Shown here: positions 1 through 64,000 of the stretch, one piece after another | Numbering within the stretch: the first letter of the stretch is position 1 | Layout: every line of letters starts with the position of its first letter | Assembly: GCA_016287385.1 (NCBI GenBank) | Contig: JAEEWM010000017.1 | Location: forward strand, 124,001-188,000 | Direction of reading: 5' to 3' | From: Clostridiaceae bacterium | Lineage (GTDB): Bacteria > Bacillota > Clostridia > Oscillospirales > Acutalibacteraceae | Length of the DNA stretch: 64,000 bases | Position numbers and translations under genes: made by a program | The notes under the pieces: model-generated | Seen by the model: the letters and a program-made list of their open reading frames with translations, nothing else | What the model was told of the DNA's origin: nothing | Databases searched by the model: none

Positions 1-2596
1 CGCCCGCCTTTTTAAGCGAGAAGTTGCCTAAATACATACCGCCTCTGCCGTAATGGAAATAGTCGTCGCCTGTAAGGTAATTCGCAAACATTATATTTAC
101 GTTACGGTATCCGCTGTCTGAAAGGTCGGAAGGCGTTGTAAAGGATACGGCGTAATGACCGTAGGACTTGTAAACAACGGTTGCCGGCAACAGGTTACTT
201 GAAAGCGCGGTATATGTGCCGTCCATTGTGTTGTTAGACAGTGCGGTCTGAGTCGCGCTCGGCCAATTCGAGCCGTTATATGTAGTAATACTTACCTTCG
301 GATAAGCGCCCGAATATGTGCGCCAGTCAAACTCAAGGTTATATGTGGTACTCGGCTGAAGCTTCGCGTTGTATTCAAGGCCCTGATACGCTGTGGTAAC
401 CTCGGAGATATAATACATATTCTTTTGAGCAGCGTCATTAAAGTAGCCGTCCGGAATATTCTGGGTGTCGTGAGTGATAACGTTGTTACCGCTCTGCTGG
501 TTTGCAATATACCACTTTCTGTTGGTATTACCGGATGTTGTAAAGTTCTCGCTTGTAAAACCGGCGATAAGATTATTTGTTGTCCCCGCTTTTACAAGCA
601 TAGGATTGGCAAATGAAGCCGCAACGTCGGTAGCGTCCGAATAGTTACCAACGCGTATGCGGAGCGTGGTAACGGTTTTTGCCATTGTAAATGTAATTGT
701 TCTCTTATTGCCGCTCACGGCGTCGTTATAAGAAGACGTATACGTGGAATTGTTTATATCGCTGTTGCTTCCGCCCGTAGAGTCGTAAATATTAACCGTG
801 GGCGAGCCGCTCGCGACTCTCTGGTCGATCGTGAAGGTATAGGTCTGCCCCTTTGTAAGCGCAACAGAGGTATCGTTATAAATAAATACTCTGTAATTGA
901 AGCCGTGATAGACGTTAGCCATTTTCGGTGTGCCGGTATCTTCGATAGCGTCGGGGAAATAACCGCCGTCATCCACACCGGTGCTGAAGAGCGAGGAGCT
1001 GCAGTTAATAGGCGTCCATTTACCGTTGTTTGCATTGGATCTGCTACCTTTCCAGTCTCTTTGCTCATAGTTATTGGCACCAAAGGGTGTTAAAATATTA
1101 GTTGTGCCGTAGGTGTCGTTTTTATAGATATAAAGTCTCGGATTCCTGAAAGCAAAGTCAAGGTCGGTGCCTTTGCCGTAGTTACCGATAAACATACCTA
1201 TACCGCTGCCGGCACTCGTTACGGTAAATTCGTAAATACGCTCGAAGCCGTCGGTGGAAATAAGCGTTCCGTTATAGGATGTGCCGATATCGCTGCCCGT
1301 GCGAACCTGAACCGAAGGCTCTGCCGAGCCGAAATTGTTTATATCAATTTTAAGGCGGTATACCGTGTTTGCGTTTACGTAAACGCAGTTATCCTTGTAA
1401 GCTAAAACCTGATAGTTATCGCTACCGGAGGGGAAATGCGCCGCGTAATTATTGGTGCTCTCGGTATCGAAGTAATGGTCGGGTAAGGTTTTTACGGTGT
1501 AGTAACCGGTTCTTTCCCACAATTGACTTTTTGAACCGGAAGACCAATAGTAATCCGAAGCAAACGTATTTATAAGATTATCGCCGGTAGGATCACCCGA
1601 GCCGTCAAGCAAATAAAGCTCCGGGTTGGCGCAAACAAAATTGCCGCTTGTGCCGTAGTTGCCCACGCAAACGCCTATTCTGTCGCTCCCCGTAAATGCC
1701 GACTCAAACGTAAAGGTGATTATGTATTTATAGTTTTCCGCGTCATAAGTAGCGGTATAGTTTGTAAACGCCGCGGTAGGGGTGAATGTGTTACCGCCGT
1801 TATCCGCGGAACCAACGTTTATTGTGGGCGTACCGCTGAATATCTTGCAGTCCATAGTAAAGCGGTAGTTACCTGCCGCCTGGGTTTTATAAGGCGCCCT
1901 GTAAAGCCAGCGCGAATAATTGTTCCTTACCTCTTCAAAATGAACGTAATCGGGAACTACCGGCTCCGGCTCTGCTACAGGGTCAAAGAAACCGCTCGGC
2001 ACGGGTGATGTGAAGGTAGCGCTAGTATTACTAATGCCTGCTTTTAGCCACTTGTTTCCGGTACGGGAAGTGCTGTAATAATCGCTTGCAAATGTATTTA
2101 TAAGCGAAGAGCCGGTGGGGTTACCGTCACCGTCTAAACGATACAGTGCGGGATTCGCGCAGTAAAATACCGCGTCACCGGTGCAGTTACCTACCCTGCC
2201 GCCTGTGCCGTAGTTACCTACCATGGCGCCTAAGTTACCTTCCCAATTTGAAGTCATGGTAAATGTGATGATGTATTTGAAGTTAACATCATCATATGTC
2301 GCCGTATAATTCGACTGCGCGTCAAGAGCGCCGCCCGTTTGATCGGCACCTACCTGAATGCGCGGCACACCGCTTACTATTTTACAGTCCATAGTAAACT
2401 TATAGTTACCCGCCTGTATGGTAGACCAACCTTTGGTATACTTCAAAACGGCCCAATCCGTTCCCTTGAATTGAACAAGATCCGGCGTAGTACCGGCCGC
2501 GCTCGCAGTCAGCCCGCAAAGGCAGGTAAAGAGCGAAACAAGCATGGCGAGTGACAGTATCATGCTCAATGCTTTTTTAATGGTTTTTGTTTTCAT
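1..2596 (-). CDS. Secreted multidomain surface protein, C-terminus outside window
   Basis: The reading frame is open from an ATG at 2596 to the window edge, so the C-terminus is missing. Translation starts with a Sec signal peptide (MKTKTIKKALSM..., ending near ASA) and continues with repeated beta-rich modules of about 150-170 residues. Each module carries the same ending pattern (GNYGTG..., NPxLYLLDG, NPTG, INTFASDYY). The first modules closely match those of the next gene upstream (2742-6209), so the two are tandem paralogues. The modules look like jelly-roll carbohydrate-binding or adhesive domains; I do not recognise a named family. The ribosome binding site AGGAGG sits beside a small perfect hairpin (2609-2626). 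It probably acts outside the cell in polysaccharide capture. Whether it also ends in a dockerin cannot be seen. Confidence 0.85.
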   Translation of the reverse strand, partial: MKTKTIKKALSMILSLAMLVSLFTCLCGLTASAAGTTPDLVQFKGTDWAVLKYTKGWSTIQAGNYKFTMDCKIVSGVPRIQVGADQTGGALDAQSNYTATYDDVNFKYIITFTMTSNWEGNLGAMVGNYGTGGRVGNCTGDAVFYCANPALYRLDGDGNPTGSSLINTFASDYYSTSRTGNKWLKAGISNTSATFTSPVPSGFFDPVAEPEPVVPDYVHFEEVRNNYSRWLYRAPYKTQAAGNYRFTMDCKIFSGTPTINVGSADNGGNTFTPTAAFTNYTATYDAENYKYIITFTFESAFTGSDRIGVCVGNYGTSGNFVCANPELYLLDGSGDPTGDNLINTFASDYYWSSGSKSQLWERTGYYTVKTLPDHYFDTESTNNYAAHFPSGSDNYQVLAYKDNCVYVNANTVYRLKIDINNFGSAEPSVQVRTGSDIGTSYNGTLISTDGFERIYEFTVTSAGSGIGMFIGNYGKGTDLDFAFRNPRLYIYKNDTYGTTNILTPFGANNYEQRDWKGSRSNANNGKWTPINCSSSLFSTGVDDGGYFPDAIEDTGTPKMANVYHGFNYRVFIYNDTSVALTKGQTYTFTIDQRVASGSPTVNIYDSTGGSNSDINNSTYTSSYNDAVSGNKRTITFTMAKTVTTLRIRVGNYSDATDVAASFANPMLVKAGTTNNLIAGFTSENFTTSGNTNRKWYIANQQSGNNVITHDTQNIPDGYFNDAAQKNMYYISEVTTAYQGLEYNAKLQPSTTYNLEFDWRTYSGAYPKVSITTYNGSNWPSATQTALSNNTMDGTYTALSSNLLPATVVYKSYGHYAVSFTTPSDLSDSGYRNVNIMFANYLTGDDYFHYGRGGMYLGNFSLKKAG

Positions 2597-2688
2597 TATA
2601 TTGCCTCCTTGCCGCCGAGGCGGCAAATATATACTGCGGACCGCGTCCGCGGGTCAACTGTGTGGTGAAAGATACAAATCACCGTACG

Positions 2689-2733
2689 AAAAACCGCTCT
2701 GCCCGCCTCCCCGGTTAAGGGGAGGCAAAGCGG
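2689..2733 (-). terminator. Intrinsic terminator after the dockerin protein gene
   Basis: A long GC-rich hairpin (arms around CCGCTTTGCCTCCCC and GGGGAGGCGGGCAGAGCGG, with a few bulges) is followed on the minus strand by five T residues. It lies directly after the stop of the 2742-6209 gene, so the next gene probably has a weaker or independent supply of transcript. Confidence 0.75.
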
Positions 2734-2741
2734 AAGTTTAT

Positions 2742-5700
2742 TCAGAAAATCTCAACATCCCAATCGGAGAGATACTGGAAGAGGCGTGTGAGGTCTTTGT
2801 TGTTGACGGAGCCGTCGCCGTTGATATCGAGCGCGCTCTCGTCTACTTCAACGTCCCAGTCGGAGAGGTACTGGAACAGACGTGTTAAGTCTTTATTGTT
2901 AAGTGAGCCGTCGCCGTTGATATCGCCGGCGATGTGCGCAGAATAGATTATTTCCTCGCTGTTGCCCGACTTATAGCCGCAAACCGAGCAAACCTCCTCG
3001 CGCAGTCCGTTTTCTTCGGCTGTCGCTTCTTTGGTTATTACCCATTCGTAGGTGTGCTCGCCCGCGTCAACGTCCTGGTCACAGTCCGCGCAGTGGCGAT
3101 GATGTCCGTTGGCGTCGGTTATCCACTCGCCTGTGTTGTGCGCGGCAACGGGAGTTTCAGCATCCTCCGCGATAATCGCATAGCAATCGGCACAGTAAAC
3201 GGTGCCGGTGCGGCCCGTGGATGTGCAGGTGGCGGCAACAGCGCCTTCAGCAAATGTATGCTCATGCGCACATTCCTCAACCGGTGCGAAGTAGCCGTTC
3301 TGCTCTTCGTATACGATACCGTCGGTATAGAAACGAACTGTATACCATTCACCGGGAGCACCGTAAAGTTTTAAGTTGCCGTCTTCCGTAGGGATAATAT
3401 CAGACTGAACCGTCGGTAAATCAAGCGCTATCTGCTCGGATTTCGCGCCCTCGCCGTCAAGCTTCCAAAGGTCAAGATTGGCAAAAAGCATCTGCGGAGC
3501 ATAACCGTTAAGTCCGCAATCGCCGAATCTGAAAAGTATGTTATCGTAATCGAGACAATCATCCGGAACGGTAAAGGTTACTTCATAATGGTAGCCGTGA
3601 GTAAGTTGAGTTTTCTTGATATCAAAGTTAGCGTGAGGTATACGCGTAAAGCCGTCGGAATTAGAATTCGTTCTGTAATAAATGCGCCAGAAGTATGCCT
3701 CATCCTCAGGATTCTGAAGGTCTAAGTCCATAGAGAAGGTGTAGGTGGCGCCGGGCTCTAACGCGCCGGAATCCGGACGGTATAATAACCTTGTGTAAGA
3801 CTTTACGGTCTCGCCGGACCAACCTAACATTCTATGAAGCCATGAACCCGCGTAAATAACCGCGCCGTCCTCAAGTTTGGCGTTGCAGCCGAGGCAGTAG
3901 ATATCGCCGGAGTAGCCGTCAGTAGTGCGGGTAGCGGCAACCTTATCGCGGGTTTCTGTGCCCTCGCCCTCGTGATTTTCGGGATCAAGCGGCAAGAGAA
4001 CCTGGTCGGCTGTAAGCTCGTTGCCTTCCGCGTCAAAGTAAGCGCCGCATGCCTCGCAGGCAACATACGCTATATTGCCCTGCGTTTTGCAGGTGGAAGC
4101 TTTTGCCTCAACCGGAGTTTTAACAAAGTGAGCGCACTCGCTGCCGAAGGTTACGGGGTTGTAGTTTTCAAGCTGAATTCTTGCAGAAGTCCAGTTAAGT
4201 CCCGTCCACTTGCCGACTTCGGCGTTTGCTCTGCTGGTGTTGTACTTCAAAACGGAGTTATCCTCGGTAAACTCACCCAGGCGGTTTTCGCCGGTCGGGT
4301 TGTCTTCCGCGTCTAAAAGATAGAGCTCGGGGTTTGCGTAATATGTTTCCATATTCGTACCGTTTCCGTAGTTACCTATCATAATGAGTGCGCCGTCGTC
4401 CTTCGCGTTCCAAAGCTGGAATACAATCGTACGCTTATTATTTTCCGTATCAAGTACGTCGGAATCGGTTACTTTCTCAACGCCGGTGCCATAATCGGGA
4501 CCTTTTACGCGGAGCGATACGTAAGATTTTACGCCCGTTACCGCAAGTTCATCAATGGTGAAACGGTATTTGCCCGCGGGGAAGGTTCCGCTCATCTTAT
4601 AGCAGATTACCTGATAGCCGTCCTCACCGGGAAGGAAATGATACATCCTTTTAATAATAACGGGGGTTTCTTCACCGCTTTTCAGTTTAACGCCGCAGCC
4701 GAGGCAATAGGTATCACCGGTATAGCCGGTAGAATGGTCGGTGGCTTTAATGGCGTCTCTTATCTCGGTGCCCTCTCCCGCGTGGTTATCGGGGTCAAGC
4801 GGAAGTTCGTCATTTGAGCCCTGCAGTATCGTGCCGCAGCCGCTGCACACGACGTAAGCGGTATGACCGTGAGTCTTGCAGGTCGAGGGAAGCTCAGGTA
4901 TAACCTCTTCATCCTCATGAACATCGGGATCAAGCTCCCATTCAACGTCGGCTAAAGTGATTTCGTTACCTTCAGAATCAAATATAGCGTCGCAATTGTC
5001 GCAAGCATAGTAATCATCGTGACCGGGAGTGGTGCAGGTTGAATCTACGGCTTCGACAAGATGCTTGGATTCATGGGTGCAAGCGACCGAGGGATCAAAA
5101 AAGCCTTCGGGAATTTCCGAGCAGGTGTAATTGCCGCGCCTTTCCCATTTAAGCATAGCGGCAGATGAACTATAATAATCTGAAGCAAATGTATTGATAA
5201 GATTATCACCGGTGGGGTTGCCCTCGCCGTCTAAAAGATAGAGTTCCGGGTATGCGCAGGCAAAATCGCCGTCAGTACCATAGTTGCCTATGCAAACGCC
5301 TATTCTGTCACTCCCGGTAAAAGGCTCGTCAAAGGTAAATGTGATTATATACTGATAGTTATCTTCGTCATAAGTCGCGGTGTAGTTTTTGAACGCGTCT
5401 GTATGCGTAAAGCTGTTGCCGCCGTAGTCAGCGGAACCAACATTTATTGTAGGCGTACCGCTTGATATCTTGCACTTCATTGTAAAGCGGTAGTTGCCCG
5501 CCGCCTGAGTCTTATACGGTGCTCTGTAAAGGAAGCGGGAATAATTGTTTTGCGTATGATCAAAGGTTACCAAATCGGAAACAACCGCAGCCGGTGCAGG
5601 GCTGAAGAAGCCATCCGGTATCGGTGAAGTGCAGGTTGCGGTAGTGGAAGAAAAGTTTCTTCTGTTCCACTTGTTGCCGGCACGCGAAGTGCTGTAATAA

Positions 5701-6209
5701 TCGCTCGCAAAGGTGTTTATAAGCGAGGAACCGGTGGGGTTGCCCTCGCCGTCTAAGAGATAAAGCGTAGGATTGGCGCAGGCAAATACCGCGTCACCGG
5801 TGGTGCTGTTTCTGTTACCCGTACCGTAGTTACCTATCATTGCGCCTAAGTTGCCGCCCCAGTTTTCAGTCATTGTGAAGGTAATTATGTATTTGTAATT
5901 TGCACTGTCATAAGTTTCAACATAATTTGACTGTGCGGCAAGAGCTGCGCCCGTTTCATCCGCGCCGACCTGAATACAGGGTACGCCGCTTTCGATTTTA
6001 CAATCCATCTCGAAACGGTAATTACCCTCCTGTATCGTCGCCCAGCCCTTGGTGTACTTCATACAGGTCCAGTCGGTACCTTTGAATTCAACAAGGTCGG
6101 GTGTTGTACCGTCAGCGCTTACCTGTATACCTATCATGCAGGTAAACAGTGACGCCAGCATACACATCGCCACAAAAACGCCAAGTAATCTTTTTGAGAG
6201 TTTTGCCAT
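2742..6209 (-). CDS. Secreted multidomain protein with C-terminal type I dockerin
   Basis: The 1155-residue protein begins with a signal peptide (MAKLSKRLLGVFVAMCMLAS, cleavage near residue 32). Four beta-rich modules (about 35-190, 210-370, 515-665 and 780-945) alternate with Cys-rich segments that contain CxxC pairs such as CDNCDAIF, CSGCGTIL and CLGCGVKL. The C-terminus (about 1090-1155) is a type I dockerin: two copies of DINGDGS(L/V)NNKDLTRLFQ with calcium-loop Asp/Asn residues at the expected spacing. Dockerins bind cohesins, so this protein is probably displayed on a scaffoldin or the cell surface; no cohesin is visible in the window. No catalytic domain is recognised. It is the paralogue of the partial gene downstream. 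It follows the beta-helix lipoprotein and probably belongs to the same polysaccharide locus. Start supported by TTAGGAGGAAAG upstream. Confidence 0.85.
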   Translation of the reverse strand: MAKLSKRLLGVFVAMCMLASLFTCMIGIQVSADGTTPDLVEFKGTDWTCMKYTKGWATIQEGNYRFEMDCKIESGVPCIQVGADETGAALAAQSNYVETYDSANYKYIITFTMTENWGGNLGAMIGNYGTGNRNSTTGDAVFACANPTLYLLDGEGNPTGSSLINTFASDYYSTSRAGNKWNRRNFSSTTATCTSPIPDGFFSPAPAAVVSDLVTFDHTQNNYSRFLYRAPYKTQAAGNYRFTMKCKISSGTPTINVGSADYGGNSFTHTDAFKNYTATYDEDNYQYIITFTFDEPFTGSDRIGVCIGNYGTDGDFACAYPELYLLDGEGNPTGDNLINTFASDYYSSSAAMLKWERRGNYTCSEIPEGFFDPSVACTHESKHLVEAVDSTCTTPGHDDYYACDNCDAIFDSEGNEITLADVEWELDPDVHEDEEVIPELPSTCKTHGHTAYVVCSGCGTILQGSNDELPLDPDNHAGEGTEIRDAIKATDHSTGYTGDTYCLGCGVKLKSGEETPVIIKRMYHFLPGEDGYQVICYKMSGTFPAGKYRFTIDELAVTGVKSYVSLRVKGPDYGTGVEKVTDSDVLDTENNKRTIVFQLWNAKDDGALIMIGNYGNGTNMETYYANPELYLLDAEDNPTGENRLGEFTEDNSVLKYNTSRANAEVGKWTGLNWTSARIQLENYNPVTFGSECAHFVKTPVEAKASTCKTQGNIAYVACEACGAYFDAEGNELTADQVLLPLDPENHEGEGTETRDKVAATRTTDGYSGDIYCLGCNAKLEDGAVIYAGSWLHRMLGWSGETVKSYTRLLYRPDSGALEPGATYTFSMDLDLQNPEDEAYFWRIYYRTNSNSDGFTRIPHANFDIKKTQLTHGYHYEVTFTVPDDCLDYDNILFRFGDCGLNGYAPQMLFANLDLWKLDGEGAKSEQIALDLPTVQSDIIPTEDGNLKLYGAPGEWYTVRFYTDGIVYEEQNGYFAPVEECAHEHTFAEGAVAATCTSTGRTGTVYCADCYAIIAEDAETPVAAHNTGEWITDANGHHRHCADCDQDVDAGEHTYEWVITKEATAEENGLREEVCSVCGYKSGNSEEIIYSAHIAGDINGDGSLNNKDLTRLFQYLSDWDVEVDESALDINGDGSVNNKDLTRLFQYLSDWDVEIF

Positions 6210-6237
6210 TTTACTTTCCTCCTAAAACAAATATTAT

Positions 6238-6268
6238 GTATACCGTGCGGCTTTCGCCGCGGTTATAC
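6238..6268 (-). other. Intergenic hairpin after the beta-helix gene
   Basis: A 13-14 bp stem with one internal mismatch and a GAAA-type loop lies between the beta-helix gene and the dockerin gene. No T-run follows on the minus strand, so it may protect or attenuate the transcript rather than end it. Confidence 0.45.
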
Positions 6269-6275
6269 GGATTTG

Positions 6276-7952
6276 CTACTGAAGCCACAAAACTTTGCGC
6301 GGGTTACTATCAAAAACACTGACCGCGGTTTCAAGGGTGCTCTGGTCATAGGAATTCCTTGATTTGCCGAACCACATACCTTCGTTACGCTGGTTTTTCG
6401 CCTGATAGAAGGTGTTGCCGTATATATCGAAGCCCCCCTGCGGATTCTGAAATCCCCAGTAAACCTCGGAACGGCTCGAAAGGTCGAATATATTATTCGA
6501 TATTTTGCTGTCTCGGGCGTTTTTAAAGTAACGGTTGCCCACATATATATTATAGCCGGCGTTATCGTGACGCTGTACGCAGCTCCAACTGTATCCGCTG
6601 TAACGGAAAGCGTTGTCCGAAAGGTCAAAGTTTATAATGTTTGCAAGAATGGGTATGCTATCCGACTGTTCACTGTGCCAAAACTCGATAGCATATTCGC
6701 AGTACTCGATAATATTATCCCTGACCGTTATATCCTGGTAGTACACGTTATCGCCGATACGGGGGTTGCCCTCATCATCGAAGCCGGGACCGTTTCTATC
6801 GTCACCCTGGAAGGTATAGCCGGTATCGAACGCCTGGTACATCCAGTTATTACGAACCAGCACTCTGAAAGTGGTGTTCCAGTTCTGAATACAGTTGCCC
6901 AGCCTTACGACGTCGTGATGCACGGCGCCGCCGATAAAGCCGAGTTCGCAGTTTGTGACTGTGAAATCTTCGATACAGCTGCCCGAATAGATGCCGCCCT
7001 TGGCAAAATACTTTATACGAAGGTTATCGACAATAACACCGTTTTTGCCAACAGTGAAAGCTACTTTCGTCAGACCTATTTCTATATCCTTAAAGTATTT
7101 GCCGGGATTGCCTTTATCAAAATACAGATAAAGGGTATCGTTCTTCGGACTGAAATAATAATCGCCGTTCTTTTCAAGTACGGTAAGACCGTTAAACTTT
7201 TTGCACCCTACAAGCTCACCGTGGTTGAAAACCACAAGGCCGATATCGGGGTCCATTACGGTAATCTTCCAGATGTTCGCCTTTTTGGTAGCCAACCAGT
7301 ACTTTTCATCGGCGTAATTTGCCGCCGAGCCGTAGAATGTGGGCTTCTGACCGGTGCCGTAAGAGCCGTATATAACGCCCTCGCGCGGGCGGATACCGTT
7401 AGTCATACGCCACACGCCGTCACGCTCAAAGAGTATCGCGTCGCCCGGCTTGGTGGGATTAGTAAGAAAAATATCCGCGTCAAGCGTTTTTATCGGACGT
7501 TCGGGTGAAAGACCGTCGTTCTTTTCATCGTCGCCGTCCGGCGAAACGTAATACGTCTTACCCGTCCAGGTATAATACTTATCGGTATTTTCACTGTTGA
7601 TGACATCAAGGCGCATTTTCTGCGCGGTTTCCTCAGCGCCGCCTAACGCAACGGGAGCATAGGTCATATTGCGCCACGGGGTATCGAGAGTGGCGGGCGC
7701 GGTGCCCTTTTCCACAAGCACGGTGGTGGCGGAGCTGTCATCCTCATCCGAAAAGCTGTACATAATATCGTCGCCGCCGGATAACTCGTAGGGTCTTTCG
7801 GTTTCATCCCCCGCCGGATCGTCTATCGGGTCGTCGGTGCCGGTATCAACGGTAGACGAATAAGGTTTTACCGCCTTAGTGGTTTTAGCACCGCCGCAGC
7901 CTGTGAGCAAAAGCAGTAAAGCGGCGCACAGTAATGCTATCAGTTTTTTCAT
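6276..7952 (-). CDS. Beta-helix lipoprotein (pectate-lyase-like fold)
   Basis: I place the start at the ATG at 7952, which has AAAGGGGAAACT upstream and gives a lipoprotein signal (MKKLIALLCAALLLLLTGCG, acylated Cys near residue 19). An acidic, Thr/Asp-rich linker follows. The segment YYVSPDGDDEKNDGLSPERP then opens a right-handed parallel beta-helix of the DUF1565/pectate-lyase superfamily (GLSPERPIKTLD start, repeating N-rich rungs such as NNWMYQAFDTGY). It is therefore an outer-face protein that binds or cleaves a polysaccharide, perhaps a lyase or glycosidase. Catalytic residues cannot be assigned by eye. It sits between a sugar-binding lipoprotein and the dockerin proteins, which fits polysaccharide degradation at the surface. 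Confidence 0.8.
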   Translation of the reverse strand: MKKLIALLCAALLLLLTGCGGAKTTKAVKPYSSTVDTGTDDPIDDPAGDETERPYELSGGDDIMYSFSDEDDSSATTVLVEKGTAPATLDTPWRNMTYAPVALGGAEETAQKMRLDVINSENTDKYYTWTGKTYYVSPDGDDEKNDGLSPERPIKTLDADIFLTNPTKPGDAILFERDGVWRMTNGIRPREGVIYGSYGTGQKPTFYGSAANYADEKYWLATKKANIWKITVMDPDIGLVVFNHGELVGCKKFNGLTVLEKNGDYYFSPKNDTLYLYFDKGNPGKYFKDIEIGLTKVAFTVGKNGVIVDNLRIKYFAKGGIYSGSCIEDFTVTNCELGFIGGAVHHDVVRLGNCIQNWNTTFRVLVRNNWMYQAFDTGYTFQGDDRNGPGFDDEGNPRIGDNVYYQDITVRDNIIEYCEYAIEFWHSEQSDSIPILANIINFDLSDNAFRYSGYSWSCVQRHDNAGYNIYVGNRYFKNARDSKISNNIFDLSSRSEVYWGFQNPQGGFDIYGNTFYQAKNQRNEGMWFGKSRNSYDQSTLETAVSVFDSNPRKVLWLQ

Positions 7953-7988
7953 AGTTTCCCCTTTCTTATAAAGCAAACCGGAAAACTC

Positions 7989-9440
7989 TTATTTCATTTT
8001 TGCGAGAACTTCATTTGCTTTCTTAACGGCAAGATCGTATTTGGGATTAACCTTCTGGCGTTCCGAATCAAACTGAGAAAAATCGTTACCCTGTCTTACG
8101 AAATCGGATATACCTTCAAGGTTGCCGCCGGTGCCGACTACGTCGATCAACGCGTTGTCTCCCGCCACGAAATAGGTCTGTTTTGCCATGCTCGCCTTGT
8201 AAACCTCGTATGCCTGCTTGTTGCAGAAGAAGGTGTTGGCGTCATAATTCGCCGCATCGAGGAAGTAACGCAGGAAGTAGTAAACCGCCGCCGGATTCTT
8301 GGCGCCCTTGGGTATGCCGTATGCTTCAAGCTCCGAGAAGAGCTGAATGTTCTCCGCGCCCTTTATAGTCGGGATAGGAACGCAGTAGAGATCGTCATCC
8401 GCCTTTGACTGAACGATGTTTGCAGAGGTATTCGTTCTGCGGGTGGCTATCGCACTATACGTCTGGAAGAGGACCGATCCGTTTTCAAAGTCCTTAGGCA
8501 TACGCATTGCAGAGCTTGTGTAACCGGATTTGCGGTAATCGCAGATCTTCTTAACCGCAGCGCTCAGATCCTTGCTCATAAGGTCGTTTACATACTTGCT
8601 GCCGTCAAACCTAATGAGGTTTTTACCGAGGAAATAGTAATAATCTATACCCATGCTCGTACGCCAGGGATCACCGGTGAAAGTGCTGTCCTTAGTGGAT
8701 TTAAGAATGTTTATAAACGCATCCCAGGTCCACTTGCCTGATTTCCAGAGCGCGTACGGATCCTCAAATTTATATTTCTCTATCATCGATTTTCTGTAAA
8801 TCATTACATAGGGCTGATTAAAGAGGGTATCCTTGCGGTTTACGGCGTAAAGCTTTTTCTTTACAACGTACTGGGAATTGACCTTCTGATCCCAGATATT
8901 GCCGGCGAAATCAAAACCGGTAGCCGCCTTGATATCCTGGCAGAGATACATCCTGTGGATGTTGCAATCTCTGAAACGGATAATATCGGGCGAGTTGCCC
9001 GCGTTTATCATAGCGGCGATCTTCTGATCGTAATCGTCATAACCGCCCGCTTCCCATTTAACCTTTATGCCGGTCAGTTTTTCAAAGTTTGTAACAACCG
9101 AATCGGCGCCGTAATCTTTTACGGGGTTCCAGTTGTACATATAAACGGTGGTGCCGCGAAGAGACGACGGCATCTGCGCGACTAACTGGTTGAAACTAAG
9201 TGAATCCGCGTTGGGTATCGCCGCCTTTGTGGTTGTACCGCTTGAAGCGTCCGACACATCATCGTTAAGCGAAGTATCGCCGCCGGAGTTATCGGTGCCG
9301 CCGCCGATATCGAAATCGCCGGCGTCTTCGCTGAAAGAGTCGTCGCCGTTAGTTTTGGCGGTACTCTTACAGCCGGCAACGCCCAAGACCATAACAAGGG
9401 CAAGCGCCAGACACATAATTTTCAAAAGTGTTGTTTTCAT
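7989..9440 (-). CDS. Sugar ABC transporter substrate-binding lipoprotein (family 1)
   Basis: The 483-residue protein has a lipobox (MKTTLLKIMCLALALVMVLGVAGC, Cys near residue 24), a Ser/Asp/Gly-rich linker to about residue 75, then a periplasmic-binding-like fold typical of extracellular solute-binding protein family 1: VVTNFEKLTGIKVKW, YDDYDQKIAAMINAGNSPDI and a C-terminal FLRYFLDAAN segment. It should capture an oligosaccharide outside the membrane and deliver it to the permease encoded upstream (9468-10421). The ligand is unknown; the neighbouring GH2 and beta-helix genes suggest a plant or host polysaccharide fragment. Confidence 0.9.
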   Translation of the reverse strand: MKTTLLKIMCLALALVMVLGVAGCKSTAKTNGDDSFSEDAGDFDIGGGTDNSGGDTSLNDDVSDASSGTTTKAAIPNADSLSFNQLVAQMPSSLRGTTVYMYNWNPVKDYGADSVVTNFEKLTGIKVKWEAGGYDDYDQKIAAMINAGNSPDIIRFRDCNIHRMYLCQDIKAATGFDFAGNIWDQKVNSQYVVKKKLYAVNRKDTLFNQPYVMIYRKSMIEKYKFEDPYALWKSGKWTWDAFINILKSTKDSTFTGDPWRTSMGIDYYYFLGKNLIRFDGSKYVNDLMSKDLSAAVKKICDYRKSGYTSSAMRMPKDFENGSVLFQTYSAIATRRTNTSANIVQSKADDDLYCVPIPTIKGAENIQLFSELEAYGIPKGAKNPAAVYYFLRYFLDAANYDANTFFCNKQAYEVYKASMAKQTYFVAGDNALIDVVGTGGNLEGISDFVRQGNDFSQFDSERQKVNPKYDLAVKKANEVLAKMK

Positions 9441-9467
9441 AATAATTCTCCTTTATAAGTTTTTATA

Positions 9468-10421
9468 TCAACCTACTATTCCGCAGGTGGCTATACTTTG
9501 AACGAATTTTCTTTGCATGAAAAGGAAGAAGATCAAAACGGGCAGTATCGCTATAAGGCAACAGGTAAGAAGCAATGTACCGTTCGCGAAAGCGTACTGG
9601 TTGCGTATATCGCCGAGAAGCGTAAGATTGGTATTGAAGTTTGAAAGCACGACGCTCATCGGCTGTTTATCCGAAAGATATATCTGCGCCTGATAGTAAT
9701 CGTTCCAGTACCAAACTATCGCAAACACAAGAACCGTTATGTTTGACGCGCCCGAGGACGGTAAAACTATATTCATAAAGGTTTTGTACGGTCCCGCGCC
9801 GTCTATCCACGCCGCCTCTTCAAGCTCCTTGGGCAGTCCCTTGAAAAACTGGGAGTATATATATATGAAGAGTCCGTTTTTGATTCCGACCGCCAGAATC
9901 GCCGGTATTATAAATACAAGCGGCGTATTTATTATGCTGATACGAAGGTCGGTCCCCGTAAGGCGGTAGATGAGTCCGAAAATTCCGAGAAAATCAAGAT
10001 GACGGAAATTATTGTAGCTCGGTATCATGATAAGCGGGTCGGGTATCATAATGCAGATTATCATTATGGCGTTGAGAATACCTCTGCCCTTGAATTTGAA
10101 CCGGGCGAGTCCGTACCCGGCTACCGCGCAGGTAAAGAAAGAGATAAGCGCCGGAATAATGCAGTTAAGCGCCGTATACCCGAGCGTTTTCCAGTAATCA
10201 AGATACTTGAACGCAACCGTAAAATTATCAAAGTTAAGACTTTTCGGCACCCAGGTGACCGTGGGGTCCAACCAGTCCATGGGAGTTTTGAGGGAATTGA
10301 CACCGATATATACGAACGGGTATAAGAGCGCATAAGAGAAGCACAGCAGCATAACATAACGCGCCGCATACGCCAGAACCGTCGGCGTATACTTCTTTAC
10401 GCGAAGCGTCGATACCTTCAT
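9468..10421 (-). CDS. Carbohydrate ABC transporter permease, MalG/AraQ type
   Basis: The 317-residue integral membrane protein has about six hydrophobic segments. The inner-membrane EAA loop reads ELEEAAWIDGAGPYKTFMNI, the contact site for the ATPase. Family members normally pair with a MalF-type permease and a shared MsmX-type ATPase. Neither partner is encoded next to it, so they must be supplied from elsewhere, or the pair gene was lost. It lies between the GH2 gene and the binding protein with short gaps, consistent with one operon. Confidence 0.9.
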   Translation of the reverse strand: MKVSTLRVKKYTPTVLAYAARYVMLLCFSYALLYPFVYIGVNSLKTPMDWLDPTVTWVPKSLNFDNFTVAFKYLDYWKTLGYTALNCIIPALISFFTCAVAGYGLARFKFKGRGILNAIMIICIMIPDPLIMIPSYNNFRHLDFLGIFGLIYRLTGTDLRISIINTPLVFIIPAILAVGIKNGLFIYIYSQFFKGLPKELEEAAWIDGAGPYKTFMNIVLPSSGASNITVLVFAIVWYWNDYYQAQIYLSDKQPMSVVLSNFNTNLTLLGDIRNQYAFANGTLLLTCCLIAILPVLIFFLFMQRKFVQSIATCGIVG

Positions 10422-10449
10422 TTAACACACCTGCCTTGTATCATAAAAA

Positions 10450-12765
10450 TCACAAGCTCACTTTCAGCACTCGCTTGCCGCAGTTTTCACTGCGTGCAAA
10501 AAGCTGAAATTCATTCTGCCCTTTTTCGGGTTTAACCGCGATAAGTATTTTGCCCATATACATTTTTCTGGCGGTATTCGCCACGCTGTTATGGTCGCAG
10601 TTATCCGAGCCGGTCCCTATTATCCGCGCCGGCGCGGATACCGAAAACTCCACAAACTCCTGTGCGTCGGGTACGGTTATGCCGTATTCATCCTCACATT
10701 CGCACAGAAACAGAGCTATATCCCTGCCGTTCGGCTTGACCTCGTTTAATTTTTTAAGCCGCAGACGCTTCGGCGCGCCCGAGGTTATGCGCACATCCTC
10801 CGCCGCCACTTCGCCGTCCCTATAACCTTTGGCAATAAGCGTGCCGGGTTTATAAGGCACCTGCCAGGAGACGTAAGAAAATTCCGAAACGGTCTTTTTT
10901 CCGAGACTCTCTTCATCAATAAAGAGTTCAACCTCGCCGCAGTTGGTATATACCGCGACGTCGACAGGTTCATCCTCCATACCGGCGAAATTCCAATGCG
11001 GAACTATATGTACCATCGGGCTTTCCGACCAGAAGGACTTGTTGAGATAATACCCGCCTTTTTTCTGACAGAACAGATCGATAGCGCCGGACTTTGAACA
11101 AACGGCAGGCCACGCCGCCTCGCCGCGGTGCTCAACCGCCGCCCACTGGAAGCCGCCTAAAACGTACGGCTTGCTCATAAGGAACTTCCATGTTCTTTCA
11201 CGCGCCAAAAACCACTTCGTGGTATCCGTATCGGCGTCTTTTATCCTGCCGGACGTATCCGAAGGATAATACCAGCCGCGGGTTGTGCCGGTGGCGCAGT
11301 TTTCGGAAGAGAATATCATTTTATCGGGATAAGCGTTATGCACATCATCGAAAATATCGAGGTTGTAGTTTATGCCGATTACGTCGCAATCGCCGTACAC
11401 CGTCGACTTATCGGGCGATTCCGAAACCGCCGCGGTTATAAAACGCGTAGAATCAAGCTCGCGTATGCGGTGCGCCATCGCTTTATGTATCAAGCGCCCG
11501 TTTGCGGTAATGTGATACGGCTCTTCGTTACCCGTAGACCAGAACACGACGCTCGGTCGGTTGCGGTCGCGTTTTACAAGAGAATCGAGCTGTGCCGTCG
11601 CCTCAGGCGTATCCTCAAACCATCTTGTTTCATCCATTACGATAAGTCCGAGCTCATCGCAGGCGTCAAGATAATACTTCGTTTGCTCGTAATGCACCGC
11701 CCTGTAAGCGTTGGCGCCCATATCTTTTATAAGGGACATCTTGTATTTTGCGATATTCTCACTTACGGCTAATCCGGTAAGTCCGAAATCCTGGTGGGCG
11801 CATACGCCTTTGATAACCGTCCTTTTACCGTTAAGGAACAGCCCGTCTTTTGTTATTTCAACCGTTCTGAATCCTATGCGGGTGTAATACTCGTCGATTT
11901 CCCCGCCGCCTGAAACGAGAACCGTTTTTACCATATACAGATTCGGGCTTTCGATGCTCCAAAGCTTCGGCGAGGAAACCTCCGCCGAATACCTGACCTT
12001 TGCCCCGGAACGCGGCGCTATCTCAGCCCTGCCTGCGGCGTGCGCCGCCTCGTTGCCGTCAGCGTCGGTCACGGTGCTTGACACCTCGACCGCGGCGGCT
12101 TCGTAAGAGGTGTTCAGCACCTCGGTTTCAAAGTCAATTCGCCACAGTCCGTCGCCGACCTTTTTTGCCGGAGCGTAAACGCCGTAAAGGTCTATCGCAA
12201 CCGGCTCGGTAACGGTAAGATAAACATCGCGGTAAATTCCGCCGCCCTGATACCACCAGCCCTCAAACTCATCGGTACTGACGTAAACGGCGAGAACGTT
12301 ATCGCCGTCAAACCGGACGTAAGATGTAATGTCCGCCTCAAAAGAGTTATAAGCGGAAAAATTTCTCTTAATCAAACAGCCGTTAAGATAAACGACGCAG
12401 GCGGTAGCCACACCCTCAAACCGCAGTGTGATCCGCTTGCCCTCATATTCGCCGGGAAGCTCGAAATGCTTGCGGTACCACGCGTTATCATAACGGAAAT
12501 ATCCCAAAGCGCTGTTTCCGTTTTTATCGTTATCCTGTGCAATTATGTAATCGTGCGGAAGCGTGACGTCCACCCAGCCGTCGTTCATCTGCCCCGCCAC
12601 ACTGTACGGATCGGGTTTATCGCAGAATAAAACGGATGCGGGACCGCTCTTTTTACGCTCGGTTTTACTTTGAGCATATACGGGGCCTTTGCACTTCGGC
12701 GTTTCGTTTTTTATATCGCCGAGGTGAAAAACCCAGTCATCATTAAAAGCAATTTCTTTACGCAT
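10450..12765 (-). CDS. Glycoside hydrolase family 2 enzyme (beta-galactosidase-like)
   Basis: The 771-residue enzyme has no signal peptide and should act in the cytoplasm. Domains in order: sugar-binding jelly roll (about 45-195), immunoglobulin-like sandwich (about 200-300), TIM barrel (about 305-590) and C-terminal beta domains. The acid/base motif is FWSTGNEEPYH (E414) and the likely nucleophile is E488 in MIFSSENCATGTTRG, the arrangement of the GH2 family. Substrate could be a beta-galactoside, beta-glucuronide or beta-mannoside; sequence alone does not decide. It is the first gene of the locus and divergent from an AraC regulator, which probably activates it in response to the imported sugar. 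Confidence 0.88.
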   Translation of the reverse strand: MRKEIAFNDDWVFHLGDIKNETPKCKGPVYAQSKTERKKSGPASVLFCDKPDPYSVAGQMNDGWVDVTLPHDYIIAQDNDKNGNSALGYFRYDNAWYRKHFELPGEYEGKRITLRFEGVATACVVYLNGCLIKRNFSAYNSFEADITSYVRFDGDNVLAVYVSTDEFEGWWYQGGGIYRDVYLTVTEPVAIDLYGVYAPAKKVGDGLWRIDFETEVLNTSYEAAAVEVSSTVTDADGNEAAHAAGRAEIAPRSGAKVRYSAEVSSPKLWSIESPNLYMVKTVLVSGGGEIDEYYTRIGFRTVEITKDGLFLNGKRTVIKGVCAHQDFGLTGLAVSENIAKYKMSLIKDMGANAYRAVHYEQTKYYLDACDELGLIVMDETRWFEDTPEATAQLDSLVKRDRNRPSVVFWSTGNEEPYHITANGRLIHKAMAHRIRELDSTRFITAAVSESPDKSTVYGDCDVIGINYNLDIFDDVHNAYPDKMIFSSENCATGTTRGWYYPSDTSGRIKDADTDTTKWFLARERTWKFLMSKPYVLGGFQWAAVEHRGEAAWPAVCSKSGAIDLFCQKKGGYYLNKSFWSESPMVHIVPHWNFAGMEDEPVDVAVYTNCGEVELFIDEESLGKKTVSEFSYVSWQVPYKPGTLIAKGYRDGEVAAEDVRITSGAPKRLRLKKLNEVKPNGRDIALFLCECEDEYGITVPDAQEFVEFSVSAPARIIGTGSDNCDHNSVANTARKMYMGKILIAVKPEKGQNEFQLFARSENCGKRVLKVSL

Positions 12766-12786
12766 ATTTACGCTCCAACCAACAGA

Positions 12787-12794
12787 TTAGCACA
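12787..12794 (+). promoter_or_regulatory. TTAGCACA word upstream of the GH2 gene
   Basis: An 8-base word, TTAGCACA, followed by TACTTTT, 21 bases upstream of the GH2 start. The same word occurs upstream of both AraC genes (12986 and 17748). It may be a regulator-binding half-site; this is inference from recurrence only. Confidence 0.4.
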
Positions 12795-12910
12795 TACTTT
12801 TGAAAAAAAGAGGTTATTTTGCCTCACTGAACTCACTCAAAAAAATTGTTGAAGAAGACGGACATTTTGTAAATCATTCACAAATATTTTTAATCGATTC
12901 GATAATAAAC

Positions 12911-12939
12911 TTGACATTTGCCCTCATTTTCAATAATAT
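12911..12939 (+). promoter_or_regulatory. Promoter of the AraC regulator gene at 13027
   Basis: TTGACA at 12911-12916 and TAATAT at 12934-12939 with a 17-base spacer. This predicts a 5' leader of about 80 bases that contains the TTAGCACA word at 12986. Confidence 0.65.
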
Positions 12940-12985
12940 TATAACACCGGGCAAACAAAAATAATATAGATATAATTGTGCGATT

Positions 12986-12993
12986 TTAGCACA
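12986..12993 (+). promoter_or_regulatory. TTAGCACA word upstream of AraC gene 1
   Basis: Second copy of TTAGCACA, followed by AAAGTTAG, between the promoter and the start of the AraC gene. A regulator bound here could block its own transcription. Assignment is by repetition, not experiment. Confidence 0.4.
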
Positions 12994-13026
12994 AAAGTTA
13001 GATTTTTGGCAACGAAAGGAAACAAA

Positions 13027-13866
13027 ATGGCAAAAAACTCAAATAATATCAATTCCGTAAAGACCGACTGGATAGTAAACGATTATCTGAAAATAAACAA
13101 CTGCGCCCTGATCACTTACAAATCATTTCCCGCAAGGACGGTGCGCCCGAACGGACGTGAGGACTATTCGCTTTTCTTCATAACAAACGGGTGCTGCTAT
13201 ATCGATATTGATTCCGACTCACCGAAAACCGTGAGGAAAGGAAACGTAATCATTTACGGTCCGAAAAAACCGCAGGACTACTGCTTTTTGCCGAAGGACG
13301 CCTCATCGCACGTTTATATTCACTTCTCCGGCACGGGCTGCGGCGACATATTCAAGAAGCTTAATCTGCCGGAATCCGGCGTGCTCAATTACGCAAAAAA
13401 CAGTGAAATTGAAAACTATCTGTTCAAGCTGTGCGAAGCGTTCAGCGGTAACGATTCAAAAGAATCCGTTTACTGCCAGGGATTACTGCTTGCTGTCTTA
13501 AGTCTCCTGGCGCCCACCGATAAGCGAAACCGCGGCGGCAACGCGCCGTATTCAAAAACCATAAGCAATATCATAGGTCAGATAAGAAGCAGTCCCGCCG
13601 CAAATTACAGCATAGAAAAGTGGGCAGAGGAATGCGGCTTCACGCGCTCGTATTTTATACAGGTATTCAAGAAAACAACAGGCATGTCGCCTCATCAGTA
13701 TTTAACGCATATCAGGATGAGATACGCAAAGGAAATGCTGCTGTTCACCGATATGCCGGTATCAAAAATAGGCGAAATCTGCGGATATACCGATTACAAC
13801 TATTTCTCGCGGATTTTCAAAAAGAGCGAGGGAATATCACCCGTGCAGTACCGCAAGAAGAAATGA
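13027..13866 (+). CDS. AraC/XylS-family transcriptional regulator
   Basis: Start placed at the ATG at 13027, preceded by GAAAGGA; this gives 279 residues. The N-terminal cupin-like sensor (about 15-150; RKGNVIIYGPKKPQDYCFLP) should bind a sugar. The C-terminal pair of helix-turn-helix motifs (about 180-279) includes WAEECGFTRSYFIQVFKKTTG and the signature IGEICGYTDYNYFSRIFKKSEG. It is divergent from the GH2/ABC/surface-protein genes, the usual position for a local activator. The gene at 17818 is a paralogue with the same layout. Confidence 0.9.
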   Translation: MAKNSNNINSVKTDWIVNDYLKINNCALITYKSFPARTVRPNGREDYSLFFITNGCCYIDIDSDSPKTVRKGNVIIYGPKKPQDYCFLPKDASSHVYIHFSGTGCGDIFKKLNLPESGVLNYAKNSEIENYLFKLCEAFSGNDSKESVYCQGLLLAVLSLLAPTDKRNRGGNAPYSKTISNIIGQIRSSPAANYSIEKWAEECGFTRSYFIQVFKKTTGMSPHQYLTHIRMRYAKEMLLFTDMPVSKIGEICGYTDYNYFSRIFKKSEGISPVQYRKKK

Positions 13867-13876
13867 ACAAACCGGC

Positions 13877-13911
13877 AAAAGCAAAATTCGTTTTACGGAT
13901 TTTGCTTTTTT
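13877..13911 (+). terminator. Intrinsic terminator between convergent genes
   Basis: Stem AAAAGCAAAATTCG with CGGATTTTGCTTTT (one G-T pair, five-base loop), followed by T residues on the plus strand and also T-rich on the minus strand. It separates the AraC gene from the end of the DUF4091 gene and can work in both directions. Confidence 0.75.
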
Positions 13912-13918
13912 GTTTGCA

Positions 13919-15655
13919 TTAAAGCATTGAAAGCACCGTATCTTTAAGGCGCAGTAACTCATTCCCGGTAATCAGGGTATCGACAAAAACTTCTTTTCCG
14001 AGAGTCTTATTTATCAACGCGAGGACTTCTTCTCTGCCTATCTTCTCTTCAAGCATTTTAAGGGCGGTGTAATCGCCGAAGCCGTCGCGCATAACTTTAA
14101 GGCGCTGACTCGGAACGGCTTTTCCGTCAAGCGACGGATACACGAGAAAACACGTGCCGGGAGAAAGCAGATAAGAACAGGGCTCGCTTAACGGGTTGAC
14201 CACGCCGTGAGAGAGCACGTCGTAATAGTAATTGTAACCCCAGTGCAGAAAACCCGAGGCGCCCGCAACGTACATATGAACGCCTATCATACGGTTTCTC
14301 GCCTGCGGCAGGGTTATAAGGCGGTTTGAGTTTCCGTCTTCTATGACGCCGCCGGTGTAATATATCCAGAAATCACAGCCGCTCTTTGAAAACAGTTTCA
14401 TATCTCCGGATATCTCACGGACTACCGGAATATCAACAATTTTTTGCTCGCAGAACTTAAAACTGCTCATAGCGTCGATAGTCTTGATGCCGGGGTATAT
14501 TTTTTTCAGCGTCTGCCTGGCGGCGCGATAGTTTTCAAGCGCCCTTTCACCCGGCTCATCCGATATATGAAAATATACGCGCTCTTTAATACCGAGCTTT
14601 TCAAGAACCGGCAGAAGCGCCGCTATATACGCTTCCAAAAAAGCGGTGTACTCATCGCTTCCGGCGTCGCACTCCCAACCGAAAATGTGCGTTAAGTTGC
14701 CGTCAACCTCGGCAACAATATCCGGACAGTGCGCCGCGCCCCACTGAGTAAAGAAATGCGAATGTTCAAAATAGCGTATTCCTTTTTCAAGGCATATTCC
14801 GACAAATCTTTCAAAGAGAGAAAAATCAAATTCATATTTGCCGCCGACGCGTTTTACACCCACAAGCTGAACTGTTTTTCTGCGCTTGCCGAAGCGGGTA
14901 TCGAGCGGCGGCGTAAAAGCGGGCGTCAGTATCATGTTGTTGCCGTTTTTTGCCGCGGTTTCTATAAAGCTTTCAATTATTTCAAAGTGACGATCGGAAA
15001 ACATTTCCACACCGTAAACGTCGGCTATTGAATCGCAATAAAACCAGTTGGTGCAGGTTACCGCCTGCTCCTTTATCGCGGTCTCCTTAACGCTTACGGA
15101 TATTACCTCGCGTGAAAGCTCTGCGTTATCGGTAAGCGAGCGGAAAACGCATTGGAGCGTATAGTCTCCCGGAACCAGTTGTTTTGAATCGGGATTAAGC
15201 TCCACCCAGAGCGCCTGGTAAGCGCGCCCGGCGTTAAGCGGCACTCGCTGCCCTTCCTCAAACCAGCGCCGACTGCAACCATCCTGCTCTACCACCGTGT
15301 TTTTCGATAAAATGTAAAGCGGGTCGGGATAAAGCGAAGGACTGTCAGACAAAAGATGCGCCTTGTCTACACAGTTCGGCACGGGGTTTATTATCGGGAC
15401 GTTGCCGATTTTATAAACGTTTATCGCCTCCGACGGAAAATCACCCTCAATGCTGAAATACACGGGCACGACGGTCCTCTCACCGTTACCTTCAAATCTG
15501 TACGAAACCTTGAAAGAATACGTGTCACGGTTAAGCATCGCCGCTTTTAACAACTTTTCACCGGTAATACATTCGGGCAGAATATCCGCCACCGAGGAAT
15601 AAATACCGCTTATAAACGCTTCACTTTCAGTCACTTTCTTCTCAAACAATCTCAT
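13919..15655 (-). CDS. DUF4091-type putative glycoside hydrolase
   Basis: The 578-residue protein lacks a signal peptide. The N-terminal part (about 1-170) is a beta-sandwich; the rest looks like a TIM barrel of the DUF4091 group, including HFFTQWGAAHCPDI, the highly characteristic YFHISDEPGERALENY (candidate catalytic Asp/Glu) and a C-terminal DGFGDYTALKMLEEKIG segment. DUF4091 proteins resemble glycosidases but no activity is firmly assigned. The start overlaps the end of nagA by 14 bases, so it is translated with the GlcNAc-6-phosphate genes. Together they suggest hydrolysis of an N-acetylglucosamine-containing glycan inside the cell. Confidence 0.75.
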   Translation of the reverse strand: MRLFEKKVTESEAFISGIYSSVADILPECITGEKLLKAAMLNRDTYSFKVSYRFEGNGERTVVPVYFSIEGDFPSEAINVYKIGNVPIINPVPNCVDKAHLLSDSPSLYPDPLYILSKNTVVEQDGCSRRWFEEGQRVPLNAGRAYQALWVELNPDSKQLVPGDYTLQCVFRSLTDNAELSREVISVSVKETAIKEQAVTCTNWFYCDSIADVYGVEMFSDRHFEIIESFIETAAKNGNNMILTPAFTPPLDTRFGKRRKTVQLVGVKRVGGKYEFDFSLFERFVGICLEKGIRYFEHSHFFTQWGAAHCPDIVAEVDGNLTHIFGWECDAGSDEYTAFLEAYIAALLPVLEKLGIKERVYFHISDEPGERALENYRAARQTLKKIYPGIKTIDAMSSFKFCEQKIVDIPVVREISGDMKLFSKSGCDFWIYYTGGVIEDGNSNRLITLPQARNRMIGVHMYVAGASGFLHWGYNYYYDVLSHGVVNPLSEPCSYLLSPGTCFLVYPSLDGKAVPSQRLKVMRDGFGDYTALKMLEEKIGREEVLALINKTLGKEVFVDTLITGNELLRLKDTVLSML

Positions 15656-16814
15656 TACCTCTTACAAATACTTTTTTCAAATTGAAATCGCGGTCATATA
15701 TCAGTATATCCGCGTCCTTACCGGGCTCCAATGAGCCCTTGCGGTCATCAACACCAATTATCCTCGCCGGGGTAAGCGAGCAACTCTTTACCGCGTCGCA
15801 AAGCGGAACGCCGTAACTAAGAGCGGTATGAAAACAAACGTCCATCGTTGCTACCGAGCCCGCAAATGACGAGCGGTCGGCAAGCTTCGCGACGCCGTCC
15901 TCTATTATAACGGGCGTCCCCGTTTTGATTTCACCGAGCACCGAACGCTCCGCATCAGTCCCGGCGGCGCGCATTGCGTCGGTTATAAGAGCGGTTTTAT
16001 CCGCGCCCTTTATCTTAAAGCAAAGAAGCATCGTTTCTTTCGGAATATGCTTACCGTCCGCGATAAGCTCGACCGTGAAATCATCGCAAAGGTAAGCCGC
16101 TTCAACTATTCCGCCGTGTACCACCTGACCCTCTTTATGCTCGGTAGTCGTACTGCAGTAAAGATGGGTTATATGCGTAAAGCCCTTGCCGAGATATTCT
16201 ATTGCGGTTTCGGCATTGGCGCCGCTGTGTCCGATAGAGGCCAGCACGCCGTTATCCTTTACCCACCGCGCTAAAATATCCATATCGGGAAGCTCGGGCG
16301 CCGCATCGATGCGCACGATACTGTTATTGGAGAGCTTACGCCAGTTTTCAAGTTCACTGATATTCGGCAGCTTTTGTTCGGTTATCGCCTGAGCGCCCTT
16401 CGCCGCGGAAGAAAAATACGGACCTTCAAGATGCAAGCCGAGCAGCTCACTGCCGCCTTCTGTGCCGTTTTTCATGGCCTCGCCGAGCATTTTTATGCCG
16501 CGGCAGAGTATTTCATCCGGACAAGTAAGCGTAGTCGCGAGCAGCGATGTGGTGCCGTGGCGGGCATGGGTTTTAAGCACCGTATCTATCGCCTCCGGCG
16601 CGGAATCGAGAAAATCGTATCCGCCGCCGCCGTGAACGTGGATATCAACAAATCCCGGAAGCACGTATCCGCCTTCCGCGCTTATCACCTGCGCACCGGA
16701 CTGTTCAGCGGAACCGGCGTCCTCGACGGCGACTATCCTGCCGTCAAAAATCAGCGATTTATTTTCAAGTATTCCCCGCGGAGTAATAATTTTACAACCG
16801 GTTATGATTTTCAT
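15642..16814 (-). CDS. nagA: N-acetylglucosamine-6-phosphate deacetylase
   Basis: The 390-residue amidohydrolase removes acetate from GlcNAc-6-phosphate in the cytoplasm. Metal and catalytic positions are all visible: HVH motif H59/H61 in GFVDIHVHGGGG, E130 in LHLEGPYF, H196 in SIGHSGAN, H217 in HITHLY and the catalytic D279 in LITDAM. Length is normal for the family. Its ATG overlaps the stop of the NagB-like gene (ATGA), indicating coupled translation and a shared role in amino-sugar use. Confidence 0.93.
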   Translation of the reverse strand: MKIITGCKIITPRGILENKSLIFDGRIVAVEDAGSAEQSGAQVISAEGGYVLPGFVDIHVHGGGGYDFLDSAPEAIDTVLKTHARHGTTSLLATTLTCPDEILCRGIKMLGEAMKNGTEGGSELLGLHLEGPYFSSAAKGAQAITEQKLPNISELENWRKLSNNSIVRIDAAPELPDMDILARWVKDNGVLASIGHSGANAETAIEYLGKGFTHITHLYCSTTTEHKEGQVVHGGIVEAAYLCDDFTVELIADGKHIPKETMLLCFKIKGADKTALITDAMRAAGTDAERSVLGEIKTGTPVIIEDGVAKLADRSSFAGSVATMDVCFHTALSYGVPLCDAVKSCSLTPARIIGVDDRKGSLEPGKDADILIYDRDFNLKKVFVRGNEIV

Positions 16815-17665
16815 TTTTTGTTGTATACCCTGATTTTCGGAACAACGTCGCCGTAAATTGCGTCGCCGCAGGCATAAACCATGCAGTCTTTATGATTCCT
16901 GAAAAGCGAGCAGGGAACGTGACAGCTTATCTCGCCGTGAAGAACCTTGCGAAGCATAGCGGCAAGCCAGTCACGGGGCATAAGTATCCGTATCCTGTCG
17001 GACATGAATATCTCTTTCATACCTACGGTTATGCACTTTTCGGGTATCGCGTCGAGATTTGCGCCGCAGTTCATATACGCGTTGATGGTGCGTGTCTCGC
17101 GGGTTATTGAAAGCACACGCGTCGGACGTGCGAGAAATTCCTCATCGGTGCACGCCTCGCCCGGCTCGGGCGGTTCATTAAAGGCAAAATGGCCGTTAAT
17201 GCCTATGCCGCCCCACGTCATATCCGGAACGCCGTACTTTTCAATAAGGCGCATACACATACCCGTATCGTCGGGGTCGGGGAAATATCTGTTTTCGGGC
17301 AATACGTTTAACTCATCGTCGATAAGACTGTAAAATATTCTTTCCATACCGCCCCTGAAAGAAAGCGGGTCGGTTTTCGGTATGTATTTGCCGTCTTTAC
17401 CGATGTACTCATCCATATTCATAAAAACGCAGTTTTTAAGACTGATGCGGTACTTGTTGATGAGATAAACCAGTACGCTGTAACCGCCCAAAGGTCCGTA
17501 GGGAACTATCATAAAGGTAGTTTTGCCTTTTGCGTTATTCTCCTTTATGACGTCAAGCATTTCAAGTGCCATTTTCCAGTAAATATCGTGCTCCGTATTG
17601 CACTTTTCAAGTTTAATTTCAGAGCCGTTTCCGAGTTCCTCGGGTTTGATCAAAGTAATGTCCAT
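16811..17665 (-). CDS. NagB-like glucosamine-6-phosphate isomerase/deaminase family protein
   Basis: Start placed at the ATG at 17665, eight bases after GGAGGAG; a GTG nine bases further upstream overlaps the ribosome binding site. The 284-residue protein has the sugar-phosphate isomerase fold with MNMDEYIGK (D85) and GGIGINGHFAFNEP. In E. coli NagB the second motif has Asp at the position that is Asn157 here, while the catalytic His (159) and Glu (164) are kept. It is also longer than typical NagB. It probably converts an amino-sugar phosphate made by NagA, but the Asp-to-Asn change leaves open a different reaction or weaker deaminase activity. Confidence 0.8.
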   Translation of the reverse strand: MDITLIKPEELGNGSEIKLEKCNTEHDIYWKMALEMLDVIKENNAKGKTTFMIVPYGPLGGYSVLVYLINKYRISLKNCVFMNMDEYIGKDGKYIPKTDPLSFRGGMERIFYSLIDDELNVLPENRYFPDPDDTGMCMRLIEKYGVPDMTWGGIGINGHFAFNEPPEPGEACTDEEFLARPTRVLSITRETRTINAYMNCGANLDAIPEKCITVGMKEIFMSDRIRILMPRDWLAAMLRKVLHGEISCHVPCSLFRNHKDCMVYACGDAIYGDVVPKIRVYNKK

Positions 17666-17747
17666 AAGGCGCACTCCTCCAAAGTGTTATTTATATTATT
17701 ATAATAAATAACGTTTTTGCTGTATTCAATGTTTTTTCTGCTATTTG

Positions 17748-17787
17748 TTAGCACAAACTTGCTTTTTTTACAAAACTGTGTTAAAAT
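17748..17787 (+). promoter_or_regulatory. Promoter and TTAGCACA word of the second AraC gene
   Basis: TTGCTT (17759-17764), a 17-base spacer and TAAAAT (17782-17787) form a promoter for the regulator at 17818. TTAGCACA (17748-17755) lies just upstream of the -35 box, the position expected for an activator site, and between the divergent nag genes and the regulator. Confidence 0.55.
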
Positions 17788-17817
17788 ATCAACAAAGAAA
17801 CAAAGGAGTGCCCTGTT

Positions 17818-18603
17818 ATGCCGAAAATACTGACTTCAGAACGTACCACAAACGCCGACATCGAACTCAACAGCTGCGGCGTCCAGATACTCTCAAACCG
17901 CATCTATGCGACAGAAAGAAAAAGGATAGATTACTCCCTTATGTATGTCGCCGCGGGAAGCGCGGTAATGCGCATAAAAGGAAAAAAAATCACCCTGTCG
18001 GAAGGTGAAGCCATGTTCTACCCGCCCGACACGCATCAGGATTACTGCTACCTGCCGGGCGGAGGAGTGAATAAGTGGGTGCATTTTGCAGGCACCCTCG
18101 CAAATCCGCTTTACGCTAAAACAGGTCGTAAAATAACGATAAAAAAGCGCAAAGAATTCGAGAGCGCGCTGAACAAACTCATCGACGCGTACAACTGCGT
18201 AAGCAAACAAAAACACCTCCTTATCCGCGGATATCTGACCGTAATAATCGCCCTGCTCATTGAAAACGACACGATAGAATCCGAACGGCAAACCGGTCAC
18301 AGAATAAGCGAGGCGCTGAACTACATCCACATCAACGCTTTTTCCGATGTGGATTTCAACACCGCGGCAGAAATGTGCTATATGTGCCGCGACAGGTTCA
18401 ATCACGTTTTTAAGGATATAACGGGATACTCGCCAAATCAGTACCTTATAAAAATAAGAATCGACCGTGCAAAACAGCTTTTAAGCGACGAGAATCTCTC
18501 GGTTAAGGAAACAGCCGAAATAGTCGGCTATACCGACATCAATTACTTCAGCAGGCTCTTCAAAAAATCCACCGGCGTTTCGCCGAAGGGTTTTAAGGAA
18601 TAA
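17818..18603 (+). CDS. AraC/XylS-family transcriptional regulator
   Basis: The 261-residue protein follows AAAGGAG. An N-terminal cupin-like ligand domain (LSEGEAMFYPPDTHQDYCYLP, about 55-90) precedes two C-terminal helix-turn-helix motifs (about 165-261), ending in VKETAEIVGYTDINYFSRLF and KKSTGVSPKGF. It is divergent from the NagB-like/NagA/DUF4091 genes, which it probably controls. It is a paralogue of the regulator at 13027. Confidence 0.9.
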   Translation: MPKILTSERTTNADIELNSCGVQILSNRIYATERKRIDYSLMYVAAGSAVMRIKGKKITLSEGEAMFYPPDTHQDYCYLPGGGVNKWVHFAGTLANPLYAKTGRKITIKKRKEFESALNKLIDAYNCVSKQKHLLIRGYLTVIIALLIENDTIESERQTGHRISEALNYIHINAFSDVDFNTAAEMCYMCRDRFNHVFKDITGYSPNQYLIKIRIDRAKQLLSDENLSVKETAEIVGYTDINYFSRLFKKSTGVSPKGFKE

Positions 18604-18605
18604 CA

Positions 18606-18646
18606 CAAAAACCGGCGCGGTTCTGAATTTCAGAACCGCGCCGGTT
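18606..18646 (-). terminator. Intrinsic terminator after the GH3 gene
   Basis: A perfect 17-bp inverted repeat (AACCGGCGCGGTTCTGA, three-base loop) followed on the minus strand by TTTT. It ends the long minus-strand block that begins at 33120 and separates it from the convergent AraC gene. Confidence 0.85.
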
Positions 18647-18661
18647 ATGTTATCCGAAAAG

Positions 18662-20788
18662 CTATATCACATACAAAACAGCAGAATTGTCCGTAAGACA
18701 GTCTTTCCCGATATATATGTTAAATTTACCTTTTTCAACCAGATAATCTCCGTTTTCACTGTAAAATCCGAGGTCGCCGAAGCCGAGATGAAACTCAACT
18801 TTTTTGGTTTCGCCTTTCTTTATAAAGACCTTTTTATAATCTTTAAGTTCTCTTATCGGTCTGATTACCGACGCTACCGTATCGCTTATGTAAAGCTGAA
18901 CGGTCTCCTTTCCGTCGTAATCTCCCTTATTCGTCACCTCAACCGAGAAAGTGACTTTTTTACCCGATTTAAGCTCTTCAAGCGAAACCTCGCCGTCCGC
19001 ACACTCTGCTTTGCCGTACTCAAACACTGTATAGGAAAGTCCGTAACCGAACGGGTAAAGCGGCGCGTAATCGCCGTCGTCATAAGTTCCCTGACTCAGT
19101 TCGCCGTAATATCCGTTAGCGGGTCTGCCGCTTGAAGTAACATTATAATAAAGCGGAATATGCGTGGGCTTTTGCGGGAAAGTCACAGGCGTTCGTCCAC
19201 TCGGAACAACGTCGCCAAACAGTATATCGGCGACGGAGCAAGCCGTTTTACTGCCGCAGTGCCATGCGTAAAGTATTGCGTCGAAAAAGCCGGCTGCGTT
19301 TCCGAGCGCCATCTGTCTGCCGCAGAAGAACACGCCTACCACACGCTTGCCGGTGGCGTGCGCCTTTTTGACAAGCTCTACCTGCGCCCCGTCAAGTGAG
19401 ATATCCGAAACAGAGTGGTTTTCACCGGTTTTACGATAATCTTCGCCTACGGCGAGAACTATTACGTCGCAGTCTTCGGCGTCTTTAAGCTCCTCTGTAT
19501 ACCTGAATACTCCAGCCGCCTTTTGGCTGAGTGCCTCCCTTAAATTCGGCGTTTCTTCGGCACTGCCGTCAAGCGTCCACGTTCCGAGAAGCGTTCTGCG
19601 CTCTTCGGCGAACGGACCCGAAAGCAGTATTTTCGTATCTTTTTTAAGCGGCAGTACACCGTTGTTTTTAAGCAATACCATGCTTTCGTCCGAGAGGAGC
19701 TTCGCGTTGCTCAAATGGACGTTTTTATCATAATTTGCGCATTTACCGTAAGGGTTTTCAAAAAGCCCCATAGCAAGCTTTACACAAAGTACGCGGGTGA
19801 CTGCGGTATCTATTTCCTGCTCGGTCACCTCGCCTTTTTTAACGAGGTCCGGCAGATTTTCAATATAGCATTTATCGCACATATCAAGGTCAAGCCCTGC
19901 ATGCAGGGCTTTTTTCGCGCAGTCTTCGCGATTTTCCGCAAATCCGGCGTGTTCAAGCTGACAGACCGCGCCCCAGTCGGAGACTACAAATCCCTCAAAG
20001 CCGAGTTTACCCCGCAGAATATCGGTAAGATATTTTCTGCCTCCGGTCACCGGCGTACCGTTGATATCGTTGAATGAGGACATAACGGTGCCGACGCCTG
20101 CGTCCACCGCCGCTCTGAACGCGGGCAAAATATAATTATAAAGAGTAACATCTGATATTTCGGTTCTGGCATAATCTCTGCCGCCCTCGCTCGCGCCGTA
20201 GCCGAGATAATGCTTCGCACAGGCAACTATGCTGCCGTCGGCTTTAAGGTCGTCGCCCTGAAATCCCTTTACGCAAGCGGTCGCCATGCGGCTTCCGAGG
20301 AGCGGATCCTCGCCCGGTCCCTCCGCGATTCTGCCCCAGCGGGGGTCACGGCACAAATCGAGCATGGGTGAAAAAGTCCAGCGGATACTATCGGCAAGCG
20401 CCTCAACCGCTATATTCCTGTAACATCTCTCAACAAGCCCTTCATTAAAAGAGGCGGCGCTTGCAAGCGGTATAGGGTAAACGGTGCGGTGACCGTGTAT
20501 AACGTCTCTGCCGTAAATCATCGGAATACCCGTACGGCTCTGCTCTACCGCTATTCTTTGAAGGTCTCTGTAAAGCTCAACATTTACGTGCCCCTGCGGG
20601 TCGTTACCCGCCGTCGCGGAAGAAGCAAGTATAATCGAACCTACGCCGCCGCTTCGGATAAGCTCTTTTAACTCGTCCGTTTTACCCGTGTACGGCGTAA
20701 TTGTGATTTGATTAAGCTGTCCTACTTTCTCGCTCAACGTCATATCGGACAGTATTTCTCTTGCCCTCGTTAAGTACTCTTTATACAT
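18662..20788 (-). CDS. Glycoside hydrolase family 3 beta-glycosidase
   Basis: The 708-residue enzyme has no signal peptide, so it is probably cytoplasmic. The N-terminal barrel contains the Arg-Asp substrate contacts (GRDVIHGHRT), CAKHYLGYG (K192/H193) and the nucleophile D271 in GFEGFVVSDWGAV. An alpha/beta sandwich domain (about 370-540) and a C-terminal fibronectin-III-like domain (about 600-700) complete the BglX-type layout. It removes beta-linked glucose or xylose residues from oligosaccharides. It is the last gene of the DeoR-linked block, ten bases after the M20 peptidase gene. Confidence 0.92.
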   Translation of the reverse strand: MYKEYLTRAREILSDMTLSEKVGQLNQITITPYTGKTDELKELIRSGGVGSIILASSATAGNDPQGHVNVELYRDLQRIAVEQSRTGIPMIYGRDVIHGHRTVYPIPLASAASFNEGLVERCYRNIAVEALADSIRWTFSPMLDLCRDPRWGRIAEGPGEDPLLGSRMATACVKGFQGDDLKADGSIVACAKHYLGYGASEGGRDYARTEISDVTLYNYILPAFRAAVDAGVGTVMSSFNDINGTPVTGGRKYLTDILRGKLGFEGFVVSDWGAVCQLEHAGFAENREDCAKKALHAGLDLDMCDKCYIENLPDLVKKGEVTEQEIDTAVTRVLCVKLAMGLFENPYGKCANYDKNVHLSNAKLLSDESMVLLKNNGVLPLKKDTKILLSGPFAEERRTLLGTWTLDGSAEETPNLREALSQKAAGVFRYTEELKDAEDCDVIVLAVGEDYRKTGENHSVSDISLDGAQVELVKKAHATGKRVVGVFFCGRQMALGNAAGFFDAILYAWHCGSKTACSVADILFGDVVPSGRTPVTFPQKPTHIPLYYNVTSSGRPANGYYGELSQGTYDDGDYAPLYPFGYGLSYTVFEYGKAECADGEVSLEELKSGKKVTFSVEVTNKGDYDGKETVQLYISDTVASVIRPIRELKDYKKVFIKKGETKKVEFHLGFGDLGFYSENGDYLVEKGKFNIYIGKDCLTDNSAVLYVI

Positions 20789-20798
20789 AACCTTTCTC

Positions 20799-21932
20799 CT
20801 ACTGAAAATAACCGTTCAACACATCCATTACAAAACGTATTTCCGGTTCAAGTTCGCTTAAAATAAGATATTCTTCCCGTGTGTGACAGCCGTTGCCGCT
20901 CATTGTGCCGGTACATATCGCCGGTATACCCTTTGAAAGCGGATAATTGGCGTCGGTCGACGAGGAGCGGTAAGAGGGTTCCCTGCCGCAAATATCGCGC
21001 AGTGACCTCGCCGCTCTTTCCTCAAGCGGTTTAAGTTTTTCTTCTGCTATATTGCCGCACGGACGTTCGCCCAGAAGCTCAACGCCGACTTCAATACCCT
21101 TTGCGCGGTACTCTTCCACAACGTCAAAAAACGCTTTTTTCATCGTTTCAAGGCACTCGTAATCATCCGAGCGATATTCAAAAAGCATTTTCGCCTCCTC
21201 GGCTATTGTGTTGACCGAGGTGCCGCCTGAAATAACGCCGACATTGTAGGTTGTTTTGCAATCCGGCTTATCCGGCACTTTTATCGAGTAAAGCGCTTCT
21301 ATCATTGAGGCAAGATACTCTATTGCGTTGCGGTTGCCGAAATTGCCGTAAGAGTGACCGCCCTCCGTTTTTACCGTAACTTCATAGCGGTGTGAGCCGA
21401 CGGCGCGGTTTACAATGTAACCCCCCTCCGCCTCAAAGGTTATAAGCTCCTTAATGCGCCCGCCGTAAGTATCGACGATTTTACGCGAGCCTTTAAGGTT
21501 GCCGAGTCCCTCCTCGCAGGAGTTTGCGACAATCAGAAGCCCGTCTTTGGGAAGAATACCGTTCTTATGAAAGTAAAGCGCGGCTGTAAGCAGCACGCAA
21601 AGCGGCGCTACGTCATCCGTAACGCCGGGACAGCGGTAATATTCGTCATCCGCGACAAGCGGAAGCGGCGCCGTATCGGGAAACACAACATCGGTATGCG
21701 CCATAAGAACAGCGAGGTCGTTTGTGCCAGTATCGTTTATTGACCATATCACGTTTTTTGCTTCATCGGTATGTACGTCCGCCACTCCGTGCTCTTTCAA
21801 AAAACCCGTGAGATACTCGACACGCAAATCTTCATTGTGCGACGGCGAAGGAATTACGGCAAGCTCTCTTATAAGCTTTTTAAGGTCACCGATACACTCC
21901 GCCGCATATGATTCCATTTTTTCATCAAGCAT
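20799..21932 (-). CDS. M20-family metallopeptidase/amidohydrolase
   Basis: The 377-residue protein has the two-domain M20 layout: metal-binding segments VLMAHTDVVFPD (His, Asp), CPGVTDDVAPL (bridging Asp), SCEEGLGN (catalytic Glu pair) and a late His in GNGCHTREE. A dimerisation domain spans about 180-290. Family members cleave peptides, acyl groups or carbamoyl groups. In a sugar operon, removal of an acyl or amino-acid substituent from the substrate is possible, but this is inference. Confidence 0.85.
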   Translation of the reverse strand: MLDEKMESYAAECIGDLKKLIRELAVIPSPSHNEDLRVEYLTGFLKEHGVADVHTDEAKNVIWSINDTGTNDLAVLMAHTDVVFPDTAPLPLVADDEYYRCPGVTDDVAPLCVLLTAALYFHKNGILPKDGLLIVANSCEEGLGNLKGSRKIVDTYGGRIKELITFEAEGGYIVNRAVGSHRYEVTVKTEGGHSYGNFGNRNAIEYLASMIEALYSIKVPDKPDCKTTYNVGVISGGTSVNTIAEEAKMLFEYRSDDYECLETMKKAFFDVVEEYRAKGIEVGVELLGERPCGNIAEEKLKPLEERAARSLRDICGREPSYRSSSTDANYPLSKGIPAICTGTMSGNGCHTREEYLILSELEPEIRFVMDVLNGYFQ

Positions 21933-21945
21933 TATATTTCACCAG

Positions 21946-23352
21946 CTATATTTCGTCAGTTTTAAGATTCGGAAAATACCTGCAAAACTCTTTTATCTCT
22001 TTGCGGTAGTCGCCTTCAATTTCAACAAAGTGATGAATGTACGGACCGTCTAAAAGCCGGTCTTCTATTTTTTGCAGATTTTCAAACTCCGCCCAAAGAT
22101 AGGTGCCGTGAGTTTGAGGCCCCGCGGTTGTATGCGCGACCAGCGGCAGTATCATATACTCGCCGCTTTCCCGGTCAATACGGGCGACGGTATATGTGCC
22201 GTCTTTTGCGCGGAACCACGAGCGCTGGTTTACAAGCCGCGCCGTACTGTCTGTTCCGCTTTCGGCTTTTTGCGAGAGCGGGAACGGTCCGCAGTGCCAG
22301 AGAAGCTCCGCGTTTTTGTTTTCCGGGTGACGAACGGTAAACTCGCCGAAAAGCGGCTTGCCCTCGCCCATTGCGGCGCATTTAAGAAGCGCCATGGTAA
22401 GGGCGGCGTTCATATCGCTCTCACAGGATACGAGATATCCCATATCACCCAAAATGCCGTATACCGTGCAAGGCGCCAGCCCGTCGAACATAACGGGAGT
22501 CGCCGTCCAGCATTCCGCCGAAATTATATCGAGATTGTATTCGTCAAACAGGTGCTTATACATAGCGACCATCGTCGCCATCGGCTTTACGTATTTCGGA
22601 GTCAGGTCGTCGAGCTTATAGTTTTTGAGTATGTAGTCTTCATACTCTTTTATTTCGTCGGCATAATCGGTTTCAGCGGTTTTCATTCGCTGCTCTATAA
22701 TTGCAAAGTTTATAGGTATAATCTTTATACCGAACTTTTCCATAAGCTCGCCCTCGTTCCATATAACCGAATAAAACGGCGCGGGACGAAGACCTACCTG
22801 CCCTACGCGAAGCCCTTTGAAGTTTTTAACCATGCAGGCGACTCGGACAAAAGAATCGAAGCCCTCTTTGAACTCTTCGCTCTCCACGCGGCAGCAGGGC
22901 AAATGTGAAAACGGTATATGAAACCTCTGCATTTGGCGGGAAACGCCGAACAAACCGCACTGCGAATCGGTAGGTCTCATACCGTCCACATAGTATTCGT
23001 CATCAAGGGGCGCCCATAAAAGGACGGGCACACCCAACGCCTTTGCTATATCGGCGGCGGCTTCCTCATTGCCGAAATTGCAGTTTATTATAAACACCGC
23101 GTCGACCTTTTCCGCCTTAAAGCGCTCGATAACCGCGGCGGCGGACTCATCATCAAAGATTAAATCTTTAATACCGAGTCCTTTTGAGTCCGCAAAGGAA
23201 ACCTTATCGCCCGAAAAATTCTTTTCTATGTAATCTACGAACCTTTTGCCGCGTTCCTCGGCTGAATACCACGTAAGAAAGGTGCCTTTCGGGCGGTTTG
23301 TCGCATTGCGCCGCATGGGAATGAGTCCGATTTTTACGTTATAATCAAACAC
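21946..23352 (-). CDS. L-fucose/L-arabinose isomerase-fold protein 1
   Basis: The 468-residue protein resembles the FucI/AraA superfamily (COG2407 type): Rossmann-like N-terminal halves, ISAECWTATPVMFDGLAPCTV in the barrel and a C-terminal HCGPFPLS / LPLVAHTTAGPQTHGT segment. Such enzymes interconvert aldoses and ketoses with a divalent metal. A second, clearly different homologue is at 24053-25399, with the aldolase gene between them. The two may act on successive substrates or form one enzyme. Sugar unknown. Confidence 0.75.
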   Translation of the reverse strand: MFDYNVKIGLIPMRRNATNRPKGTFLTWYSAEERGKRFVDYIEKNFSGDKVSFADSKGLGIKDLIFDDESAAAVIERFKAEKVDAVFIINCNFGNEEAAADIAKALGVPVLLWAPLDDEYYVDGMRPTDSQCGLFGVSRQMQRFHIPFSHLPCCRVESEEFKEGFDSFVRVACMVKNFKGLRVGQVGLRPAPFYSVIWNEGELMEKFGIKIIPINFAIIEQRMKTAETDYADEIKEYEDYILKNYKLDDLTPKYVKPMATMVAMYKHLFDEYNLDIISAECWTATPVMFDGLAPCTVYGILGDMGYLVSCESDMNAALTMALLKCAAMGEGKPLFGEFTVRHPENKNAELLWHCGPFPLSQKAESGTDSTARLVNQRSWFRAKDGTYTVARIDRESGEYMILPLVAHTTAGPQTHGTYLWAEFENLQKIEDRLLDGPYIHHFVEIEGDYRKEIKEFCRYFPNLKTDEI

Positions 23353-23364
23353 TGTCGAAACCTC

Positions 23365-24039
23365 TTAAAAATCCAAAATGGTTTTATCTGCGTAAACGCC
23401 CTTCCAATCTTTATCGAAGCCGGCTATCGCCGCGTCGGTCATCGGGTGGCTTATAACGGCTTTAAGTATATCGGCGGATACCGTCACACACTGACAGCCG
23501 GCGGCGGCGCACCTGTGCACCTGTTCGGCGTTCTTGAAGCTCGCCGCAAGCACTTTGCAGGTCATACCGTGTATGGCAAACTGCTCTACTATCTCGGCTA
23601 CAACTTCGGTACCGTCGCCTATTATATTATCAAGACGGTTTACGTAAGGCGCCACATAATCCGCGCCCGCCTTAGCGGCGATAAGCGCCTGCGCCGGGGT
23701 GAAAATAGCCGTCATAAGCACCTTGATGCCGAGCTTGTTAAGCGCCATTGTGGCTTTGAGTCCCTCTTCGTCTATCGGAATTTTAACGCCGAAATTGCCG
23801 CCCGATTTTTCGTTTAAGAGCTTTGCCTCCTCAACGATTTTATCGGCGGTTTTCTGCACCGTCTGCGCAAAGAGGATTTTATCGGGACCGATTATATCTC
23901 TGATATCTTTGATAATCGCCCAGAAGTCTCTCTTCTCCTTTGCAATAATGGAAGGGTTGGTCGTAACGCCCGTAAGGGGATAAAACTCGTTACAGTGCTT
24001 AATGTCCGCAATATTGGCGGTATCTAAAATGTATTCCAT
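23365..24039 (-). CDS. fsa: Fructose-6-phosphate aldolase/transaldolase-like protein (FSA type)
   Basis: The 224-residue protein matches the short FSA/TalC group: LDTANIADIK at the N-terminus, GVTTNPSIIAKE, FAQT, the Schiff-base lysine K86 in FGVKIPIDEEG, and YVAPYVNRLDNIIGDG. Length is typical of FSA rather than classical transaldolase. It should cleave a ketose or ketose phosphate into dihydroxyacetone (or a related donor) and an aldehyde. It sits between two isomerase-like genes with 12-13 base gaps, fitting an isomerise-then-cleave pathway. Confidence 0.88.
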   Translation of the reverse strand: MEYILDTANIADIKHCNEFYPLTGVTTNPSIIAKEKRDFWAIIKDIRDIIGPDKILFAQTVQKTADKIVEEAKLLNEKSGGNFGVKIPIDEEGLKATMALNKLGIKVLMTAIFTPAQALIAAKAGADYVAPYVNRLDNIIGDGTEVVAEIVEQFAIHGMTCKVLAASFKNAEQVHRCAAAGCQCVTVSADILKAVISHPMTDAAIAGFDKDWKGVYADKTILDF

Positions 24040-24052
24040 AATTATTCCTCCG

Positions 24053-25399
24053 TTAAACTATTTCGATATTAAGAATATCGCAGAGATTTTTGATTATTTC
24101 GGTGTTATCTCCATAGGAAATAATATAATGCTGACACATTACATTTTGCGCAAATTTTTCCACATTGTCAAGGAAAATTTCAAGACCGGGAAGCTGAGGC
24201 GCGGGCTGCGTCCAGCCTGCCTCCTCCCACTTCGGAGGAGTCTTGCCCTCACCTACTGTCAGGTGCATTTTATACTTGCCGTCATCATAGAAAAGGCGGC
24301 TCATCGTAACCGTGCCGGTTTTTACCTTTGAAACGTTGAGTATCCCCTCGGAAAGCTCGCCGAAAGCAGCGGGCATAACGGTTGTTTCGCCCATCGTGAC
24401 TTCGGCGGGAATATAATCGGGAACGCCGGCAAGCACGCTGTTTTCAAAAAACTCATAGAACTCAAGATACGCGCCGCACTGACCCGTCAGCGCCCTTATC
24501 ATAAGCTGGGTGACGTTGCCGAGGCAGTCATTTTCGGGTATAGTGGATACACCCTCACAGTCGGCGAGGAGCATAAATATGGGCGCGGGCGGAAAACCGA
24601 GCAGTTTTTTCATGCCGTCGACGTCTTTTAAGGATATCGCCTTGTAGCCGCGCTCGTCGATGAGCGATTTTACGGCGAGATAATACCCGGCCGCCATTTC
24701 CATACCCTCGCGCTTAGCGGGTTTGAGGAAATTCCATTTTGACATTACTCTGTCTATAACCTCCGCCTTTTCCCCGGCGGTTATTTTATCGTACCTCTGC
24801 TTGATTTCAAGCATTTCAAAGGTTTCTATCTCGGGTCCTATCTCGCGTTTTAATGAAGAACCGTCGTAAAGAGTTCCGTAAAGGTTCATATCGCGGTAGC
24901 CCGCCATACCGACCTTCATAAAGCGAAGCTCCTTTGCCGCCGCCGCGGCGCGCGCATAGGACGCGACCGCCTTTGCGCCCGACGGTTTGCCTATAATATC
25001 GTAAACATACTTAAAGGTATAGCCCAGGTCTTTGAAGGTCTTGCGAAGCGCACTCGTACCCGCCTGGTCGGCGGTGGTCACTATCCTGTCGCCCTCGCGC
25101 CAGCCGCAAAGTCCCCATAAAACCATAGGAATGTGGCGGTATTTTTCGGCGACCTTCACTACCGCGTGCGTCGGTATCCAACCGGCAACGCAAAGAACAA
25201 GGCAGTCAAAGTCCCCGCCTTCAAGCGCGGCATACGCTTTTTTTATATCCTTTTCCTCGTAGTCATCGGTTACCGGATATACCGAAACAAGGTCGAGCCC
25301 CTCGCCTTTGAGCGCTTCTTCTGCCGCTTTGCACTTGTTGACGATAATGTCAACGGGAGTGTTTACCTCGCCGAAACCGACAAATGCTGTTTTACCCAT
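24053..25399 (-). CDS. L-fucose/L-arabinose isomerase-fold protein 2
   Basis: The 448-residue protein shares the FucI/AraA superfamily pattern: an N-terminal Rossmann-like part with LVLCVAGWIPTHAVVKV and PMVLWGLCGWREGDRI, then a metal-binding barrel with LADCEGVSTIPENDCLGNVT. It diverges strongly from the homologue at 21946. It probably isomerises a sugar or sugar acid, but the substrate cannot be inferred. Start preceded by GGAGGTATAAAA; it follows the first MFS gene closely. Confidence 0.75.
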   Translation of the reverse strand: MGKTAFVGFGEVNTPVDIIVNKCKAAEEALKGEGLDLVSVYPVTDDYEEKDIKKAYAALEGGDFDCLVLCVAGWIPTHAVVKVAEKYRHIPMVLWGLCGWREGDRIVTTADQAGTSALRKTFKDLGYTFKYVYDIIGKPSGAKAVASYARAAAAAKELRFMKVGMAGYRDMNLYGTLYDGSSLKREIGPEIETFEMLEIKQRYDKITAGEKAEVIDRVMSKWNFLKPAKREGMEMAAGYYLAVKSLIDERGYKAISLKDVDGMKKLLGFPPAPIFMLLADCEGVSTIPENDCLGNVTQLMIRALTGQCGAYLEFYEFFENSVLAGVPDYIPAEVTMGETTVMPAAFGELSEGILNVSKVKTGTVTMSRLFYDDGKYKMHLTVGEGKTPPKWEEAGWTQPAPQLPGLEIFLDNVEKFAQNVMCQHYIISYGDNTEIIKNLCDILNIEIV

Positions 25400-25425
25400 T
25401 TTTATACCTCCGAATTCTGAATTGA

Positions 25426-26694
25426 TTATTTTTTAGTTACGGGCGCACCCGTGTTTGACGTAAAATATTTTCTCTTGAATCTTTTCCAAAGCGGCAGCAT
25501 TACCGCTATCATACCCGCCGATACAACCATTAAGACAAAATAAAGAACCGAAACCGCTTTCCAGCCGTATCCGTCAGCGACCCTCGTTATACCGTAGCCG
25601 GAAATGACCGAAGCAAGCGATGCCGCCATATTTACAAAGCCCGCCGCGGTGGCGCTTTTGCCGAACCTTTCAAAGCGCAGATTGCAATATGACGAAAGCA
25701 TCCATACGACCGAATGAGCTCCGGATATCACGCAAAGAGAAACGACCGCCGGCGTAATTCCGACATTACTCATAAGAAGCGCCGCGGAGAATGACGAAAT
25801 AACAAGCATAATCAATACTCCCGTAGGTGCGCTTTTAACAGTTTTAGGATAGAAGAAAACTCTTGCAAGAACGATGCTGACAAGGCTGACGGATATTATG
25901 AGTATGTTGAGGATGTTGCCTATTGACGGCGAAACGCCTTCATACGTTTCCATAAGCATCGTGGCGGAAAGCGTTTTAACGCTTGTACCCGCGGTTCCCG
26001 CAAAAAGATAAATCACAATCAGCAGTATAAATCCGCTTTCAAAAAAGAGTTTAAGCGCGCCGCCGTTTTGCTTTGAGCCGCCCTCAACCGCCGGCTTCAG
26101 CGCCCTATCGGGGAACATATACGGCTTTTCCGCGGCGGTTACAAAATTAAGTATAACCGCCAGCACAAAAAGAACGGCGGCGGATACCGCGAAATTATAA
26201 TACCACCTAGGAATTACCGCCGCAACGGCGTACGAAAGAATCAGCCCCGCGGAGGTTGAAAACGACATATAGTAGGCGGCGTTTTTACTGTCCGACCTGA
26301 CTATTTGCGAAGATATTATTTTGAAAACGGCGGGCCAGAGCCCAAACTGGATGACCGCGTTGAAAGTCCAGGTAAAAAGCACGACGTAATAGTTTTGATT
26401 GAAAAACAAAACCAAATTTGCGAACGTGCCGCCCAAAAGCCCTATCGTTATAAGCTTTTCAGGGTCATACCTGTCAGCGCAGACGCCGCCTAATATCTGA
26501 AGCGGAGCATACACGATATAAAACACCGCGACAATAAACCCGACCTGAGATTTTGTCATAATGCCTTCGGATACTACCGAAGCCATCGCGGCGGTAAAGA
26601 AATTCTTAGTCATATATACGAGCACGTAAAGTACCCATATAAACCAAAAAAAGTGTCTGCTTCGCCGAGCGTCCTCAAAATGCATATGATTCAT
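25426..26694 (-). CDS. MFS transporter, sugar/sugar-phosphate permease type (copy 1)
   Basis: The 422-residue protein has about 12 hydrophobic segments and the loop motif GGVCADRYDPEKLITIG of the major facilitator superfamily. Its sequence is closely related over the whole length to the next gene upstream (26779-28059): both start MNHMHFEDxxRSR and end near KKYF(A/T)SNTG. A truncated kinase tail precedes it, so it is one product of a tandem duplication. It probably imports the sugar used by this operon. Confidence 0.9.
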   Translation of the reverse strand: MNHMHFEDARRSRHFFWFIWVLYVLVYMTKNFFTAAMASVVSEGIMTKSQVGFIVAVFYIVYAPLQILGGVCADRYDPEKLITIGLLGGTFANLVLFFNQNYYVVLFTWTFNAVIQFGLWPAVFKIISSQIVRSDSKNAAYYMSFSTSAGLILSYAVAAVIPRWYYNFAVSAAVLFVLAVILNFVTAAEKPYMFPDRALKPAVEGGSKQNGGALKLFFESGFILLIVIYLFAGTAGTSVKTLSATMLMETYEGVSPSIGNILNILIISVSLVSIVLARVFFYPKTVKSAPTGVLIMLVISSFSAALLMSNVGITPAVVSLCVISGAHSVVWMLSSYCNLRFERFGKSATAAGFVNMAASLASVISGYGITRVADGYGWKAVSVLYFVLMVVSAGMIAVMLPLWKRFKRKYFTSNTGAPVTKK

Positions 26695-26711
26695 TGAATG
26701 TACCTTGTTTC

Positions 26712-26798
26712 TTATAAAATCTTATTCTCCGCCGCAAGAAAATTGTTATAGCACGCGCTGTAACCCGCGCCGGACGGTTTATAAATCTTTTTGATTAA
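26712..26798 (-). pseudogene. Remnant 3' end of a duplicated FGGY kinase gene
   Basis: The frame ending at the TAA at 26712 reads LIKKIYKPSGAGYSACYNNF then LAAENKIL. The intact kinase at 28077-29477 ends IKKVYEPSGTDYTDCYNAF then LAAEEKIL. Only about 28 codons remain, and they overlap the last codons of the MFS copy 2 gene. The following spacer also matches: TAAGAAACAAGGTACATTCA here, TAAGAAAAAGGTCCTATTCA after the intact kinase, both leading into an MFS start codon. A kinase-MFS unit was therefore duplicated and most of one kinase copy deleted. Confidence 0.85.
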
Positions 26799-28059
26799 CG
26801 AGCGTACCCGTATTTGATGCAAAGTATTTTTTCTTGAATCTTTTCCAAAGCGGAAGCACCGCCGCCGCCGAAAATGCAGAAACCAAAAGCAGAGCGAAAT
26901 AAAGCCATAGGACGGTATTCCAGTTGTAAACGTCCGCAACCTTCGTTATGCCGTAACTGCACAGTACCACCGCAAGCGACGCCGACATATTGTAGATTCC
27001 CGCCGCAGTGGCGCTTTTGCCAAATTTTGCAAAACGCAAATTGCAATAGGACATCAAGAGATTTACCGCCGCGCTTGCGCCCGATATAACGCAAAGTGAA
27101 ATGAGCACGGGCGCGATATGTGAATTGCCGACAATCAGTAACGCCGAGGCGACAACCAATACAATAATCATAATGAATATTCCGGTCGGCGCGCTTTTGA
27201 CCGTTTTGGGATAGTAAAACTTTTTTGCGAAAAACAGCGATACGACGCTTACCGCTATAACGAGTATGTTGAGAACGTTGCCTATGGAAGAGGTTATATT
27301 ATCATAGGTTTCCATCAGCATTGTTGCTGAAAGCGTCTTGACGCTGTGAATAACCGTATAGGAGAAGAAGTAGGTCAAGACAATAAAGAAAAATCCGCTT
27401 TCCGAAAACAGTTTAAGAGTAGATACGTTTGTTTTTTCATCTTCGTTTGCAACCGGAATTTCGGGTGGCTTATCCGGAAACATATACGGTTTTTCGATAT
27501 GAGTGAACAGGTTGAGTATTACGCCTAAAGCAAAGAGAACTGCGGCGGATACTGCAAAATTCATATACCATTTCGGAATTATCGCCGCGACAGCGTAAGC
27601 AAGGATCATCCCCGCCGACGTTGAAAAAGACATATAGTACGTGGCGTTTTTACTGTCCGACCGGACTATCTGTGACGAAATGATCTTGAATACTGAGGGC
27701 CAGATACCAAACTGGATAACAGCATTGAATATCCACGTAATAAGCACAACGTAATAGTTTTGACTGAAAAACAGTATTACGTTTGCGACCGTACCGCCGA
27801 AAAGGCCTATCGTTATCAGCTTTTCGGGGTCGTATTTATCGGCAAAGATACCGCCGACTATCTGAAACGGTGCATAAACAAGGTAAAACGCGGCAACGAT
27901 AAAGCCAACCTGCGATTTCGTCATAACATCCTTAGAGACTATCTGTGCCATTGCCGCGGTAAAGAAGGTTTTTGTCATAGCGACAAGGACGTACAATGTC
28001 CAAACAAACCAGAAAAACCTCCTGCTGCGCTTCTTGTCTTCAAAATGCATGTGATTCAT
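26779..28059 (-). CDS. MFS transporter, sugar/sugar-phosphate permease type (copy 2)
   Basis: The 426-residue paralogue of the transporter at 25426 has the same 12-segment layout and the loop GGIFADKYDPEKLITIG. Its last residues (LVNQKDL) replace the copy 1 ending because the gene is fused to the kinase remnant: the same bases encode QKDL in one frame and KKIYK in the other. It starts 17 bases after the FGGY kinase stop. Different divergence of the two copies may reflect different substrates. Confidence 0.9.
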   Translation of the reverse strand: MNHMHFEDKKRSRRFFWFVWTLYVLVAMTKTFFTAAMAQIVSKDVMTKSQVGFIVAAFYLVYAPFQIVGGIFADKYDPEKLITIGLFGGTVANVILFFSQNYYVVLITWIFNAVIQFGIWPSVFKIISSQIVRSDSKNATYYMSFSTSAGMILAYAVAAIIPKWYMNFAVSAAVLFALGVILNLFTHIEKPYMFPDKPPEIPVANEDEKTNVSTLKLFSESGFFFIVLTYFFSYTVIHSVKTLSATMLMETYDNITSSIGNVLNILVIAVSVVSLFFAKKFYYPKTVKSAPTGIFIMIIVLVVASALLIVGNSHIAPVLISLCVISGASAAVNLLMSYCNLRFAKFGKSATAAGIYNMSASLAVVLCSYGITKVADVYNWNTVLWLYFALLLVSAFSAAAVLPLWKRFKKKYFASNTGTLVNQKDL

Positions 28060-28076
28060 TGAATAGGACCTTTTTC

Positions 28077-29477
28077 TTACAGTATTTTTTCCTCTGCCGC
28101 CAAAAAGGCGTTATAACAGTCGGTATAGTCAGTGCCCGACGGCTCGTAAACCTTTTTGATTTTAACTATTCTTTCAGCCACGGTTTTTACGTCGCCGAAT
28201 ATTCCCGCGCCGACTCCCGCCAGTATCGCGGAGCCGAGGCAGGCGGTTTCGCTGTTTTCAAGCACCGCGATGTTTTTGCCCGTCATATCGGCTTTTATCT
28301 GACACCACAGCTCACTGCCCGCGCCGCCGCCCATTGAGCGAACATCGCCGGATGTGACGCCTAAATAATCAAGGTTTGATTTAAGCATGCAGGCGACCGC
28401 TTCAAGTATGCTTCTTACGGCATGAGAGCGCGTATGTTCCATTGTAAGCCCTAAAAACGCGCCCTTTGCCTCGGGGTCGTATTTAGGCATTGTGGAACCG
28501 CAGAGGTAAGGCAAAAAGGTAAGCCCCGCGCTGCCCGCCGGCACGTTTTGCGCCAAGGCGTCAAGCTCCTTAAAGGAAAAGTTCTCGCAAAAGTTGTTTT
28601 TGAACCATTTAAGCGCTATTCCGGCGGTTGGAGTCCAGGAAAGCAGGCAGTATTTGCCGTCATAGTTCTTATGGCAGGGCACAATGCTTTCGGGGTTGTA
28701 TTCCGGCACATCCTCGCTCGGAGCAAATACAACCATGGTTGTGCCGGTCATTTCGCTTACCGTGCTTTTATCCGTCACTCCCGCGCCTATCGCGCCCGCT
28801 ATCTGGTCTATGGCGCCGGTTATCACCGCGGCGCCCTCATACTCGCCGACCTTTTCGGCGCTGTTTTTAAGCTCCGGCAGCCACTCCTTCCGAACGCCGA
28901 TAAAGTTAAGCATTTCATCCCACCAGCGCTCGTTTTTGATATCAAAATATATTGTTGACGACTGCAAGGTTTTTTCGGTCACAAAATTGCCTGTAAGCTT
29001 ATAAATAAGGTAATCTTCAAGAAGAAAAACCTTTTTGATTTTTGAAAAAACTTCGGGACGGTTTTGCTTTAACCACAGGAGCTTCGCCGCCGGCCATGTC
29101 GCCGTTATTTCGGGCTGACCGGTTACCTCGTAAACCCTTTTGTTGCCGAAATGCGCCTTTATCTCCTCCGCCTGCTTTGCGGCACGGTTATCAAGCCATA
29201 CGATAGCGTCGGTAAGGGGATTGCCCGCGTCATCGGTAACTATCAGCGTTTCACACTGGGTATCTATCGAAAACGCAGATACCGTAACGCCGTTTGCAAC
29301 TTCGGCGTACGCCTCGCAGAAAAGCCGCACGTACTCGTCCGCGTCGAATTCCACAAAATCTCCCGATACATTAAGCGTATAATCCTTGGTGGTTGACTTT
29401 ACAAGGTTACCGTCGGTATCGAATACCGCCGCTTTAAGCGAGGTGGTACCTATATCTGCGCCTAAAAGATATTTCAT
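28077..29477 (-). CDS. FGGY-family carbohydrate kinase (xylulokinase-like)
   Basis: The 466-residue enzyme begins with the ATPase phosphate loop LLGADIGTTSLKAAVFDTDG. It has TGAIDQIAGAIGAGV mid-protein and the C-terminal nucleotide-binding block SMGGGAGSELWCQIKADMTG ... ETACLGSAILAGVG. FGGY kinases phosphorylate ketoses or polyols such as xylulose, ribulose or glycerol. Between a TIM-like isomerase gene and the transporters, it probably phosphorylates the ketose made by one of the FucI-like proteins. Substrate unassigned. Confidence 0.9.
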   Translation of the reverse strand: MKYLLGADIGTTSLKAAVFDTDGNLVKSTTKDYTLNVSGDFVEFDADEYVRLFCEAYAEVANGVTVSAFSIDTQCETLIVTDDAGNPLTDAIVWLDNRAAKQAEEIKAHFGNKRVYEVTGQPEITATWPAAKLLWLKQNRPEVFSKIKKVFLLEDYLIYKLTGNFVTEKTLQSSTIYFDIKNERWWDEMLNFIGVRKEWLPELKNSAEKVGEYEGAAVITGAIDQIAGAIGAGVTDKSTVSEMTGTTMVVFAPSEDVPEYNPESIVPCHKNYDGKYCLLSWTPTAGIALKWFKNNFCENFSFKELDALAQNVPAGSAGLTFLPYLCGSTMPKYDPEAKGAFLGLTMEHTRSHAVRSILEAVACMLKSNLDYLGVTSGDVRSMGGGAGSELWCQIKADMTGKNIAVLENSETACLGSAILAGVGAGIFGDVKTVAERIVKIKKVYEPSGTDYTDCYNAFLAAEEKIL

Positions 29478-29478
29478 A

Positions 29479-30183
29479 TTATTTCTCCCGCTCGTCGTAG
29501 GCGCGGCGCACCGCCGCCATCATTTCTTCCGCCATGGCGGCAGGGTCTTTCGCCTTGCAAATACCGCTTGAAGACCCGGAGCCGTCGGCGCCCGCCATTA
29601 TTATGTTATAGCAGTCCTGCCCGCAGCTGATACCCGCGCTCGGCAATACCATTATATCAGGATTTACCGATTTTACAAGACCGATACAAGCGTCAACATA
29701 TTCGCGCCCTACCGATATACCCGTGCCTATAAGCTCGCTCGGCTCGGCAACTACTATATTGGGGTTCATTTCGGCTATCGCCTTTATTTCGTCTTCCTTA
29801 TCGGCGCAGACTATCGTTGCAAGCCCCACCTCATCGGCGCGTTTTATAGCCGCCTCTACTTCTTCAAGGGTCAGCTTGCACTCGGCGTGATTGAGCATTA
29901 CGCCGACCGCGCCGGTCGCCTTTACCGCTTCGGGCAGAATCGTGCCCATACCGCGGCCTACGGGTATACTGTCCATATGCTGAGCGTAAACGTGTATACG
30001 CCCGGAGGTGTTTTCGGCAATAAGACGTAAATCGGTCGTTTGCACGTCGGCAATTACGTCCATATCGTATTTGTGCGCGAAACCGTCTATCTTTTTCATA
30101 AGCGCGAGAAGCTCCTCGCCGTACAAATACGCCTTGGGTCCGAATTCAAAAAACGGTGTTGAAATTTTGTAATTTTTAACCAT
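29479..30183 (-). CDS. Triosephosphate-isomerase-like protein of the archaeal type
   Basis: The 234-residue protein resembles archaeal-type TIM rather than ordinary bacterial TpiA. It has FGPKAYLYG (catalytic Lys position), IHVYAQHMD (catalytic His), TILPEAVKATGAVGVMLNHAE, VVAEPSELIGTGI (catalytic Glu) and VLPSAGISCGQDCYNIIMAGADG with a phosphate-gripper Gly region near the end. All three catalytic residues appear kept. Related TIM-like enzymes in other bacteria isomerise tetrulose phosphates, so a ketose-phosphate isomerase role in the operon is more likely than housekeeping glycolysis. It overlaps nothing and follows the MBL gene by about 50 bases. Confidence 0.8.
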   Translation of the reverse strand: MVKNYKISTPFFEFGPKAYLYGEELLALMKKIDGFAHKYDMDVIADVQTTDLRLIAENTSGRIHVYAQHMDSIPVGRGMGTILPEAVKATGAVGVMLNHAECKLTLEEVEAAIKRADEVGLATIVCADKEDEIKAIAEMNPNIVVAEPSELIGTGISVGREYVDACIGLVKSVNPDIMVLPSAGISCGQDCYNIIMAGADGSGSSSGICKAKDPAAMAEEMMAAVRRAYDEREK

Positions 30184-30234
30184 TACTGTGATTTCCTTTC
30201 ATCCTGATGTACGCTTTTTTCCGCTCCTCGATAA

Positions 30235-31014
30235 TCAGTAGTTTTCGGGTTTCGGCTCATCCTGATTTACATTTTTTGCCCGTTCCTTACAGAAGATCAG
30301 GAATTTGACCCACTCGTTCGGGTCAAGAAACTGATTTTCGCCCGTTTCTTTAAGAATTTTCGCCTTTTCCTCCGTATTGTTGTTCCAGCAGTGGTTGCCT
30401 ATGAAGATATCGACGTGCTCTTTAAGCAGCCTGTCACAGCTGTTAAGGTAGTCGGAAAGGCACTCCGGATAATAAGAGCGGTGCCACTTTTTAAGCGAGT
30501 TGGGTCCGGCGCCGCCGAACATACCCGCGATATACGGCTTACCGTCAAGCGTTGTGTTGAATATCACCGACATAACGCCCACCGTATGCCCCGGCGTACA
30601 GATGAATCTGAAAGTTGTATTGCCGAGCGTGAGCGTATCGCCGTCGTTTACCGTCATATCGGCGATAAATCCGCAGGCGTCGAACGCGTTTTTACTGTCC
30701 GCCTTTGAGATAATCGTTTTACATCCGGCGAGGTGTTTAAGCGCGTTCGCGCCGCCGGTGTGGTCCTCGTGATAATGGGTGTAAAAAGCGTACTTTATAT
30801 CGTGCGGATTAAGCCCCAGACGGTAAATGTGGTCTATCACCATATGGAGCGTATAGATGTTTCCCGAATCAATGAGTACGTACCCTTCGCCCGTGTCGAC
30901 AAGATGGCAGGACTCCTGAAAAGTTCCGACAAAGTAAATATTATCGGAAATCTTAAACGGCTCCATTTCGCCGAGCCACGGCTCGTTATCTCCTATGTTT
31001 TTCCTTTTATACAT
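30235..31014 (-). CDS. Metallo-beta-lactamase-fold hydrolase
   Basis: The 259-residue protein has the zinc motif YTHYHEDHTGGANAL (HxHxDH), a second-shell CTPGHTVG and a late FIGNHCWNN His, the pattern of MBL-fold hydrolases. There is no signal peptide. Members include lactonases, thioesterases and glyoxalases; in this sugar operon a sugar lactonase or a detoxifying enzyme is plausible. Function not assigned. Confidence 0.85.
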   Translation of the reverse strand: MYKRKNIGDNEPWLGEMEPFKISDNIYFVGTFQESCHLVDTGEGYVLIDSGNIYTLHMVIDHIYRLGLNPHDIKYAFYTHYHEDHTGGANALKHLAGCKTIISKADSKNAFDACGFIADMTVNDGDTLTLGNTTFRFICTPGHTVGVMSVIFNTTLDGKPYIAGMFGGAGPNSLKKWHRSYYPECLSDYLNSCDRLLKEHVDIFIGNHCWNNNTEEKAKILKETGENQFLDPNEWVKFLIFCKERAKNVNQDEPKPENY

Positions 31015-31030
31015 ATATGCTGCCCCCGGC

Positions 31031-31882
31031 TTACCTGTAAAGATGGAAGCCGTTGCCCATTATTTCGGGCGATTCCGCGTAAACTATAAACGCCTTTTCA
31101 TCAATTTTAAGCACTTTTTTCTGAAACTCCGGTATCTCACTGTTTTTGAGCGCGCAGAAAAGCATTTCCTTGTTCTCAAAGCTGTAAGCGCCTACCGCTT
31201 CTATCATCGTAACGCCTCGCGGCGACGAGGAAACAAGGAACTTCGACAACTCCTCGCCCTTATCGGTGATAACGAAGGCTATTCTCGAAACGTTGAGTCT
31301 TGAAATAAACCAGTCTATCGTAAAGGTTGAAACGAAAAGCACAAGCACGCTGAACAGTATCAGCTCGGTATCGCGGAACACGAAATATGACGCGGCGATT
31401 ATCACGCCGTTTATTCCCTGCAATATCTTGCCGACCGGGAAATGCGAAAAGTAATGCTGAATAAGCCGCCCTAAAATATCCATACCGCCGGTGGAAGATT
31501 CAACCGAAAACGCGATAGCGATACCAAGTCCGTAAAGGACGCCGCCGAAAAGCGTTGCAAGAATAATATTATCGGTCATCGCCGGCAGATACGAAAAAAG
31601 CTGAACAAATACCGACACGAAACCGGCGCCAAGTATCGTACTCAGCGTAAACTCCTTACCGAGCACCCGAATGCTTATAAGCAACAGTAGGGCGTTTACG
31701 GCGGCAAAAGATAGGCCCTGCGGTATTCCGAACGCGTGATACAGAATAGTGGAAATACCGGTCGCTCCTCCGGAAACAACTTTATTCGGCGTGAGAAGCG
31801 TTGCGACGGCGAAAGCGGTAACAGCGGAGCCAAGCGCCGTCAGCAACAACTTTTTAAGGAATCTCTGAAACGTTTTTTTCAT
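31031..31882 (-). CDS. YitT-family membrane protein (DUF2179 C-terminus)
   Basis: I place the start at the ATG at 31882, two bases before the end of the upstream gene, giving 283 residues (MKKTFQRFLKKLLLTALGSA). About five to six transmembrane segments (to about residue 200) are followed by a soluble DUF2179 domain (RGVTMIEAVGAYSFENKEML). YitT proteins are membrane proteins of unknown transport or export function. It is unusual to find one inside a catabolic operon; it might export or import a pathway metabolite. Confidence 0.85.
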   Translation of the reverse strand: MKKTFQRFLKKLLLTALGSAVTAFAVATLLTPNKVVSGGATGISTILYHAFGIPQGLSFAAVNALLLLISIRVLGKEFTLSTILGAGFVSVFVQLFSYLPAMTDNIILATLFGGVLYGLGIAIAFSVESSTGGMDILGRLIQHYFSHFPVGKILQGINGVIIAASYFVFRDTELILFSVLVLFVSTFTIDWFISRLNVSRIAFVITDKGEELSKFLVSSSPRGVTMIEAVGAYSFENKEMLFCALKNSEIPEFQKKVLKIDEKAFIVYAESPEIMGNGFHLYR

Positions 31883-31883
31883 G

Positions 31884-32504
31884 TTATCTCTGCTGCTGTA
31901 ATGTATAGTGAACGTCGTCCGCTTTTTCCTCATCGGTGAATTTATGAAGCGTATTGATAACCTCGCCGCCGTTCCACTTTCTGTCCTCAACGTCCTCGGT
32001 AGTACCCATTACGGTAACATTAAGCTGTCTTCTGCGGGCGCGGACGTGGTCCCAGTCGATGAAATAAACGTGGGCAAATTCGCCGCCGTCAAGCTCGCCG
32101 TCCTTAATGGTCATGGTTTCGCTTCTGCCGAAGAAAACACTGCGTAAGTGACCGTCGGTATTCATCGAGGTGTAATCGCCCGGCTCGTTTACGAATCTGC
32201 CGAATTTGGCGTGAATGGGACCGGGGTGACGGTAATCGCCCTCGTTTGTGTAATCGGGTATCATCTTGCGCATAATGTCAAGCAGGTCGTGCTGTAAATA
32301 TTCGAGGTCGAAGCTGTCGATATCGTGCGAGCACTCCTGAACCATTACAGAACAGGTTGTGTGGTGCGAGGCGATGGCGACCGTGCCGTTTTTAACGCCG
32401 GACGCCTTGACTATTTCAATTATTTCCTTTGAAACGTCATGAAAAGTGGGTATCCAACCGCGTGACTGTAACTCTAATTCCTTCTGATAAACTTTGAACT
32501 CCAT
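31884..32504 (-). CDS. YjbQ/UPF0047 family protein
   Basis: Start placed at the ATG at 32504, eight bases after TTGGAGG; 206 residues. The core HTTCSVMVQE ... HGPxH-like region (EGDYRHPGPIHAKFGR) and SVFFGRSETMTIKDGEL...VYFIDWDH match the YjbQ family, which includes proteins reported to make thiamine phosphate as a side activity. Family members are normally about 130-140 residues; this one has an insertion of about 40 residues and a C-terminal extension. The true role is unknown. Its place among sugar-phosphate genes hints at a sugar-phosphate or phosphoryl-transfer substrate. Confidence 0.8.
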   Translation of the reverse strand: MEFKVYQKELELQSRGWIPTFHDVSKEIIEIVKASGVKNGTVAIASHHTTCSVMVQECSHDIDSFDLEYLQHDLLDIMRKMIPDYTNEGDYRHPGPIHAKFGRFVNEPGDYTSMNTDGHLRSVFFGRSETMTIKDGELDGGEFAHVYFIDWDHVRARRRQLNVTVMGTTEDVEDRKWNGGEVINTLHKFTDEEKADDVHYTLQQQR

Positions 32505-32526
32505 TTTTGTTTCCTCCAAATTTTTA

Positions 32527-33120
32527 TTATTTGTTGAGCCGTTCGCCTACCGCACCGCCCGGGTGTATTAAAGCGAACTGCTCGTTTTTATAATCCGTCT
32601 CCTCAATAAGCGCCGCCTGAAGCGCATGGAAAATGACCGCGAGGGAGGTTGAGGAGGTCGTTCCCTGGCAGTTGTATTTATCGGTTTCACGGTTGACGTG
32701 CTGTTTAAGCACCGCGTCCGCGCCCTTTGCAAGCGGCGAATCAAGATTCTCGGTGACGGTTATCACGCTTACGCCCTTTGCCTTGCAGATATCAAGTATA
32801 GGCAGAAGCTCTTTGGTTTTGCCGCCGCGCGAAGCAAAAAGGCATACGTCGCCCTTCTGCAAAAATCCGGTGCCGCCGTGCACCGCCTCCGCGGGAGAAA
32901 TGAACTTCGCCGGTCTTTCGATACAGCACATAAGATGAGCAAAATGCTGACAGATTATGCCGCTGTGACCGCAGCCGGTACAACCGATACGCCCGGCGCC
33001 TTTAAGCAGCTCAACCGCTTTTGAAAAAGCCGCCTCGTCAAAATATTCAAGCATTTCGGTTATGCACTGACTTTCAATTTCATACGCCTTTCGCGCCTGA
33101 ATCAAGCTTTCTTTTTTCAT
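32527..33120 (-). CDS. SIS-domain sugar-phosphate isomerase (KdsD/GutQ-like, no CBS domains)
   Basis: The 197-residue protein has the phosphosugar-binding SIS fold: GRIGCTGCGHSGIICQHFAH, CLFASRGGKTKELLP (Ser/Gly phosphate loop) and the hallmark FALIHPGGAVGERL of arabinose-5-phosphate-isomerase-type proteins. The two C-terminal CBS domains of KdsD are absent. It probably interconverts an aldose and ketose phosphate. It is the first gene of the minus-strand block and divergent from the DeoR regulator. Confidence 0.85.
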   Translation of the reverse strand: MKKESLIQARKAYEIESQCITEMLEYFDEAAFSKAVELLKGAGRIGCTGCGHSGIICQHFAHLMCCIERPAKFISPAEAVHGGTGFLQKGDVCLFASRGGKTKELLPILDICKAKGVSVITVTENLDSPLAKGADAVLKQHVNRETDKYNCQGTTSSTSLAVIFHALQAALIEETDYKNEQFALIHPGGAVGERLNK

Positions 33121-33171
33121 AAGGTACCCACCGCTTTTTCAAATAAAATTCCCGATTTTCTTTATGATTTT

Positions 33172-33200
33172 ATTTTATATCGCGAGCTCGAAAAAATCAA
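33172..33200 (-). promoter_or_regulatory. Candidate promoter of the DeoR-linked catabolic operon
   Basis: On the minus strand, TTGATT (33195-33200), a 17-base spacer and TAAAAT (33172-33177), about 50 bases before the first gene. The spacer contains the palindrome-like CGAGCTCG. Repeated TTTCG/CGAAA words between the divergent genes are possible DeoR sites. Confidence 0.55.
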
Positions 33201-33252
33201 CTGTTTTTTTCGGTTTTGTTTCGTTTTTTACGATATCGAAAGTTATTCAAAC

Positions 33253-33280
33253 TTGACAAGTCGTGGCAATGTGGTAAAAT
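33253..33280 (+). promoter_or_regulatory. Promoter of the deoR-type regulator gene
   Basis: TTGACA (33253-33258), a 16-base spacer and TAAAAT (33275-33280), 27 bases before the start codon. Confidence 0.65.
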
Positions 33281-33307
33281 TAAGATACAGAATCTTGGAG
33301 GTGAACT

Positions 33308-34072
33308 ATGATTTCAGACGACAGAAAGCAAAAAATCATGGATATGCTGCGGCATGACGGAACGGTAAAGGTCACTGATTTGAGCCGTGTTTTCGGCGTT
33401 TCCGAGGTTACCGTGCGCAACTACCTCGCCGATATGGAGAGTAAGGGATTGCTTTCCCGCACACACGGCGGCGCGATAAGCTCATACAAGCCTTATTGCA
33501 GTATGAATTTCAATCAGCGTCTTGAAACCAATCACACCGATAAAGATTTAATTGCCAAAAGGGTTTCGCTTCTTATAGAACCGGACGACACCGTTATGCT
33601 TAACGCCGGCACCACTACCTTGCTTACGTTCAGGCATTTACCGCTTGATTACAACCTCAATATCGTTACGAATTCAATTTCGATAGCGCTGGAAGCGTCG
33701 TCAAATCCCAATTTTAACGTCGTGCTCGTAGGCGGCTTTATAAACGCCAAATACCAGTTCACTTTCGGTGACGACGCGGTGACGCAGCTTAAAAAATACC
33801 ACGCCGATAAGCTTATCCTTTCGGTTGACGGCATAGATTACGACAACGGCTTTTCAACCTATTACAGTGAAGAATCATCAGTTGACCGGGCTATGATAGA
33901 ACAGTCGGATGTCTGCATTATCGCGGCGGATAAAAGCAAATTGCGCCGCAACGCTTTCGCCAAAATATCCGACACCTCCTTTGCGGACTATATAATCACC
34001 ACAGGTGAGGCAAGCAAAAAGGAGCTAGCGGTTTTAGCCAAGCACGGAATCGAATATATAAACGCAATATAG
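33308..34072 (+). CDS. DeoR-family transcriptional regulator
   Basis: The 254-residue protein follows TTGGAGGTG. The N-terminal helix-turn-helix (about 18-55; VTDLSRVFGVSEVTVRNYLA) is followed by THGGAI, which marks the DeoR family. The C-terminal sugar-phosphate sensor has VMLNAGTTTLLTF and DKLILSVDGIDYDNGFST. DeoR repressors typically release DNA when bound to a sugar phosphate made by the pathway they control. It is divergent from the 33120-18662 gene block and is its likely repressor. Confidence 0.92.
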   Translation: MISDDRKQKIMDMLRHDGTVKVTDLSRVFGVSEVTVRNYLADMESKGLLSRTHGGAISSYKPYCSMNFNQRLETNHTDKDLIAKRVSLLIEPDDTVMLNAGTTTLLTFRHLPLDYNLNIVTNSISIALEASSNPNFNVVLVGGFINAKYQFTFGDDAVTQLKKYHADKLILSVDGIDYDNGFSTYYSEESSVDRAMIEQSDVCIIAADKSKLRRNAFAKISDTSFADYIITTGEASKKELAVLAKHGIEYINAI

Positions 34073-34086
34073 CGAAAAGCGAAAAG

Positions 34087-34120
34087 ACTCCCGGGTAGGA
34101 TTTCCTGCCCGGGAGTTTTT
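34087..34120 (+). terminator. Intrinsic terminator after the DeoR gene
   Basis: Stem ACTCCCGGGTAGGA with TCCTGCCCGGGAGT (one G-T pair) followed by TTTTT. It separates the regulator from the convergent polysaccharide deacetylase gene. Confidence 0.85.
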
Positions 34121-34132
34121 CTGTACGGTAAA

Positions 34133-34984
34133 TCAGTCCACAACGAGTGCTTCGCCCGGTCCGATTTTATAATTCTTATTATTTTCGCAAAAATATAACG
34201 TCCGCACCGTGGGGTTGAACAGCCGGCGCCCGTCGCAGCTTACGTGAAGAGCGCGAAACGCCTCTATATAATCGTGTATTTCGATGTTTGTCGCATACCA
34301 GATGTCATCATGTCCGCCAAGCGCTTTACATATTTTTTCAAGAAGCTCCCAGTTGTTGTTTGTATCAAACTCGTAAGCGTGGCCCCAAAGGTAGAACAGG
34401 CGCGGATCCCTGCCGGACGGCCAGCCCTTATCAAGATCCAAAGACAAAAACTTATCTATGTAAGCAAACAGGTCTTTATTGAAATGATAAGCGGTAGGCA
34501 TCCAGTTGAACCAGTCCTCAGGCAGAAGAAAGCGGTCGTTATCCTCGCCGAGCGAGCGTGCGTAAACAATACCGAGCGCACGAAGATAGGCGCGCACTTC
34601 TCCGTAATTCGAGCCGTTGCAAAATCTGCGTATGCCGCTGTCCGGATACGCCATACCGCGAATTATAACGCCGAGCGCGTTTTCAAGTTCCTCACGGCAG
34701 TTAAGAGCGTCGCGCAACGCGGCGGACGGCGAAACGAGACAGGGCGCTAAATGCTCGGCGCCGTGAACGGCTATCTCGTGCCCGGAATCAAGGGCGGATT
34801 CCGCGTCCCGCACGTTGAACGCCTCACCCGTAAGGAAACGTTTACTGTTAAGGTTAAAGGTGCATTTAATGCCGTAACGGTTGACCGTTTCAAGCAGACG
34901 CCTGTCGTGTACCGCGCCGTCGTCATAACTCAGTGTGACCGCTTTGGCTTTCCACTCCGGGAAACGTAAAAGCCGATAATTCAT
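34133..34984 (-). CDS. Polysaccharide-deacetylase-family protein
   Basis: The 283-residue protein has the NodB-homology pattern: VTLSYDDGAVHD (catalytic and metal-binding Asp pair) and IAVHGAEHLAP (HxxxH metal ligands). No signal peptide or membrane anchor is visible, so it is probably cytoplasmic, unlike cell-wall deacetylases. The barrel contains WFNWMPTAYHFN and a C-terminal beta segment (about 235-283). Substrate unknown; it could deacetylate a glycan fragment or lie at the edge of the polysaccharide locus that follows. Confidence 0.8.
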   Translation of the reverse strand: MNYRLLRFPEWKAKAVTLSYDDGAVHDRRLLETVNRYGIKCTFNLNSKRFLTGEAFNVRDAESALDSGHEIAVHGAEHLAPCLVSPSAALRDALNCREELENALGVIIRGMAYPDSGIRRFCNGSNYGEVRAYLRALGIVYARSLGEDNDRFLLPEDWFNWMPTAYHFNKDLFAYIDKFLSLDLDKGWPSGRDPRLFYLWGHAYEFDTNNNWELLEKICKALGGHDDIWYATNIEIHDYIEAFRALHVSCDGRRLFNPTVRTLYFCENNKNYKIGPGEALVVD

Positions 34985-35004
34985 ATTATCCTCTCCAGAT
35001 TCGG

Positions 35005-36093
35005 TTATTTATATATTTTATATCTTTCCGCACGCTCGGATTTGGCGCAGTAAAGCGCCGTATCCGCCTTTTTGAATATATCGGAATAGTTCTTCTCTAT
35101 ACCGTTATAAATCGCGATACCTATGCTTGCGTTTACCTTGCGTTCCTTATCCGGCAAAGCGATATGCTCAGGCACACCGGTAACGATATCGCGAGCTGTT
35201 TTAACCGCCGTATCCTCATCGTTTACGTCTTTTATGAAAAATATGAATTCATCGCCGCCGAAACGCCCTACTGTCTCGCCATTCGTAAAATAAGTGCTCA
35301 AAAAGCTGCCGAGCTGGTGAATGACGCTGTCGCCGGTATCGTGGCCGTAGGTATCGTTTATCATCTTGAAGCGATCGATATCCAGTATAAAAAAGATACC
35401 TTTATTATTTGAAGGATCAGCCATAAACTTATTTATATCTCTTGTAAGGGCGCCTTTGTTTTTTAAGCCGGTAAGCTCGTCCGTATCTTTTTGCAGGCTG
35501 ATTTCTCTCGTGAGGACGAACTCCTTTATGCGTATGGAATTGGATATTATGTGTATAAAAAAGCCGACTGTGGAAAATACGGCGATATTGCCGAAATCCA
35601 TCTGCCAGACGGCGTAGGGCTTCACGTTATACATCCAAATCAAAAACACGGTCGAAGCGGCAAGCAGCTCTATACCCATAAAGTACGGCTTATCTATCAT
35701 AAACATCGGCGATATTATGAGCATTACAATAAAGGTCGTCGCGGGAAAGTCCGGATTATTCCGGGTGATGAACGCGGCAAACAAAAACATAAACGATATG
35801 GAAAGGTATATCAGCAGCTGTGCGGCTATCGAATCTTCCTTCATAAAGAAAAACACACAGGTGATAACGACCGAGTATATGAACGCGGCAAAGTAAAATA
35901 TCCTGTTTCGTAACAATAAATCACTGAACGCGGAATCTATAAGCAAAAAAGTGAACACCAACGCCATCAGGCAGTGAAGAATCCGCCATATCCTGAAATT
36001 TGATATGTAAGCATCCTTTTTTAACGCGTTGTATTCGTTTTTTTCTATTCCGCAATAGCACAGATAGTTGCGTAAGATTTTTAATACTTTCAC
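35005..36093 (-). CDS. Membrane diguanylate cyclase (GGDEF domain)
   Basis: The 362-residue protein starts at GTG. About six transmembrane segments (about 30-190) precede a complete GGDEF domain (about 200-362): DELTGLKNKGALTRDI, FFILDIDRFKMINDTYGHDTGD and the intact active site GRFGGDEF. The inhibitory RxxD site normally just upstream of GGDEF reads TNGE, so feedback inhibition is probably absent. It makes c-di-GMP from GTP at the membrane. It lies directly downstream of the exopolysaccharide operon but has its own promoter (36185-36213), and c-di-GMP riboswitches lie 15 kb away. Confidence 0.9.
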   Translation of the reverse strand: MKVLKILRNYLCYCGIEKNEYNALKKDAYISNFRIWRILHCLMALVFTFLLIDSAFSDLLLRNRIFYFAAFIYSVVITCVFFFMKEDSIAAQLLIYLSISFMFLFAAFITRNNPDFPATTFIVMLIISPMFMIDKPYFMGIELLAASTVFLIWMYNVKPYAVWQMDFGNIAVFSTVGFFIHIISNSIRIKEFVLTREISLQKDTDELTGLKNKGALTRDINKFMADPSNNKGIFFILDIDRFKMINDTYGHDTGDSVIHQLGSFLSTYFTNGETVGRFGGDEFIFFIKDVNDEDTAVKTARDIVTGVPEHIALPDKERKVNASIGIAIYNGIEKNYSDIFKKADTALYCAKSERAERYKIYK

Positions 36094-36184
36094 CGATGCA
36101 CCGTCCTTTTTCAGTATAATTGAGGTTTACCGTACGGCGGGGCTTGCGGCTTTTCGTAAACCCGCCGGCACTCTATCCAAGGTT

Positions 36185-36213
36185 ATTGTATCATAACACG
36201 CAAAAAAAATCAA
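36185..36213 (-). promoter_or_regulatory. Candidate promoter of the diguanylate cyclase gene
   Basis: On the minus strand, TTGATT (36208-36213), a 17-base spacer and TACAAT (36185-36190). The leader of about 85 bases contains GC-rich inverted repeats. The region 36094-36374 holds this promoter and a hairpin but no gene. Confidence 0.6.
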
Positions 36214-36295
36214 TGTGATAAAAAAGCGGTGAATCAACGCGCGACACCGCGCTCTTCGCCTCTGGTTCCCGGCGGGAAATCTTTAATTACCGGAA

Positions 36296-36321
36296 ACGGC
36301 ACTTGCTTTCGCAAGTGCCGT
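36296..36321 (-). terminator. Hairpin at the end of the exopolysaccharide operon
   Basis: A perfect 11-bp stem (ACGGCACTTGC with its complement, four-base loop) 54 bases after the last operon gene. Only a short T-run (TTT) follows on the minus strand, so termination may be partial. Confidence 0.55.
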
Positions 36322-36374
36322 CAGTCTGTCAGAAACTTTTTTTGTTTTCCGGTTTTACCGTTTCAGTCCGTTTC

Positions 36375-38528
36375 TTAACCGTCAGACCCGGTTATTTTTT
36401 CGATTTTACCGAAAATACTCTGCATATAGCCGTAAGACTGCTTTAACCGTTCGGTAGTCTTCATATTTTCAATAGGTTCAAAGTATGCGGGAAGCAGGCT
36501 GATATTGCCGCTTTGTCCCGATCCGATACGGATTTCATCAAAATTCGTAAATGAAATGTTTGCCGAATTGAATTCATCCATACAAACACCGAGACGAGCG
36601 TTCATAACACTGAGAAGATACCACGCGAGACGGATTTCAACCTTGCCGTTTTTATAATAAAAATCGGCTTGTGAACAGTATTTTTCACTTTCCGGATTTG
36701 CAATTCCATACCGCAGAAGCCCGCTTTCGTAATAGCGCGGCGGTATTGTTTTACCGTTATCCGGCAGATACATCTCGTTTGAGGTAAGCGTTTGAATTTT
36801 TTTGAAAACTCCGCTGTCTTTTTTCATATCACCGGTATCTTTGAAAACCTTTTTTTGTACCGAATACTTAAAGGTGAAAACATCCTCATAAGCGTCGCAA
36901 AGCACTCTTGTGTTTTCTTTGCCGTTTATCACCAGCAAAAAGTCACAGTTGCCGTCAAACGATATATTGTGCTCCGTGCTTTTCATACTGCCGACGCCCA
37001 AAACGGAAATCGGTATATAAAACTCGTCGTTTTCAAAATCAAACTTATCCGGCAAATCGGCATAAATGTGCATATAATCGGCGTCATAACGCACTTTAAG
37101 ATCGGTGCCTTTGATTTTGTCGTATTCCTCCCATTCGGTAAAATCGCCGTCGGGATAACACTCTGAAACGTCAAAGCTCAGAAGTCCGTAGCTTTGCTCC
37201 GCCGATGAAAGATTATGCGTTCGCTCTGTCGGATCATCGGGATAATACATGGTGGTGTTCCACGTTCTCTTGAACCACTCGTCCTGCCAGGAAAACAAAA
37301 GTCCGCCGCAGAATCCCTCCCGCGCTATGGAATCGGTCATTTGCGCACAGTATTCACCCTGCTGTTCCTCGGTAAGACCGCCCTGATTATAACCGCTTGA
37401 AGCAACGTGGGCTATTCCGCGCGAAGTCGGTAAACCGTATTCCGCAACAAGAACGGGAACGCTGTACTGCTTTTTAAGGTCTTTAAGATACGCACGGTAA
37501 GGATCCGCGTTTCCGTTTTCATCCTTATATTCCAGATATTCCTTTTGATAATTCATAAATTCGGGATAATAGGGATAAACGTCAACCGCCGCAAAAAGCC
37601 CCGGAACATACGAGGAGGTACTTAAAATGTTTTCCGTGTTGACCGATACCTCATCCTCCTCTTCAAACGGTTCGTTTGAATGAGATAAAACATCAAGCGT
37701 TTGCCAGTTAAGGAAGGATACGGGCGTTTGATGGGAATAATTGTCCGTTTCAAACTGGATCAGCGTTTCGCCAACCTCGCAGAGGAACGCCTCAAAAGGC
37801 GAAGCGGCGTTATTTGTATACAGATAATTGCCCGTAAAGTCGGCTTCGTTCGGATGTGACGCGTTTGTTTCAATAACAAATTCCGACGGGTATTCAAGCC
37901 CCAAAATATATCCAACCACATATTTTGAAATATCCTCGTCGTAAACAGCGGGGGAAAATTCGCCGTAAACAGTATAATCACTGTTTCCGTGGACTATATC
38001 CACCGTTTCGCGGACCGAACGCTTGAACGCGTTTATCAAAATTTTGTCGCTTTCCAAAGCGTCGGTAAGCTGAGTCATCAAATCTTCCGAAAACCATATT
38101 CCCTGAACAAGATACAAAGGCGAATCCTTATGTTTTTCGTTATAATCGGAAAACGCCTTGTAAAAATTCGGGTTCATCACGGTAAAAACGCGTACCGTAT
38201 TGGCGTTCATTTCGCTGATTTTTTCAAACCATGAGCAATAGGTATCGTATGAAACATCGGGATTTGAAAGATCGGTGGTGGCTGCGGTAAGCCCCATATT
38301 GACACCGCGTATATAAAACAGTTCGGATTTTCCTTTATTGTTACGGTAAAAATACCCGTTGGGGGCGGCGTAAAAATCATACTTTACCGGTCCGCCGTCA
38401 GGCAAATCCACTGCATCGGTCGGTATCGGATATCCGCCCATAGCACCCGCTTCCCCGGTTTTTTTCGCACAACCGGTAACGGCTACAAAAAGGACGATCG
38501 ACAAAACAACGGCAGTCAGTTTTTTCAT
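36375..38528 (-). CDS. Extracellular lipoprotein, GH-like barrel paralogue A
   Basis: The 717-residue protein has a lipobox (MKKLTAVVLSIVLFVAVTGC). A barrel-like region (about 60-445) contains FYIRGVNMGLTAATTDLS, YVVGYILGLEYPSEF (Glu where clan-A enzymes place the acid/base) and VPVLVAEYGLPTSRG (Glu where they place the nucleophile), plus GGLLFSWQDEWFKRTWN. The C-terminal beta domain ends in NGKVEIRLAWYLLSVMN, a motif shared with the two other paralogues. It resembles glycoside hydrolase families but I do not recognise a defined one. It probably trims, binds or exports the polysaccharide made by the GT2 synthase. ATG overlaps the preceding stop (ATGA). Confidence 0.75.
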   Translation of the reverse strand: MKKLTAVVLSIVLFVAVTGCAKKTGEAGAMGGYPIPTDAVDLPDGGPVKYDFYAAPNGYFYRNNKGKSELFYIRGVNMGLTAATTDLSNPDVSYDTYCSWFEKISEMNANTVRVFTVMNPNFYKAFSDYNEKHKDSPLYLVQGIWFSEDLMTQLTDALESDKILINAFKRSVRETVDIVHGNSDYTVYGEFSPAVYDEDISKYVVGYILGLEYPSEFVIETNASHPNEADFTGNYLYTNNAASPFEAFLCEVGETLIQFETDNYSHQTPVSFLNWQTLDVLSHSNEPFEEEDEVSVNTENILSTSSYVPGLFAAVDVYPYYPEFMNYQKEYLEYKDENGNADPYRAYLKDLKKQYSVPVLVAEYGLPTSRGIAHVASSGYNQGGLTEEQQGEYCAQMTDSIAREGFCGGLLFSWQDEWFKRTWNTTMYYPDDPTERTHNLSSAEQSYGLLSFDVSECYPDGDFTEWEEYDKIKGTDLKVRYDADYMHIYADLPDKFDFENDEFYIPISVLGVGSMKSTEHNISFDGNCDFLLVINGKENTRVLCDAYEDVFTFKYSVQKKVFKDTGDMKKDSGVFKKIQTLTSNEMYLPDNGKTIPPRYYESGLLRYGIANPESEKYCSQADFYYKNGKVEIRLAWYLLSVMNARLGVCMDEFNSANISFTNFDEIRIGSGQSGNISLLPAYFEPIENMKTTERLKQSYGYMQSIFGKIEKITGSDG

Positions 38529-40744
38529 TTGGTCACCTTATACTTTGAAAGATACTCCTGAAGCTCATAATAAGCGGGTTTGAGCCTTTCATGCCATGTG
38601 GGAGTATTCCACGATTTGTAATTATACTTTCCGCTCAGTTTAATGCTTAAATTATCTGTGCTGTTACGATTTCTGAAAGCAAAGCCGAAATCAAAGCTTT
38701 CGTAATCCTGTGCGGATATAACCTGCGCCTGCCAGAAGTCCGACATCTGCTGCTTACTTGACGGATCCATGACATTCAGAAGCTGCCACGGTATTCTTAT
38801 TTCGAGTTTCCCGTTTTTGTAGTAAAAATCGCTTAATGAGCGATAACCGTCGGCTTCCGGATTGCCGTTGCCGAATTGAAGTTTTCCGGTTTCGTACGCT
38901 TTATCGGTTACCACCTCGCCGGTGCCCTTAACAGTTAAATTATAACCGTAGCACAAGCGCATTATATCGAAGTTTCCGCTGTTCTTCTGGTTGGCGTTCA
39001 CTTCCGCCGGAATATCGTTCAGCTTTCTTGAGTTAAGGAAATAATAGTTGAACGCGTCATAATACCTGTCAACAAATATATGCGAATCGTCTTTACCGTT
39101 GATATAGATCAGGAAATCCGCTTCGCTGTCAAATTTCGCGTTGTACTCCGTGCTTTTTGAATTCCCTTGCCCCGAAAGCGTATTGACGGGAATAAGCAGA
39201 GTATCATTTTCAAAATTAAACGTATCGGAATCAAGCATAATGTACAGATATCGCTCGTCACTCTTTACATAAAGGCTGCCCTGCTTTGTATTGACTATCG
39301 GATCCACGGTTTTCCATTCCGAGGTTTCACCGTCAACATAACAAGCCATATCCGACTTGCCGGGGTCAAACGCCATCAGGCCGAAGCATTGCTCGGTTGT
39401 TTGAATATTCGACCAGAAGGGGCGCCTGTCGGCAATATCGAACATAACATTGTTCCATGTTCGTTTGAACCATTCATCCTGCCAGGTAAAAACGATGCCG
39501 CCCGCGTACTTTGAATCCTCAATACACTGGAACATATGAATGAGCATTTGTCCCTGTTCGGTTTCATCCACCATTCCCTGATTATAGCCCATGACGCTTT
39601 TGTGTCCGAGGCCGCGCGATGTGGGTATACCGAATTCCGATACCATAATCGGAATTGTATGCGCAAGCTTTAAGTCTTCAAGATAAGCGAGATATGTGTT
39701 GACCTTGTCGTTTTCATCAATATATTCGAGATAATCCAGCTGATAATTGAGACTGTCGGGATAATAGGGATAAATATGGTATGACGCGAACATTCCGGGT
39801 CCGAAATTACGGAACTTGACATTTTCGGTGTTTACCGTTGCTTTGTCTTCGTCGAAATGCGGCTCGTTCGGATGAGTGAGCGGGTCGGTTGTAATCCAGT
39901 TTGTAAAGGCAAGCGGAACCTGAAATTTGTAATTTTCCGTTTCATGTTTTATAAGTGAATTGCCGACGCGGCAGAGAAACGCCTCAAAGGGCGAAGCCGT
40001 CTGCGTATAGAGATACTCACCGTCGAAATCCTTTTTATTCGGGTTTTGAAGATCTGTATTCAAAACAAAATTCGGATCCCATTCGATACCGATAATCCAA
40101 CCTATAAGCCACTTTGAAACGTCGGCGACGTAGGTGCCCGACGCTTCACCGGGGGAGCTCGGAATCTTTGCTTTGCCGTGGATTACATCCACAAGGTTTT
40201 CGGCATCCGCGGTAAAATCATTAAGAATTTTTTCGTTTTCAACGTAAGCGTCGGATAATCTTTCAATATCCTCTTCGTTGACCCAGATACCCTGAAACAG
40301 ATAAATTTTGTTGGCGGATTTTTGATTGAAATCGTACAGCGCCTGATAAAACTGCGGCGGCATCAAGGTATAAATACGGACACAGTTGCAGTTCATTTCA
40401 CTGATTTTTCCGAACCAGCGGTAATACGATTCATAAGAAATCGTCAAATCACCGGGGAACAACGCGGGCTCGGTCGCACCGATATTAACACCGCGCATAA
40501 ACATCTGTTCCCACTCGCCGTCGGAATAGCGGTAAAAATAATCGCCTGTTGCTTTGAAGCAGTAGCTGACGCCCGTTTGATTGTCAATAAAACTGCTGTA
40601 CGCCGAATTCGACTTTTTTTGGTTGTCTTTTTTCTTTCGGTAAAAGGAGAGCCCGTGAATTCCGAAAATTTCAAGAAAACCCATCTGCGCGAGAAAAAAC
40701 AAAACCAAAAGAGTGCTGACAATTGAAACAACGGTTTTTTTCAC
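38525..40744 (-). CDS. Membrane-anchored extracellular GH-like barrel paralogue B
   Basis: The 739-residue protein starts at GTG, overlapping the stop of the GT2 gene (GTGA). An N-terminal hydrophobic segment (TVVSIVSTLLVLFFLAQMGF) anchors it outside. The barrel shares the pattern of its neighbour: FMRGVNIGATEPALFPGDL, WLIGWIIGIEWDPNF, IPIMVSEFGIPTSRGLGH and GGIVFTWQDEWFKRTWN. Both putative catalytic Glu positions are kept. The C-terminal domain carries NGKLEIRIPWQLLNVMDPS. Paralogous with 36375 over its whole length; role as there. Confidence 0.75.
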   Translation of the reverse strand: MKKTVVSIVSTLLVLFFLAQMGFLEIFGIHGLSFYRKKKDNQKKSNSAYSSFIDNQTGVSYCFKATGDYFYRYSDGEWEQMFMRGVNIGATEPALFPGDLTISYESYYRWFGKISEMNCNCVRIYTLMPPQFYQALYDFNQKSANKIYLFQGIWVNEEDIERLSDAYVENEKILNDFTADAENLVDVIHGKAKIPSSPGEASGTYVADVSKWLIGWIIGIEWDPNFVLNTDLQNPNKKDFDGEYLYTQTASPFEAFLCRVGNSLIKHETENYKFQVPLAFTNWITTDPLTHPNEPHFDEDKATVNTENVKFRNFGPGMFASYHIYPYYPDSLNYQLDYLEYIDENDKVNTYLAYLEDLKLAHTIPIMVSEFGIPTSRGLGHKSVMGYNQGMVDETEQGQMLIHMFQCIEDSKYAGGIVFTWQDEWFKRTWNNVMFDIADRRPFWSNIQTTEQCFGLMAFDPGKSDMACYVDGETSEWKTVDPIVNTKQGSLYVKSDERYLYIMLDSDTFNFENDTLLIPVNTLSGQGNSKSTEYNAKFDSEADFLIYINGKDDSHIFVDRYYDAFNYYFLNSRKLNDIPAEVNANQKNSGNFDIMRLCYGYNLTVKGTGEVVTDKAYETGKLQFGNGNPEADGYRSLSDFYYKNGKLEIRIPWQLLNVMDPSSKQQMSDFWQAQVISAQDYESFDFGFAFRNRNSTDNLSIKLSGKYNYKSWNTPTWHERLKPAYYELQEYLSKYKVTK

Positions 40745-42099
40745 TTCTCCAGTTCCTTTCTTTTGATTTTACCCCATGTTTTACGCAATTTTCTGTACTT
40801 GAGGATTCCTTCAAGACGAAACAGCGAAATAATCTGACGGTATCCGAAATTTTCCAAAATGGCGTAAAGGGACAGCTTTAAGCACTGCTTTGCGGTCATC
40901 ACCGATTTTCTGGTGTACAGTTCAAGGATCAGACTGCCTATCGACAGTATAACGCCGAGCAGTACGGCGAGAAGAAAATAGATAATGAAGAAGAACATAT
41001 TAAGCTCTCCCATAATAAGTGAAAACGGGATAATAAAATACCCGAGCACTTCTACCGCCGCGCCGAACAGTTCAAAAAACCAGTTGTAGGGTATTGCAAG
41101 GCATCCTACCAAACCGTAACGCAGATTGAAAAACAGACTTTTATGCGCAAGCAGCGTATCAAGCAAACCGATTTGCCAGCGTCTTCTCTGACTTCTGATA
41201 TCCTTAAGCGACATGGGTCCCTGAGTCCAGCAAACCGAATCTTCGCAAAAGATGATCTTATACTTTCTTTTGTTTTTCCGCATATATCTGTGTAAGCGAA
41301 CTACAATTTCCATATCTTCGCCTATCGTGTTGGTCTTGTATCCGCCGACTTCAATAACCGCCTGCTTTTTGAAAACACCGAAAGCGCCGGAAACAATAAG
41401 CATTGAATTTGTAGCGCCCCAGCTTACCCTTCCCGAAAGGAAAGAGCGGTAATACTCAACTATCTGGAAGCGCTCAACCATTTTTTCGGGCATGGTAAAA
41501 CCGCTTACGACGCCGTCCTTGATTTTGAAGCCGTTGGCTATACGCACAAGACCGCCGGCAACGATCGTATTGGTGTTCTTCAAAAACTCGATGGCAAGCA
41601 TCAGAAGTGAATCCGGCTCAATACGGGAGTCAGCGTCAAGGCAGGCAAACAGCGGATAGGAAGATATGTTTATTCCCGCGTTAAGCGCGTCGGATTTACC
41701 GCCGTTTTCCTTATCAACATAAATCAGATTGGGGTATTTAACATTGAAATATACGCCCCGCACTTCCTTTGTGGGAATTGATGTTTTTACGGCTGATTCG
41801 ATTTTATAAAGCTGAAACGCTTCTACGATCAAGTCGTGAGTTTTATCGGTTGAACCGTCATTTACAACACAGATTTCAAATTTCGGATAATTGAGTTTCA
41901 TCAGCGATTTAATATTGGAAACAATATTTTCCTGCTCATTATACGCGGGGATAAGCAAAGAAATAGGAAGCAGATTATCGCTGTCGGCATATCGGCTGTA
42001 ATCATTTGAATTACGGAACTTATCATCGCGACGCACCGAAAAAAACGAGATGAACATTTGTATAACGTATATAATACTCAAAATGATCGTAAACGACAT
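40741..42099 (-). CDS. Processive family 2 glycosyltransferase (polysaccharide synthase)
   Basis: The 452-residue membrane enzyme shows the motifs of cellulose/poly-GlcNAc-type synthases: SLLIPAYNEQENIV, VVNDGSTD, ACLDADSRI (DxD), TIGEDMEIVVRL and the processivity motif QRRRW. One N-terminal and about three C-terminal transmembrane segments flank the catalytic domain. No PilZ domain is present, so c-di-GMP must act through another protein or through gene expression. The ATG at 42099 has no ribosome binding site; the frame is open further upstream and AAAGGATTGA occurs at 42161-42170, so the true N-terminus may lie earlier at a non-ATG codon. Polymer unknown. Confidence 0.88.
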   Translation of the reverse strand: MSFTIILSIIYVIQMFISFFSVRRDDKFRNSNDYSRYADSDNLLPISLLIPAYNEQENIVSNIKSLMKLNYPKFEICVVNDGSTDKTHDLIVEAFQLYKIESAVKTSIPTKEVRGVYFNVKYPNLIYVDKENGGKSDALNAGINISSYPLFACLDADSRIEPDSLLMLAIEFLKNTNTIVAGGLVRIANGFKIKDGVVSGFTMPEKMVERFQIVEYYRSFLSGRVSWGATNSMLIVSGAFGVFKKQAVIEVGGYKTNTIGEDMEIVVRLHRYMRKNKRKYKIIFCEDSVCWTQGPMSLKDIRSQRRRWQIGLLDTLLAHKSLFFNLRYGLVGCLAIPYNWFFELFGAAVEVLGYFIIPFSLIMGELNMFFFIIYFLLAVLLGVILSIGSLILELYTRKSVMTAKQCLKLSLYAILENFGYRQIISLFRLEGILKYRKLRKTWGKIKRKELEK

Positions 42100-42189
42100 A
42101 CAGAAATAGTTGAAAAATGAAATGAAATAACGGGCATATGTAATAAAGCTGATGGTAACCTCAATCCTTTCAATAAACTGAATTACGGT

Positions 42190-43284
42190 TTATTTTTTCT
42201 TTTTTTCATTCAGATCCACCGAACGGTAAAGCGCATACTTTGCCGCGTCGGAAGCATATTTATCATAACCGCTCAGTATTTCCTCTATTTCGGAAATGTT
42301 GACATTCATATCAATCAGCGCGGTGGCGGCGGTTTGCCGCACCCACCATTCGTTGTCCTTCATTGCCTCCTTGATACCGTTTACGGCACCGGGTGTTCCG
42401 AGTCTTTCAAGTCCCCTTATCGCCGCGGAACGCACAATCCAGACCTTATCCTTTGCCGCGGTCAGAAGCAAATGCTCGTATTCCGGCTTTGCAAAATAAC
42501 CGATGGCTTTAACGCAGGCGACCCGCATCTCCTTGTTTTTGCTTGTTGTTCCGTCAATATACATCGGTTCAAATTCGGAAATCTTATAATGCGCTATCGC
42601 CTTTATAACAACCGTTTTCATATATTCGCCGCATTTTTCAAAAACCGCTTTGGCGAGCTCGTAACGGCTTAAACTGAAATCGTCAAAAAGCTCGTTTACG
42701 ATTCGGCAGGAATAATTCCTGTCATTCTCGATTCTTACGATAAACTCCGCGACGCCCTCGGTATAACCGAGCCGTGCCAAGGCCATCGCGGCATGGTACG
42801 CGGTCTCTCTGTTTTTGGATTTTGAGAGCTCATAAATATCTTTCAGGTAATCATATGCGTCGAAATCGGCAAGACGGCGGCAGGCGTATCCTATTTTGTA
42901 CTTATCCTGCTGCCTGACAATTTCACCGCACAGACCGACGGGATTAAGCGCCTCATAAATTTTATCGATGATTTCCGACTTGTTTTCAAGTGTTTTTTCA
43001 TCACCGAATTCATCCCAGTAGCAGAGCTGAGAATTTATGATTTCAAACATTTTAATGTCGTCGCCCATCAGCTTTTTAAGCTCCTGAGTCTCTTTTTCAC
43101 GGCATTTTTCCGTAGGCCCGTAAAGAATGCCCTCAATCATACAATTACATTTTTTGGCGGCGTCAAGATACAGATTGGAGTCATCCTCCTGCCGTTTTGC
43201 AAGCAGTGCGAGCCATAAATATTCAAATCCCAGCAAAAAGAGGCACAAAATAATACAGAGTATCGCAACAAGTTCGGCTTGCAT
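42190..43284 (-). CDS. Membrane-tethered HEAT-repeat protein
   Basis: The start at 43284 follows AAAAGGAGG and gives 364 residues. A single N-terminal transmembrane helix (about 3-25) is followed by a long cytoplasmic helical region. From about residue 140 there are repeated HEAT/PBS-lyase-type units, for example AYHAAMALARLGYTEGVAEF, VACVKAIGYFAKPEYEHLL, WIVRSAAIRGLERLGTPGAV and WWVRQTAATALIDMN. HEAT solenoids are protein-binding scaffolds. Between the synthase and a large membrane protein, it probably assembles the polysaccharide machine at the inner face of the membrane. Confidence 0.85.
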   Translation of the reverse strand: MQAELVAILCIILCLFLLGFEYLWLALLAKRQEDDSNLYLDAAKKCNCMIEGILYGPTEKCREKETQELKKLMGDDIKMFEIINSQLCYWDEFGDEKTLENKSEIIDKIYEALNPVGLCGEIVRQQDKYKIGYACRRLADFDAYDYLKDIYELSKSKNRETAYHAAMALARLGYTEGVAEFIVRIENDRNYSCRIVNELFDDFSLSRYELAKAVFEKCGEYMKTVVIKAIAHYKISEFEPMYIDGTTSKNKEMRVACVKAIGYFAKPEYEHLLLTAAKDKVWIVRSAAIRGLERLGTPGAVNGIKEAMKDNEWWVRQTAATALIDMNVNISEIEEILSGYDKYASDAAKYALYRSVDLNEKKKK

Positions 43285-43308
43285 TATTTTTACCTCCTTT
43301 TTCAAAAA

Positions 43309-46300
43309 TCACTTTATCGCACTGAAGTATTTTTTTATAAGAGTATAACTCTCTTTTTCGCGCATTTTGTAATTAACCGTCTCCCAGGTGCTCCATTTGA
43401 ATGTTTTATAAGACGGCTCCTGCTTTGTTTCCGGGAACAAATAAAGCTGGTCCTTCGTCGCTTTATCGGCAATCATAACAGAAACAATAGCGCCGTTGGT
43501 GCTGACGGTTTTTGTCTGTTTTCCGATCGGTCCTTCGTTATTGATAACGATTTTATTGGAGGGATCGGTAACGTTAAGCCACGTCCACGGAATCCTTATA
43601 TAAATTGTAGAACCGGTTTGATAAAACTGATTATCGCCGGAAGAAAATCCTCCGTATTTCAGTTTTGAAACAAGGTTATAATCACCCGAATAGTTTTCCT
43701 TTGTCACATACTGCCCTTTTCCGCGATCATATCCGGCGATAACATAAATCCCCGCCGACTGCTTACCGTCAAACCGAATAGTGTATTCCATTCCGGAAAG
43801 CGACGTCGGAGTATAGTCCTTTGAATAGTAGTATTCACCGTCGTTACGCTGATAGGTGTCAATACCGATAAACAAACGCTCCGTCTGATAATCAATATCA
43901 TAAAGCAACTGTGCCGTAATGTAGAAATATCCCTCGTTTGCCGAAAGGGAGAGCATACGCACTCTGTCATCATCGGTCATATTGATTCCGACATTTTCGG
44001 GCATTTTCGGGTCGAGCGCAACAAATCCCGTTGTTTGGGCCGGGTCCGCCACGTTTTGCCACATGCAGTTGTTTTCAATAGGCGTCGTAAACGGATACAT
44101 TTCGCTTGAAACCGCCGACCAGTCATCGTTGAGATCGGACGCCACCGCACACAACGCGCCGACTTTATTGGCTGTCCTCAAAACAGATACGATTTGCTGA
44201 CCCTGATACTTTTCAGTCATAGGCGCCAGACTCTCCATACCGCAGGTGGAGGAAAAACCTATTCCATCAATCATCAGTTTACTGTCGGCGCCCTTGCTTA
44301 GAGCGGTAAAAGCCGATTCATAGGCGTTGGCCGCATTGGGGAATTTATCCTTATTTGAACTGATTACATTTTTAACACTATCAAAAGAAACGGATAAGAA
44401 TGAATAGTGTTCAAGACAACTGTCGTCCTTAATCACATCGTCGAGCGCAAAGGCGTTTTCCGTATCAAAGCCGGTACCCTTTACACTTCCGGCATCAACG
44501 CCGATACCGATGGGAACGCTTTTTTTGTATGTGGTTTTTGAATAATTCTGAATCCTGTCGTAAACGAACGCACAAAGTCCCGTAGTGCCTTTTCCTTCGG
44601 CATATTTGCCGTCGTAGGTAAGCTTGCCGCCGGTATTGCCGTCAAATGTGATCGCCGCGACATAATCGGAAACATCGATAAAGTATTTGGCTTCGCTTTT
44701 TTCGGCTTCGCCGAAATCGATTGTTCCGTTCCCGTGCAAAGCATCCAGCACGGATTCGATTTTTTTCAGCCAGTCGGCTTCGGTAGGCGCCTTCGGCGCC
44801 GCTATATTCTGGATGATATAAAGCGGTGTGGCATCGCTGCCCGAATTATGAGAAAAGACGGCGCGGTAGAATTCCGGCGGCAGGATATCCTTTGCGTAAA
44901 TGCAATCGGCTCCCATATTAACCGCTTCCTCAACAAGCTGCTCAAAGTAGACGTAGTTTCTTGAAAGCGTGTTTTTGCCGGGCTCGGTTCCGTTGATACT
45001 TACCGTATTCATTCTGAGCTTTTTCCACTTGTCGTCGGTTTCGATCTGAAATTCGTTGCCGTTAAGCCTGATATTCCGTTTTTCCGAATCTGAACTCGCC
45101 TTACCGCCCTTGCCTTTCAGCGTCGCTTTAGGTTCGATTTCCGACATTATTTTCCCCATAAAAGGAGTATAAAAGCTCCAGAAAAAGTTGGATGTATCGC
45201 CTTGCCGGTCAAAAGAAATCGATTTGTAAACCGATTCGGCAAACAAATAGCGGTTGAATTTTTTACGCCCCACAACATCGTTGAAGTCACCGGCAAAATA
45301 ATATACGGGCGACTTCCCCTCGGTCTTTTTTCTGGTTGCGGCGCAAAAGACGGGGCTTTTGAGAACGCCTTTAAGCTTTTCCATACCCGTCGCGTTTACA
45401 TCAAACTCAAAATTCGCAAGTACCTCGCAGTCGCCCATGGGTTCAACGATTTCAAACCAGTTGTAAAAGTTTGTTTTACCGCAATGCTTGAATTCTTTTT
45501 TGAATTCGGGAGCGATGTAAACCTTTAAAAGGTTCTTGGATTCAAAATCCGTTTTTTGCTCTAACACGATAATTTTTTCGGCTGAGACAAGAAGAACTCC
45601 GGGGCCGGAAAACTGCCACTCAACGCCTTCCTGCTGTTCGTACATCGGAGGCGCCCAATCGGGAACATCGGTGAAATCCTGAAGATCAACTATATATCTT
45701 CCCGCCCAACCGCTCGGCTTTACGCCGCACATTGAAGAAAGCTGCGAATAAACCGAATCGTCGGATCCGGAGTTGAATATTCCAAGCTCCGCTATGACAG
45801 TGGCGTTGCTTTCGTACGCATACGATATAACAGACATATCGTCAACCGTGATTCCGGGATTTCGTGCGGTTGAATCGTTAAAATAGCCGTAAGTATCGTC
45901 TACTGCGCCGTAGACATCCGATACGTACATTAAATCCGGCGTGAAATCCAGTTCCGATAAATACCGTTCCGAATCTATCTGCCCCTCCGAATTCAACATA
46001 GGGCCGAAATAATCGCTTTCGGCTTTATAATACTTGCCGTCCGGCTTAACGTATTTATGATGTTCGAGCAGCCAGTAAAACCCCTGATGCTTCCGGTAAA
46101 TGGCATTTGCTTCAATATCGTTGTCATCGCTGGCAATCAGAACGGTCTTATCGAGAACGGCAATATTTATCGCCTTTTTCGGCTTTATCTGCCAACCGAG
46201 AAGCAAAACAATCATTACGGTGAATATTATTCCCGGGATTAAAAAATACCACGGTACTTTTTTGTGCTTTTTAATCTTCTTAAGATCATTATTCGTCTTT

Positions 46301-46383
46301 TCATCCCGTTTTGCAGGGTCAAAACGAATCTCCGCGTCTGCCGCCGTATTCTCGGAATTGCCGGCTTTTATATCGTTATTCAT
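43309..46383 (-). CDS. Large membrane-anchored protein with degenerate GH-like barrel
   Basis: The start at 46383 overlaps the upstream stop (ATGA); 1024 residues. A cytoplasmic tail precedes one transmembrane helix (about 47-67, VPWYFLIPGIIFTVMIVLLL). The first extracellular part (about 70-420) looks like a Rossmann/class I amidotransferase-like domain (SDVYGAVDDTYGYF, VIAELGIFNSGSDD). The second (about 430-1024) is a distant relative of the proteins at 36375 and 38525, sharing the C-terminal motif IYIRIPWTWLNVTDPSNK. The expected catalytic Glu sites are not evident (AAITFDGNTGG; GIGFSSTCGME), so it may be a non-catalytic carbohydrate-handling scaffold. Function unknown. Confidence 0.75.
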   Translation of the reverse strand: MNNDIKAGNSENTAADAEIRFDPAKRDEKTNNDLKKIKKHKKVPWYFLIPGIIFTVMIVLLLGWQIKPKKAINIAVLDKTVLIASDDNDIEANAIYRKHQGFYWLLEHHKYVKPDGKYYKAESDYFGPMLNSEGQIDSERYLSELDFTPDLMYVSDVYGAVDDTYGYFNDSTARNPGITVDDMSVISYAYESNATVIAELGIFNSGSDDSVYSQLSSMCGVKPSGWAGRYIVDLQDFTDVPDWAPPMYEQQEGVEWQFSGPGVLLVSAEKIIVLEQKTDFESKNLLKVYIAPEFKKEFKHCGKTNFYNWFEIVEPMGDCEVLANFEFDVNATGMEKLKGVLKSPVFCAATRKKTEGKSPVYYFAGDFNDVVGRKKFNRYLFAESVYKSISFDRQGDTSNFFWSFYTPFMGKIMSEIEPKATLKGKGGKASSDSEKRNIRLNGNEFQIETDDKWKKLRMNTVSINGTEPGKNTLSRNYVYFEQLVEEAVNMGADCIYAKDILPPEFYRAVFSHNSGSDATPLYIIQNIAAPKAPTEADWLKKIESVLDALHGNGTIDFGEAEKSEAKYFIDVSDYVAAITFDGNTGGKLTYDGKYAEGKGTTGLCAFVYDRIQNYSKTTYKKSVPIGIGVDAGSVKGTGFDTENAFALDDVIKDDSCLEHYSFLSVSFDSVKNVISSNKDKFPNAANAYESAFTALSKGADSKLMIDGIGFSSTCGMESLAPMTEKYQGQQIVSVLRTANKVGALCAVASDLNDDWSAVSSEMYPFTTPIENNCMWQNVADPAQTTGFVALDPKMPENVGINMTDDDRVRMLSLSANEGYFYITAQLLYDIDYQTERLFIGIDTYQRNDGEYYYSKDYTPTSLSGMEYTIRFDGKQSAGIYVIAGYDRGKGQYVTKENYSGDYNLVSKLKYGGFSSGDNQFYQTGSTIYIRIPWTWLNVTDPSNKIVINNEGPIGKQTKTVSTNGAIVSVMIADKATKDQLYLFPETKQEPSYKTFKWSTWETVNYKMREKESYTLIKKYFSAIK

Positions 46384-48614
46384 TGATCTTTCTCCTCGAC
46401 ATGTTTCCTGACCTTGTCCTCGCACTCGTGCAAAGCGGCTATAATTTCAGGATCAAACATTGTTCCGCTTTGCTGATCCACATAAAACATTACCGCATCA
46501 AACGCCCACGCTTCCTTGTACGACCGCTTCGAGGTCAACGCGTCAATACAGTCGGCAACCGATACGACGCGGGCAAAACGGTTAATATCCTCACCCTTGA
46601 TTTTGTTGTTGCCTGTTCCGTCGTATCTCTCGTGATGATCCTTCGCTATCAGAGCCGCCTGTTTAAGGAAATCACTGTCGAAGACAGACAGTATGGTATA
46701 TCCGAAATCGGTATGCATATTGATGATTTTTCTCTCGCTCTCGCTAAGAAGCCCCGCCTTGGTCGTGATCTCGAACGGAATGGCGATTTTGCCGATATCG
46801 TGAAGCATGGAGGCCTTTGAAACGGTATCGCATACATCTTCGGGATAACCGAGGGTTTCAAGTAAGGTTTTTGTGATATATTCAACGGAAGCAAGGTGGT
46901 CCGGATTGTTGCCGGCGCTTATCTCCGTTTTTTGCGCGAGGTTTGTGAATATATCTTTTTCGAGATTGTCGTAATCGTCAGTATCGGAAAACCTCGCAAG
47001 CACTAAAATCGCGCAACTGTATAATGTGGTGATGACACTTATAAAGAAAGAATCAAGACCGTCGGTTATATTTTCAAAATGAAGTATCGAATACAAATCG
47101 TCCTGTTTGAAAAATACAAGATCAAAATAGGTTTCACAAAACAGACAGTTATTCTGCTCGGTATTGCATCTTGTTTCAATAACGCGGTAATTTACACTGC
47201 CTATTGTATCTTTACTGTATATTTCATTATACTTTTCGCCGTCTTTTTTTGCAATCACAAATGAGAAATCTTCGTCCTCAAATTGTTTTGACATATGTTC
47301 GCACAGATCGCAGAGTCCGTCAGCCAGCGCTTTGTACACTTCGGTTTCAGAATGCATCTGCGCGATGCCGCGCATTAAATCCGCCACTTTATTTACGCAG
47401 ATTCTGTAATGCTCTATTTTCTCCTGAACATCGTCAGACTGATAGGAAAATTCCTTGACTATCAGGATAAAGAGCATAAAGCAAAGAAATACGAAACCGC
47501 CTATCAGCTTGCAGAACGCAAAACCGCTTCTGAATTTCAGAATCTGGAACATCGCGGTCCCGAGCACGTTTGACATCAGGAGAAGAACAAGCATTGAGAA
47601 TATGCTTCTCGCGTATTGAATACGCCTGTTGAACATTTTGTGATTTTCGATAAGCAACAATACAAGGGTGACAATACAAAACGCGGAAGAAACAAAATGC
47701 AAAGCGCGAAGCAGCACCGGCTGATTAACAAAGCAGGTGGCTACGATAAGAAACGTTGACAGAAGCAGCAGTACATTTATTCTTTTATTGTTTACAGACA
47801 GAACATTTATGGCAACAACCGAAAAAAGAATAACAAGCAGGTTTTCCACAGAAACGGAAACATTGTAAAACAGAGGAATATTGATAAAATACGTATACCG
47901 CGTTAAAGCAACAATAAGTACCGTTACGGCATAAAACAAAGATAAAACGGCGGTCAGGAAAAATTTGGTGCTGCGGTGCTTTATATACCTTAAATATATA
48001 AATACGGCAAAAAAAGCAACGGATATTACAATAAGTGCGAAACAAAACACCATCCCTCCGCCGAGAACAAATCCGGGATGGCTCGTGTTTTTGCCTATTG
48101 AAACCGTAACATCCGCCGAAAAAGGAAGACGTACGGAAATCGCCACACTCACCTCAGACACGGATGCCGGTATAGTGACGGCGTTATACGCGTTGCCTAC
48201 ATATTGAAAGTCGGAATAATGATTGTCATATACGGTTTCACCGTTTATCACAACTTTGACCGGAGCGTAATCGGTATTGATAACGAGCGTGCGTTCCTTA
48301 TCGCTTGCGGAAATATTCGAGCGCATATGAAGGTACTTGCCGATTTTTTCCTTCGGTATCGGGCTTAACGGTGTTGCCGAATTCAAATTGCCGTGAAAAT
48401 CCTCCTCCGCCTTGTTGGAATAAATATAATCCCATGTGTTAAGCACCTTTGCGGATGAAAACCTGTTGTTTGAATAGGTAAACAAAAAATTAAGCGTAAG
48501 AATGACAACAAGCATAATCAGCGGGATTTCGATTAACGTGAGCAGCTCGGCGTTCTTGCCGAGCTTTTTATTCCAATCTTTAATTTTCTCAAAAACGGAA
48601 TGGAGTTTTTTCAT
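46380..48614 (-). CDS. Membrane HD-GYP-like phosphodiesterase
   Basis: The 744-residue protein has an N-terminal helix, an extracellular beta domain (about 45-180), seven transmembrane segments (about 185-390, a 7TMR-like sensor), a GAF-like region and a C-terminal HD domain (about 560-744). Metal-binding residues are kept: LHDIGKIAIP, KDHHERYDGTG and SVADCIDALTS. The GYP signature is replaced (DGTGNNKIKG). HD-GYP proteins cleave c-di-GMP; loss of GYP leaves activity uncertain. It opens the cluster of overlapping polysaccharide genes and may link an external signal to c-di-GMP level. Confidence 0.85.
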   Translation of the reverse strand: MKKLHSVFEKIKDWNKKLGKNAELLTLIEIPLIMLVVILTLNFLFTYSNNRFSSAKVLNTWDYIYSNKAEEDFHGNLNSATPLSPIPKEKIGKYLHMRSNISASDKERTLVINTDYAPVKVVINGETVYDNHYSDFQYVGNAYNAVTIPASVSEVSVAISVRLPFSADVTVSIGKNTSHPGFVLGGGMVFCFALIVISVAFFAVFIYLRYIKHRSTKFFLTAVLSLFYAVTVLIVALTRYTYFINIPLFYNVSVSVENLLVILFSVVAINVLSVNNKRINVLLLLSTFLIVATCFVNQPVLLRALHFVSSAFCIVTLVLLLIENHKMFNRRIQYARSIFSMLVLLLMSNVLGTAMFQILKFRSGFAFCKLIGGFVFLCFMLFILIVKEFSYQSDDVQEKIEHYRICVNKVADLMRGIAQMHSETEVYKALADGLCDLCEHMSKQFEDEDFSFVIAKKDGEKYNEIYSKDTIGSVNYRVIETRCNTEQNNCLFCETYFDLVFFKQDDLYSILHFENITDGLDSFFISVITTLYSCAILVLARFSDTDDYDNLEKDIFTNLAQKTEISAGNNPDHLASVEYITKTLLETLGYPEDVCDTVSKASMLHDIGKIAIPFEITTKAGLLSESERKIINMHTDFGYTILSVFDSDFLKQAALIAKDHHERYDGTGNNKIKGEDINRFARVVSVADCIDALTSKRSYKEAWAFDAVMFYVDQQSGTMFDPEIIAALHECEDKVRKHVEEKDQ

Positions 48615-48628
48615 TTAACTAACGCACC

Positions 48629-48829
48629 TTAAAAATGGGAATACTTATCTAACAGTTTCTTAACGTCATTAACGCTGGTAACGGTGGAATTCATCGATCC
48701 GGCATTTTTTTCTTTGTACTGTTTCAGCACTTTATCGAGAATATCGTATGCTTTTATCACTTTCGCGAGGATATCCTTTAATTCCCCGTTTTCACGCTCT
48801 AATTCTTCATAAGTCGGTTTGTTCTCCAC
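48629..48829 (-). CDS. Small coiled-coil protein in the exopolysaccharide operon
   Basis: A 66-residue protein starting at GTG with AGGAGTATATT upstream. The N-terminal 45 residues are a charged heptad-rich helix (YEELERENGELKDILAKVIK), ending KKLLDKYSHF. No family recognised. Spacing of 13-14 bases to genes on both sides supports translation in the operon; it may be an adaptor binding one of the membrane components. Confidence 0.65.
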   Translation of the reverse strand: MENKPTYEELERENGELKDILAKVIKAYDILDKVLKQYKEKNAGSMNSTVTSVNDVKKLLDKYSHF

Positions 48830-48842
48830 AATATACTCCTTA

Positions 48843-49487
48843 CTAATTCGACGACGTCATCTTCATTATGACTATCTGTCCGTCGTTATCGCGAACGGTA
48901 AGCACCGTCTTGCCCAATATCTCGCTCTCGGTAGAATCGGTGTAAAACGTTGTATACGCCCTGTATGTGTTGGAACCTTGTATATCAAGTGAAACGTCGT
49001 AAAAAATCTCCGTTTCGTAAGGCGGTTCCCACATCTCAAAGCACTTTTTCGACGCATTGTACAGGTCGGATTTGGTGATATCCGTTTTAACCTCGCCGAA
49101 ATCTTTTTTGATTCTCGCCCTCAGACCGTCCTCCGATACCTTGCGCAGTTTATTGCCGGAAGTCGGAATATCAATCAGATTATCATAAAACAGATGGCAA
49201 AAAGAGTATTGCACCAAAGCGTTAACCGCTATATCGTCCGGCGAATTAAACTTCTTCTGCGCCAAAAGAAACCGAAGCTCATAGCTTCTCATCGCGAGGT
49301 CGTCCCCTTTGATATAATCCGGTATGGTCTGCTCCTTTGAATCGGTCTCTCCGGACTGCTCGGAACTGCCGCCGACGACCGGGCTTTTGTTACCGCAGCC
49401 GCAAAAACAGCAAATCAGTACGGCGGTAAGGATACTTAAAGCAACTATCCTGATGTATTTTTTTGATCTTACACTGTACAAATACAC
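48843..49487 (-). CDS. Lipoprotein of unknown function
   Basis: A 214-residue protein starting at GTG after AAAGGGGG. A hydrophobic segment ending in VLICCFCGCGNKS looks like a lipobox. A Ser/Gln/Thr-rich linker and a compact alpha/beta domain (about 60-214) follow, ending in VLTVRDNDGQIVIMKM. It resembles the many small lipoproteins with NTF2-like or DUF domains but I cannot name it. It is first after a terminator and is probably the first gene of the exopolysaccharide transcript. Confidence 0.7.
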   Translation of the reverse strand: MYLYSVRSKKYIRIVALSILTAVLICCFCGCGNKSPVVGGSSEQSGETDSKEQTIPDYIKGDDLAMRSYELRFLLAQKKFNSPDDIAVNALVQYSFCHLFYDNLIDIPTSGNKLRKVSEDGLRARIKKDFGEVKTDITKSDLYNASKKCFEMWEPPYETEIFYDVSLDIQGSNTYRAYTTFYTDSTESEILGKTVLTVRDNDGQIVIMKMTSSN

Positions 49488-49523
49488 CGTCTATCCCCCT
49501 TTGTTACTCTGTTTTTCAAACGC

Positions 49524-49553
49524 AAAAGACTGCACAGATAAAAATGTGCAGTC
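49524..49553 (-). terminator. Intrinsic terminator between the coiled-coil gene and the lipoprotein gene
   Basis: Perfect 9-bp stem GACTGCACA/TGTGCAGTC with an eight-base loop and TTTT on the minus strand. It ends the riboswitch-controlled transcript or lets part of it read into the exopolysaccharide genes. The region 49488-49611 holds no gene and no clear promoter. Confidence 0.7.
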
Positions 49554-49611
49554 GACTTACTAAACATATCGTTTCAATTATTCTATCAAACCAGCGGGAC
49601 GCCGACATTAT

Positions 49612-50226
49612 CTAATCGTTCTGTGTCAGAGCTTCTGCCAAAAGTTTACTTCTTTCTTCAAATGATAATCTGCTTTTCCTGCCGAATCTTGAATAATCGG
49701 AAGCGCGCTCGATAACCTCTTTGGTTATTCTTTTCGGTTTCCCCGCAGAAACCGCGGGTACTGTTTTTAAGACCTCCGCCTTACCGGCAATTTCATCTGC
49801 GCCGGCGGCAGGCACGATATCGGCAACATCCGCGCCGTCCTTATTCTCATCCGCGGTTCCGGGATTCGCCACGGCACGAACGTTTACTATTTCTTCACGG
49901 ATAAGCTCGTGGTCTTTTAAGACGTCGCCGATTTCACTTATAATTCCGATAAGCCGGCGGTCTAAGCCCTTAAGCATCTGCTTTGTGACATCGGCGGAAT
50001 GCTGATTTGATTCGGGCGCGTCCCTATAAATCTCATCAATTTTCTGAAACGCCGCCAGGCTTTCGGAAATATCTCTTTTCAGTTCAACATTTTCGGCGTT
50101 GAGCTCCGCCACCCGCTTTTCCAATTCGGAAATTCTTACGGCAGTATTCTCAACCTCGTTTTGTAACCATGTGTTTTCTTTTTCGGAAGCATCCGGTTTC
50201 ACTTGAATTCCGTCAACAGTTCCCAT
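49612..50226 (-). CDS. Coiled-coil protein of unknown function
   Basis: A 204-residue soluble protein with GGGGTGA before the ATG. Residues about 15-60 form a strong coiled coil (ISELEKRVAELNAENVELKR); 85-115 is a second helical stretch; an Ala/Asp/Gly-rich linker (about 118-160) precedes a basic tail (KPKRITKEVIERASDYSRFG, RKSRLS). No signal peptide. It is about 75 bases after the riboswitch-controlled secreted protein and probably on the same transcript. The basic C-terminus suggests binding to an acidic partner or nucleic acid. Function unknown. Confidence 0.65.
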   Translation of the reverse strand: MGTVDGIQVKPDASEKENTWLQNEVENTAVRISELEKRVAELNAENVELKRDISESLAAFQKIDEIYRDAPESNQHSADVTKQMLKGLDRRLIGIISEIGDVLKDHELIREEIVNVRAVANPGTADENKDGADVADIVPAAGADEIAGKAEVLKTVPAVSAGKPKRITKEVIERASDYSRFGRKSRLSFEERSKLLAEALTQND

Positions 50227-50300
50227 TTGCTTTTCACCCCGCCGAAAACCGTATTTTCAAAGCCTTCCATACGGATATCCACCGGAGCGTTTTAACCGTA

Positions 50301-51419
50301 TCAGTAATTCCAGGTATAATCGTTTACGCTTGTTAAAAGCTCGCTTTCATACACACCCTCGCCGCTGTTGTTGGAAACAAGGATATCGGCGCTTTCCGCA
50401 AACTGATAGTTAATGTAAGCTTTGCAGGTAACGGTTGTGCCGAGCGGAAGGTTGACCGAAAGGCTCTCGACCGGTGTGCTCAACACATTGTCGATTCCGG
50501 TCTGCTTGTTATAATCGCCTTTTGCAAAGTGGAAACGGTAAGCCATAAAGAAGTTGTTAACATCGGTTTCAAGATGGGAATCCGAAGCGTCGCAATTAAC
50601 GATTATCATTTTGGCTTCGTTATCTATAATGTCAATACCTTTTACGGTATAACGGTCGGGATCAGCCGCCGCTGCCGCTTTAAGCTCTAAAAACTCTTTG
50701 TTGTGTACCGCTTTCATTCTGTAAACAACAGTACCGCAGATTCCGTTGCCGTTTTCATCGTAGATTCCGTTTTCCCAGTTAACCGTGCACATCTGGAAAA
50801 GATATTCCTTGCCGACTTCGATTTCTTTCATTTCGCCGCCGTAATATACGGAACCGTCTTCAAACTTGACCGCCATTTTCCTCGGCGCGTCAATTCTGAT
50901 GGTTGCGGCTTCACCGGTAACAGTGCCGGCAGCTTCACCGGTAGCAGCACCGGCGGCAGCGCCGCTGTTATTCGTGTTTGCCGAAGCAGCCGCCGAAGCG
51001 CTGTCGGAAGTGCCTTTTACAAAGTGGCTGTAATTGCCGTCAATATAAACCTTCATTACGCCGGCTTCGGACGAAACGGTAACCTTTGCTTTTGAACCGT
51101 TTGTGTTCGGCGTATACTTGATTCCCTCACCTTTAAGAACCTCAAATTTCTTAGTAGCGTTTGCCAAAGACGGATCGGCGTTCTTTGCCTGATCAATGAT
51201 TTCATCGTCTGAGCGGGCGTCATCGGCAGGAACCCAAACAAGGGCGCCGGTTGCCTGCTTTACCCAGAAAATGACAGATCCGGTCAGGTCATACTCGCTC
51301 GCGCCCTGCATATGCTCGGAATACTCAATATCCGAATCAGCGTAGGTAACTACACTCATACCGGCCAGCAATGCAACCACCGCGGCAAGAGCAAGCACAA
51401 TCGAAACAACTTTTTTCAT
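50301..51419 (-). CDS. Secreted protein with shared matrix-type C-terminal domain, c-di-GMP-controlled
   Basis: The start at 51419 follows AAGGAG; 372 residues. A signal peptide (MKKVVSIVLALAAVVALLAG, cleavage near VTYA) leads to an N-terminal domain (about 29-137) without recognised family, an Ala/Ser/Gly/Thr-rich linker (about 138-172), and a C-terminal domain (173-372) nearly identical over most of its length to that of the divergent protein at 51979. Typical stretches are RKMAV, EDGSVYYGGEMKE, NGICGTVVYRMK and SVNDYTWNY. The leader carries a c-di-GMP-I riboswitch, so it is made according to c-di-GMP level. Probably an extracellular matrix or polysaccharide-binding protein. Confidence 0.85.
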   Translation of the reverse strand: MKKVVSIVLALAAVVALLAGMSVVTYADSDIEYSEHMQGASEYDLTGSVIFWVKQATGALVWVPADDARSDDEIIDQAKNADPSLANATKKFEVLKGEGIKYTPNTNGSKAKVTVSSEAGVMKVYIDGNYSHFVKGTSDSASAAASANTNNSGAAAGAATGEAAGTVTGEAATIRIDAPRKMAVKFEDGSVYYGGEMKEIEVGKEYLFQMCTVNWENGIYDENGNGICGTVVYRMKAVHNKEFLELKAAAAADPDRYTVKGIDIIDNEAKMIIVNCDASDSHLETDVNNFFMAYRFHFAKGDYNKQTGIDNVLSTPVESLSVNLPLGTTVTCKAYINYQFAESADILVSNNSGEGVYESELLTSVNDYTWNY

Positions 51420-51450
51420 AACAATAACTCCTTTTTTCATCGCGGTGGAC

Positions 51451-51565
51451 AAAAAAAACAGCCCGCCGCAAAATCAATATGATTTGCAGCCAGACTGTCA
51501 TGGTAAATACTTTAGACTCTTGAGCTTTCCGTCCCTGCGTTTCCACAGGTTTGGCTTTTAACTTT
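51451..51565 (-). promoter_or_regulatory. c-di-GMP-I (GEMM-I) riboswitch with overlapping terminator, minus strand
   Basis: The minus-strand leader reads AAACCTGTGGAAACGCAGGG, then ACGGAAAGC, GTCTAAAG and a distal stem before AGTCTGGCTGC. This is the c-di-GMP-I aptamer pattern: GAAA-capped stem, A-C-G-x-AAAGC junction and final GGxTGC. The usual ACGCAAAGC is ACGGAAAGC here. A terminator follows: CAGTCTGGCTGC (51486-51497) can pair with GCGGCGGGCTG (51459-51469), then eight T residues (51451-51458). The 5' terminator arm is part of the aptamer, so ligand binding should prevent termination and switch the gene on (inference). Confidence 0.88.
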
Positions 51566-51573
51566 ATATTCAC

Positions 51574-51602
51574 ATTATATTCAACCGTATCGCATTTGTC
51601 AA
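51574..51602 (-). promoter_or_regulatory. Consensus promoter of the minus-strand riboswitch transcript
   Basis: On the minus strand, TTGACA (51597-51602), 17-base spacer and TATAAT (51574-51579): a perfect sigma-A promoter. Transcription should start about nine bases before the aptamer. Confidence 0.85.
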
Positions 51603-51792
51603 GTGTTTTTTTAAAGAATTTTTTCGCGCATTAAAAAACGGAGCGCTCCCGCCGTCACAAGAGCGGCTTTGCGCCCTTTTACAGGGAAAGACCGGCGTCC
51701 TTCTCACACCTGCCGACACACATATATAGATATAATAAACCGGCGCAACCGAAAAAAATCGCATAAAAATGCGTTTTTATTCAAAAAAATTG
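51603..51792. other. Spacer between the two divergent riboswitch promoters
   Basis: No gene is visible. A small hairpin CGCAT-AAAA-ATGCG with T-runs on both sides (51760-51778) could separate the two transcription units or act as a weak bidirectional terminator. Confidence 0.5.
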
Positions 51793-51821
51793 TTGACAAA
51801 TCCGCATTACCGATATATAAT
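51793..51821 (+). promoter_or_regulatory. Consensus promoter of the plus-strand riboswitch transcript
   Basis: TTGACA (51793-51798), 17-base spacer and TATAAT (51816-51821). As strong as the divergent promoter, which suggests that control rests on the riboswitches rather than on initiation. Confidence 0.85.
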
Positions 51822-51825
51822 AATA

Positions 51826-51947
51826 GCGGATAAAAAAGGCAAAACTGTCGAAAGGCAGTGACGCAAAGCAAAGAGCCTACGGTGTTTTCACACTATGGTA
51901 GTCTGGTTGCATCCGCGTGTATAGGTCTAATGCACGTGGGATTTTTT
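51826..51947 (+). promoter_or_regulatory. c-di-GMP-I (GEMM-I) riboswitch with terminator, plus strand
   Basis: The leader contains GGCAAAACTGTCGAAAGGCA, GTGACGCAAAGC, GCCTACGGTG and TATGGTAGTCTGGTTGC, the c-di-GMP-I aptamer consensus. The closing stem pairs GCGGAT (51826-51831) with ATCCGC (51911-51916). The same ATCCGCGTG (51911-51919) can instead pair with CACGTGGGAT (51933-51942), followed by TTTTTT, an intrinsic terminator. Ligand-bound aptamer and terminator are mutually exclusive, so c-di-GMP should turn the downstream gene on (inference from base pairing). Confidence 0.93.
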
Positions 51948-51978
51948 GTGTCCTGGACACAAGAAAGGATATGCGATT

Positions 51979-53640
51979 ATGAAAAAAATTCTTTCAGCAC
52001 TGATTGCTGTGGCCCTGCTGGTTACGGTCTTTTGCCTGCCTGCCGGCGCTTATACGGGTCACGCAAACACAGGCGATACTATCGCCTTCAAAGGTGCAAC
52101 GGCTTCCGATGCCTTCGGCGGTCTGCTTGACTGGTCGGGTATCGTGTTCGGAAACGTAAACAACGTTATCGATGTTGAAGGCACTCTTGCCGTCGGCGGT
52201 AATTTCGTTTCCAACACCGGTTTCTCAGCCAACAGCGGCGCCTACGGCCAGTCACCGGCATCCACCGATGATGTTGCGCTTCTTGTAAACGGCAATATAA
52301 ATATCAGCGGCTACGGTAACGTTTGGGGTCAGACGGTCGTCGGCAACGCGGACGGCAACACCTATCGCCTTTCCAACGTAACCGCTTCTGAAACAACCAA
52401 CGCGAAGTACACCGTCGCGAACACAGCGCAGTATTTTGCAAATGCTTCGAGCACTGCTTACGCCGTCAGGTCTTCCATCGCATCAATGCCGGTTAACGGT
52501 GTTTGCGAATCGGCATACGGCACATATACGTTCGTCGGCGATCCCGCCGCCAATGTGTTGGTTTATAACGTAAACGATTCGAATTTCAATTCGTATCTCT
52601 TTGATTTCACTATTGCTGACGGTCAGACCGTTATCGTTAATCTTACGACAGCCGACGCCATCAATTTGAAATACGGCGCTTGCAGAATAAACGGCAGCAT
52701 GGATCCGGATTATCTCAGGGATTACAACCGCAATATCATAATAAACGTTCCCAATTCCACCGAGATAACGATGACCTCATGCGAACTGTACGGCATCCTT
52801 TTGGCGCCTGACGCCAACTTGAACGGCAAAGGTTCCAATGTATGCGGAACTTCAATCCTGAACGGTCTTACGGGATCGAACGGCTTTGAGCTTCACGTCG
52901 GCTACAACAACAGCTTTGCTCCGGCTATTGCCTCTGCGGCTTCCGCTTCCGGCAGTCCTGCTTCCGGCGGCGCCGCTTCCGGCAGTCCTGCGTCCGGTGG
53001 TGCTGCGTCTTCTTCAACCGCTTCCGGTGAAACGGTCGGCATAAGAATTGACGTTCCCCGCAAAATGGCTGTTGCTTTTGAGGATGGCACCGTTTACTAC
53101 GGCGGCGAGATGAAAGAGGTCGAAGTCGGCAAAGAGTATCCTTTCCAGATGTGCGCGGTAAACTGGGATAACGGCATTTACGATGAAAACGGCAACGGAA
53201 TCTGCGGTACTGTTGTTTACAGAATGAAAGTGGTACACAACAAAGAGTTTTTAGAGCTCAAAGCGGCAGCGGCGGCTGATCCCGACCGTTATACCGTAAA
53301 GGGTATCGACATCATAGATAACGAAGCCAAAATCATCATCGTTAATTGCGACGCTTCGGATTCCCACCTTGAAACAGACGTAAACAACTTCTTTGTAGCG
53401 TACCGTTTCCACTTTGCGAAAGGCGACTATAACAAGAAGACCGGCATTGAGAACGTCATCAACACCCCTCTTGAGAGTCTTTCGGTTAACCTCCCCGCCG
53501 GTTCCACGATCACCTGCAACGCTTATAACGGCGATGTAATGATCGATACCGAGAACGTGTTTATCACCGTTAACTCCGGCGAAGGCATTTACGATGACGT
53601 ATACCTCACCAGCGTAAACGACTACACCTGGAATCACTGA
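51979..53640 (+). CDS. Secreted choice-of-anchor-A-type protein with shared matrix domain, c-di-GMP-controlled
   Basis: The start at 51979 follows AAGAAAGGA; 553 residues. After the signal peptide (MKKILSALIAVALLVTVFCL, cleavage near AGA) comes a beta-rich domain (about 30-325) of the choice-of-anchor A type: NVIDVEGTLAVGGNF, LLVNGNINISGYGNVWG, and YGILLAPDANLNGKG near its end. A Ser/Ala/Gly/Pro linker with SPASGGAASG repeats (about 328-352) leads to the C-terminal domain (about 355-553) shared with the divergent protein at 50301. The linker probably spans the cell envelope or matrix. Controlled by its own c-di-GMP-I riboswitch. No sortase motif or other anchor is visible. Confidence 0.88.
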   Translation: MKKILSALIAVALLVTVFCLPAGAYTGHANTGDTIAFKGATASDAFGGLLDWSGIVFGNVNNVIDVEGTLAVGGNFVSNTGFSANSGAYGQSPASTDDVALLVNGNINISGYGNVWGQTVVGNADGNTYRLSNVTASETTNAKYTVANTAQYFANASSTAYAVRSSIASMPVNGVCESAYGTYTFVGDPAANVLVYNVNDSNFNSYLFDFTIADGQTVIVNLTTADAINLKYGACRINGSMDPDYLRDYNRNIIINVPNSTEITMTSCELYGILLAPDANLNGKGSNVCGTSILNGLTGSNGFELHVGYNNSFAPAIASAASASGSPASGGAASGSPASGGAASSSTASGETVGIRIDVPRKMAVAFEDGTVYYGGEMKEVEVGKEYPFQMCAVNWDNGIYDENGNGICGTVVYRMKVVHNKEFLELKAAAAADPDRYTVKGIDIIDNEAKIIIVNCDASDSHLETDVNNFFVAYRFHFAKGDYNKKTGIENVINTPLESLSVNLPAGSTITCNAYNGDVMIDTENVFITVNSGEGIYDDVYLTSVNDYTWNH

Positions 53641-53663
53641 TTCCAAAAGTAAAAAAAATTTGG

Positions 53664-53698
53664 CGGCGTCGTACCTGATCGGTACGGCGCCGTTTTTT
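53664..53698 (+). terminator. Intrinsic terminator after the choice-of-anchor-A gene
   Basis: Stem CGGCGTCGTACC with GGTACGGCGCCG (one G-T pair, five-base loop) followed by six T residues. Confidence 0.85.
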
Positions 53699-53754
53699 GT
53701 GTTTACCAAATAATCAATACTTCTATCCCCTGTTACAGCCGGAATTTACCCGGA

Positions 53755-54435
53755 TTATTTTTTTGTTAATTCAAAGCTTTTTGCCAACAGCGCCATAACG
53801 CCGTCGTCCGTTAAAGCGTCGTCAAGTGAAACCGAAATCCAGTGTTTGCGGTTCATGTGGTAGGCGGGATATATACCTGTCTGCCGCGTAAGCTGTTCAA
53901 TCATATCCGGCTCGGATTTCAGGTTGATGATGTCGACAGTGCTATTGTCACCGCCCTTTGTTATAAGCCGGCGCCTGACGTTCATAATAAGCGCAAACCA
54001 CTTAAGGTTATCAGCATGGCGGAAGACCCCGCAGCTTTGGTATTTACTCTGCTTCCAGGGAAAGTCCGGCGCAACGCCAAACGCTTCCGATATCCGCTCG
54101 GCAATACGGTTTGCCTGATCCGACGCGAATAACACGTCCTTACAACACCCGCCCGCGATGCTTTCGAGTAATGCCTCATAAGCCAGCCTGACCGAGTTGA
54201 CATAACCGCCGCTGAAGGAGTCGATACGAAGCGGTCTGTATTCTTCGTCGTTCATTTTGTCTACGACGGTGCAGTCAAACGCGCCGTTATCAAAAATAAT
54301 AACGGTTGCGGAAAAATCTCCGTTCATAAAATCGGTTTCGTATCGATAGGCGCCGCCCGTCTTTATAAAGCCGAAATCAAGCATTTTTCGGGGCTCAAAC
54401 CGCCTTCCGGCGAACACTTTTTCCTCTATGGTCAT
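53755..54435 (-). CDS. MmcQ/YjbR-family protein with extra N-terminal domain
   Basis: Start placed at the ATG at 54435 after AGAGGA, giving 226 residues. The C-terminal half (about 110-226) matches the YjbR/MmcQ fold: KYQSCGVFRHADNLKWFALI, IINLKSEPDMIEQL, and the typical HMNRKHWISVSLDDALTDD. The N-terminal half (about 1-105) is a separate alpha/beta module. YjbR proteins have a DNA-binding-like fold and no settled function. It follows the polyferredoxin gene closely. Confidence 0.8.
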   Translation of the reverse strand: MTIEEKVFAGRRFEPRKMLDFGFIKTGGAYRYETDFMNGDFSATVIIFDNGAFDCTVVDKMNDEEYRPLRIDSFSGGYVNSVRLAYEALLESIAGGCCKDVLFASDQANRIAERISEAFGVAPDFPWKQSKYQSCGVFRHADNLKWFALIMNVRRRLITKGGDNSTVDIINLKSEPDMIEQLTRQTGIYPAYHMNRKHWISVSLDDALTDDGVMALLAKSFELTKK

Positions 54436-54463
54436 ATATATATCCTCTGTAAGTAAAAATTCG

Positions 54464-55291
54464 TCAGAGCGCGTTTTTGGGGCAGTTTTTAACACATTCC
54501 ATACACAGAATACACTCTGTCCCGTTTTTACGTTTTCTTGAATTATCCGTAACATCGACGCCCATCGGGCACACCTTCCCGCACTTTCCGCATGATACGC
54601 ATTTGCTCTTGTCGCATTTTATCCTGATCAGGGAGAAGTAGCTCATGGGCTTTAAGAATACCGCGACCGGACAAATATATTTGCAAAACGCCCTATTGTC
54701 TTTAAGCAGGAACGCCATGGTGATTCCGACACTGTAATATGCGAAATTGCCTATGATGAACGCCCAAAACATGATCTTCTCAATATTTCCTGCTTTTGCG
54801 AGAAAGAGCGCCGCCACAAAGATCAGCGATGCCGTAAATGTGATATACCTTATCCATCCAATCGTTTTTCCGGGCTTTTGCGGAGTTTTATAGGGAAGAA
54901 AATCAAGAACCATTGCCGTCCAGCAGGCATAGCCGCACCATCCGCGACCAAAGAGCAGCGGTCCGAAAATTTTGGCAACGGCATAATGGATTGTCGCCGC
55001 TTCAAAAACGCCAGTAAACAGATAATACCAGAAGCCCTCTATCTGCATATTCTCCCCGCATATAAGTCCAAGGTATATGAGCATATATAGCCCGACGAGC
55101 AGCTGGGTAATTCTTCTGGCGTATCTGTTCTTTCTGATGAACATAAATATACCGAGAGAGATTGAAATTCCGATATAAGAAAAGTTAAAAAAATAAAACA
55201 GGTTATCTTTTGTCAGCCATAACGCAACCGCAATTACTTCAAAAACCGCGAAAATTGTGACCGGCGCTAAATATTTCTTTATCGCTTGCAT
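54464..55291 (-). CDS. Membrane polyferredoxin (NapH/NosR-like 4Fe-4S protein)
   Basis: Start placed at the ATG at 55291; 275 residues. About five to six transmembrane segments (about 8-205) contain the membrane Cys motif GRGWCGYACWTA and a second CKYICPVA, as in NapH-type proteins. The C-terminal domain holds two [4Fe-4S] clusters: CVSCGKCGKVCP and CILCMECVKNCP. It should pass electrons across or along the membrane; partner unknown. It lies in the same direction as the YjbR gene. Confidence 0.85.
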   Translation of the reverse strand: MQAIKKYLAPVTIFAVFEVIAVALWLTKDNLFYFFNFSYIGISISLGIFMFIRKNRYARRITQLLVGLYMLIYLGLICGENMQIEGFWYYLFTGVFEAATIHYAVAKIFGPLLFGRGWCGYACWTAMVLDFLPYKTPQKPGKTIGWIRYITFTASLIFVAALFLAKAGNIEKIMFWAFIIGNFAYYSVGITMAFLLKDNRAFCKYICPVAVFLKPMSYFSLIRIKCDKSKCVSCGKCGKVCPMGVDVTDNSRKRKNGTECILCMECVKNCPKNAL

Positions 55292-55384
55292 TTCATCACC
55301 CCGGATAAAGGATAGCATAAGATTCAAAACTTTTCAAGTTGTATTGTACTTTCAGGGCGGTTATATTTACCGCATAAACTGCAC

Positions 55385-55460
55385 AGAAGCGTAATATAAC
55401 TCGTCCGAAGGACGAATATAACTGCAGCGCAATATAACTCGCCGCAGGCGAACAGAACTG
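55385..55460 (-). repeat. Palindrome array with AGTTATATT spacer words
   Basis: Read on the minus strand, small palindromes such as CGTCCTTCGGACG and CGCCTGCGGCG alternate with the word AGTTATATT (three clear copies). The array lies directly after a terminator hairpin (55461-55499). A second array with a different word (GTGATG) lies at 56265-56448. I do not recognise a named repeat family. The region 55292-55597 contains only this array and the terminator. Confidence 0.6.
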
Positions 55461-55499
55461 AAAAAAGCGCTTTTGTCGGTAGACAAAAGTCGCTTTTTT
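55461..55499 (-). terminator. Terminator hairpin attached to the palindrome array
   Basis: AAAAAAGCGCTTTTGTC pairs with GACAAAAGTCGCTTTTTT (one bulge) around a GGTA loop, with T-runs in both directions. It probably ends the transcript of the two small genes upstream. The loop region GGTAGACAAAAG recurs in the hairpin at 56449-56487. Confidence 0.7.
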
Positions 55500-55597
55500 C
55501 ATGTATAAGTCCGCCATAATGATACGTAAACCAAAGTAAGTCAGCCAAAATGATACAGGGAGTTATTTTAATATATCGGCAGCTTCGCTGTTTCTTG

Positions 55598-55762
55598 CTA
55601 ATCCTCTTCGTCCCACGGATTTGGTTTGCGAATCGGCGGTAAAATGCTATCCGGTGGAATAAGGGGTTTTGGTGGAATTAAACTGTCCGGTGGAATAAGC
55701 CCTTCAGGAACACCCGCTTGACGCAGTCTGTTTTTGAAATCGTTTTTGTAATCGTCAAACAT
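55598..55762 (-). CDS. Small proline-rich protein (54 residues)
   Basis: An ATG seven bases after GAAAGGAG opens a 54-codon frame. The protein has a charged N-terminal helix (MFDDYKNDFKNRLRQAGVPE) and a repeat (LIPPDS, LIPPKP, LIPPDS, ILPP), ending in NPWDEED. The clear ribosome binding site and the repeated PP motif argue for a real gene. Proline-rich repeats often bind other proteins. No family recognised. Confidence 0.6.
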   Translation of the reverse strand: MFDDYKNDFKNRLRQAGVPEGLIPPDSLIPPKPLIPPDSILPPIRKPNPWDEED

Positions 55763-55814
55763 AACATATCTCCTTTCAAAGAATTATCTTTTCGTCTGTA
55801 ATAAATATTAATTT

Positions 55815-56024
55815 TTAACGGGTTGTACTCCAATCTGCACCAGCCTCAGTGCTTTTTTCGATTAATTCATCAATATACTCTCTGGTCTTCTGTTTTTCTT
55901 CACCGTTCATCTCATCCCATTTTTTGTTTTTCCAAGAATCATCTTCTGTATCACCTCCTGATCCGCATGCAACAAAAAATATAGAAATTAGCACGACCAA
56001 AAACAAACATAAAAGTTTTTTCAT
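55815..56024 (-). CDS. Small lipoprotein (69 residues)
   Basis: Start at 56024 after AAGGAGGTGG. Lipobox in MKKLLCLFLVVLISIFFVAC (Cys near residue 20), then an acidic/basic mature part rich in Lys, Glu and Trp (EDDSWKNKKWDEMNGEEKQK). No family recognised. It is preceded by a structured leader and an intrinsic terminator, so its expression is probably controlled after initiation. Confidence 0.7.
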   Translation of the reverse strand: MKKLLCLFLVVLISIFFVACGSGGDTEDDSWKNKKWDEMNGEEKQKTREYIDELIEKSTEAGADWSTTR

Positions 56025-56041
56025 CCATTCCACCTCCTTAA

Positions 56042-56070
56042 TAAAAAAGTGCGCAGCCGAAGCTACGCAC
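56042..56070 (-). terminator. Terminator just upstream of the small lipoprotein gene
   Basis: GTGCGTAGC-TTCG-GCTGCGCAC followed by six T residues on the minus strand, ending about 17 bases before the ATG. Located between a structured leader and its gene, it looks like the expression platform of a cis-acting RNA switch. Confidence 0.65.
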
Positions 56071-56095
56071 TGAAAAACGCATAACTCCCGCTTGC

Positions 56096-56200
56096 GCCAC
56101 ACAAGTTTGCAATCTACAAGAGAAATACAAATTTGAGAGAATGCATTTTTACCGAAAGTAAAAATACTCCTCCTGCAAATTGCATATTAACTTGTGTGGC
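56096..56200 (-). ncRNA. Structured leader RNA of unknown class (candidate riboregulator)
   Basis: On the minus strand the ends pair perfectly over ten bases (GCCACACAAG with CTTGTGTGGC), extended by a second pairing (TGCAA/TTGCA) after an internal loop. Inside is a hairpin ATTTTTAC-TTTC-GGTAAAAAT flanked by GGAGGAG and CTCTC. The element begins at the predicted transcription start and ends about 25 bases before a terminator. The sequence does not match a riboswitch class I know. It could instead be a small inverted-repeat mobile element. Confidence 0.5.
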
Positions 56201-56206
56201 AACATT

Positions 56207-56235
56207 AGTTTACCACAAAAGGCGAAAAAAAGCAA
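56207..56235 (-). promoter_or_regulatory. Candidate promoter of the structured leader
   Basis: On the minus strand, TTGCTT (56230-56235), 17-base spacer and TAAACT (56207-56212), placing the transcription start at the 5' end of the leader's closing stem. Confidence 0.5.
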
Positions 56236-56264
56236 GATAAAAGAAAATCGGGCGGATGCCCGAA

Positions 56265-56448
56265 TGAAGAGTGATATTTGCGCTACCCGCGCAAGTGATG
56301 ATATGCCTTGCGGCATAGTGATGATGCTCCCGCTGGTCGCAGTGATGAGATGTGTTCCTTTTCACTTGCCGAAGGCAAACATCACGTCCGAAGGATGCAT
56401 CACGCACGAAGTGTTCATCACGTTCCGCGAAGACGGAACACATCGTTC
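56265..56448 (-). repeat. Palindrome array with GTGATG spacer words
   Basis: Read on the minus strand, units such as AACACTTCGTGC, GCATCCTTCGGAC and TTTGCCTTCGGCAA alternate with GTGATG; further on the orientation flips to CATCAC. The array follows a terminator hairpin (56449-56487), like the array at 55385. The unit size and spacers vary too much for CRISPR. The region 56025-56488 otherwise holds the leader, promoter and terminators. Confidence 0.6.
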
Positions 56449-56487
56449 AAAAAACGCATCTTTTGGTAGACAAAAGATGCGTTTTTT
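56449..56487 (-). terminator. Intrinsic terminator after tRNA-Tyr
   Basis: AAAAAACGCATCTTTTG pairs perfectly with CAAAAGATGCGTTTTTT around a five-base loop, starting two bases after the tRNA-Tyr CCA end. Confidence 0.8.
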
Positions 56488-56488
56488 G

Positions 56489-56573
56489 TGGTGGGAGAGG
56501 ATGGATTCGAACCATCGAAGTCGAAGACAACAGATTTACAGTCTGCCCCCTTTGGCCACTCGGGAACTCTCCC
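56489..56573 (-). tRNA. tRNA-Tyr (GTA)
   Basis: An 85-base class II tRNA with acceptor stem GGGAGAG/CTCTCCC, anticodon loop CTGTAAA (anticodon GTA), long variable arm, T arm GATGG-TTCGAAT-CCATC, discriminator A and encoded CCA. Confidence 0.95.
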
Positions 56574-56611
56574 ATATAAATATTAAGTTATCCGCAAAGT
56601 CCTGAACAAGC

Positions 56612-56631
56612 GGTGGAGCTGGTGGACGGAC
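56612..56631 (-). repeat. Duplicate of the tRNA-Thr 3' end
   Basis: A 20-base exact direct repeat of the tRNA-Thr 3' end (acceptor strand, CCA and part of the T arm), 157 bases from the intact tRNA copy (56769-56788). Between them lie small palindromes and an inverted copy of the T loop (GGGTTCAAGTCCG, 56737-56750). It may be an attachment-site scar or a repeat-mediated duplication. Confidence 0.6.
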
Positions 56632-56770
56632 GCATCCTTTCTTCGAAAGTCTGCCGTGCTTGCGGCATAGCCGCTTCACACTTCGCAACTAAAAACATCA
56701 CACCGTGATGTTTTCTTGACGTTGCTCACCCTCTTAGGGTTCAAGTCCGCTCAAGACTCAATCAAAATGG

Positions 56771-56846
56771 TGGAGCTGGTGGACGGACTTGAACCCCCGA
56801 CCTGCTGATTACAAATCAGCTGCTCTACCAACTGAGCTACACCAGC
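56771..56846 (-). tRNA. tRNA-Thr (TGT)
   Basis: A 76-base tRNA: acceptor GCTGGTG/CACCAGC, D arm GCTC-AGTTGGTA-GAGC, anticodon loop TTTGTAA (anticodon TGT), encoded CCA. The T stem GGGGG/CCGTC has one G-G mismatch, and this lies inside the block that is repeated at 56612. Confidence 0.92.
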
Positions 56847-56914
56847 CAATTTCGCGCCCAATAAATATACCATATTTACGGTATAAAGTCAAGGAAAATT
56901 TTAATATTATACAA

Positions 56915-56947
56915 CAAAAAATGTCCCCGGGAGATTCACCCGGGGAC
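56915..56947 (-). terminator. Intrinsic terminator after the hydrogenase operon
   Basis: Perfect 9-bp stem GTCCCCGGG/CCCGGGGAC with a seven-base loop, followed by T-rich sequence on the minus strand, directly after the hndD stop. Confidence 0.9.
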
Positions 56948-56958
56948 GCATGCGATTT

Positions 56959-58710
56959 TTAATCTCTTCTGTACTTCTTGCGGGCGGTGTAGCTTGTATG
57001 AAGAGCGTGGTGAGCTTTGGGTCCGCCGAAGCCGTCGAACCACTCGCTGTAAATCATCTTTATAGCGGGCGACTCGTGGGACATACGAAGCGGCATATCC
57101 TTATCCTGATCGTAAAGAACCTTTGCGCGAACAGCTTTAAGATCGACCGTGTCGCGTACGTGCTGCGGCTGTATGGGCTGTCCGCCGCCGTTTACGCAAC
57201 CGCCGGGGCAACCCATTATTTCAATGAAGCCCCAGCCGTTCGGATTACCGGCTTTAAGCTGATCCATAACGTATTTTGCCGCCGCGGCGCCGGATGCGAC
57301 CGCAAGTTTAAGGTCGGTACCGGCAACATTAACGGTTGCCTCTTTAAGTCCCTTTGTTCCCCTTACCGCCTCAAGGTCAATAGCAGTCGTAGCGCCGTTG
57401 AGCCAGGCGTTGGCGGTACGAACCGCCGCCTCCATAACGCCGCCGGTAGCGCCGAAGATAACGGCAGCGCCGGTATCCTCGCTAAGCGGACTGTCAAACT
57501 CTTCATCGGGAAGGTTTACAAAGTCAAGTCCTGCGCGCTCGATCATCCTGCCGAGTTCACGGGTGGTGATAGCGATATCAACATCGGGAACGCCGGCGGC
57601 AGACTCATCATCTCTGCCTATTTCAAACTTCTTCGCAGTACAGGGCATTACTGAAACGCTGACGATATCTTTCGGGTCAACGCCGTTCTTTTCAGCCCAG
57701 AAGGTCTTAATAACCGCGCCCATCATCTGCTGAGGTGATTTGCAGGTGGAAAGGTGGCTGAGCAAATCGGGATAATAGAGCTCACAGAACTTGACCCAAC
57801 CGGGTGAGCAAGAGGTTATCATCGGCAGAACACCGCCGTTCTTAATGCGCTCAACAAGCTCGTTTGCCTCTTCAACTATCGTAAGGTCGGCGCTGAAATC
57901 GGTATCGAATACCTTATCAAAGCCCATACGGCGAAGAGCCGCCGCCATCTTGCCCTCTACGTTGGTGCCTATCGGCATACCGAAGCACTCGCCCAAAGTG
58001 GCGCGAACGCTCGGAGCGGTCTGTACGATAACGGTCTTTGAAGGATCGGCAAGCGCCGCCCAGATTTTATCGGTATCGTCACGCTCGGTAAGAGCGCCGG
58101 TCGGGCAAACCACGGTGCACTGACCGCAGGAAATACACGGAGTATTGTTAAGCGAAAGATTAAATGCCTGGCCGATATTAGTATCTATACCGCGGTCGTT
58201 AGCGCCTATTACGCTTACATACTGCTCACGGCAGGCGGCAACGCAGCGACGGCAAAGGATACATTTGTTATTATCCCTTACAAGGTGAGGTGTTGAATAA
58301 TCAAGCTCATACTGCGGCTTAAAGCCCTCAAACGTGCTGTCCTCAACGCCGTAGTCACGGCAAAGCTTCTGCAGTTCGCAGTTTGTGGAACGCTTGCAGG
58401 AGAGGCACTTCTTGTCGTGGGTCGAAAGGATAAGCTCAAGAGTGGTCTTTCTCGCCTTCTGGATTTTCTCGGAATTGGTGAGCACTTCCATACCCTCGCT
58501 TACCGGATAAACGCAGGCGGTTACCATACGGAAACCTCTGCCTTCGTTTGCCTCTACAACGCAGATACGGCAAGCGCCGATCTCGTTTTTCTCTTTCATA
58601 AAGCAGAGCGTGGGGATTTCCAGACCAGCCTTGCGCGCGGCTTCCAATATAGTGGAGCCCTTGGGTACGCTGACTTCGATACCGTTTATTTTAACATTTA
58701 TCATATCCAT
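56959..58710 (-). CDS. hndD: NAD(P)-linked [FeFe]-hydrogenase catalytic subunit
   Basis: The 583-residue protein starts at the ATG nine bases after AAAGGAG. Order of domains: [2Fe-2S] (about 1-80, IPTLCFMKEKNEIGACRICV), His/Cys [4Fe-4S] segment (CLSCKRSTNCELQKLC), two [4Fe-4S] clusters (CILCRRCVAACRE, CISCGQCTVVCP), then the H-cluster domain (about 220-560). H-cluster motifs are TSCSPGWVKFCE, VMPCTAKKFE and MGCPGGCVNGGGQP; the first differs from the TSCCPxW consensus. It evolves or uses H2, linked to NAD(P)H through HndC and HndB. Last gene of the operon. Confidence 0.94.
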   Translation of the reverse strand: MDMINVKINGIEVSVPKGSTILEAARKAGLEIPTLCFMKEKNEIGACRICVVEANEGRGFRMVTACVYPVSEGMEVLTNSEKIQKARKTTLELILSTHDKKCLSCKRSTNCELQKLCRDYGVEDSTFEGFKPQYELDYSTPHLVRDNNKCILCRRCVAACREQYVSVIGANDRGIDTNIGQAFNLSLNNTPCISCGQCTVVCPTGALTERDDTDKIWAALADPSKTVIVQTAPSVRATLGECFGMPIGTNVEGKMAAALRRMGFDKVFDTDFSADLTIVEEANELVERIKNGGVLPMITSCSPGWVKFCELYYPDLLSHLSTCKSPQQMMGAVIKTFWAEKNGVDPKDIVSVSVMPCTAKKFEIGRDDESAAGVPDVDIAITTRELGRMIERAGLDFVNLPDEEFDSPLSEDTGAAVIFGATGGVMEAAVRTANAWLNGATTAIDLEAVRGTKGLKEATVNVAGTDLKLAVASGAAAAKYVMDQLKAGNPNGWGFIEIMGCPGGCVNGGGQPIQPQHVRDTVDLKAVRAKVLYDQDKDMPLRMSHESPAIKMIYSEWFDGFGGPKAHHALHTSYTARKKYRRD

Positions 58711-58727
58711 TATTCTCGGCTCCTTTC

Positions 58728-60548
58728 TTATTGCTTGCTTATTGCGCTGAACTTACAGTTCTGCATACATACGCCGCATTTAATGCACTTGCTCGGATCG
58801 ATTTCATAAGAGGGAAGCTTATGACCTTCCGCAACGTAATCGGTCTTGTGTATTGTAGAAACGGGGCAATTCTTGGCGCAAAGGCCGCAACCGATACATT
58901 TGTTCTTATCAATAGTATAAGTAAGAAGGTCTTTACACACACCCGCAGGGCACTTCTTATCAACAACGTGAGCGATGTACTCTTCACGGAAGAACTTAAG
59001 TGTTGCAAGTACCGGGTTCGGAGCAGTCTGTCCGAGACCGCAGGCGGAATTTGCCTTAATATAGTAGCAAAGCTCTTCGAGCTTATCGATATCCTCCATA
59101 GTACCCTTGCCGCTTGTGATTTTTTCAAGCATCTCAAGGAGTCTCTTAGTACCTACACGGCAAGGAGTACACTTACCGCAAGACTCATCAACGGTGAATT
59201 CAAGGAAGAATTTAGCTATATCAACCATACAGGTATCTTCATCCATAACGATAAGACCGCCGGATCCCATCATACAACCGATAGCCGTGAGATTATCATA
59301 GTCAATCTCGGTATCGATAAGTGAAGCCGGTATACAACCGCCTGAAGGACCGCCCGTTTGCGCTGCCTTAAACTTCTTACCGTTCGGAATACCGCCGCCT
59401 ATATCATAAATAATCTGGCGAAGCGTTGTTCCCATCGGAACTTCAACAAGACCGGTATGCTTAATTTTACCGCCGAGTGCAAATACCTTTGTGCCTTTAG
59501 ATTTTTCAGTACCCATAGAAGCAAACCAATCGGCGCCCTTGAGGATTATCTGAGGAACGTTCGCGAAGGTTTCAACGTTGTTTTCAACGGTTGGCTTACC
59601 GAAAAGTCCCTTAACTGCCGGGAACGGCGGACGAGGCTTAGGCTCGCCGCGATTACCTTCGATAGAAGTCATAAGCGCGGTTTCCTCACCGCAGACGAAC
59701 GCGCCGGCGCCAAGGCGGATGTAAAGCTCAAACTCAAATCCCGAACCGAATATATCTTTACCGAGAAGTCCGTATTCATGCGCCTGATCAATCGCGTGCT
59801 GTAATCTTGCAACCGCGATAGGATACTCTGCACGAACATATACATAACCCTTTGTAGCACCGATAGCATAACCGGCGATTGCCATAGCTTCGATAATACA
59901 ATGCGGATCGCCCTCAAGGACTGAACGGTCCATAAACGCACCCGGGTCGCCTTCGTCGGCGTTACAAACAACGTACTTCTGGTCTGCCTTATTAGGAGCA
60001 CAAAGCGACCATTTTACGCCTGTCGGGAAACCGCCGCCGCCACGGCCGCGAAGACCTGACTTTTTAATCTCCTCGATTACCTGCTCAGGAGTCATTTCAG
60101 TAAGAACTTTACCGAGAGCAGCGTAACCGTCAACCGCTATATACTCTTCGATATTCTCCGGGTCAATAACACCGCAGTTACGGAGAGCTACACGGTTTTG
60201 AGCCTTATAGAAATCGGTATCGTTAAGAGATACTGAACCGTTAAGCTCCTCTTTGGGAATGCTTGTTTCGTCATAAACCAGACGGTCAACAATACGGCCC
60301 TTAAGCAAATGCTCCTCAACGATTTCCGGAACATCCTCAGCCGTTACCTGGCTATAAAAAGTGCCTTCCGGATAAACGATAACAACCGGACCCAATGCGC
60401 ACAAACCGAAACATCCGGTTTGAACGAGTTTTACTTCGCCGGCAAGACCGTTTTCTTCAATACTCTTTTTGAAAGCCTCCTGGATTTTTTTGCTTCCCGA
60501 AGAAGTACATCCGGTACCGCCGCAGACAAGAACTTGCGAACGAATCAT
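58728..60548 (-). CDS. hndC: NAD(P)-linked hydrogenase flavoprotein subunit (NuoF-like)
   Basis: The 606-residue protein has an N-terminal thioredoxin-like [2Fe-2S] domain (CGGTGCTSSG, QTGCFGLCALGP), a NuoF-type FMN/NADH domain (GLRGRGGGGFPTGVKW, CNADEGDPGAFMDR), the [4Fe-4S] ligand region ESCGKCTPCRVGT and a C-terminal ferredoxin domain (CIGCGLCAKNCP, CIKCGVCMQNCK). It oxidises or reduces NAD(P)H and passes electrons to HndD. In homologous complexes this allows electron bifurcation with ferredoxin. It follows hndB by 15 bases. Confidence 0.94.
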   Translation of the reverse strand: MIRSQVLVCGGTGCTSSGSKKIQEAFKKSIEENGLAGEVKLVQTGCFGLCALGPVVIVYPEGTFYSQVTAEDVPEIVEEHLLKGRIVDRLVYDETSIPKEELNGSVSLNDTDFYKAQNRVALRNCGVIDPENIEEYIAVDGYAALGKVLTEMTPEQVIEEIKKSGLRGRGGGGFPTGVKWSLCAPNKADQKYVVCNADEGDPGAFMDRSVLEGDPHCIIEAMAIAGYAIGATKGYVYVRAEYPIAVARLQHAIDQAHEYGLLGKDIFGSGFEFELYIRLGAGAFVCGEETALMTSIEGNRGEPKPRPPFPAVKGLFGKPTVENNVETFANVPQIILKGADWFASMGTEKSKGTKVFALGGKIKHTGLVEVPMGTTLRQIIYDIGGGIPNGKKFKAAQTGGPSGGCIPASLIDTEIDYDNLTAIGCMMGSGGLIVMDEDTCMVDIAKFFLEFTVDESCGKCTPCRVGTKRLLEMLEKITSGKGTMEDIDKLEELCYYIKANSACGLGQTAPNPVLATLKFFREEYIAHVVDKKCPAGVCKDLLTYTIDKNKCIGCGLCAKNCPVSTIHKTDYVAEGHKLPSYEIDPSKCIKCGVCMQNCKFSAISKQ

Positions 60549-60563
60549 AAGTTTACCTCCAAA

Positions 60564-60935
60564 TTAAAGTTCTCCCTTATTGAGAGTGTATTCTGTAAGC
60601 ACCTTGCCACCCTGAAGATGACTTTCGGCAACTTCTCTTGCTTTTTCAGCGGTCATTTTAACATAGGTAACCTTTTCCTTACCCGGCTCAAACACTTCTA
60701 CAACCGGTTCAAACTGGCATATACCTATGCAACCTGTCTGAGAAACGGAAACCTTATCGGATAATCCGAGATCGTTTACGCTCTCAACGAGCGCATTAAG
60801 GACCGGACGCGCGCCTGCCGCAATACCGCATGTTGCCATACCTACGACAACTCTTATATCGCTTGTGCCTTCGCGAAGAACGACTTTGTTCTTCATTCTG
60901 TCCTTAATTGCCTGAAGTTCTGCTAATGATTTCAT
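60564..60935 (-). CDS. hndB: NAD(P)-linked hydrogenase [2Fe-2S] subunit
   Basis: The 123-residue thioredoxin-like ferredoxin has Cys positions GMATCGIAAGARPV and SQTGCIGICQFEP, the four-Cys pattern of HndB/NuoE-type [2Fe-2S] proteins. No separate HndA is present; in many Clostridia the NuoE-like HndA is encoded elsewhere or absent. Electron carrier within the hydrogenase complex. Confidence 0.9.
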   Translation of the reverse strand: MKSLAELQAIKDRMKNKVVLREGTSDIRVVVGMATCGIAAGARPVLNALVESVNDLGLSDKVSVSQTGCIGICQFEPVVEVFEPGKEKVTYVKMTAEKAREVAESHLQGGKVLTEYTLNKGEL

Positions 60936-60979
60936 AGTTTAATTCATCCTTCCTAAAATGCAATTATATAAATTAAAAT

Positions 60980-61531
60980 TTAGCCAAATTGATCGTACTG
61001 CTCTTTTAAATATTCTTCTATCCACTTTATAACATCATATTCACCGAGTGAAACATCACCCAACACTTCCCTCAGTTCCCGTGTGTCGAGTTTTACCACA
61101 TTACCGTTAAACGAATGGGTGAACAAAAAATCGGTATCCGGATGACCTTGAATAAGCGTTGTGACCGAAGAAACAACATCGCCAAGCGGCGTAAAATCAA
61201 GATGATTTTTATAAAATGACGCCGAAACAACCGTTCCGTGTTCGCTCTTATACTGCTCGGATGATTTTGAAACTATACTGAAGCTGCCCCCCGTTTGCTC
61301 GGCGGCAAGCTTCAAAAGCGGAACACCGAGACCTACTTTTCTTGTTGTTCGGGTAGTATAAAACGGATCTGTTACGGCTTTTACAGTTTCTTCACTCATA
61401 CCGCAACCGTCATCTATGATTTTAAGGGTAAGCAGTTCATCTGTTTCATCTATTGATATTTGCGTAAGCGCAGCTCCCGCTTTAACGGAATTTTCAGCCA
61501 CATCAAGTATATTAAGTGATAATTCTTTCAT
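60980..61531 (-). CDS. Histidine-kinase-type ATPase domain protein
   Basis: The 183-residue protein is an isolated HATPase_c domain: N box ILDVAENSVKAGA, G1 box IIDDGCGM and G2-like box RKVGLGVPLLKLAAEQTGG. No phospho-acceptor His domain or membrane segment is visible, so it is not a full sensor kinase. It starts three bases after the PHP gene, between the regulatory module and hndB, and may relay the state of the HydS-like protein. Confidence 0.85.
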   Translation of the reverse strand: MKELSLNILDVAENSVKAGAALTQISIDETDELLTLKIIDDGCGMSEETVKAVTDPFYTTRTTRKVGLGVPLLKLAAEQTGGSFSIVSKSSEQYKSEHGTVVSASFYKNHLDFTPLGDVVSSVTTLIQGHPDTDFLFTHSFNGNVVKLDTRELREVLGDVSLGEYDVIKWIEEYLKEQYDQFG

Positions 61532-61534
61532 AAG

Positions 61535-62260
61535 TTACCTTAATTTTTCAAACAACTTACTTCTTACAAAAGCCGTACTGTAAGGCTCGTCTTCAAGCTC
61601 AAAATAATTTTCCTTATCCCGCATATCGGTGAGATAATGCGCATCGCTGCTTATTATTAATAGCTTATCGTTGAGCTTATATTCATTCAAATACTTTTCA
61701 ACATTCTCATGACTGTTTATCTCAATACATTTAAAATAAGGCGTTAAAGGGAAAGTACCTAAAACCGATATGATACCGTTTGCCTGCCTGTCAATATGCG
61801 CGGGATAGCAAATCCCGCCGTAGGGTGACACCAGATTCGGAACATCTTCAACCGATACATCCGTAGCGTTTGAAAGGAAATGCTCCTCTTCGCCTATGAT
61901 ATTATCCTCACCGTCAAGAATTAACTGATTACCGAAAATATCGGTGCGGTTTTTTATAAGAACTCTATGCGCCTGCAACATTTCATCAAACGCCATAGCG
62001 TTTTCAAGCTCTTCAAAAAGGCATATAACATGTATATCCTCAGCGGTAGTAAGCTCCATACCGGCTACCGGTATTATGCCGTATCTACGGCACGCCTCAA
62101 AAAACGCCGGGCAGTTTTTACAGGAATTATGATCGGTTAAAGCGACAATATTCAATCCGCACAAAGACGCCATACCGGCGATATTATTCGGGGTGTTATC
62201 ATCATCCGCACAGGGAGAAAGGCAGGAATGAATATGCATATCATAATAATAGCGGTTCAT
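61535..62260 (-). CDS. PHP-domain phosphoesterase
   Basis: The 241-residue protein has the PHP metal motifs YDMHIHSCLSPCADDD (HxH), LTDHNSCKNC, GMELTTAEDIHVICLF and SSDAHYLTDM. PHP enzymes cleave phosphate esters, including nucleotides. In Clostridia this gene often accompanies DRTGG and HATPase genes near [FeFe]-hydrogenases. Its start codon overlaps the stop of the DRTGG gene by one base. Confidence 0.85.
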   Translation of the reverse strand: MNRYYYDMHIHSCLSPCADDDNTPNNIAGMASLCGLNIVALTDHNSCKNCPAFFEACRRYGIIPVAGMELTTAEDIHVICLFEELENAMAFDEMLQAHRVLIKNRTDIFGNQLILDGEDNIIGEEEHFLSNATDVSVEDVPNLVSPYGGICYPAHIDRQANGIISVLGTFPLTPYFKCIEINSHENVEKYLNEYKLNDKLLIISSDAHYLTDMRDKENYFELEDEPYSTAFVRSKLFEKLR

Positions 62261-62586
62261 TAAACCTTACCTACAAGTTCTGTTGCCGTTTCGTAAGCCG
62301 GAAGCTCGGATTTCAGTATATTCACGCCTTTGGCTGTTGCTGTTTTTATGAGCTCATCATCAAGCGTGACGCCCTCGGCGAGTATTACACAGGCAACATC
62401 CGCTAAAGACGCAACCGCGATGACATTTACATTACTCATAATCGTTATCCAGGCGCTGTCGGCACGGGCTCTGCCCATAACCCAGCTCAGCAAATCACCG
62501 ATATACGCACCCGAAACCTGTCTATCGCCATCAGGCATACACAACACTTCAAAGCCGCATAATGACGCCAACTCAACGACCTTCAT
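62260..62586 (-). CDS. DRTGG-domain protein
   Basis: Start placed at the ATG at 62586 (MKVVELASLCGFEVLCMPDG), inside the end of the upstream gene; 108 residues. The single domain resembles DRTGG domains (GAYIGDLLSWVMGRA, ACVILAEGVTLDDELI, ANxxGVNIL-like AKGVNILKSELPAYE). DRTGG domains are thought to be ligand sensors associated with CBS/DHH proteins. Function in the hydrogenase module is not established. Confidence 0.8.
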   Translation of the reverse strand: MKVVELASLCGFEVLCMPDGDRQVSGAYIGDLLSWVMGRARADSAWITIMSNVNVIAVASLADVACVILAEGVTLDDELIKTATAKGVNILKSELPAYETATELVGKV

Positions 62587-63844
62587 CCTTAACACCTTCG
62601 ATATGCCCATCCTTTATTATCGGGCAGGCATCAATAGTCATCTTCCCTTTTACTATATCTTCCGCAAGCGCCCTGCAATTAGGTGCGCCGCAAGCGCCGC
62701 AGTCAATATTAGGCAGCTCTGATTTTATTCGCTGTATATCCGCCATCATACGCATAGACTCGGATATATTATGACTAAGCTGCGTTATCGGCGCATACTC
62801 CGGAAGATCGTTGAAAAGATATCCGTCCGGTATGTAATCATCTGACGCGGCGTTATTTCTTGAAACCGGAAGTCCCCGCCTTAAAGACCTGAGCCGCGCT
62901 TTCGCTATAAAAGGATTCTGAATTGTAAGCACTCCGCCTACGCATCCGCCCGGGCAGGCATTAAGCTCAATAAAATCAAGTTGAGAAATATTGCCGTTTT
63001 CGAGCTGATCGAGAACTCTTATAACATTCTCGATACCGTCCGCCGCAAGATATTTTTCGTTAAAAATCGCAGTCGCCTCTCCGCCGGAGCTTGCCCAGCT
63101 AAGACCGATTATGCCCGATTCGCAAAGATTCTCAGTATCGTTCGTGCGTTTCATCTCGTTAACGAGTTTAAAATAAACATCACTTATGGATACTACAACA
63201 TCGACTTCACTTTTATAATCAGCAAATCCGTTATTTACATAGCTTACCTTTGCCGGACACGGGGATATAAAGCAAACGCCGATATCCTCGCTTTTTAGCT
63301 CCGGGTGAGCTTTCATAGCGCGTTTTCTCGCAAGCCGTGCCGCAACCTCCATAGGGGGCAGCATGTGCAGAATATTACCGCTGAGCGAAGAAAATCTTAA
63401 CTGAATAAGTCTTATTATTACCGGACAGGCGGAAGAAATAACGGGCTTTCTAATACCCTCTGTTTTGAGATACATTCTCGTATACGCGGAAACCAGCTCC
63501 GCCGCCTTCGAAACTTCAAAAACATCGTCAAATCCGATTTTCAAAAGTCCGTTAAGCACATAATCAATATCATCGAGATTTTCAAACTGACCGTAAAGAG
63601 TAGGAGCAGGTAAAGCAATTTTATACTTGAACGCATCCATGGCATCAAGCTTTGAGCATACCGCTTTTTTAGCCTGATACGGACAATTCCTTATACACTC
63701 GCCGCAATCAATGCACCTTTTGCCCTCAATTACAGCGTGACCGTTTTTTATCCTTATCGCCTCGGTAGGACAATGCTTCAGGCAAGTGGTGCAACCTTTG
63801 CATTTTTCAACATCCAGTAAAACGGAATGTTTGTATTCGTTCAT
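62573..63844 (-). CDS. HydS-like [FeFe]-hydrogenase-domain iron-sulfur protein (probably sensory)
   Basis: The 423-residue protein has two N-terminal [4Fe-4S] motifs (CKGCTTCLKHCP, CIDCGECIRNCP), an H-cluster domain (about 75-340) and a C-terminal single-cluster domain (LPNIDCGACGAPNCRALAED, then GKMTIDACP). H-cluster motifs deviate from active enzymes: SSACPVI instead of TSCCPxW (proton-relay Cys replaced by Ala, ligand Cys kept), ISPCPAK instead of MPCxxK, and ELNACPGGCVGG. The Ala change matches sensory HydS proteins. With the DRTGG, PHP, HATPase and RsbT-like genes it probably senses H2 or redox state. Confidence 0.88.
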   Translation of the reverse strand: MNEYKHSVLLDVEKCKGCTTCLKHCPTEAIRIKNGHAVIEGKRCIDCGECIRNCPYQAKKAVCSKLDAMDAFKYKIALPAPTLYGQFENLDDIDYVLNGLLKIGFDDVFEVSKAAELVSAYTRMYLKTEGIRKPVISSACPVIIRLIQLRFSSLSGNILHMLPPMEVAARLARKRAMKAHPELKSEDIGVCFISPCPAKVSYVNNGFADYKSEVDVVVSISDVYFKLVNEMKRTNDTENLCESGIIGLSWASSGGEATAIFNEKYLAADGIENVIRVLDQLENGNISQLDFIELNACPGGCVGGVLTIQNPFIAKARLRSLRRGLPVSRNNAASDDYIPDGYLFNDLPEYAPITQLSHNISESMRMMADIQRIKSELPNIDCGACGAPNCRALAEDIVKGKMTIDACPIIKDGHIEGVKDEGR

Positions 63845-63870
63845 AATGTTACACCCTTTAACAATGAGTG

Positions 63871-64000
63871 TCAGGCTATGTTAATCTTCATTGTGACCGT
63901 AGTCCCCACCCCGACGGTAGAATCTATTTTCATATCATCGGTATAGCGCTTCATATTGGGCAAACCCATACCGGCACCGAAGCCGAGGGATCTTGTTGAA
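63871..64000 (-). CDS. RsbT-like anti-sigma/ATPase domain protein, N-terminus outside window
   Basis: Only the last 42 codons are present. They read GFGAGMGLPNMKRYTDDMK (the G2/lid region of serine-protein-kinase ATPases), then a C-terminal GVGTTVTMKINIA, typical of RsbT/anti-sigma regulatory factors. It ends 26 bases before the HydS-like gene and forms part of the same regulatory module. Confidence 0.8.
   Translation of the reverse strand, partial: STRSLGFGAGMGLPNMKRYTDDMKIDSTVGVGTTVTMKINIA

Follow-up and report, generated by a model that had tools for sequence, protein, structure and literature searches.

A 64,000-nucleotide stretch of a Clostridiaceae genome (the window) carries two putative c-di-GMP-I class ON riboswitches that would fire outward from a single intergenic region; c-di-GMP is a signal by which bacteria turn to a settled life. 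Our preferred reading, to which we give a probability of about 0.6, is that the pair co-induces two secreted proteins and, at least in part, a polysaccharide operon, and that the proteins dock via a shared C-terminal domain. At low c-di-GMP, a terminator built from bases of the aptamer or its closing stem would stop transcription; with c-di-GMP bound, the aptamer would be held, the terminator blocked and both units transcribed. The plus-strand unit would produce the protein P0002, and the minus-strand unit P0001 and, to some extent at least, the synthase-type polysaccharide operon that follows. Once exported, the proteins would dock through the shared domain on the new polysaccharide or on its synthesis complex and present different N-terminal adhesive domains.

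Promoters, aptamers and terminators of the two leaders

Each leader begins with a predicted TTGACA-17-TATAAT promoter with 12 out of 12 matches, at 51793-51821 on the plus strand and at 51602-51574 on the minus strand. These are the only 12/12 sigma-70-type promoters listed within 50000-54000. Both spacers measure 17 nt and the -35 boxes lie 190 nt apart, which bears out the original prediction of two perfect promoters firing in opposite directions about 190 bases from each other. That prediction also placed a c-di-GMP-I aptamer in both leaders, and the Rfam check found them well above the gathering score of 35 for RF01051: 75.6 bits at 51828-51914 (plus strand) and 68.3 bits at 51482-51565 (minus strand), both matching the covariance model at full length (1-87). 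The closing stem of the plus aptamer (GCGGAT/ATCCGC) reaches slightly past the aptamer bounds, and one pair of the minus aptamer is swapped with compensation, from G-C to C-G. Mapped by eye, both aptamers have a G at the position of Vc2 G20, and their ends read CTGC/TTGC; in Vc2, G20 and C92 are the ligand-contacting positions. Because this discriminating G, which presumably matters for ligand choice here, is kept in both, ligands other than c-di-GMP, such as that of a cGAMP-type variant, are not favoured. One aptamer of a relative (L112:21274) has an A at this position.

The intrinsic terminators foreseen for the two leaders are both present. The one on the plus strand (51912-51940) shares bases with the aptamer closing stem. 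In the minus leader (about 51499-51457), the aptamer's 3' strand doubles as the 5' arm and eight T follow the hairpin; this terminator is missing from the list of the hairpin scan, which accepts short loops and an unbroken stem. When the leaders were folded stepwise, the closing stem of the plus aptamer and the 3' strand of the minus aptamer yielded to the terminators as the RNA lengthened. Among 58 aptamers, 50 are followed by a terminator whose 5' arm begins inside the aptamer and whose 3' arm lies after it, against a mean of 4.5 and a maximum of 8 in a shuffle control of 30 rounds. When the downstream parts were swapped between loci, overlaps still averaged 39, with a maximum of 44, and much of the overlap count is therefore due to the likeness of homologous leaders.

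Both leaders look like transcriptional ON switches: the 5' arm of each terminator uses bases of the aptamer or of the closing stem, and ligand binding would thereby oppose termination. Class I switches in C. difficile are described as uniformly OFF (McKee et al., PMC6200980), and the window leaders could likewise be OFF switches through which c-di-GMP lowers expression. Against this stand the shared bases in both window leaders and the 50 of 58 terminators that begin inside the aptamer, and a ligand that opposes termination matches the report on Bc2 (PMC4933901); we consider the OFF reading very improbable. The same C. difficile work describes one gene behind a class I switch that is still induced, via its promoter (PMC6200980).

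The putative polysaccharide operon and its linkage to the riboswitch

Judged from the sequence, the P0001 gene (50301-51419, minus strand) is the head of a colinear run of polysaccharide-type genes and not a mere neighbour of it. The earlier idea that the pair lies next to an exopolysaccharide operon thus stands for the presence of such a run and fails for the adjacency. Behind P0001, on the same strand, come genes for a coiled-coil-like protein of 204 aa with only sub-cut-off Pfam matches (49612-50226), a lipoprotein-like protein of 214 aa (48843-49487), a membrane protein whose C-terminal domain is HD-GYP-like (46380-48614), a membrane-anchored protein of about 1000 aa (43309-46425; the 1038-aa operon protein), a HEAT-repeat protein (42190-43305), a GT2 glycosyltransferase with the QRRRW motif of the processive type (40741-42099) and two GH-like proteins (38525-40744 and 36375-38528), the second with a weak GH113 match below cut-off. 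A GGDEF gene (35005-36093, minus strand) is probably its own transcription unit.

The HD-GYP-like protein keeps the catalytic HD residues (HDIGK and HHE) and lacks the GYP proline: the window has GNN, and of the 54 loci, the pattern located the motif in 52, none of which has GYP. The model of the 43309-46425 protein gave significant Foldseek matches to glycoside hydrolases with low TM-scores, and relatives of the 38525-40744 protein are homologous to those of the 36375-38528 protein and of the C-terminal part of the 43309-46425 protein. The GT2 protein scored below the NCBIfam equivalogs for the PNAG synthase PgaC/IcaA (124.9, cut-off 422.3) and for the cellulose synthase CelA (51, cut-off 699.1), and the Pfam and NCBIfam scans of the operon proteins, which use general models rather than models dedicated to Pel, named no PelD, PelF or PelG. 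The processive GT2 motif speaks for the preferred reading, as does the presence of an HD-GYP-like gene and a GGDEF gene within the cluster.

Whether the riboswitch reaches this operon depends on read-through from the P0001 leader. The reach of the riboswitches might end with the two secreted proteins and the coiled-coil gene, the operon being transcribed separately and the neighbourhood a product of history. A terminator-like hairpin (49553-49528, minus strand) that separates the first two genes from the remaining ones could detach the operon from the leader, a 124-nt gap precedes the lipoprotein gene, and weaker minus-strand promoter-like sites lie inside P0001 (50635-50608, 10/12) and inside the lipoprotein gene (49174-49147, 9/12). 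However, the T tract of the hairpin is weak, and no minus-strand promoter-like site is listed in the gaps 49487-49612 and 48614-48843. The related loci also speak against separate transcription: of the 40 loci with at least 6.9 kb of upstream sequence, 33 have an aptamer ahead of the 1038-aa gene, and in 14 loci (L085, L086, L087, L093, L095, L112, L113, L114, L115, L116, L121, L124, L127 and L131) none of the window genes was detected between the aptamer and the operon lipoprotein gene. We therefore regard separate transcription as rather unlikely, and at least partial co-induction of the operon as the better reading.

The related loci number 54, of which 53 come from uncultured-bacterium assemblies and one from Paenibacillus. 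The gene order of the operon is conserved across them, 37 contain a c-di-GMP-I aptamer, and 42 contain a shared-domain gene; in the other 12, some of them cut short, the gene is absent from the sequence examined. The Paenibacillus locus (L137) showed neither the riboswitch (covariance model) nor the shared-domain gene (profile). The upstream region is covered for 42 shared-domain genes, and an aptamer directly precedes 36 of these. For the six loci that have the gene without a riboswitch, a different riboswitch class was considered and dropped, as an Rfam scan at gathering scores returned no riboswitch of any class. These six loci, the 12 without the gene and L137 speak against the preferred reading. 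Across the genomes of 149 relatives, RF01051 occurs somewhere in 37, and all six that encode the 1038-aa operon protein have it 2.6-5.2 kb upstream on the same strand. The shared domain (query: the C-terminal 200 aa of P0001) was found in five genomes, all with the operon. A sixth match, in G077 (E 4e-4, 25% identity), was dropped as spurious because its ORF, by eye, resembles a transcription regulator. It is these comparative data that tie the riboswitches and the shared domain to the polysaccharide-type operon.

The mirrored riboswitch pair was seen again in L102, and tandem c-di-GMP-I copies occur in L095 and L135. Within the sequence examined, 37 of the 42 loci have one shared-domain gene and five have two. 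A matrix controlled by c-di-GMP, as originally proposed, is still the best reading, and its strictly two-component form is not general.

The secreted proteins and their shared C-terminal domain

P0001 (372 aa) consists of a signal peptide, an N-domain of unknown type and the shared C-terminal domain (about residues 170-372). P0002 (553 aa; 51979-53640, plus strand) has a choice-of-anchor A/pAdhesive_15 domain, an Ala/Ser/Gly-rich linker and the shared domain. The likely start codons are ATG 51419 and ATG 51979, slightly inside the starts of the ORF list, and both N-termini look like signal peptides by eye. A strong terminator-like hairpin follows P0002 (53662-53694, plus strand), which looks monocistronic. 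The N-domain of P0002 scored 86.7 bits against TIGR04215 (cut-off 29) and 103.8 bits against PF20597 (cut-off 23.8). A secreted pair with different N-terminal domains had been expected and was found; the C-terminal 200 residues, described beforehand as nearly identical, share 79% identity (160/203).

This common domain could stem from an inverted duplication of a single riboswitch-gene unit, being common by descent only and without joint function. The 79% identity of the C-terminal halves would fit, as would a nucleotide identity between the two genes that peaks in the middle tract. The N-terminal halves, however, show no convincing kinship (31% over a 65-aa local alignment), and each N-type has its own orthologues elsewhere with aptamers upstream, both types occurring together in L135. 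We judge such a duplication improbable. Concerted evolution of the domain within genomes is not claimed, because identities in the window are mixed (79% within; 68-76% and 72-80% to orthologues) and L089, L102, L130 and L132 show no sign of it; L135 is suggestive (84% within the genome, against 68% and 80% when compared with the orthologues in the window).

No Pfam or NCBIfam model matched the shared domain above cut-off in P0001 or P0002, nor did any Pfam model in eight related proteins. Below cut-off, Big_8 matched within the domain in L087 (18.4 vs 22.9), and a Shadoo match in P0001 (14.8 vs 27) extends to the first residues of the domain. Searching PDB sequences with P0001 and with the 1038-aa and 739-aa proteins gave nothing useful. 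Foldseek returned nothing at E <= 0.001 for the P0001 model; several of its weak matches are starch-active enzymes, a lead only.

The domain sits behind different N-termini across loci. Instead of docking on a polysaccharide, it might serve secretion, wall retention or self-assembly. Consistent with this, it matches no carbohydrate-binding family in Pfam or NCBIfam, its best structural match is not significant (E 0.016), and the C-terminal ends of many copies are alike and rich in aromatic residues. Against it, the domain is present in 42 of the 54 operon loci, and all five of the 149 genomes that have it carry the operon, as would be expected, though this is no proof, if the operon makes the partner of the domain. 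A non-docking role is a serious contender, if short of an even chance, and we retain docking in the preferred reading.

Comparison with known systems and implications

The window is a new version of a known riboswitch-adhesin theme. In Bacillus thuringiensis, the Bc2 RNA is an ON antiterminator c-di-GMP-I switch that precedes the collagen adhesin gene cap (PMC4933901). The window resembles it in the aptamer class, the predicted antitermination and the surface adhesin, and differs in having a divergent pair where one switch and one adhesin gene are described (PMC4933901). The Bc3-5 locus also combines several complete c-di-GMP-I switches, which stand in tandem in one 5'-UTR and not, as in the window, as a divergent pair serving two transcripts (PMC4759541). 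The Gram-positive Pel operon pelDEADAFG is, as proposed for the window, a synthase-type exopolysaccharide locus under c-di-GMP, although its control runs through the receptor protein PelD and that of the window through candidate riboswitches (PMC7112168); the word riboswitch is absent from the main text of the Pel paper. Choice-of-anchor A proteins, with whose TIGR04215/PF20597 families the P0002 N-domain belongs, include the Jonah lectins of Acanthamoeba, and cellulose is bound by lectins of this amoeba, among them one that has a choice-of-anchor A domain (PMC6541295); the glycan binding pertains to the Acanthamoeba lectins alone. P0002 differs from those proteins in adding the shared C-terminal domain and in following a riboswitch. 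Among the matches listed, titles and opening abstracts held no description of a riboswitch-led polysaccharide operon of this kind.

A bolder reading, which we put forward tentatively, would make the shared domain a matrix-sorting module of an undescribed kind, specific for the product of a synthase-type polysaccharide operon that is likewise undescribed. Gut and rumen bacteria of the Oscillospiraceae type would swap different adhesive N-termini onto this module, and separate c-di-GMP-I riboswitches would switch on polysaccharide and proteins together, so that RNA, and not a protein receptor, would command matrix assembly.

Related layouts recur in dozens of uncultured-bacterium assemblies. If the preferred reading is true, uncultured gut and rumen Clostridia would have a defined c-di-GMP output, consisting of a polysaccharide operon with signal enzymes and a secreted protein family marked by one new domain, and in this lineage polysaccharide operons would be added to what c-di-GMP riboswitches control. 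Searches for matrix proteins of uncultured species can start from the shared C-terminal domain.

Two divergent leaders and their secreted-protein genes

The original prediction of a c-di-GMP-I aptamer in both leaders agreed with Rfam, which returned full-length matches of 75.6 bits in the plus leader (51828-51914, +) and 68.3 bits in the minus leader (51482-51565, -), against a gathering score of 35 for RF01051. The two aptamers are 262 nt apart. The perfect promoters that had been proposed were also recovered: only two 12-of-12 sigma-70-type promoters are listed in 50000-54000, one before each aptamer, with spacers of 17 nt and -35 boxes separated by 190 nt.

The minus leader precedes P0001 (50301-51419, -; 372 aa) and the plus leader P0002 (51979-53640, +; 553 aa), and both proteins have starts that look like signal peptides by eye. 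They have a C-terminal region of 203 residues in common (hereafter the shared domain), at 79% identity rather than the near identity first proposed. Their N-terminal parts lack a convincing relation. P0002 has a choice-of-anchor A/pAdhesive_15 domain (Pfam, NCBIfam), and the N-domain of P0001 and the shared domain gave nothing over cut-off in either database. The AlphaFold model of P0001 is confident across the shared domain (blocks mostly >90); Foldseek found no significant structural match for this model. At the nucleotide level, identity between the two C-terminal coding parts is highest mid-tract, where blocks of 30 nt share 24-30 positions, and drops to 12-16 of 30 at the 3' end, a pattern as after gene conversion.

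Predicted switching logic and ligand site of the leaders

Folding of the growing RNA gave two alternative states for each window leader. In the plus leader, the closing stem GCGGAT/ATCCGC maintains the aptamer up to synthesis of the terminator 3' arm, after which the terminator captures the 3' side of this stem. In the minus leader, the 3' strand of the aptamer is itself the 5' arm of the terminator, from GACAGTCTGGCTGC, and the terminator leads into eight T. Because the ligand-held aptamer and the full terminator are mutually exclusive in both cases, ligand should raise read-through, and both leaders are predicted from their sequences to be ON switches for c-di-GMP. This direction resembles that of Bc2 of B. 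thuringiensis, described as an ON antiterminator ahead of an adhesin gene (PMC4933901), and differs from that of the C. difficile class I switches, which are reported to be OFF switches (PMC6200980).

The same architecture is common among the 58 aptamers of the window and its related loci. Our script found a terminator-like hairpin for 55, and for 50 of the 58 its 5' arm begins inside the aptamer model and its 3' arm lies beyond, a count over homologous, hence not independent, sequences. Dinucleotide shuffles gave a mean of 4.5 such overlaps (maximum 8 in 30 rounds). Swapping the downstream parts between loci gave a mean of 39 (maximum 44, versus 50 observed), indicating that the leaders are alike across loci.

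Both window aptamers contain the ligand-contacting G, which we take to be the counterpart of Vc2 G20. A simple pattern reads this discriminating G in 55 of the 58 aptamers overall and did not settle two; the remaining aptamer, at L112:21274-21360, has A instead, a substitution that may alter ligand preference. The minus-leader aptamer shows a compensated change, C-G for the consensus G-C, at a pair presumably adjoining the ligand site. Seven of the 58 aptamers carry this swap. Five of them precede P0001-type genes (the window minus leader, L130:658, L132:2810 and a pair in L135), and the two L095 copies precede a P0002-type gene.

The same genome has two other c-di-GMP-I aptamers, each followed by a terminator that, by eye, overlaps it too. 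The third (C4:2438-2512; L003, L051) stands before an EAL-domain protein. The match of this protein begins only at position 23 of the profile, and its N-terminal EAL motif may therefore be absent. Next come small proteins, secreted or membrane-bound, and a gene whose S24-peptidase match is weak and below cut-off. The fourth (C20:1089-1163; L004, L052) stands before several secreted-looking proteins without known family and one of >1200 aa.

Recurrence of the operon, the riboswitch and the shared domain

The membrane-anchored 1038-aa protein of the operon behind P0001 (43309-46425, -) occurs in 6 of 149 related genomes, and all six have RF01051 2.6-5.2 kb upstream on the same strand; overall, RF01051 has 85 matches in 37 of the 149. 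The shared domain (query, C-terminal 200 aa of P0001) was found in five of these six genomes and nowhere else among the 149; one further match was dropped as spurious. A GTDB scan with the 1038-aa protein, using one genome per species, yielded 54 loci, 53 of them from assemblies titled uncultured Clostridia, Ruminococcus, Oscillospiraceae, "bacterium" and similar, and one from Paenibacillus castaneae. Several titles name rumen, ileum or abomasum. The relatives include Candidatus Onthovicinus, a member of Oscillospiraceae by its placement. L129 and L138 come from a common assembly and seem to be two fragments of one gene.

Our covariance model, built from 32 RF01051 matches with only 8 base pairs, detected 56 aptamers spread over 37 of the 54 loci, of which five are apparently common to the 149-genome search and contributed some of their aptamers to training. 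An Rfam rescan of 13 of the 37 loci confirmed 25 of 26 aptamers, the exception being the weak L095:4286; the five loci of the relatives search had RF01051 there. One of the 25, at L133:3941-4027, matches RF03167 (c-di-GMP-I-GGC), a sister family, better than it matches RF01051. Tandem aptamers occur at L135:4942-5158 (two) and L095:3948-4370 (two and a weak third). In 40 loci the sequence extends 6.9 kb or more ahead of the 1038-aa gene, and 33 of these have an upstream aptamer; the covariance model found none in L094, L098, L099, L101, L110, L136 and L137. Rfam likewise gave nothing over the gathering score in the first six, which keep the operon and a shared-domain gene and are thus natural contrasts; another regulator may act in them.

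A profile of the shared domain found 47 genes, distributed over 42 loci. For 36 of them an aptamer lies directly upstream, no more than 600 nt from the open frame; 6 lack one, and 5 are truncated where the contig begins. Its N-terminal partners vary: the choice-of-anchor A type (six P0002 orthologues, 61-72% identical), the P0001 type (three orthologues, 53-60% identical), a beta-helix type (~690 aa; the Pfam Beta_helix_3 match passes its cut-off in L088 and L110 and falls short of it in L089) and smaller forms. Divergent pairs occur in 3 of 55 loci including the window, and a further 14 loci have more than one aptamer on the same strand. The pair in L102 consists of a choice-of-anchor A gene carrying the shared domain (-) and a longer shared-domain gene (+) that heads the operon and resembles the beta-helix type in start and length. 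The two aptamers are 265 nt apart, arranged as in the window; the script found no aptamer-overlapping terminator in either L102 leader. The divergent pair of L086 is looser (1.2 kb). In L135, P0002-type and P0001-type genes form a tandem and have separate aptamers.

The operon and a possible c-di-GMP-induced matrix

P0001 is followed on the minus strand by genes for coiled-coil-like, lipoprotein-like, HD-GYP-like membrane, 1038-aa, HEAT-repeat, GT2 and two GH-like proteins. From the lipoprotein onward this order repeats in the MAG loci, to the extent that its members were detected there; L137 is partial and arranged differently. From the HD gene on, the genes overlap or nearly adjoin, except for a 90-nt gap ahead of GT2. 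Past a 281-nt gap lie a protein with an intact GGDEF motif and a polysaccharide deacetylase. The main doubt over riboswitch control of the entire window operon is a terminator-like hairpin at 49553-49528 (-), between the coiled-coil and lipoprotein genes. The lipoprotein and HD-GYP-like genes are separated by a small ORF of ~67 codons with a GTG start (48615-48842, -), which by eye looks coiled-coil-like. The window HD-GYP-like protein (46380-48614) keeps HDIGK and HHE; the GYP proline is absent in 52 of the 52 loci, among 54, where the pattern matched the motif.

The GT2 bears the processive motif QRRRW and falls far under the PNAG and cellulose synthase cut-offs, so that we only infer a polysaccharide as the operon product. 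The AlphaFold model of the 1038-aa protein (mean pLDDT 84.5) gave 166 Foldseek matches at E ≤ 0.001 (top E 8e-8), and the best 50 of these are all glycoside hydrolases, mainly beta-glucuronidases, beta-galactosidases and GH157. Their TM-scores are low (about 0.2 when normalised to the query) and their rmsd is large, so the fold is matched only in part.

The best explanation for the repeated association of this domain with the operon and with a single riboswitch class is a c-di-GMP-induced matrix, in which the proteins would recognise an operon product. Lectins of Acanthamoeba, among which one family has choice-of-anchor A domains, bind cellulose (PMC6541295). By analogy, P0002 could also tether cells to plant fibre or to the matrix glycan.
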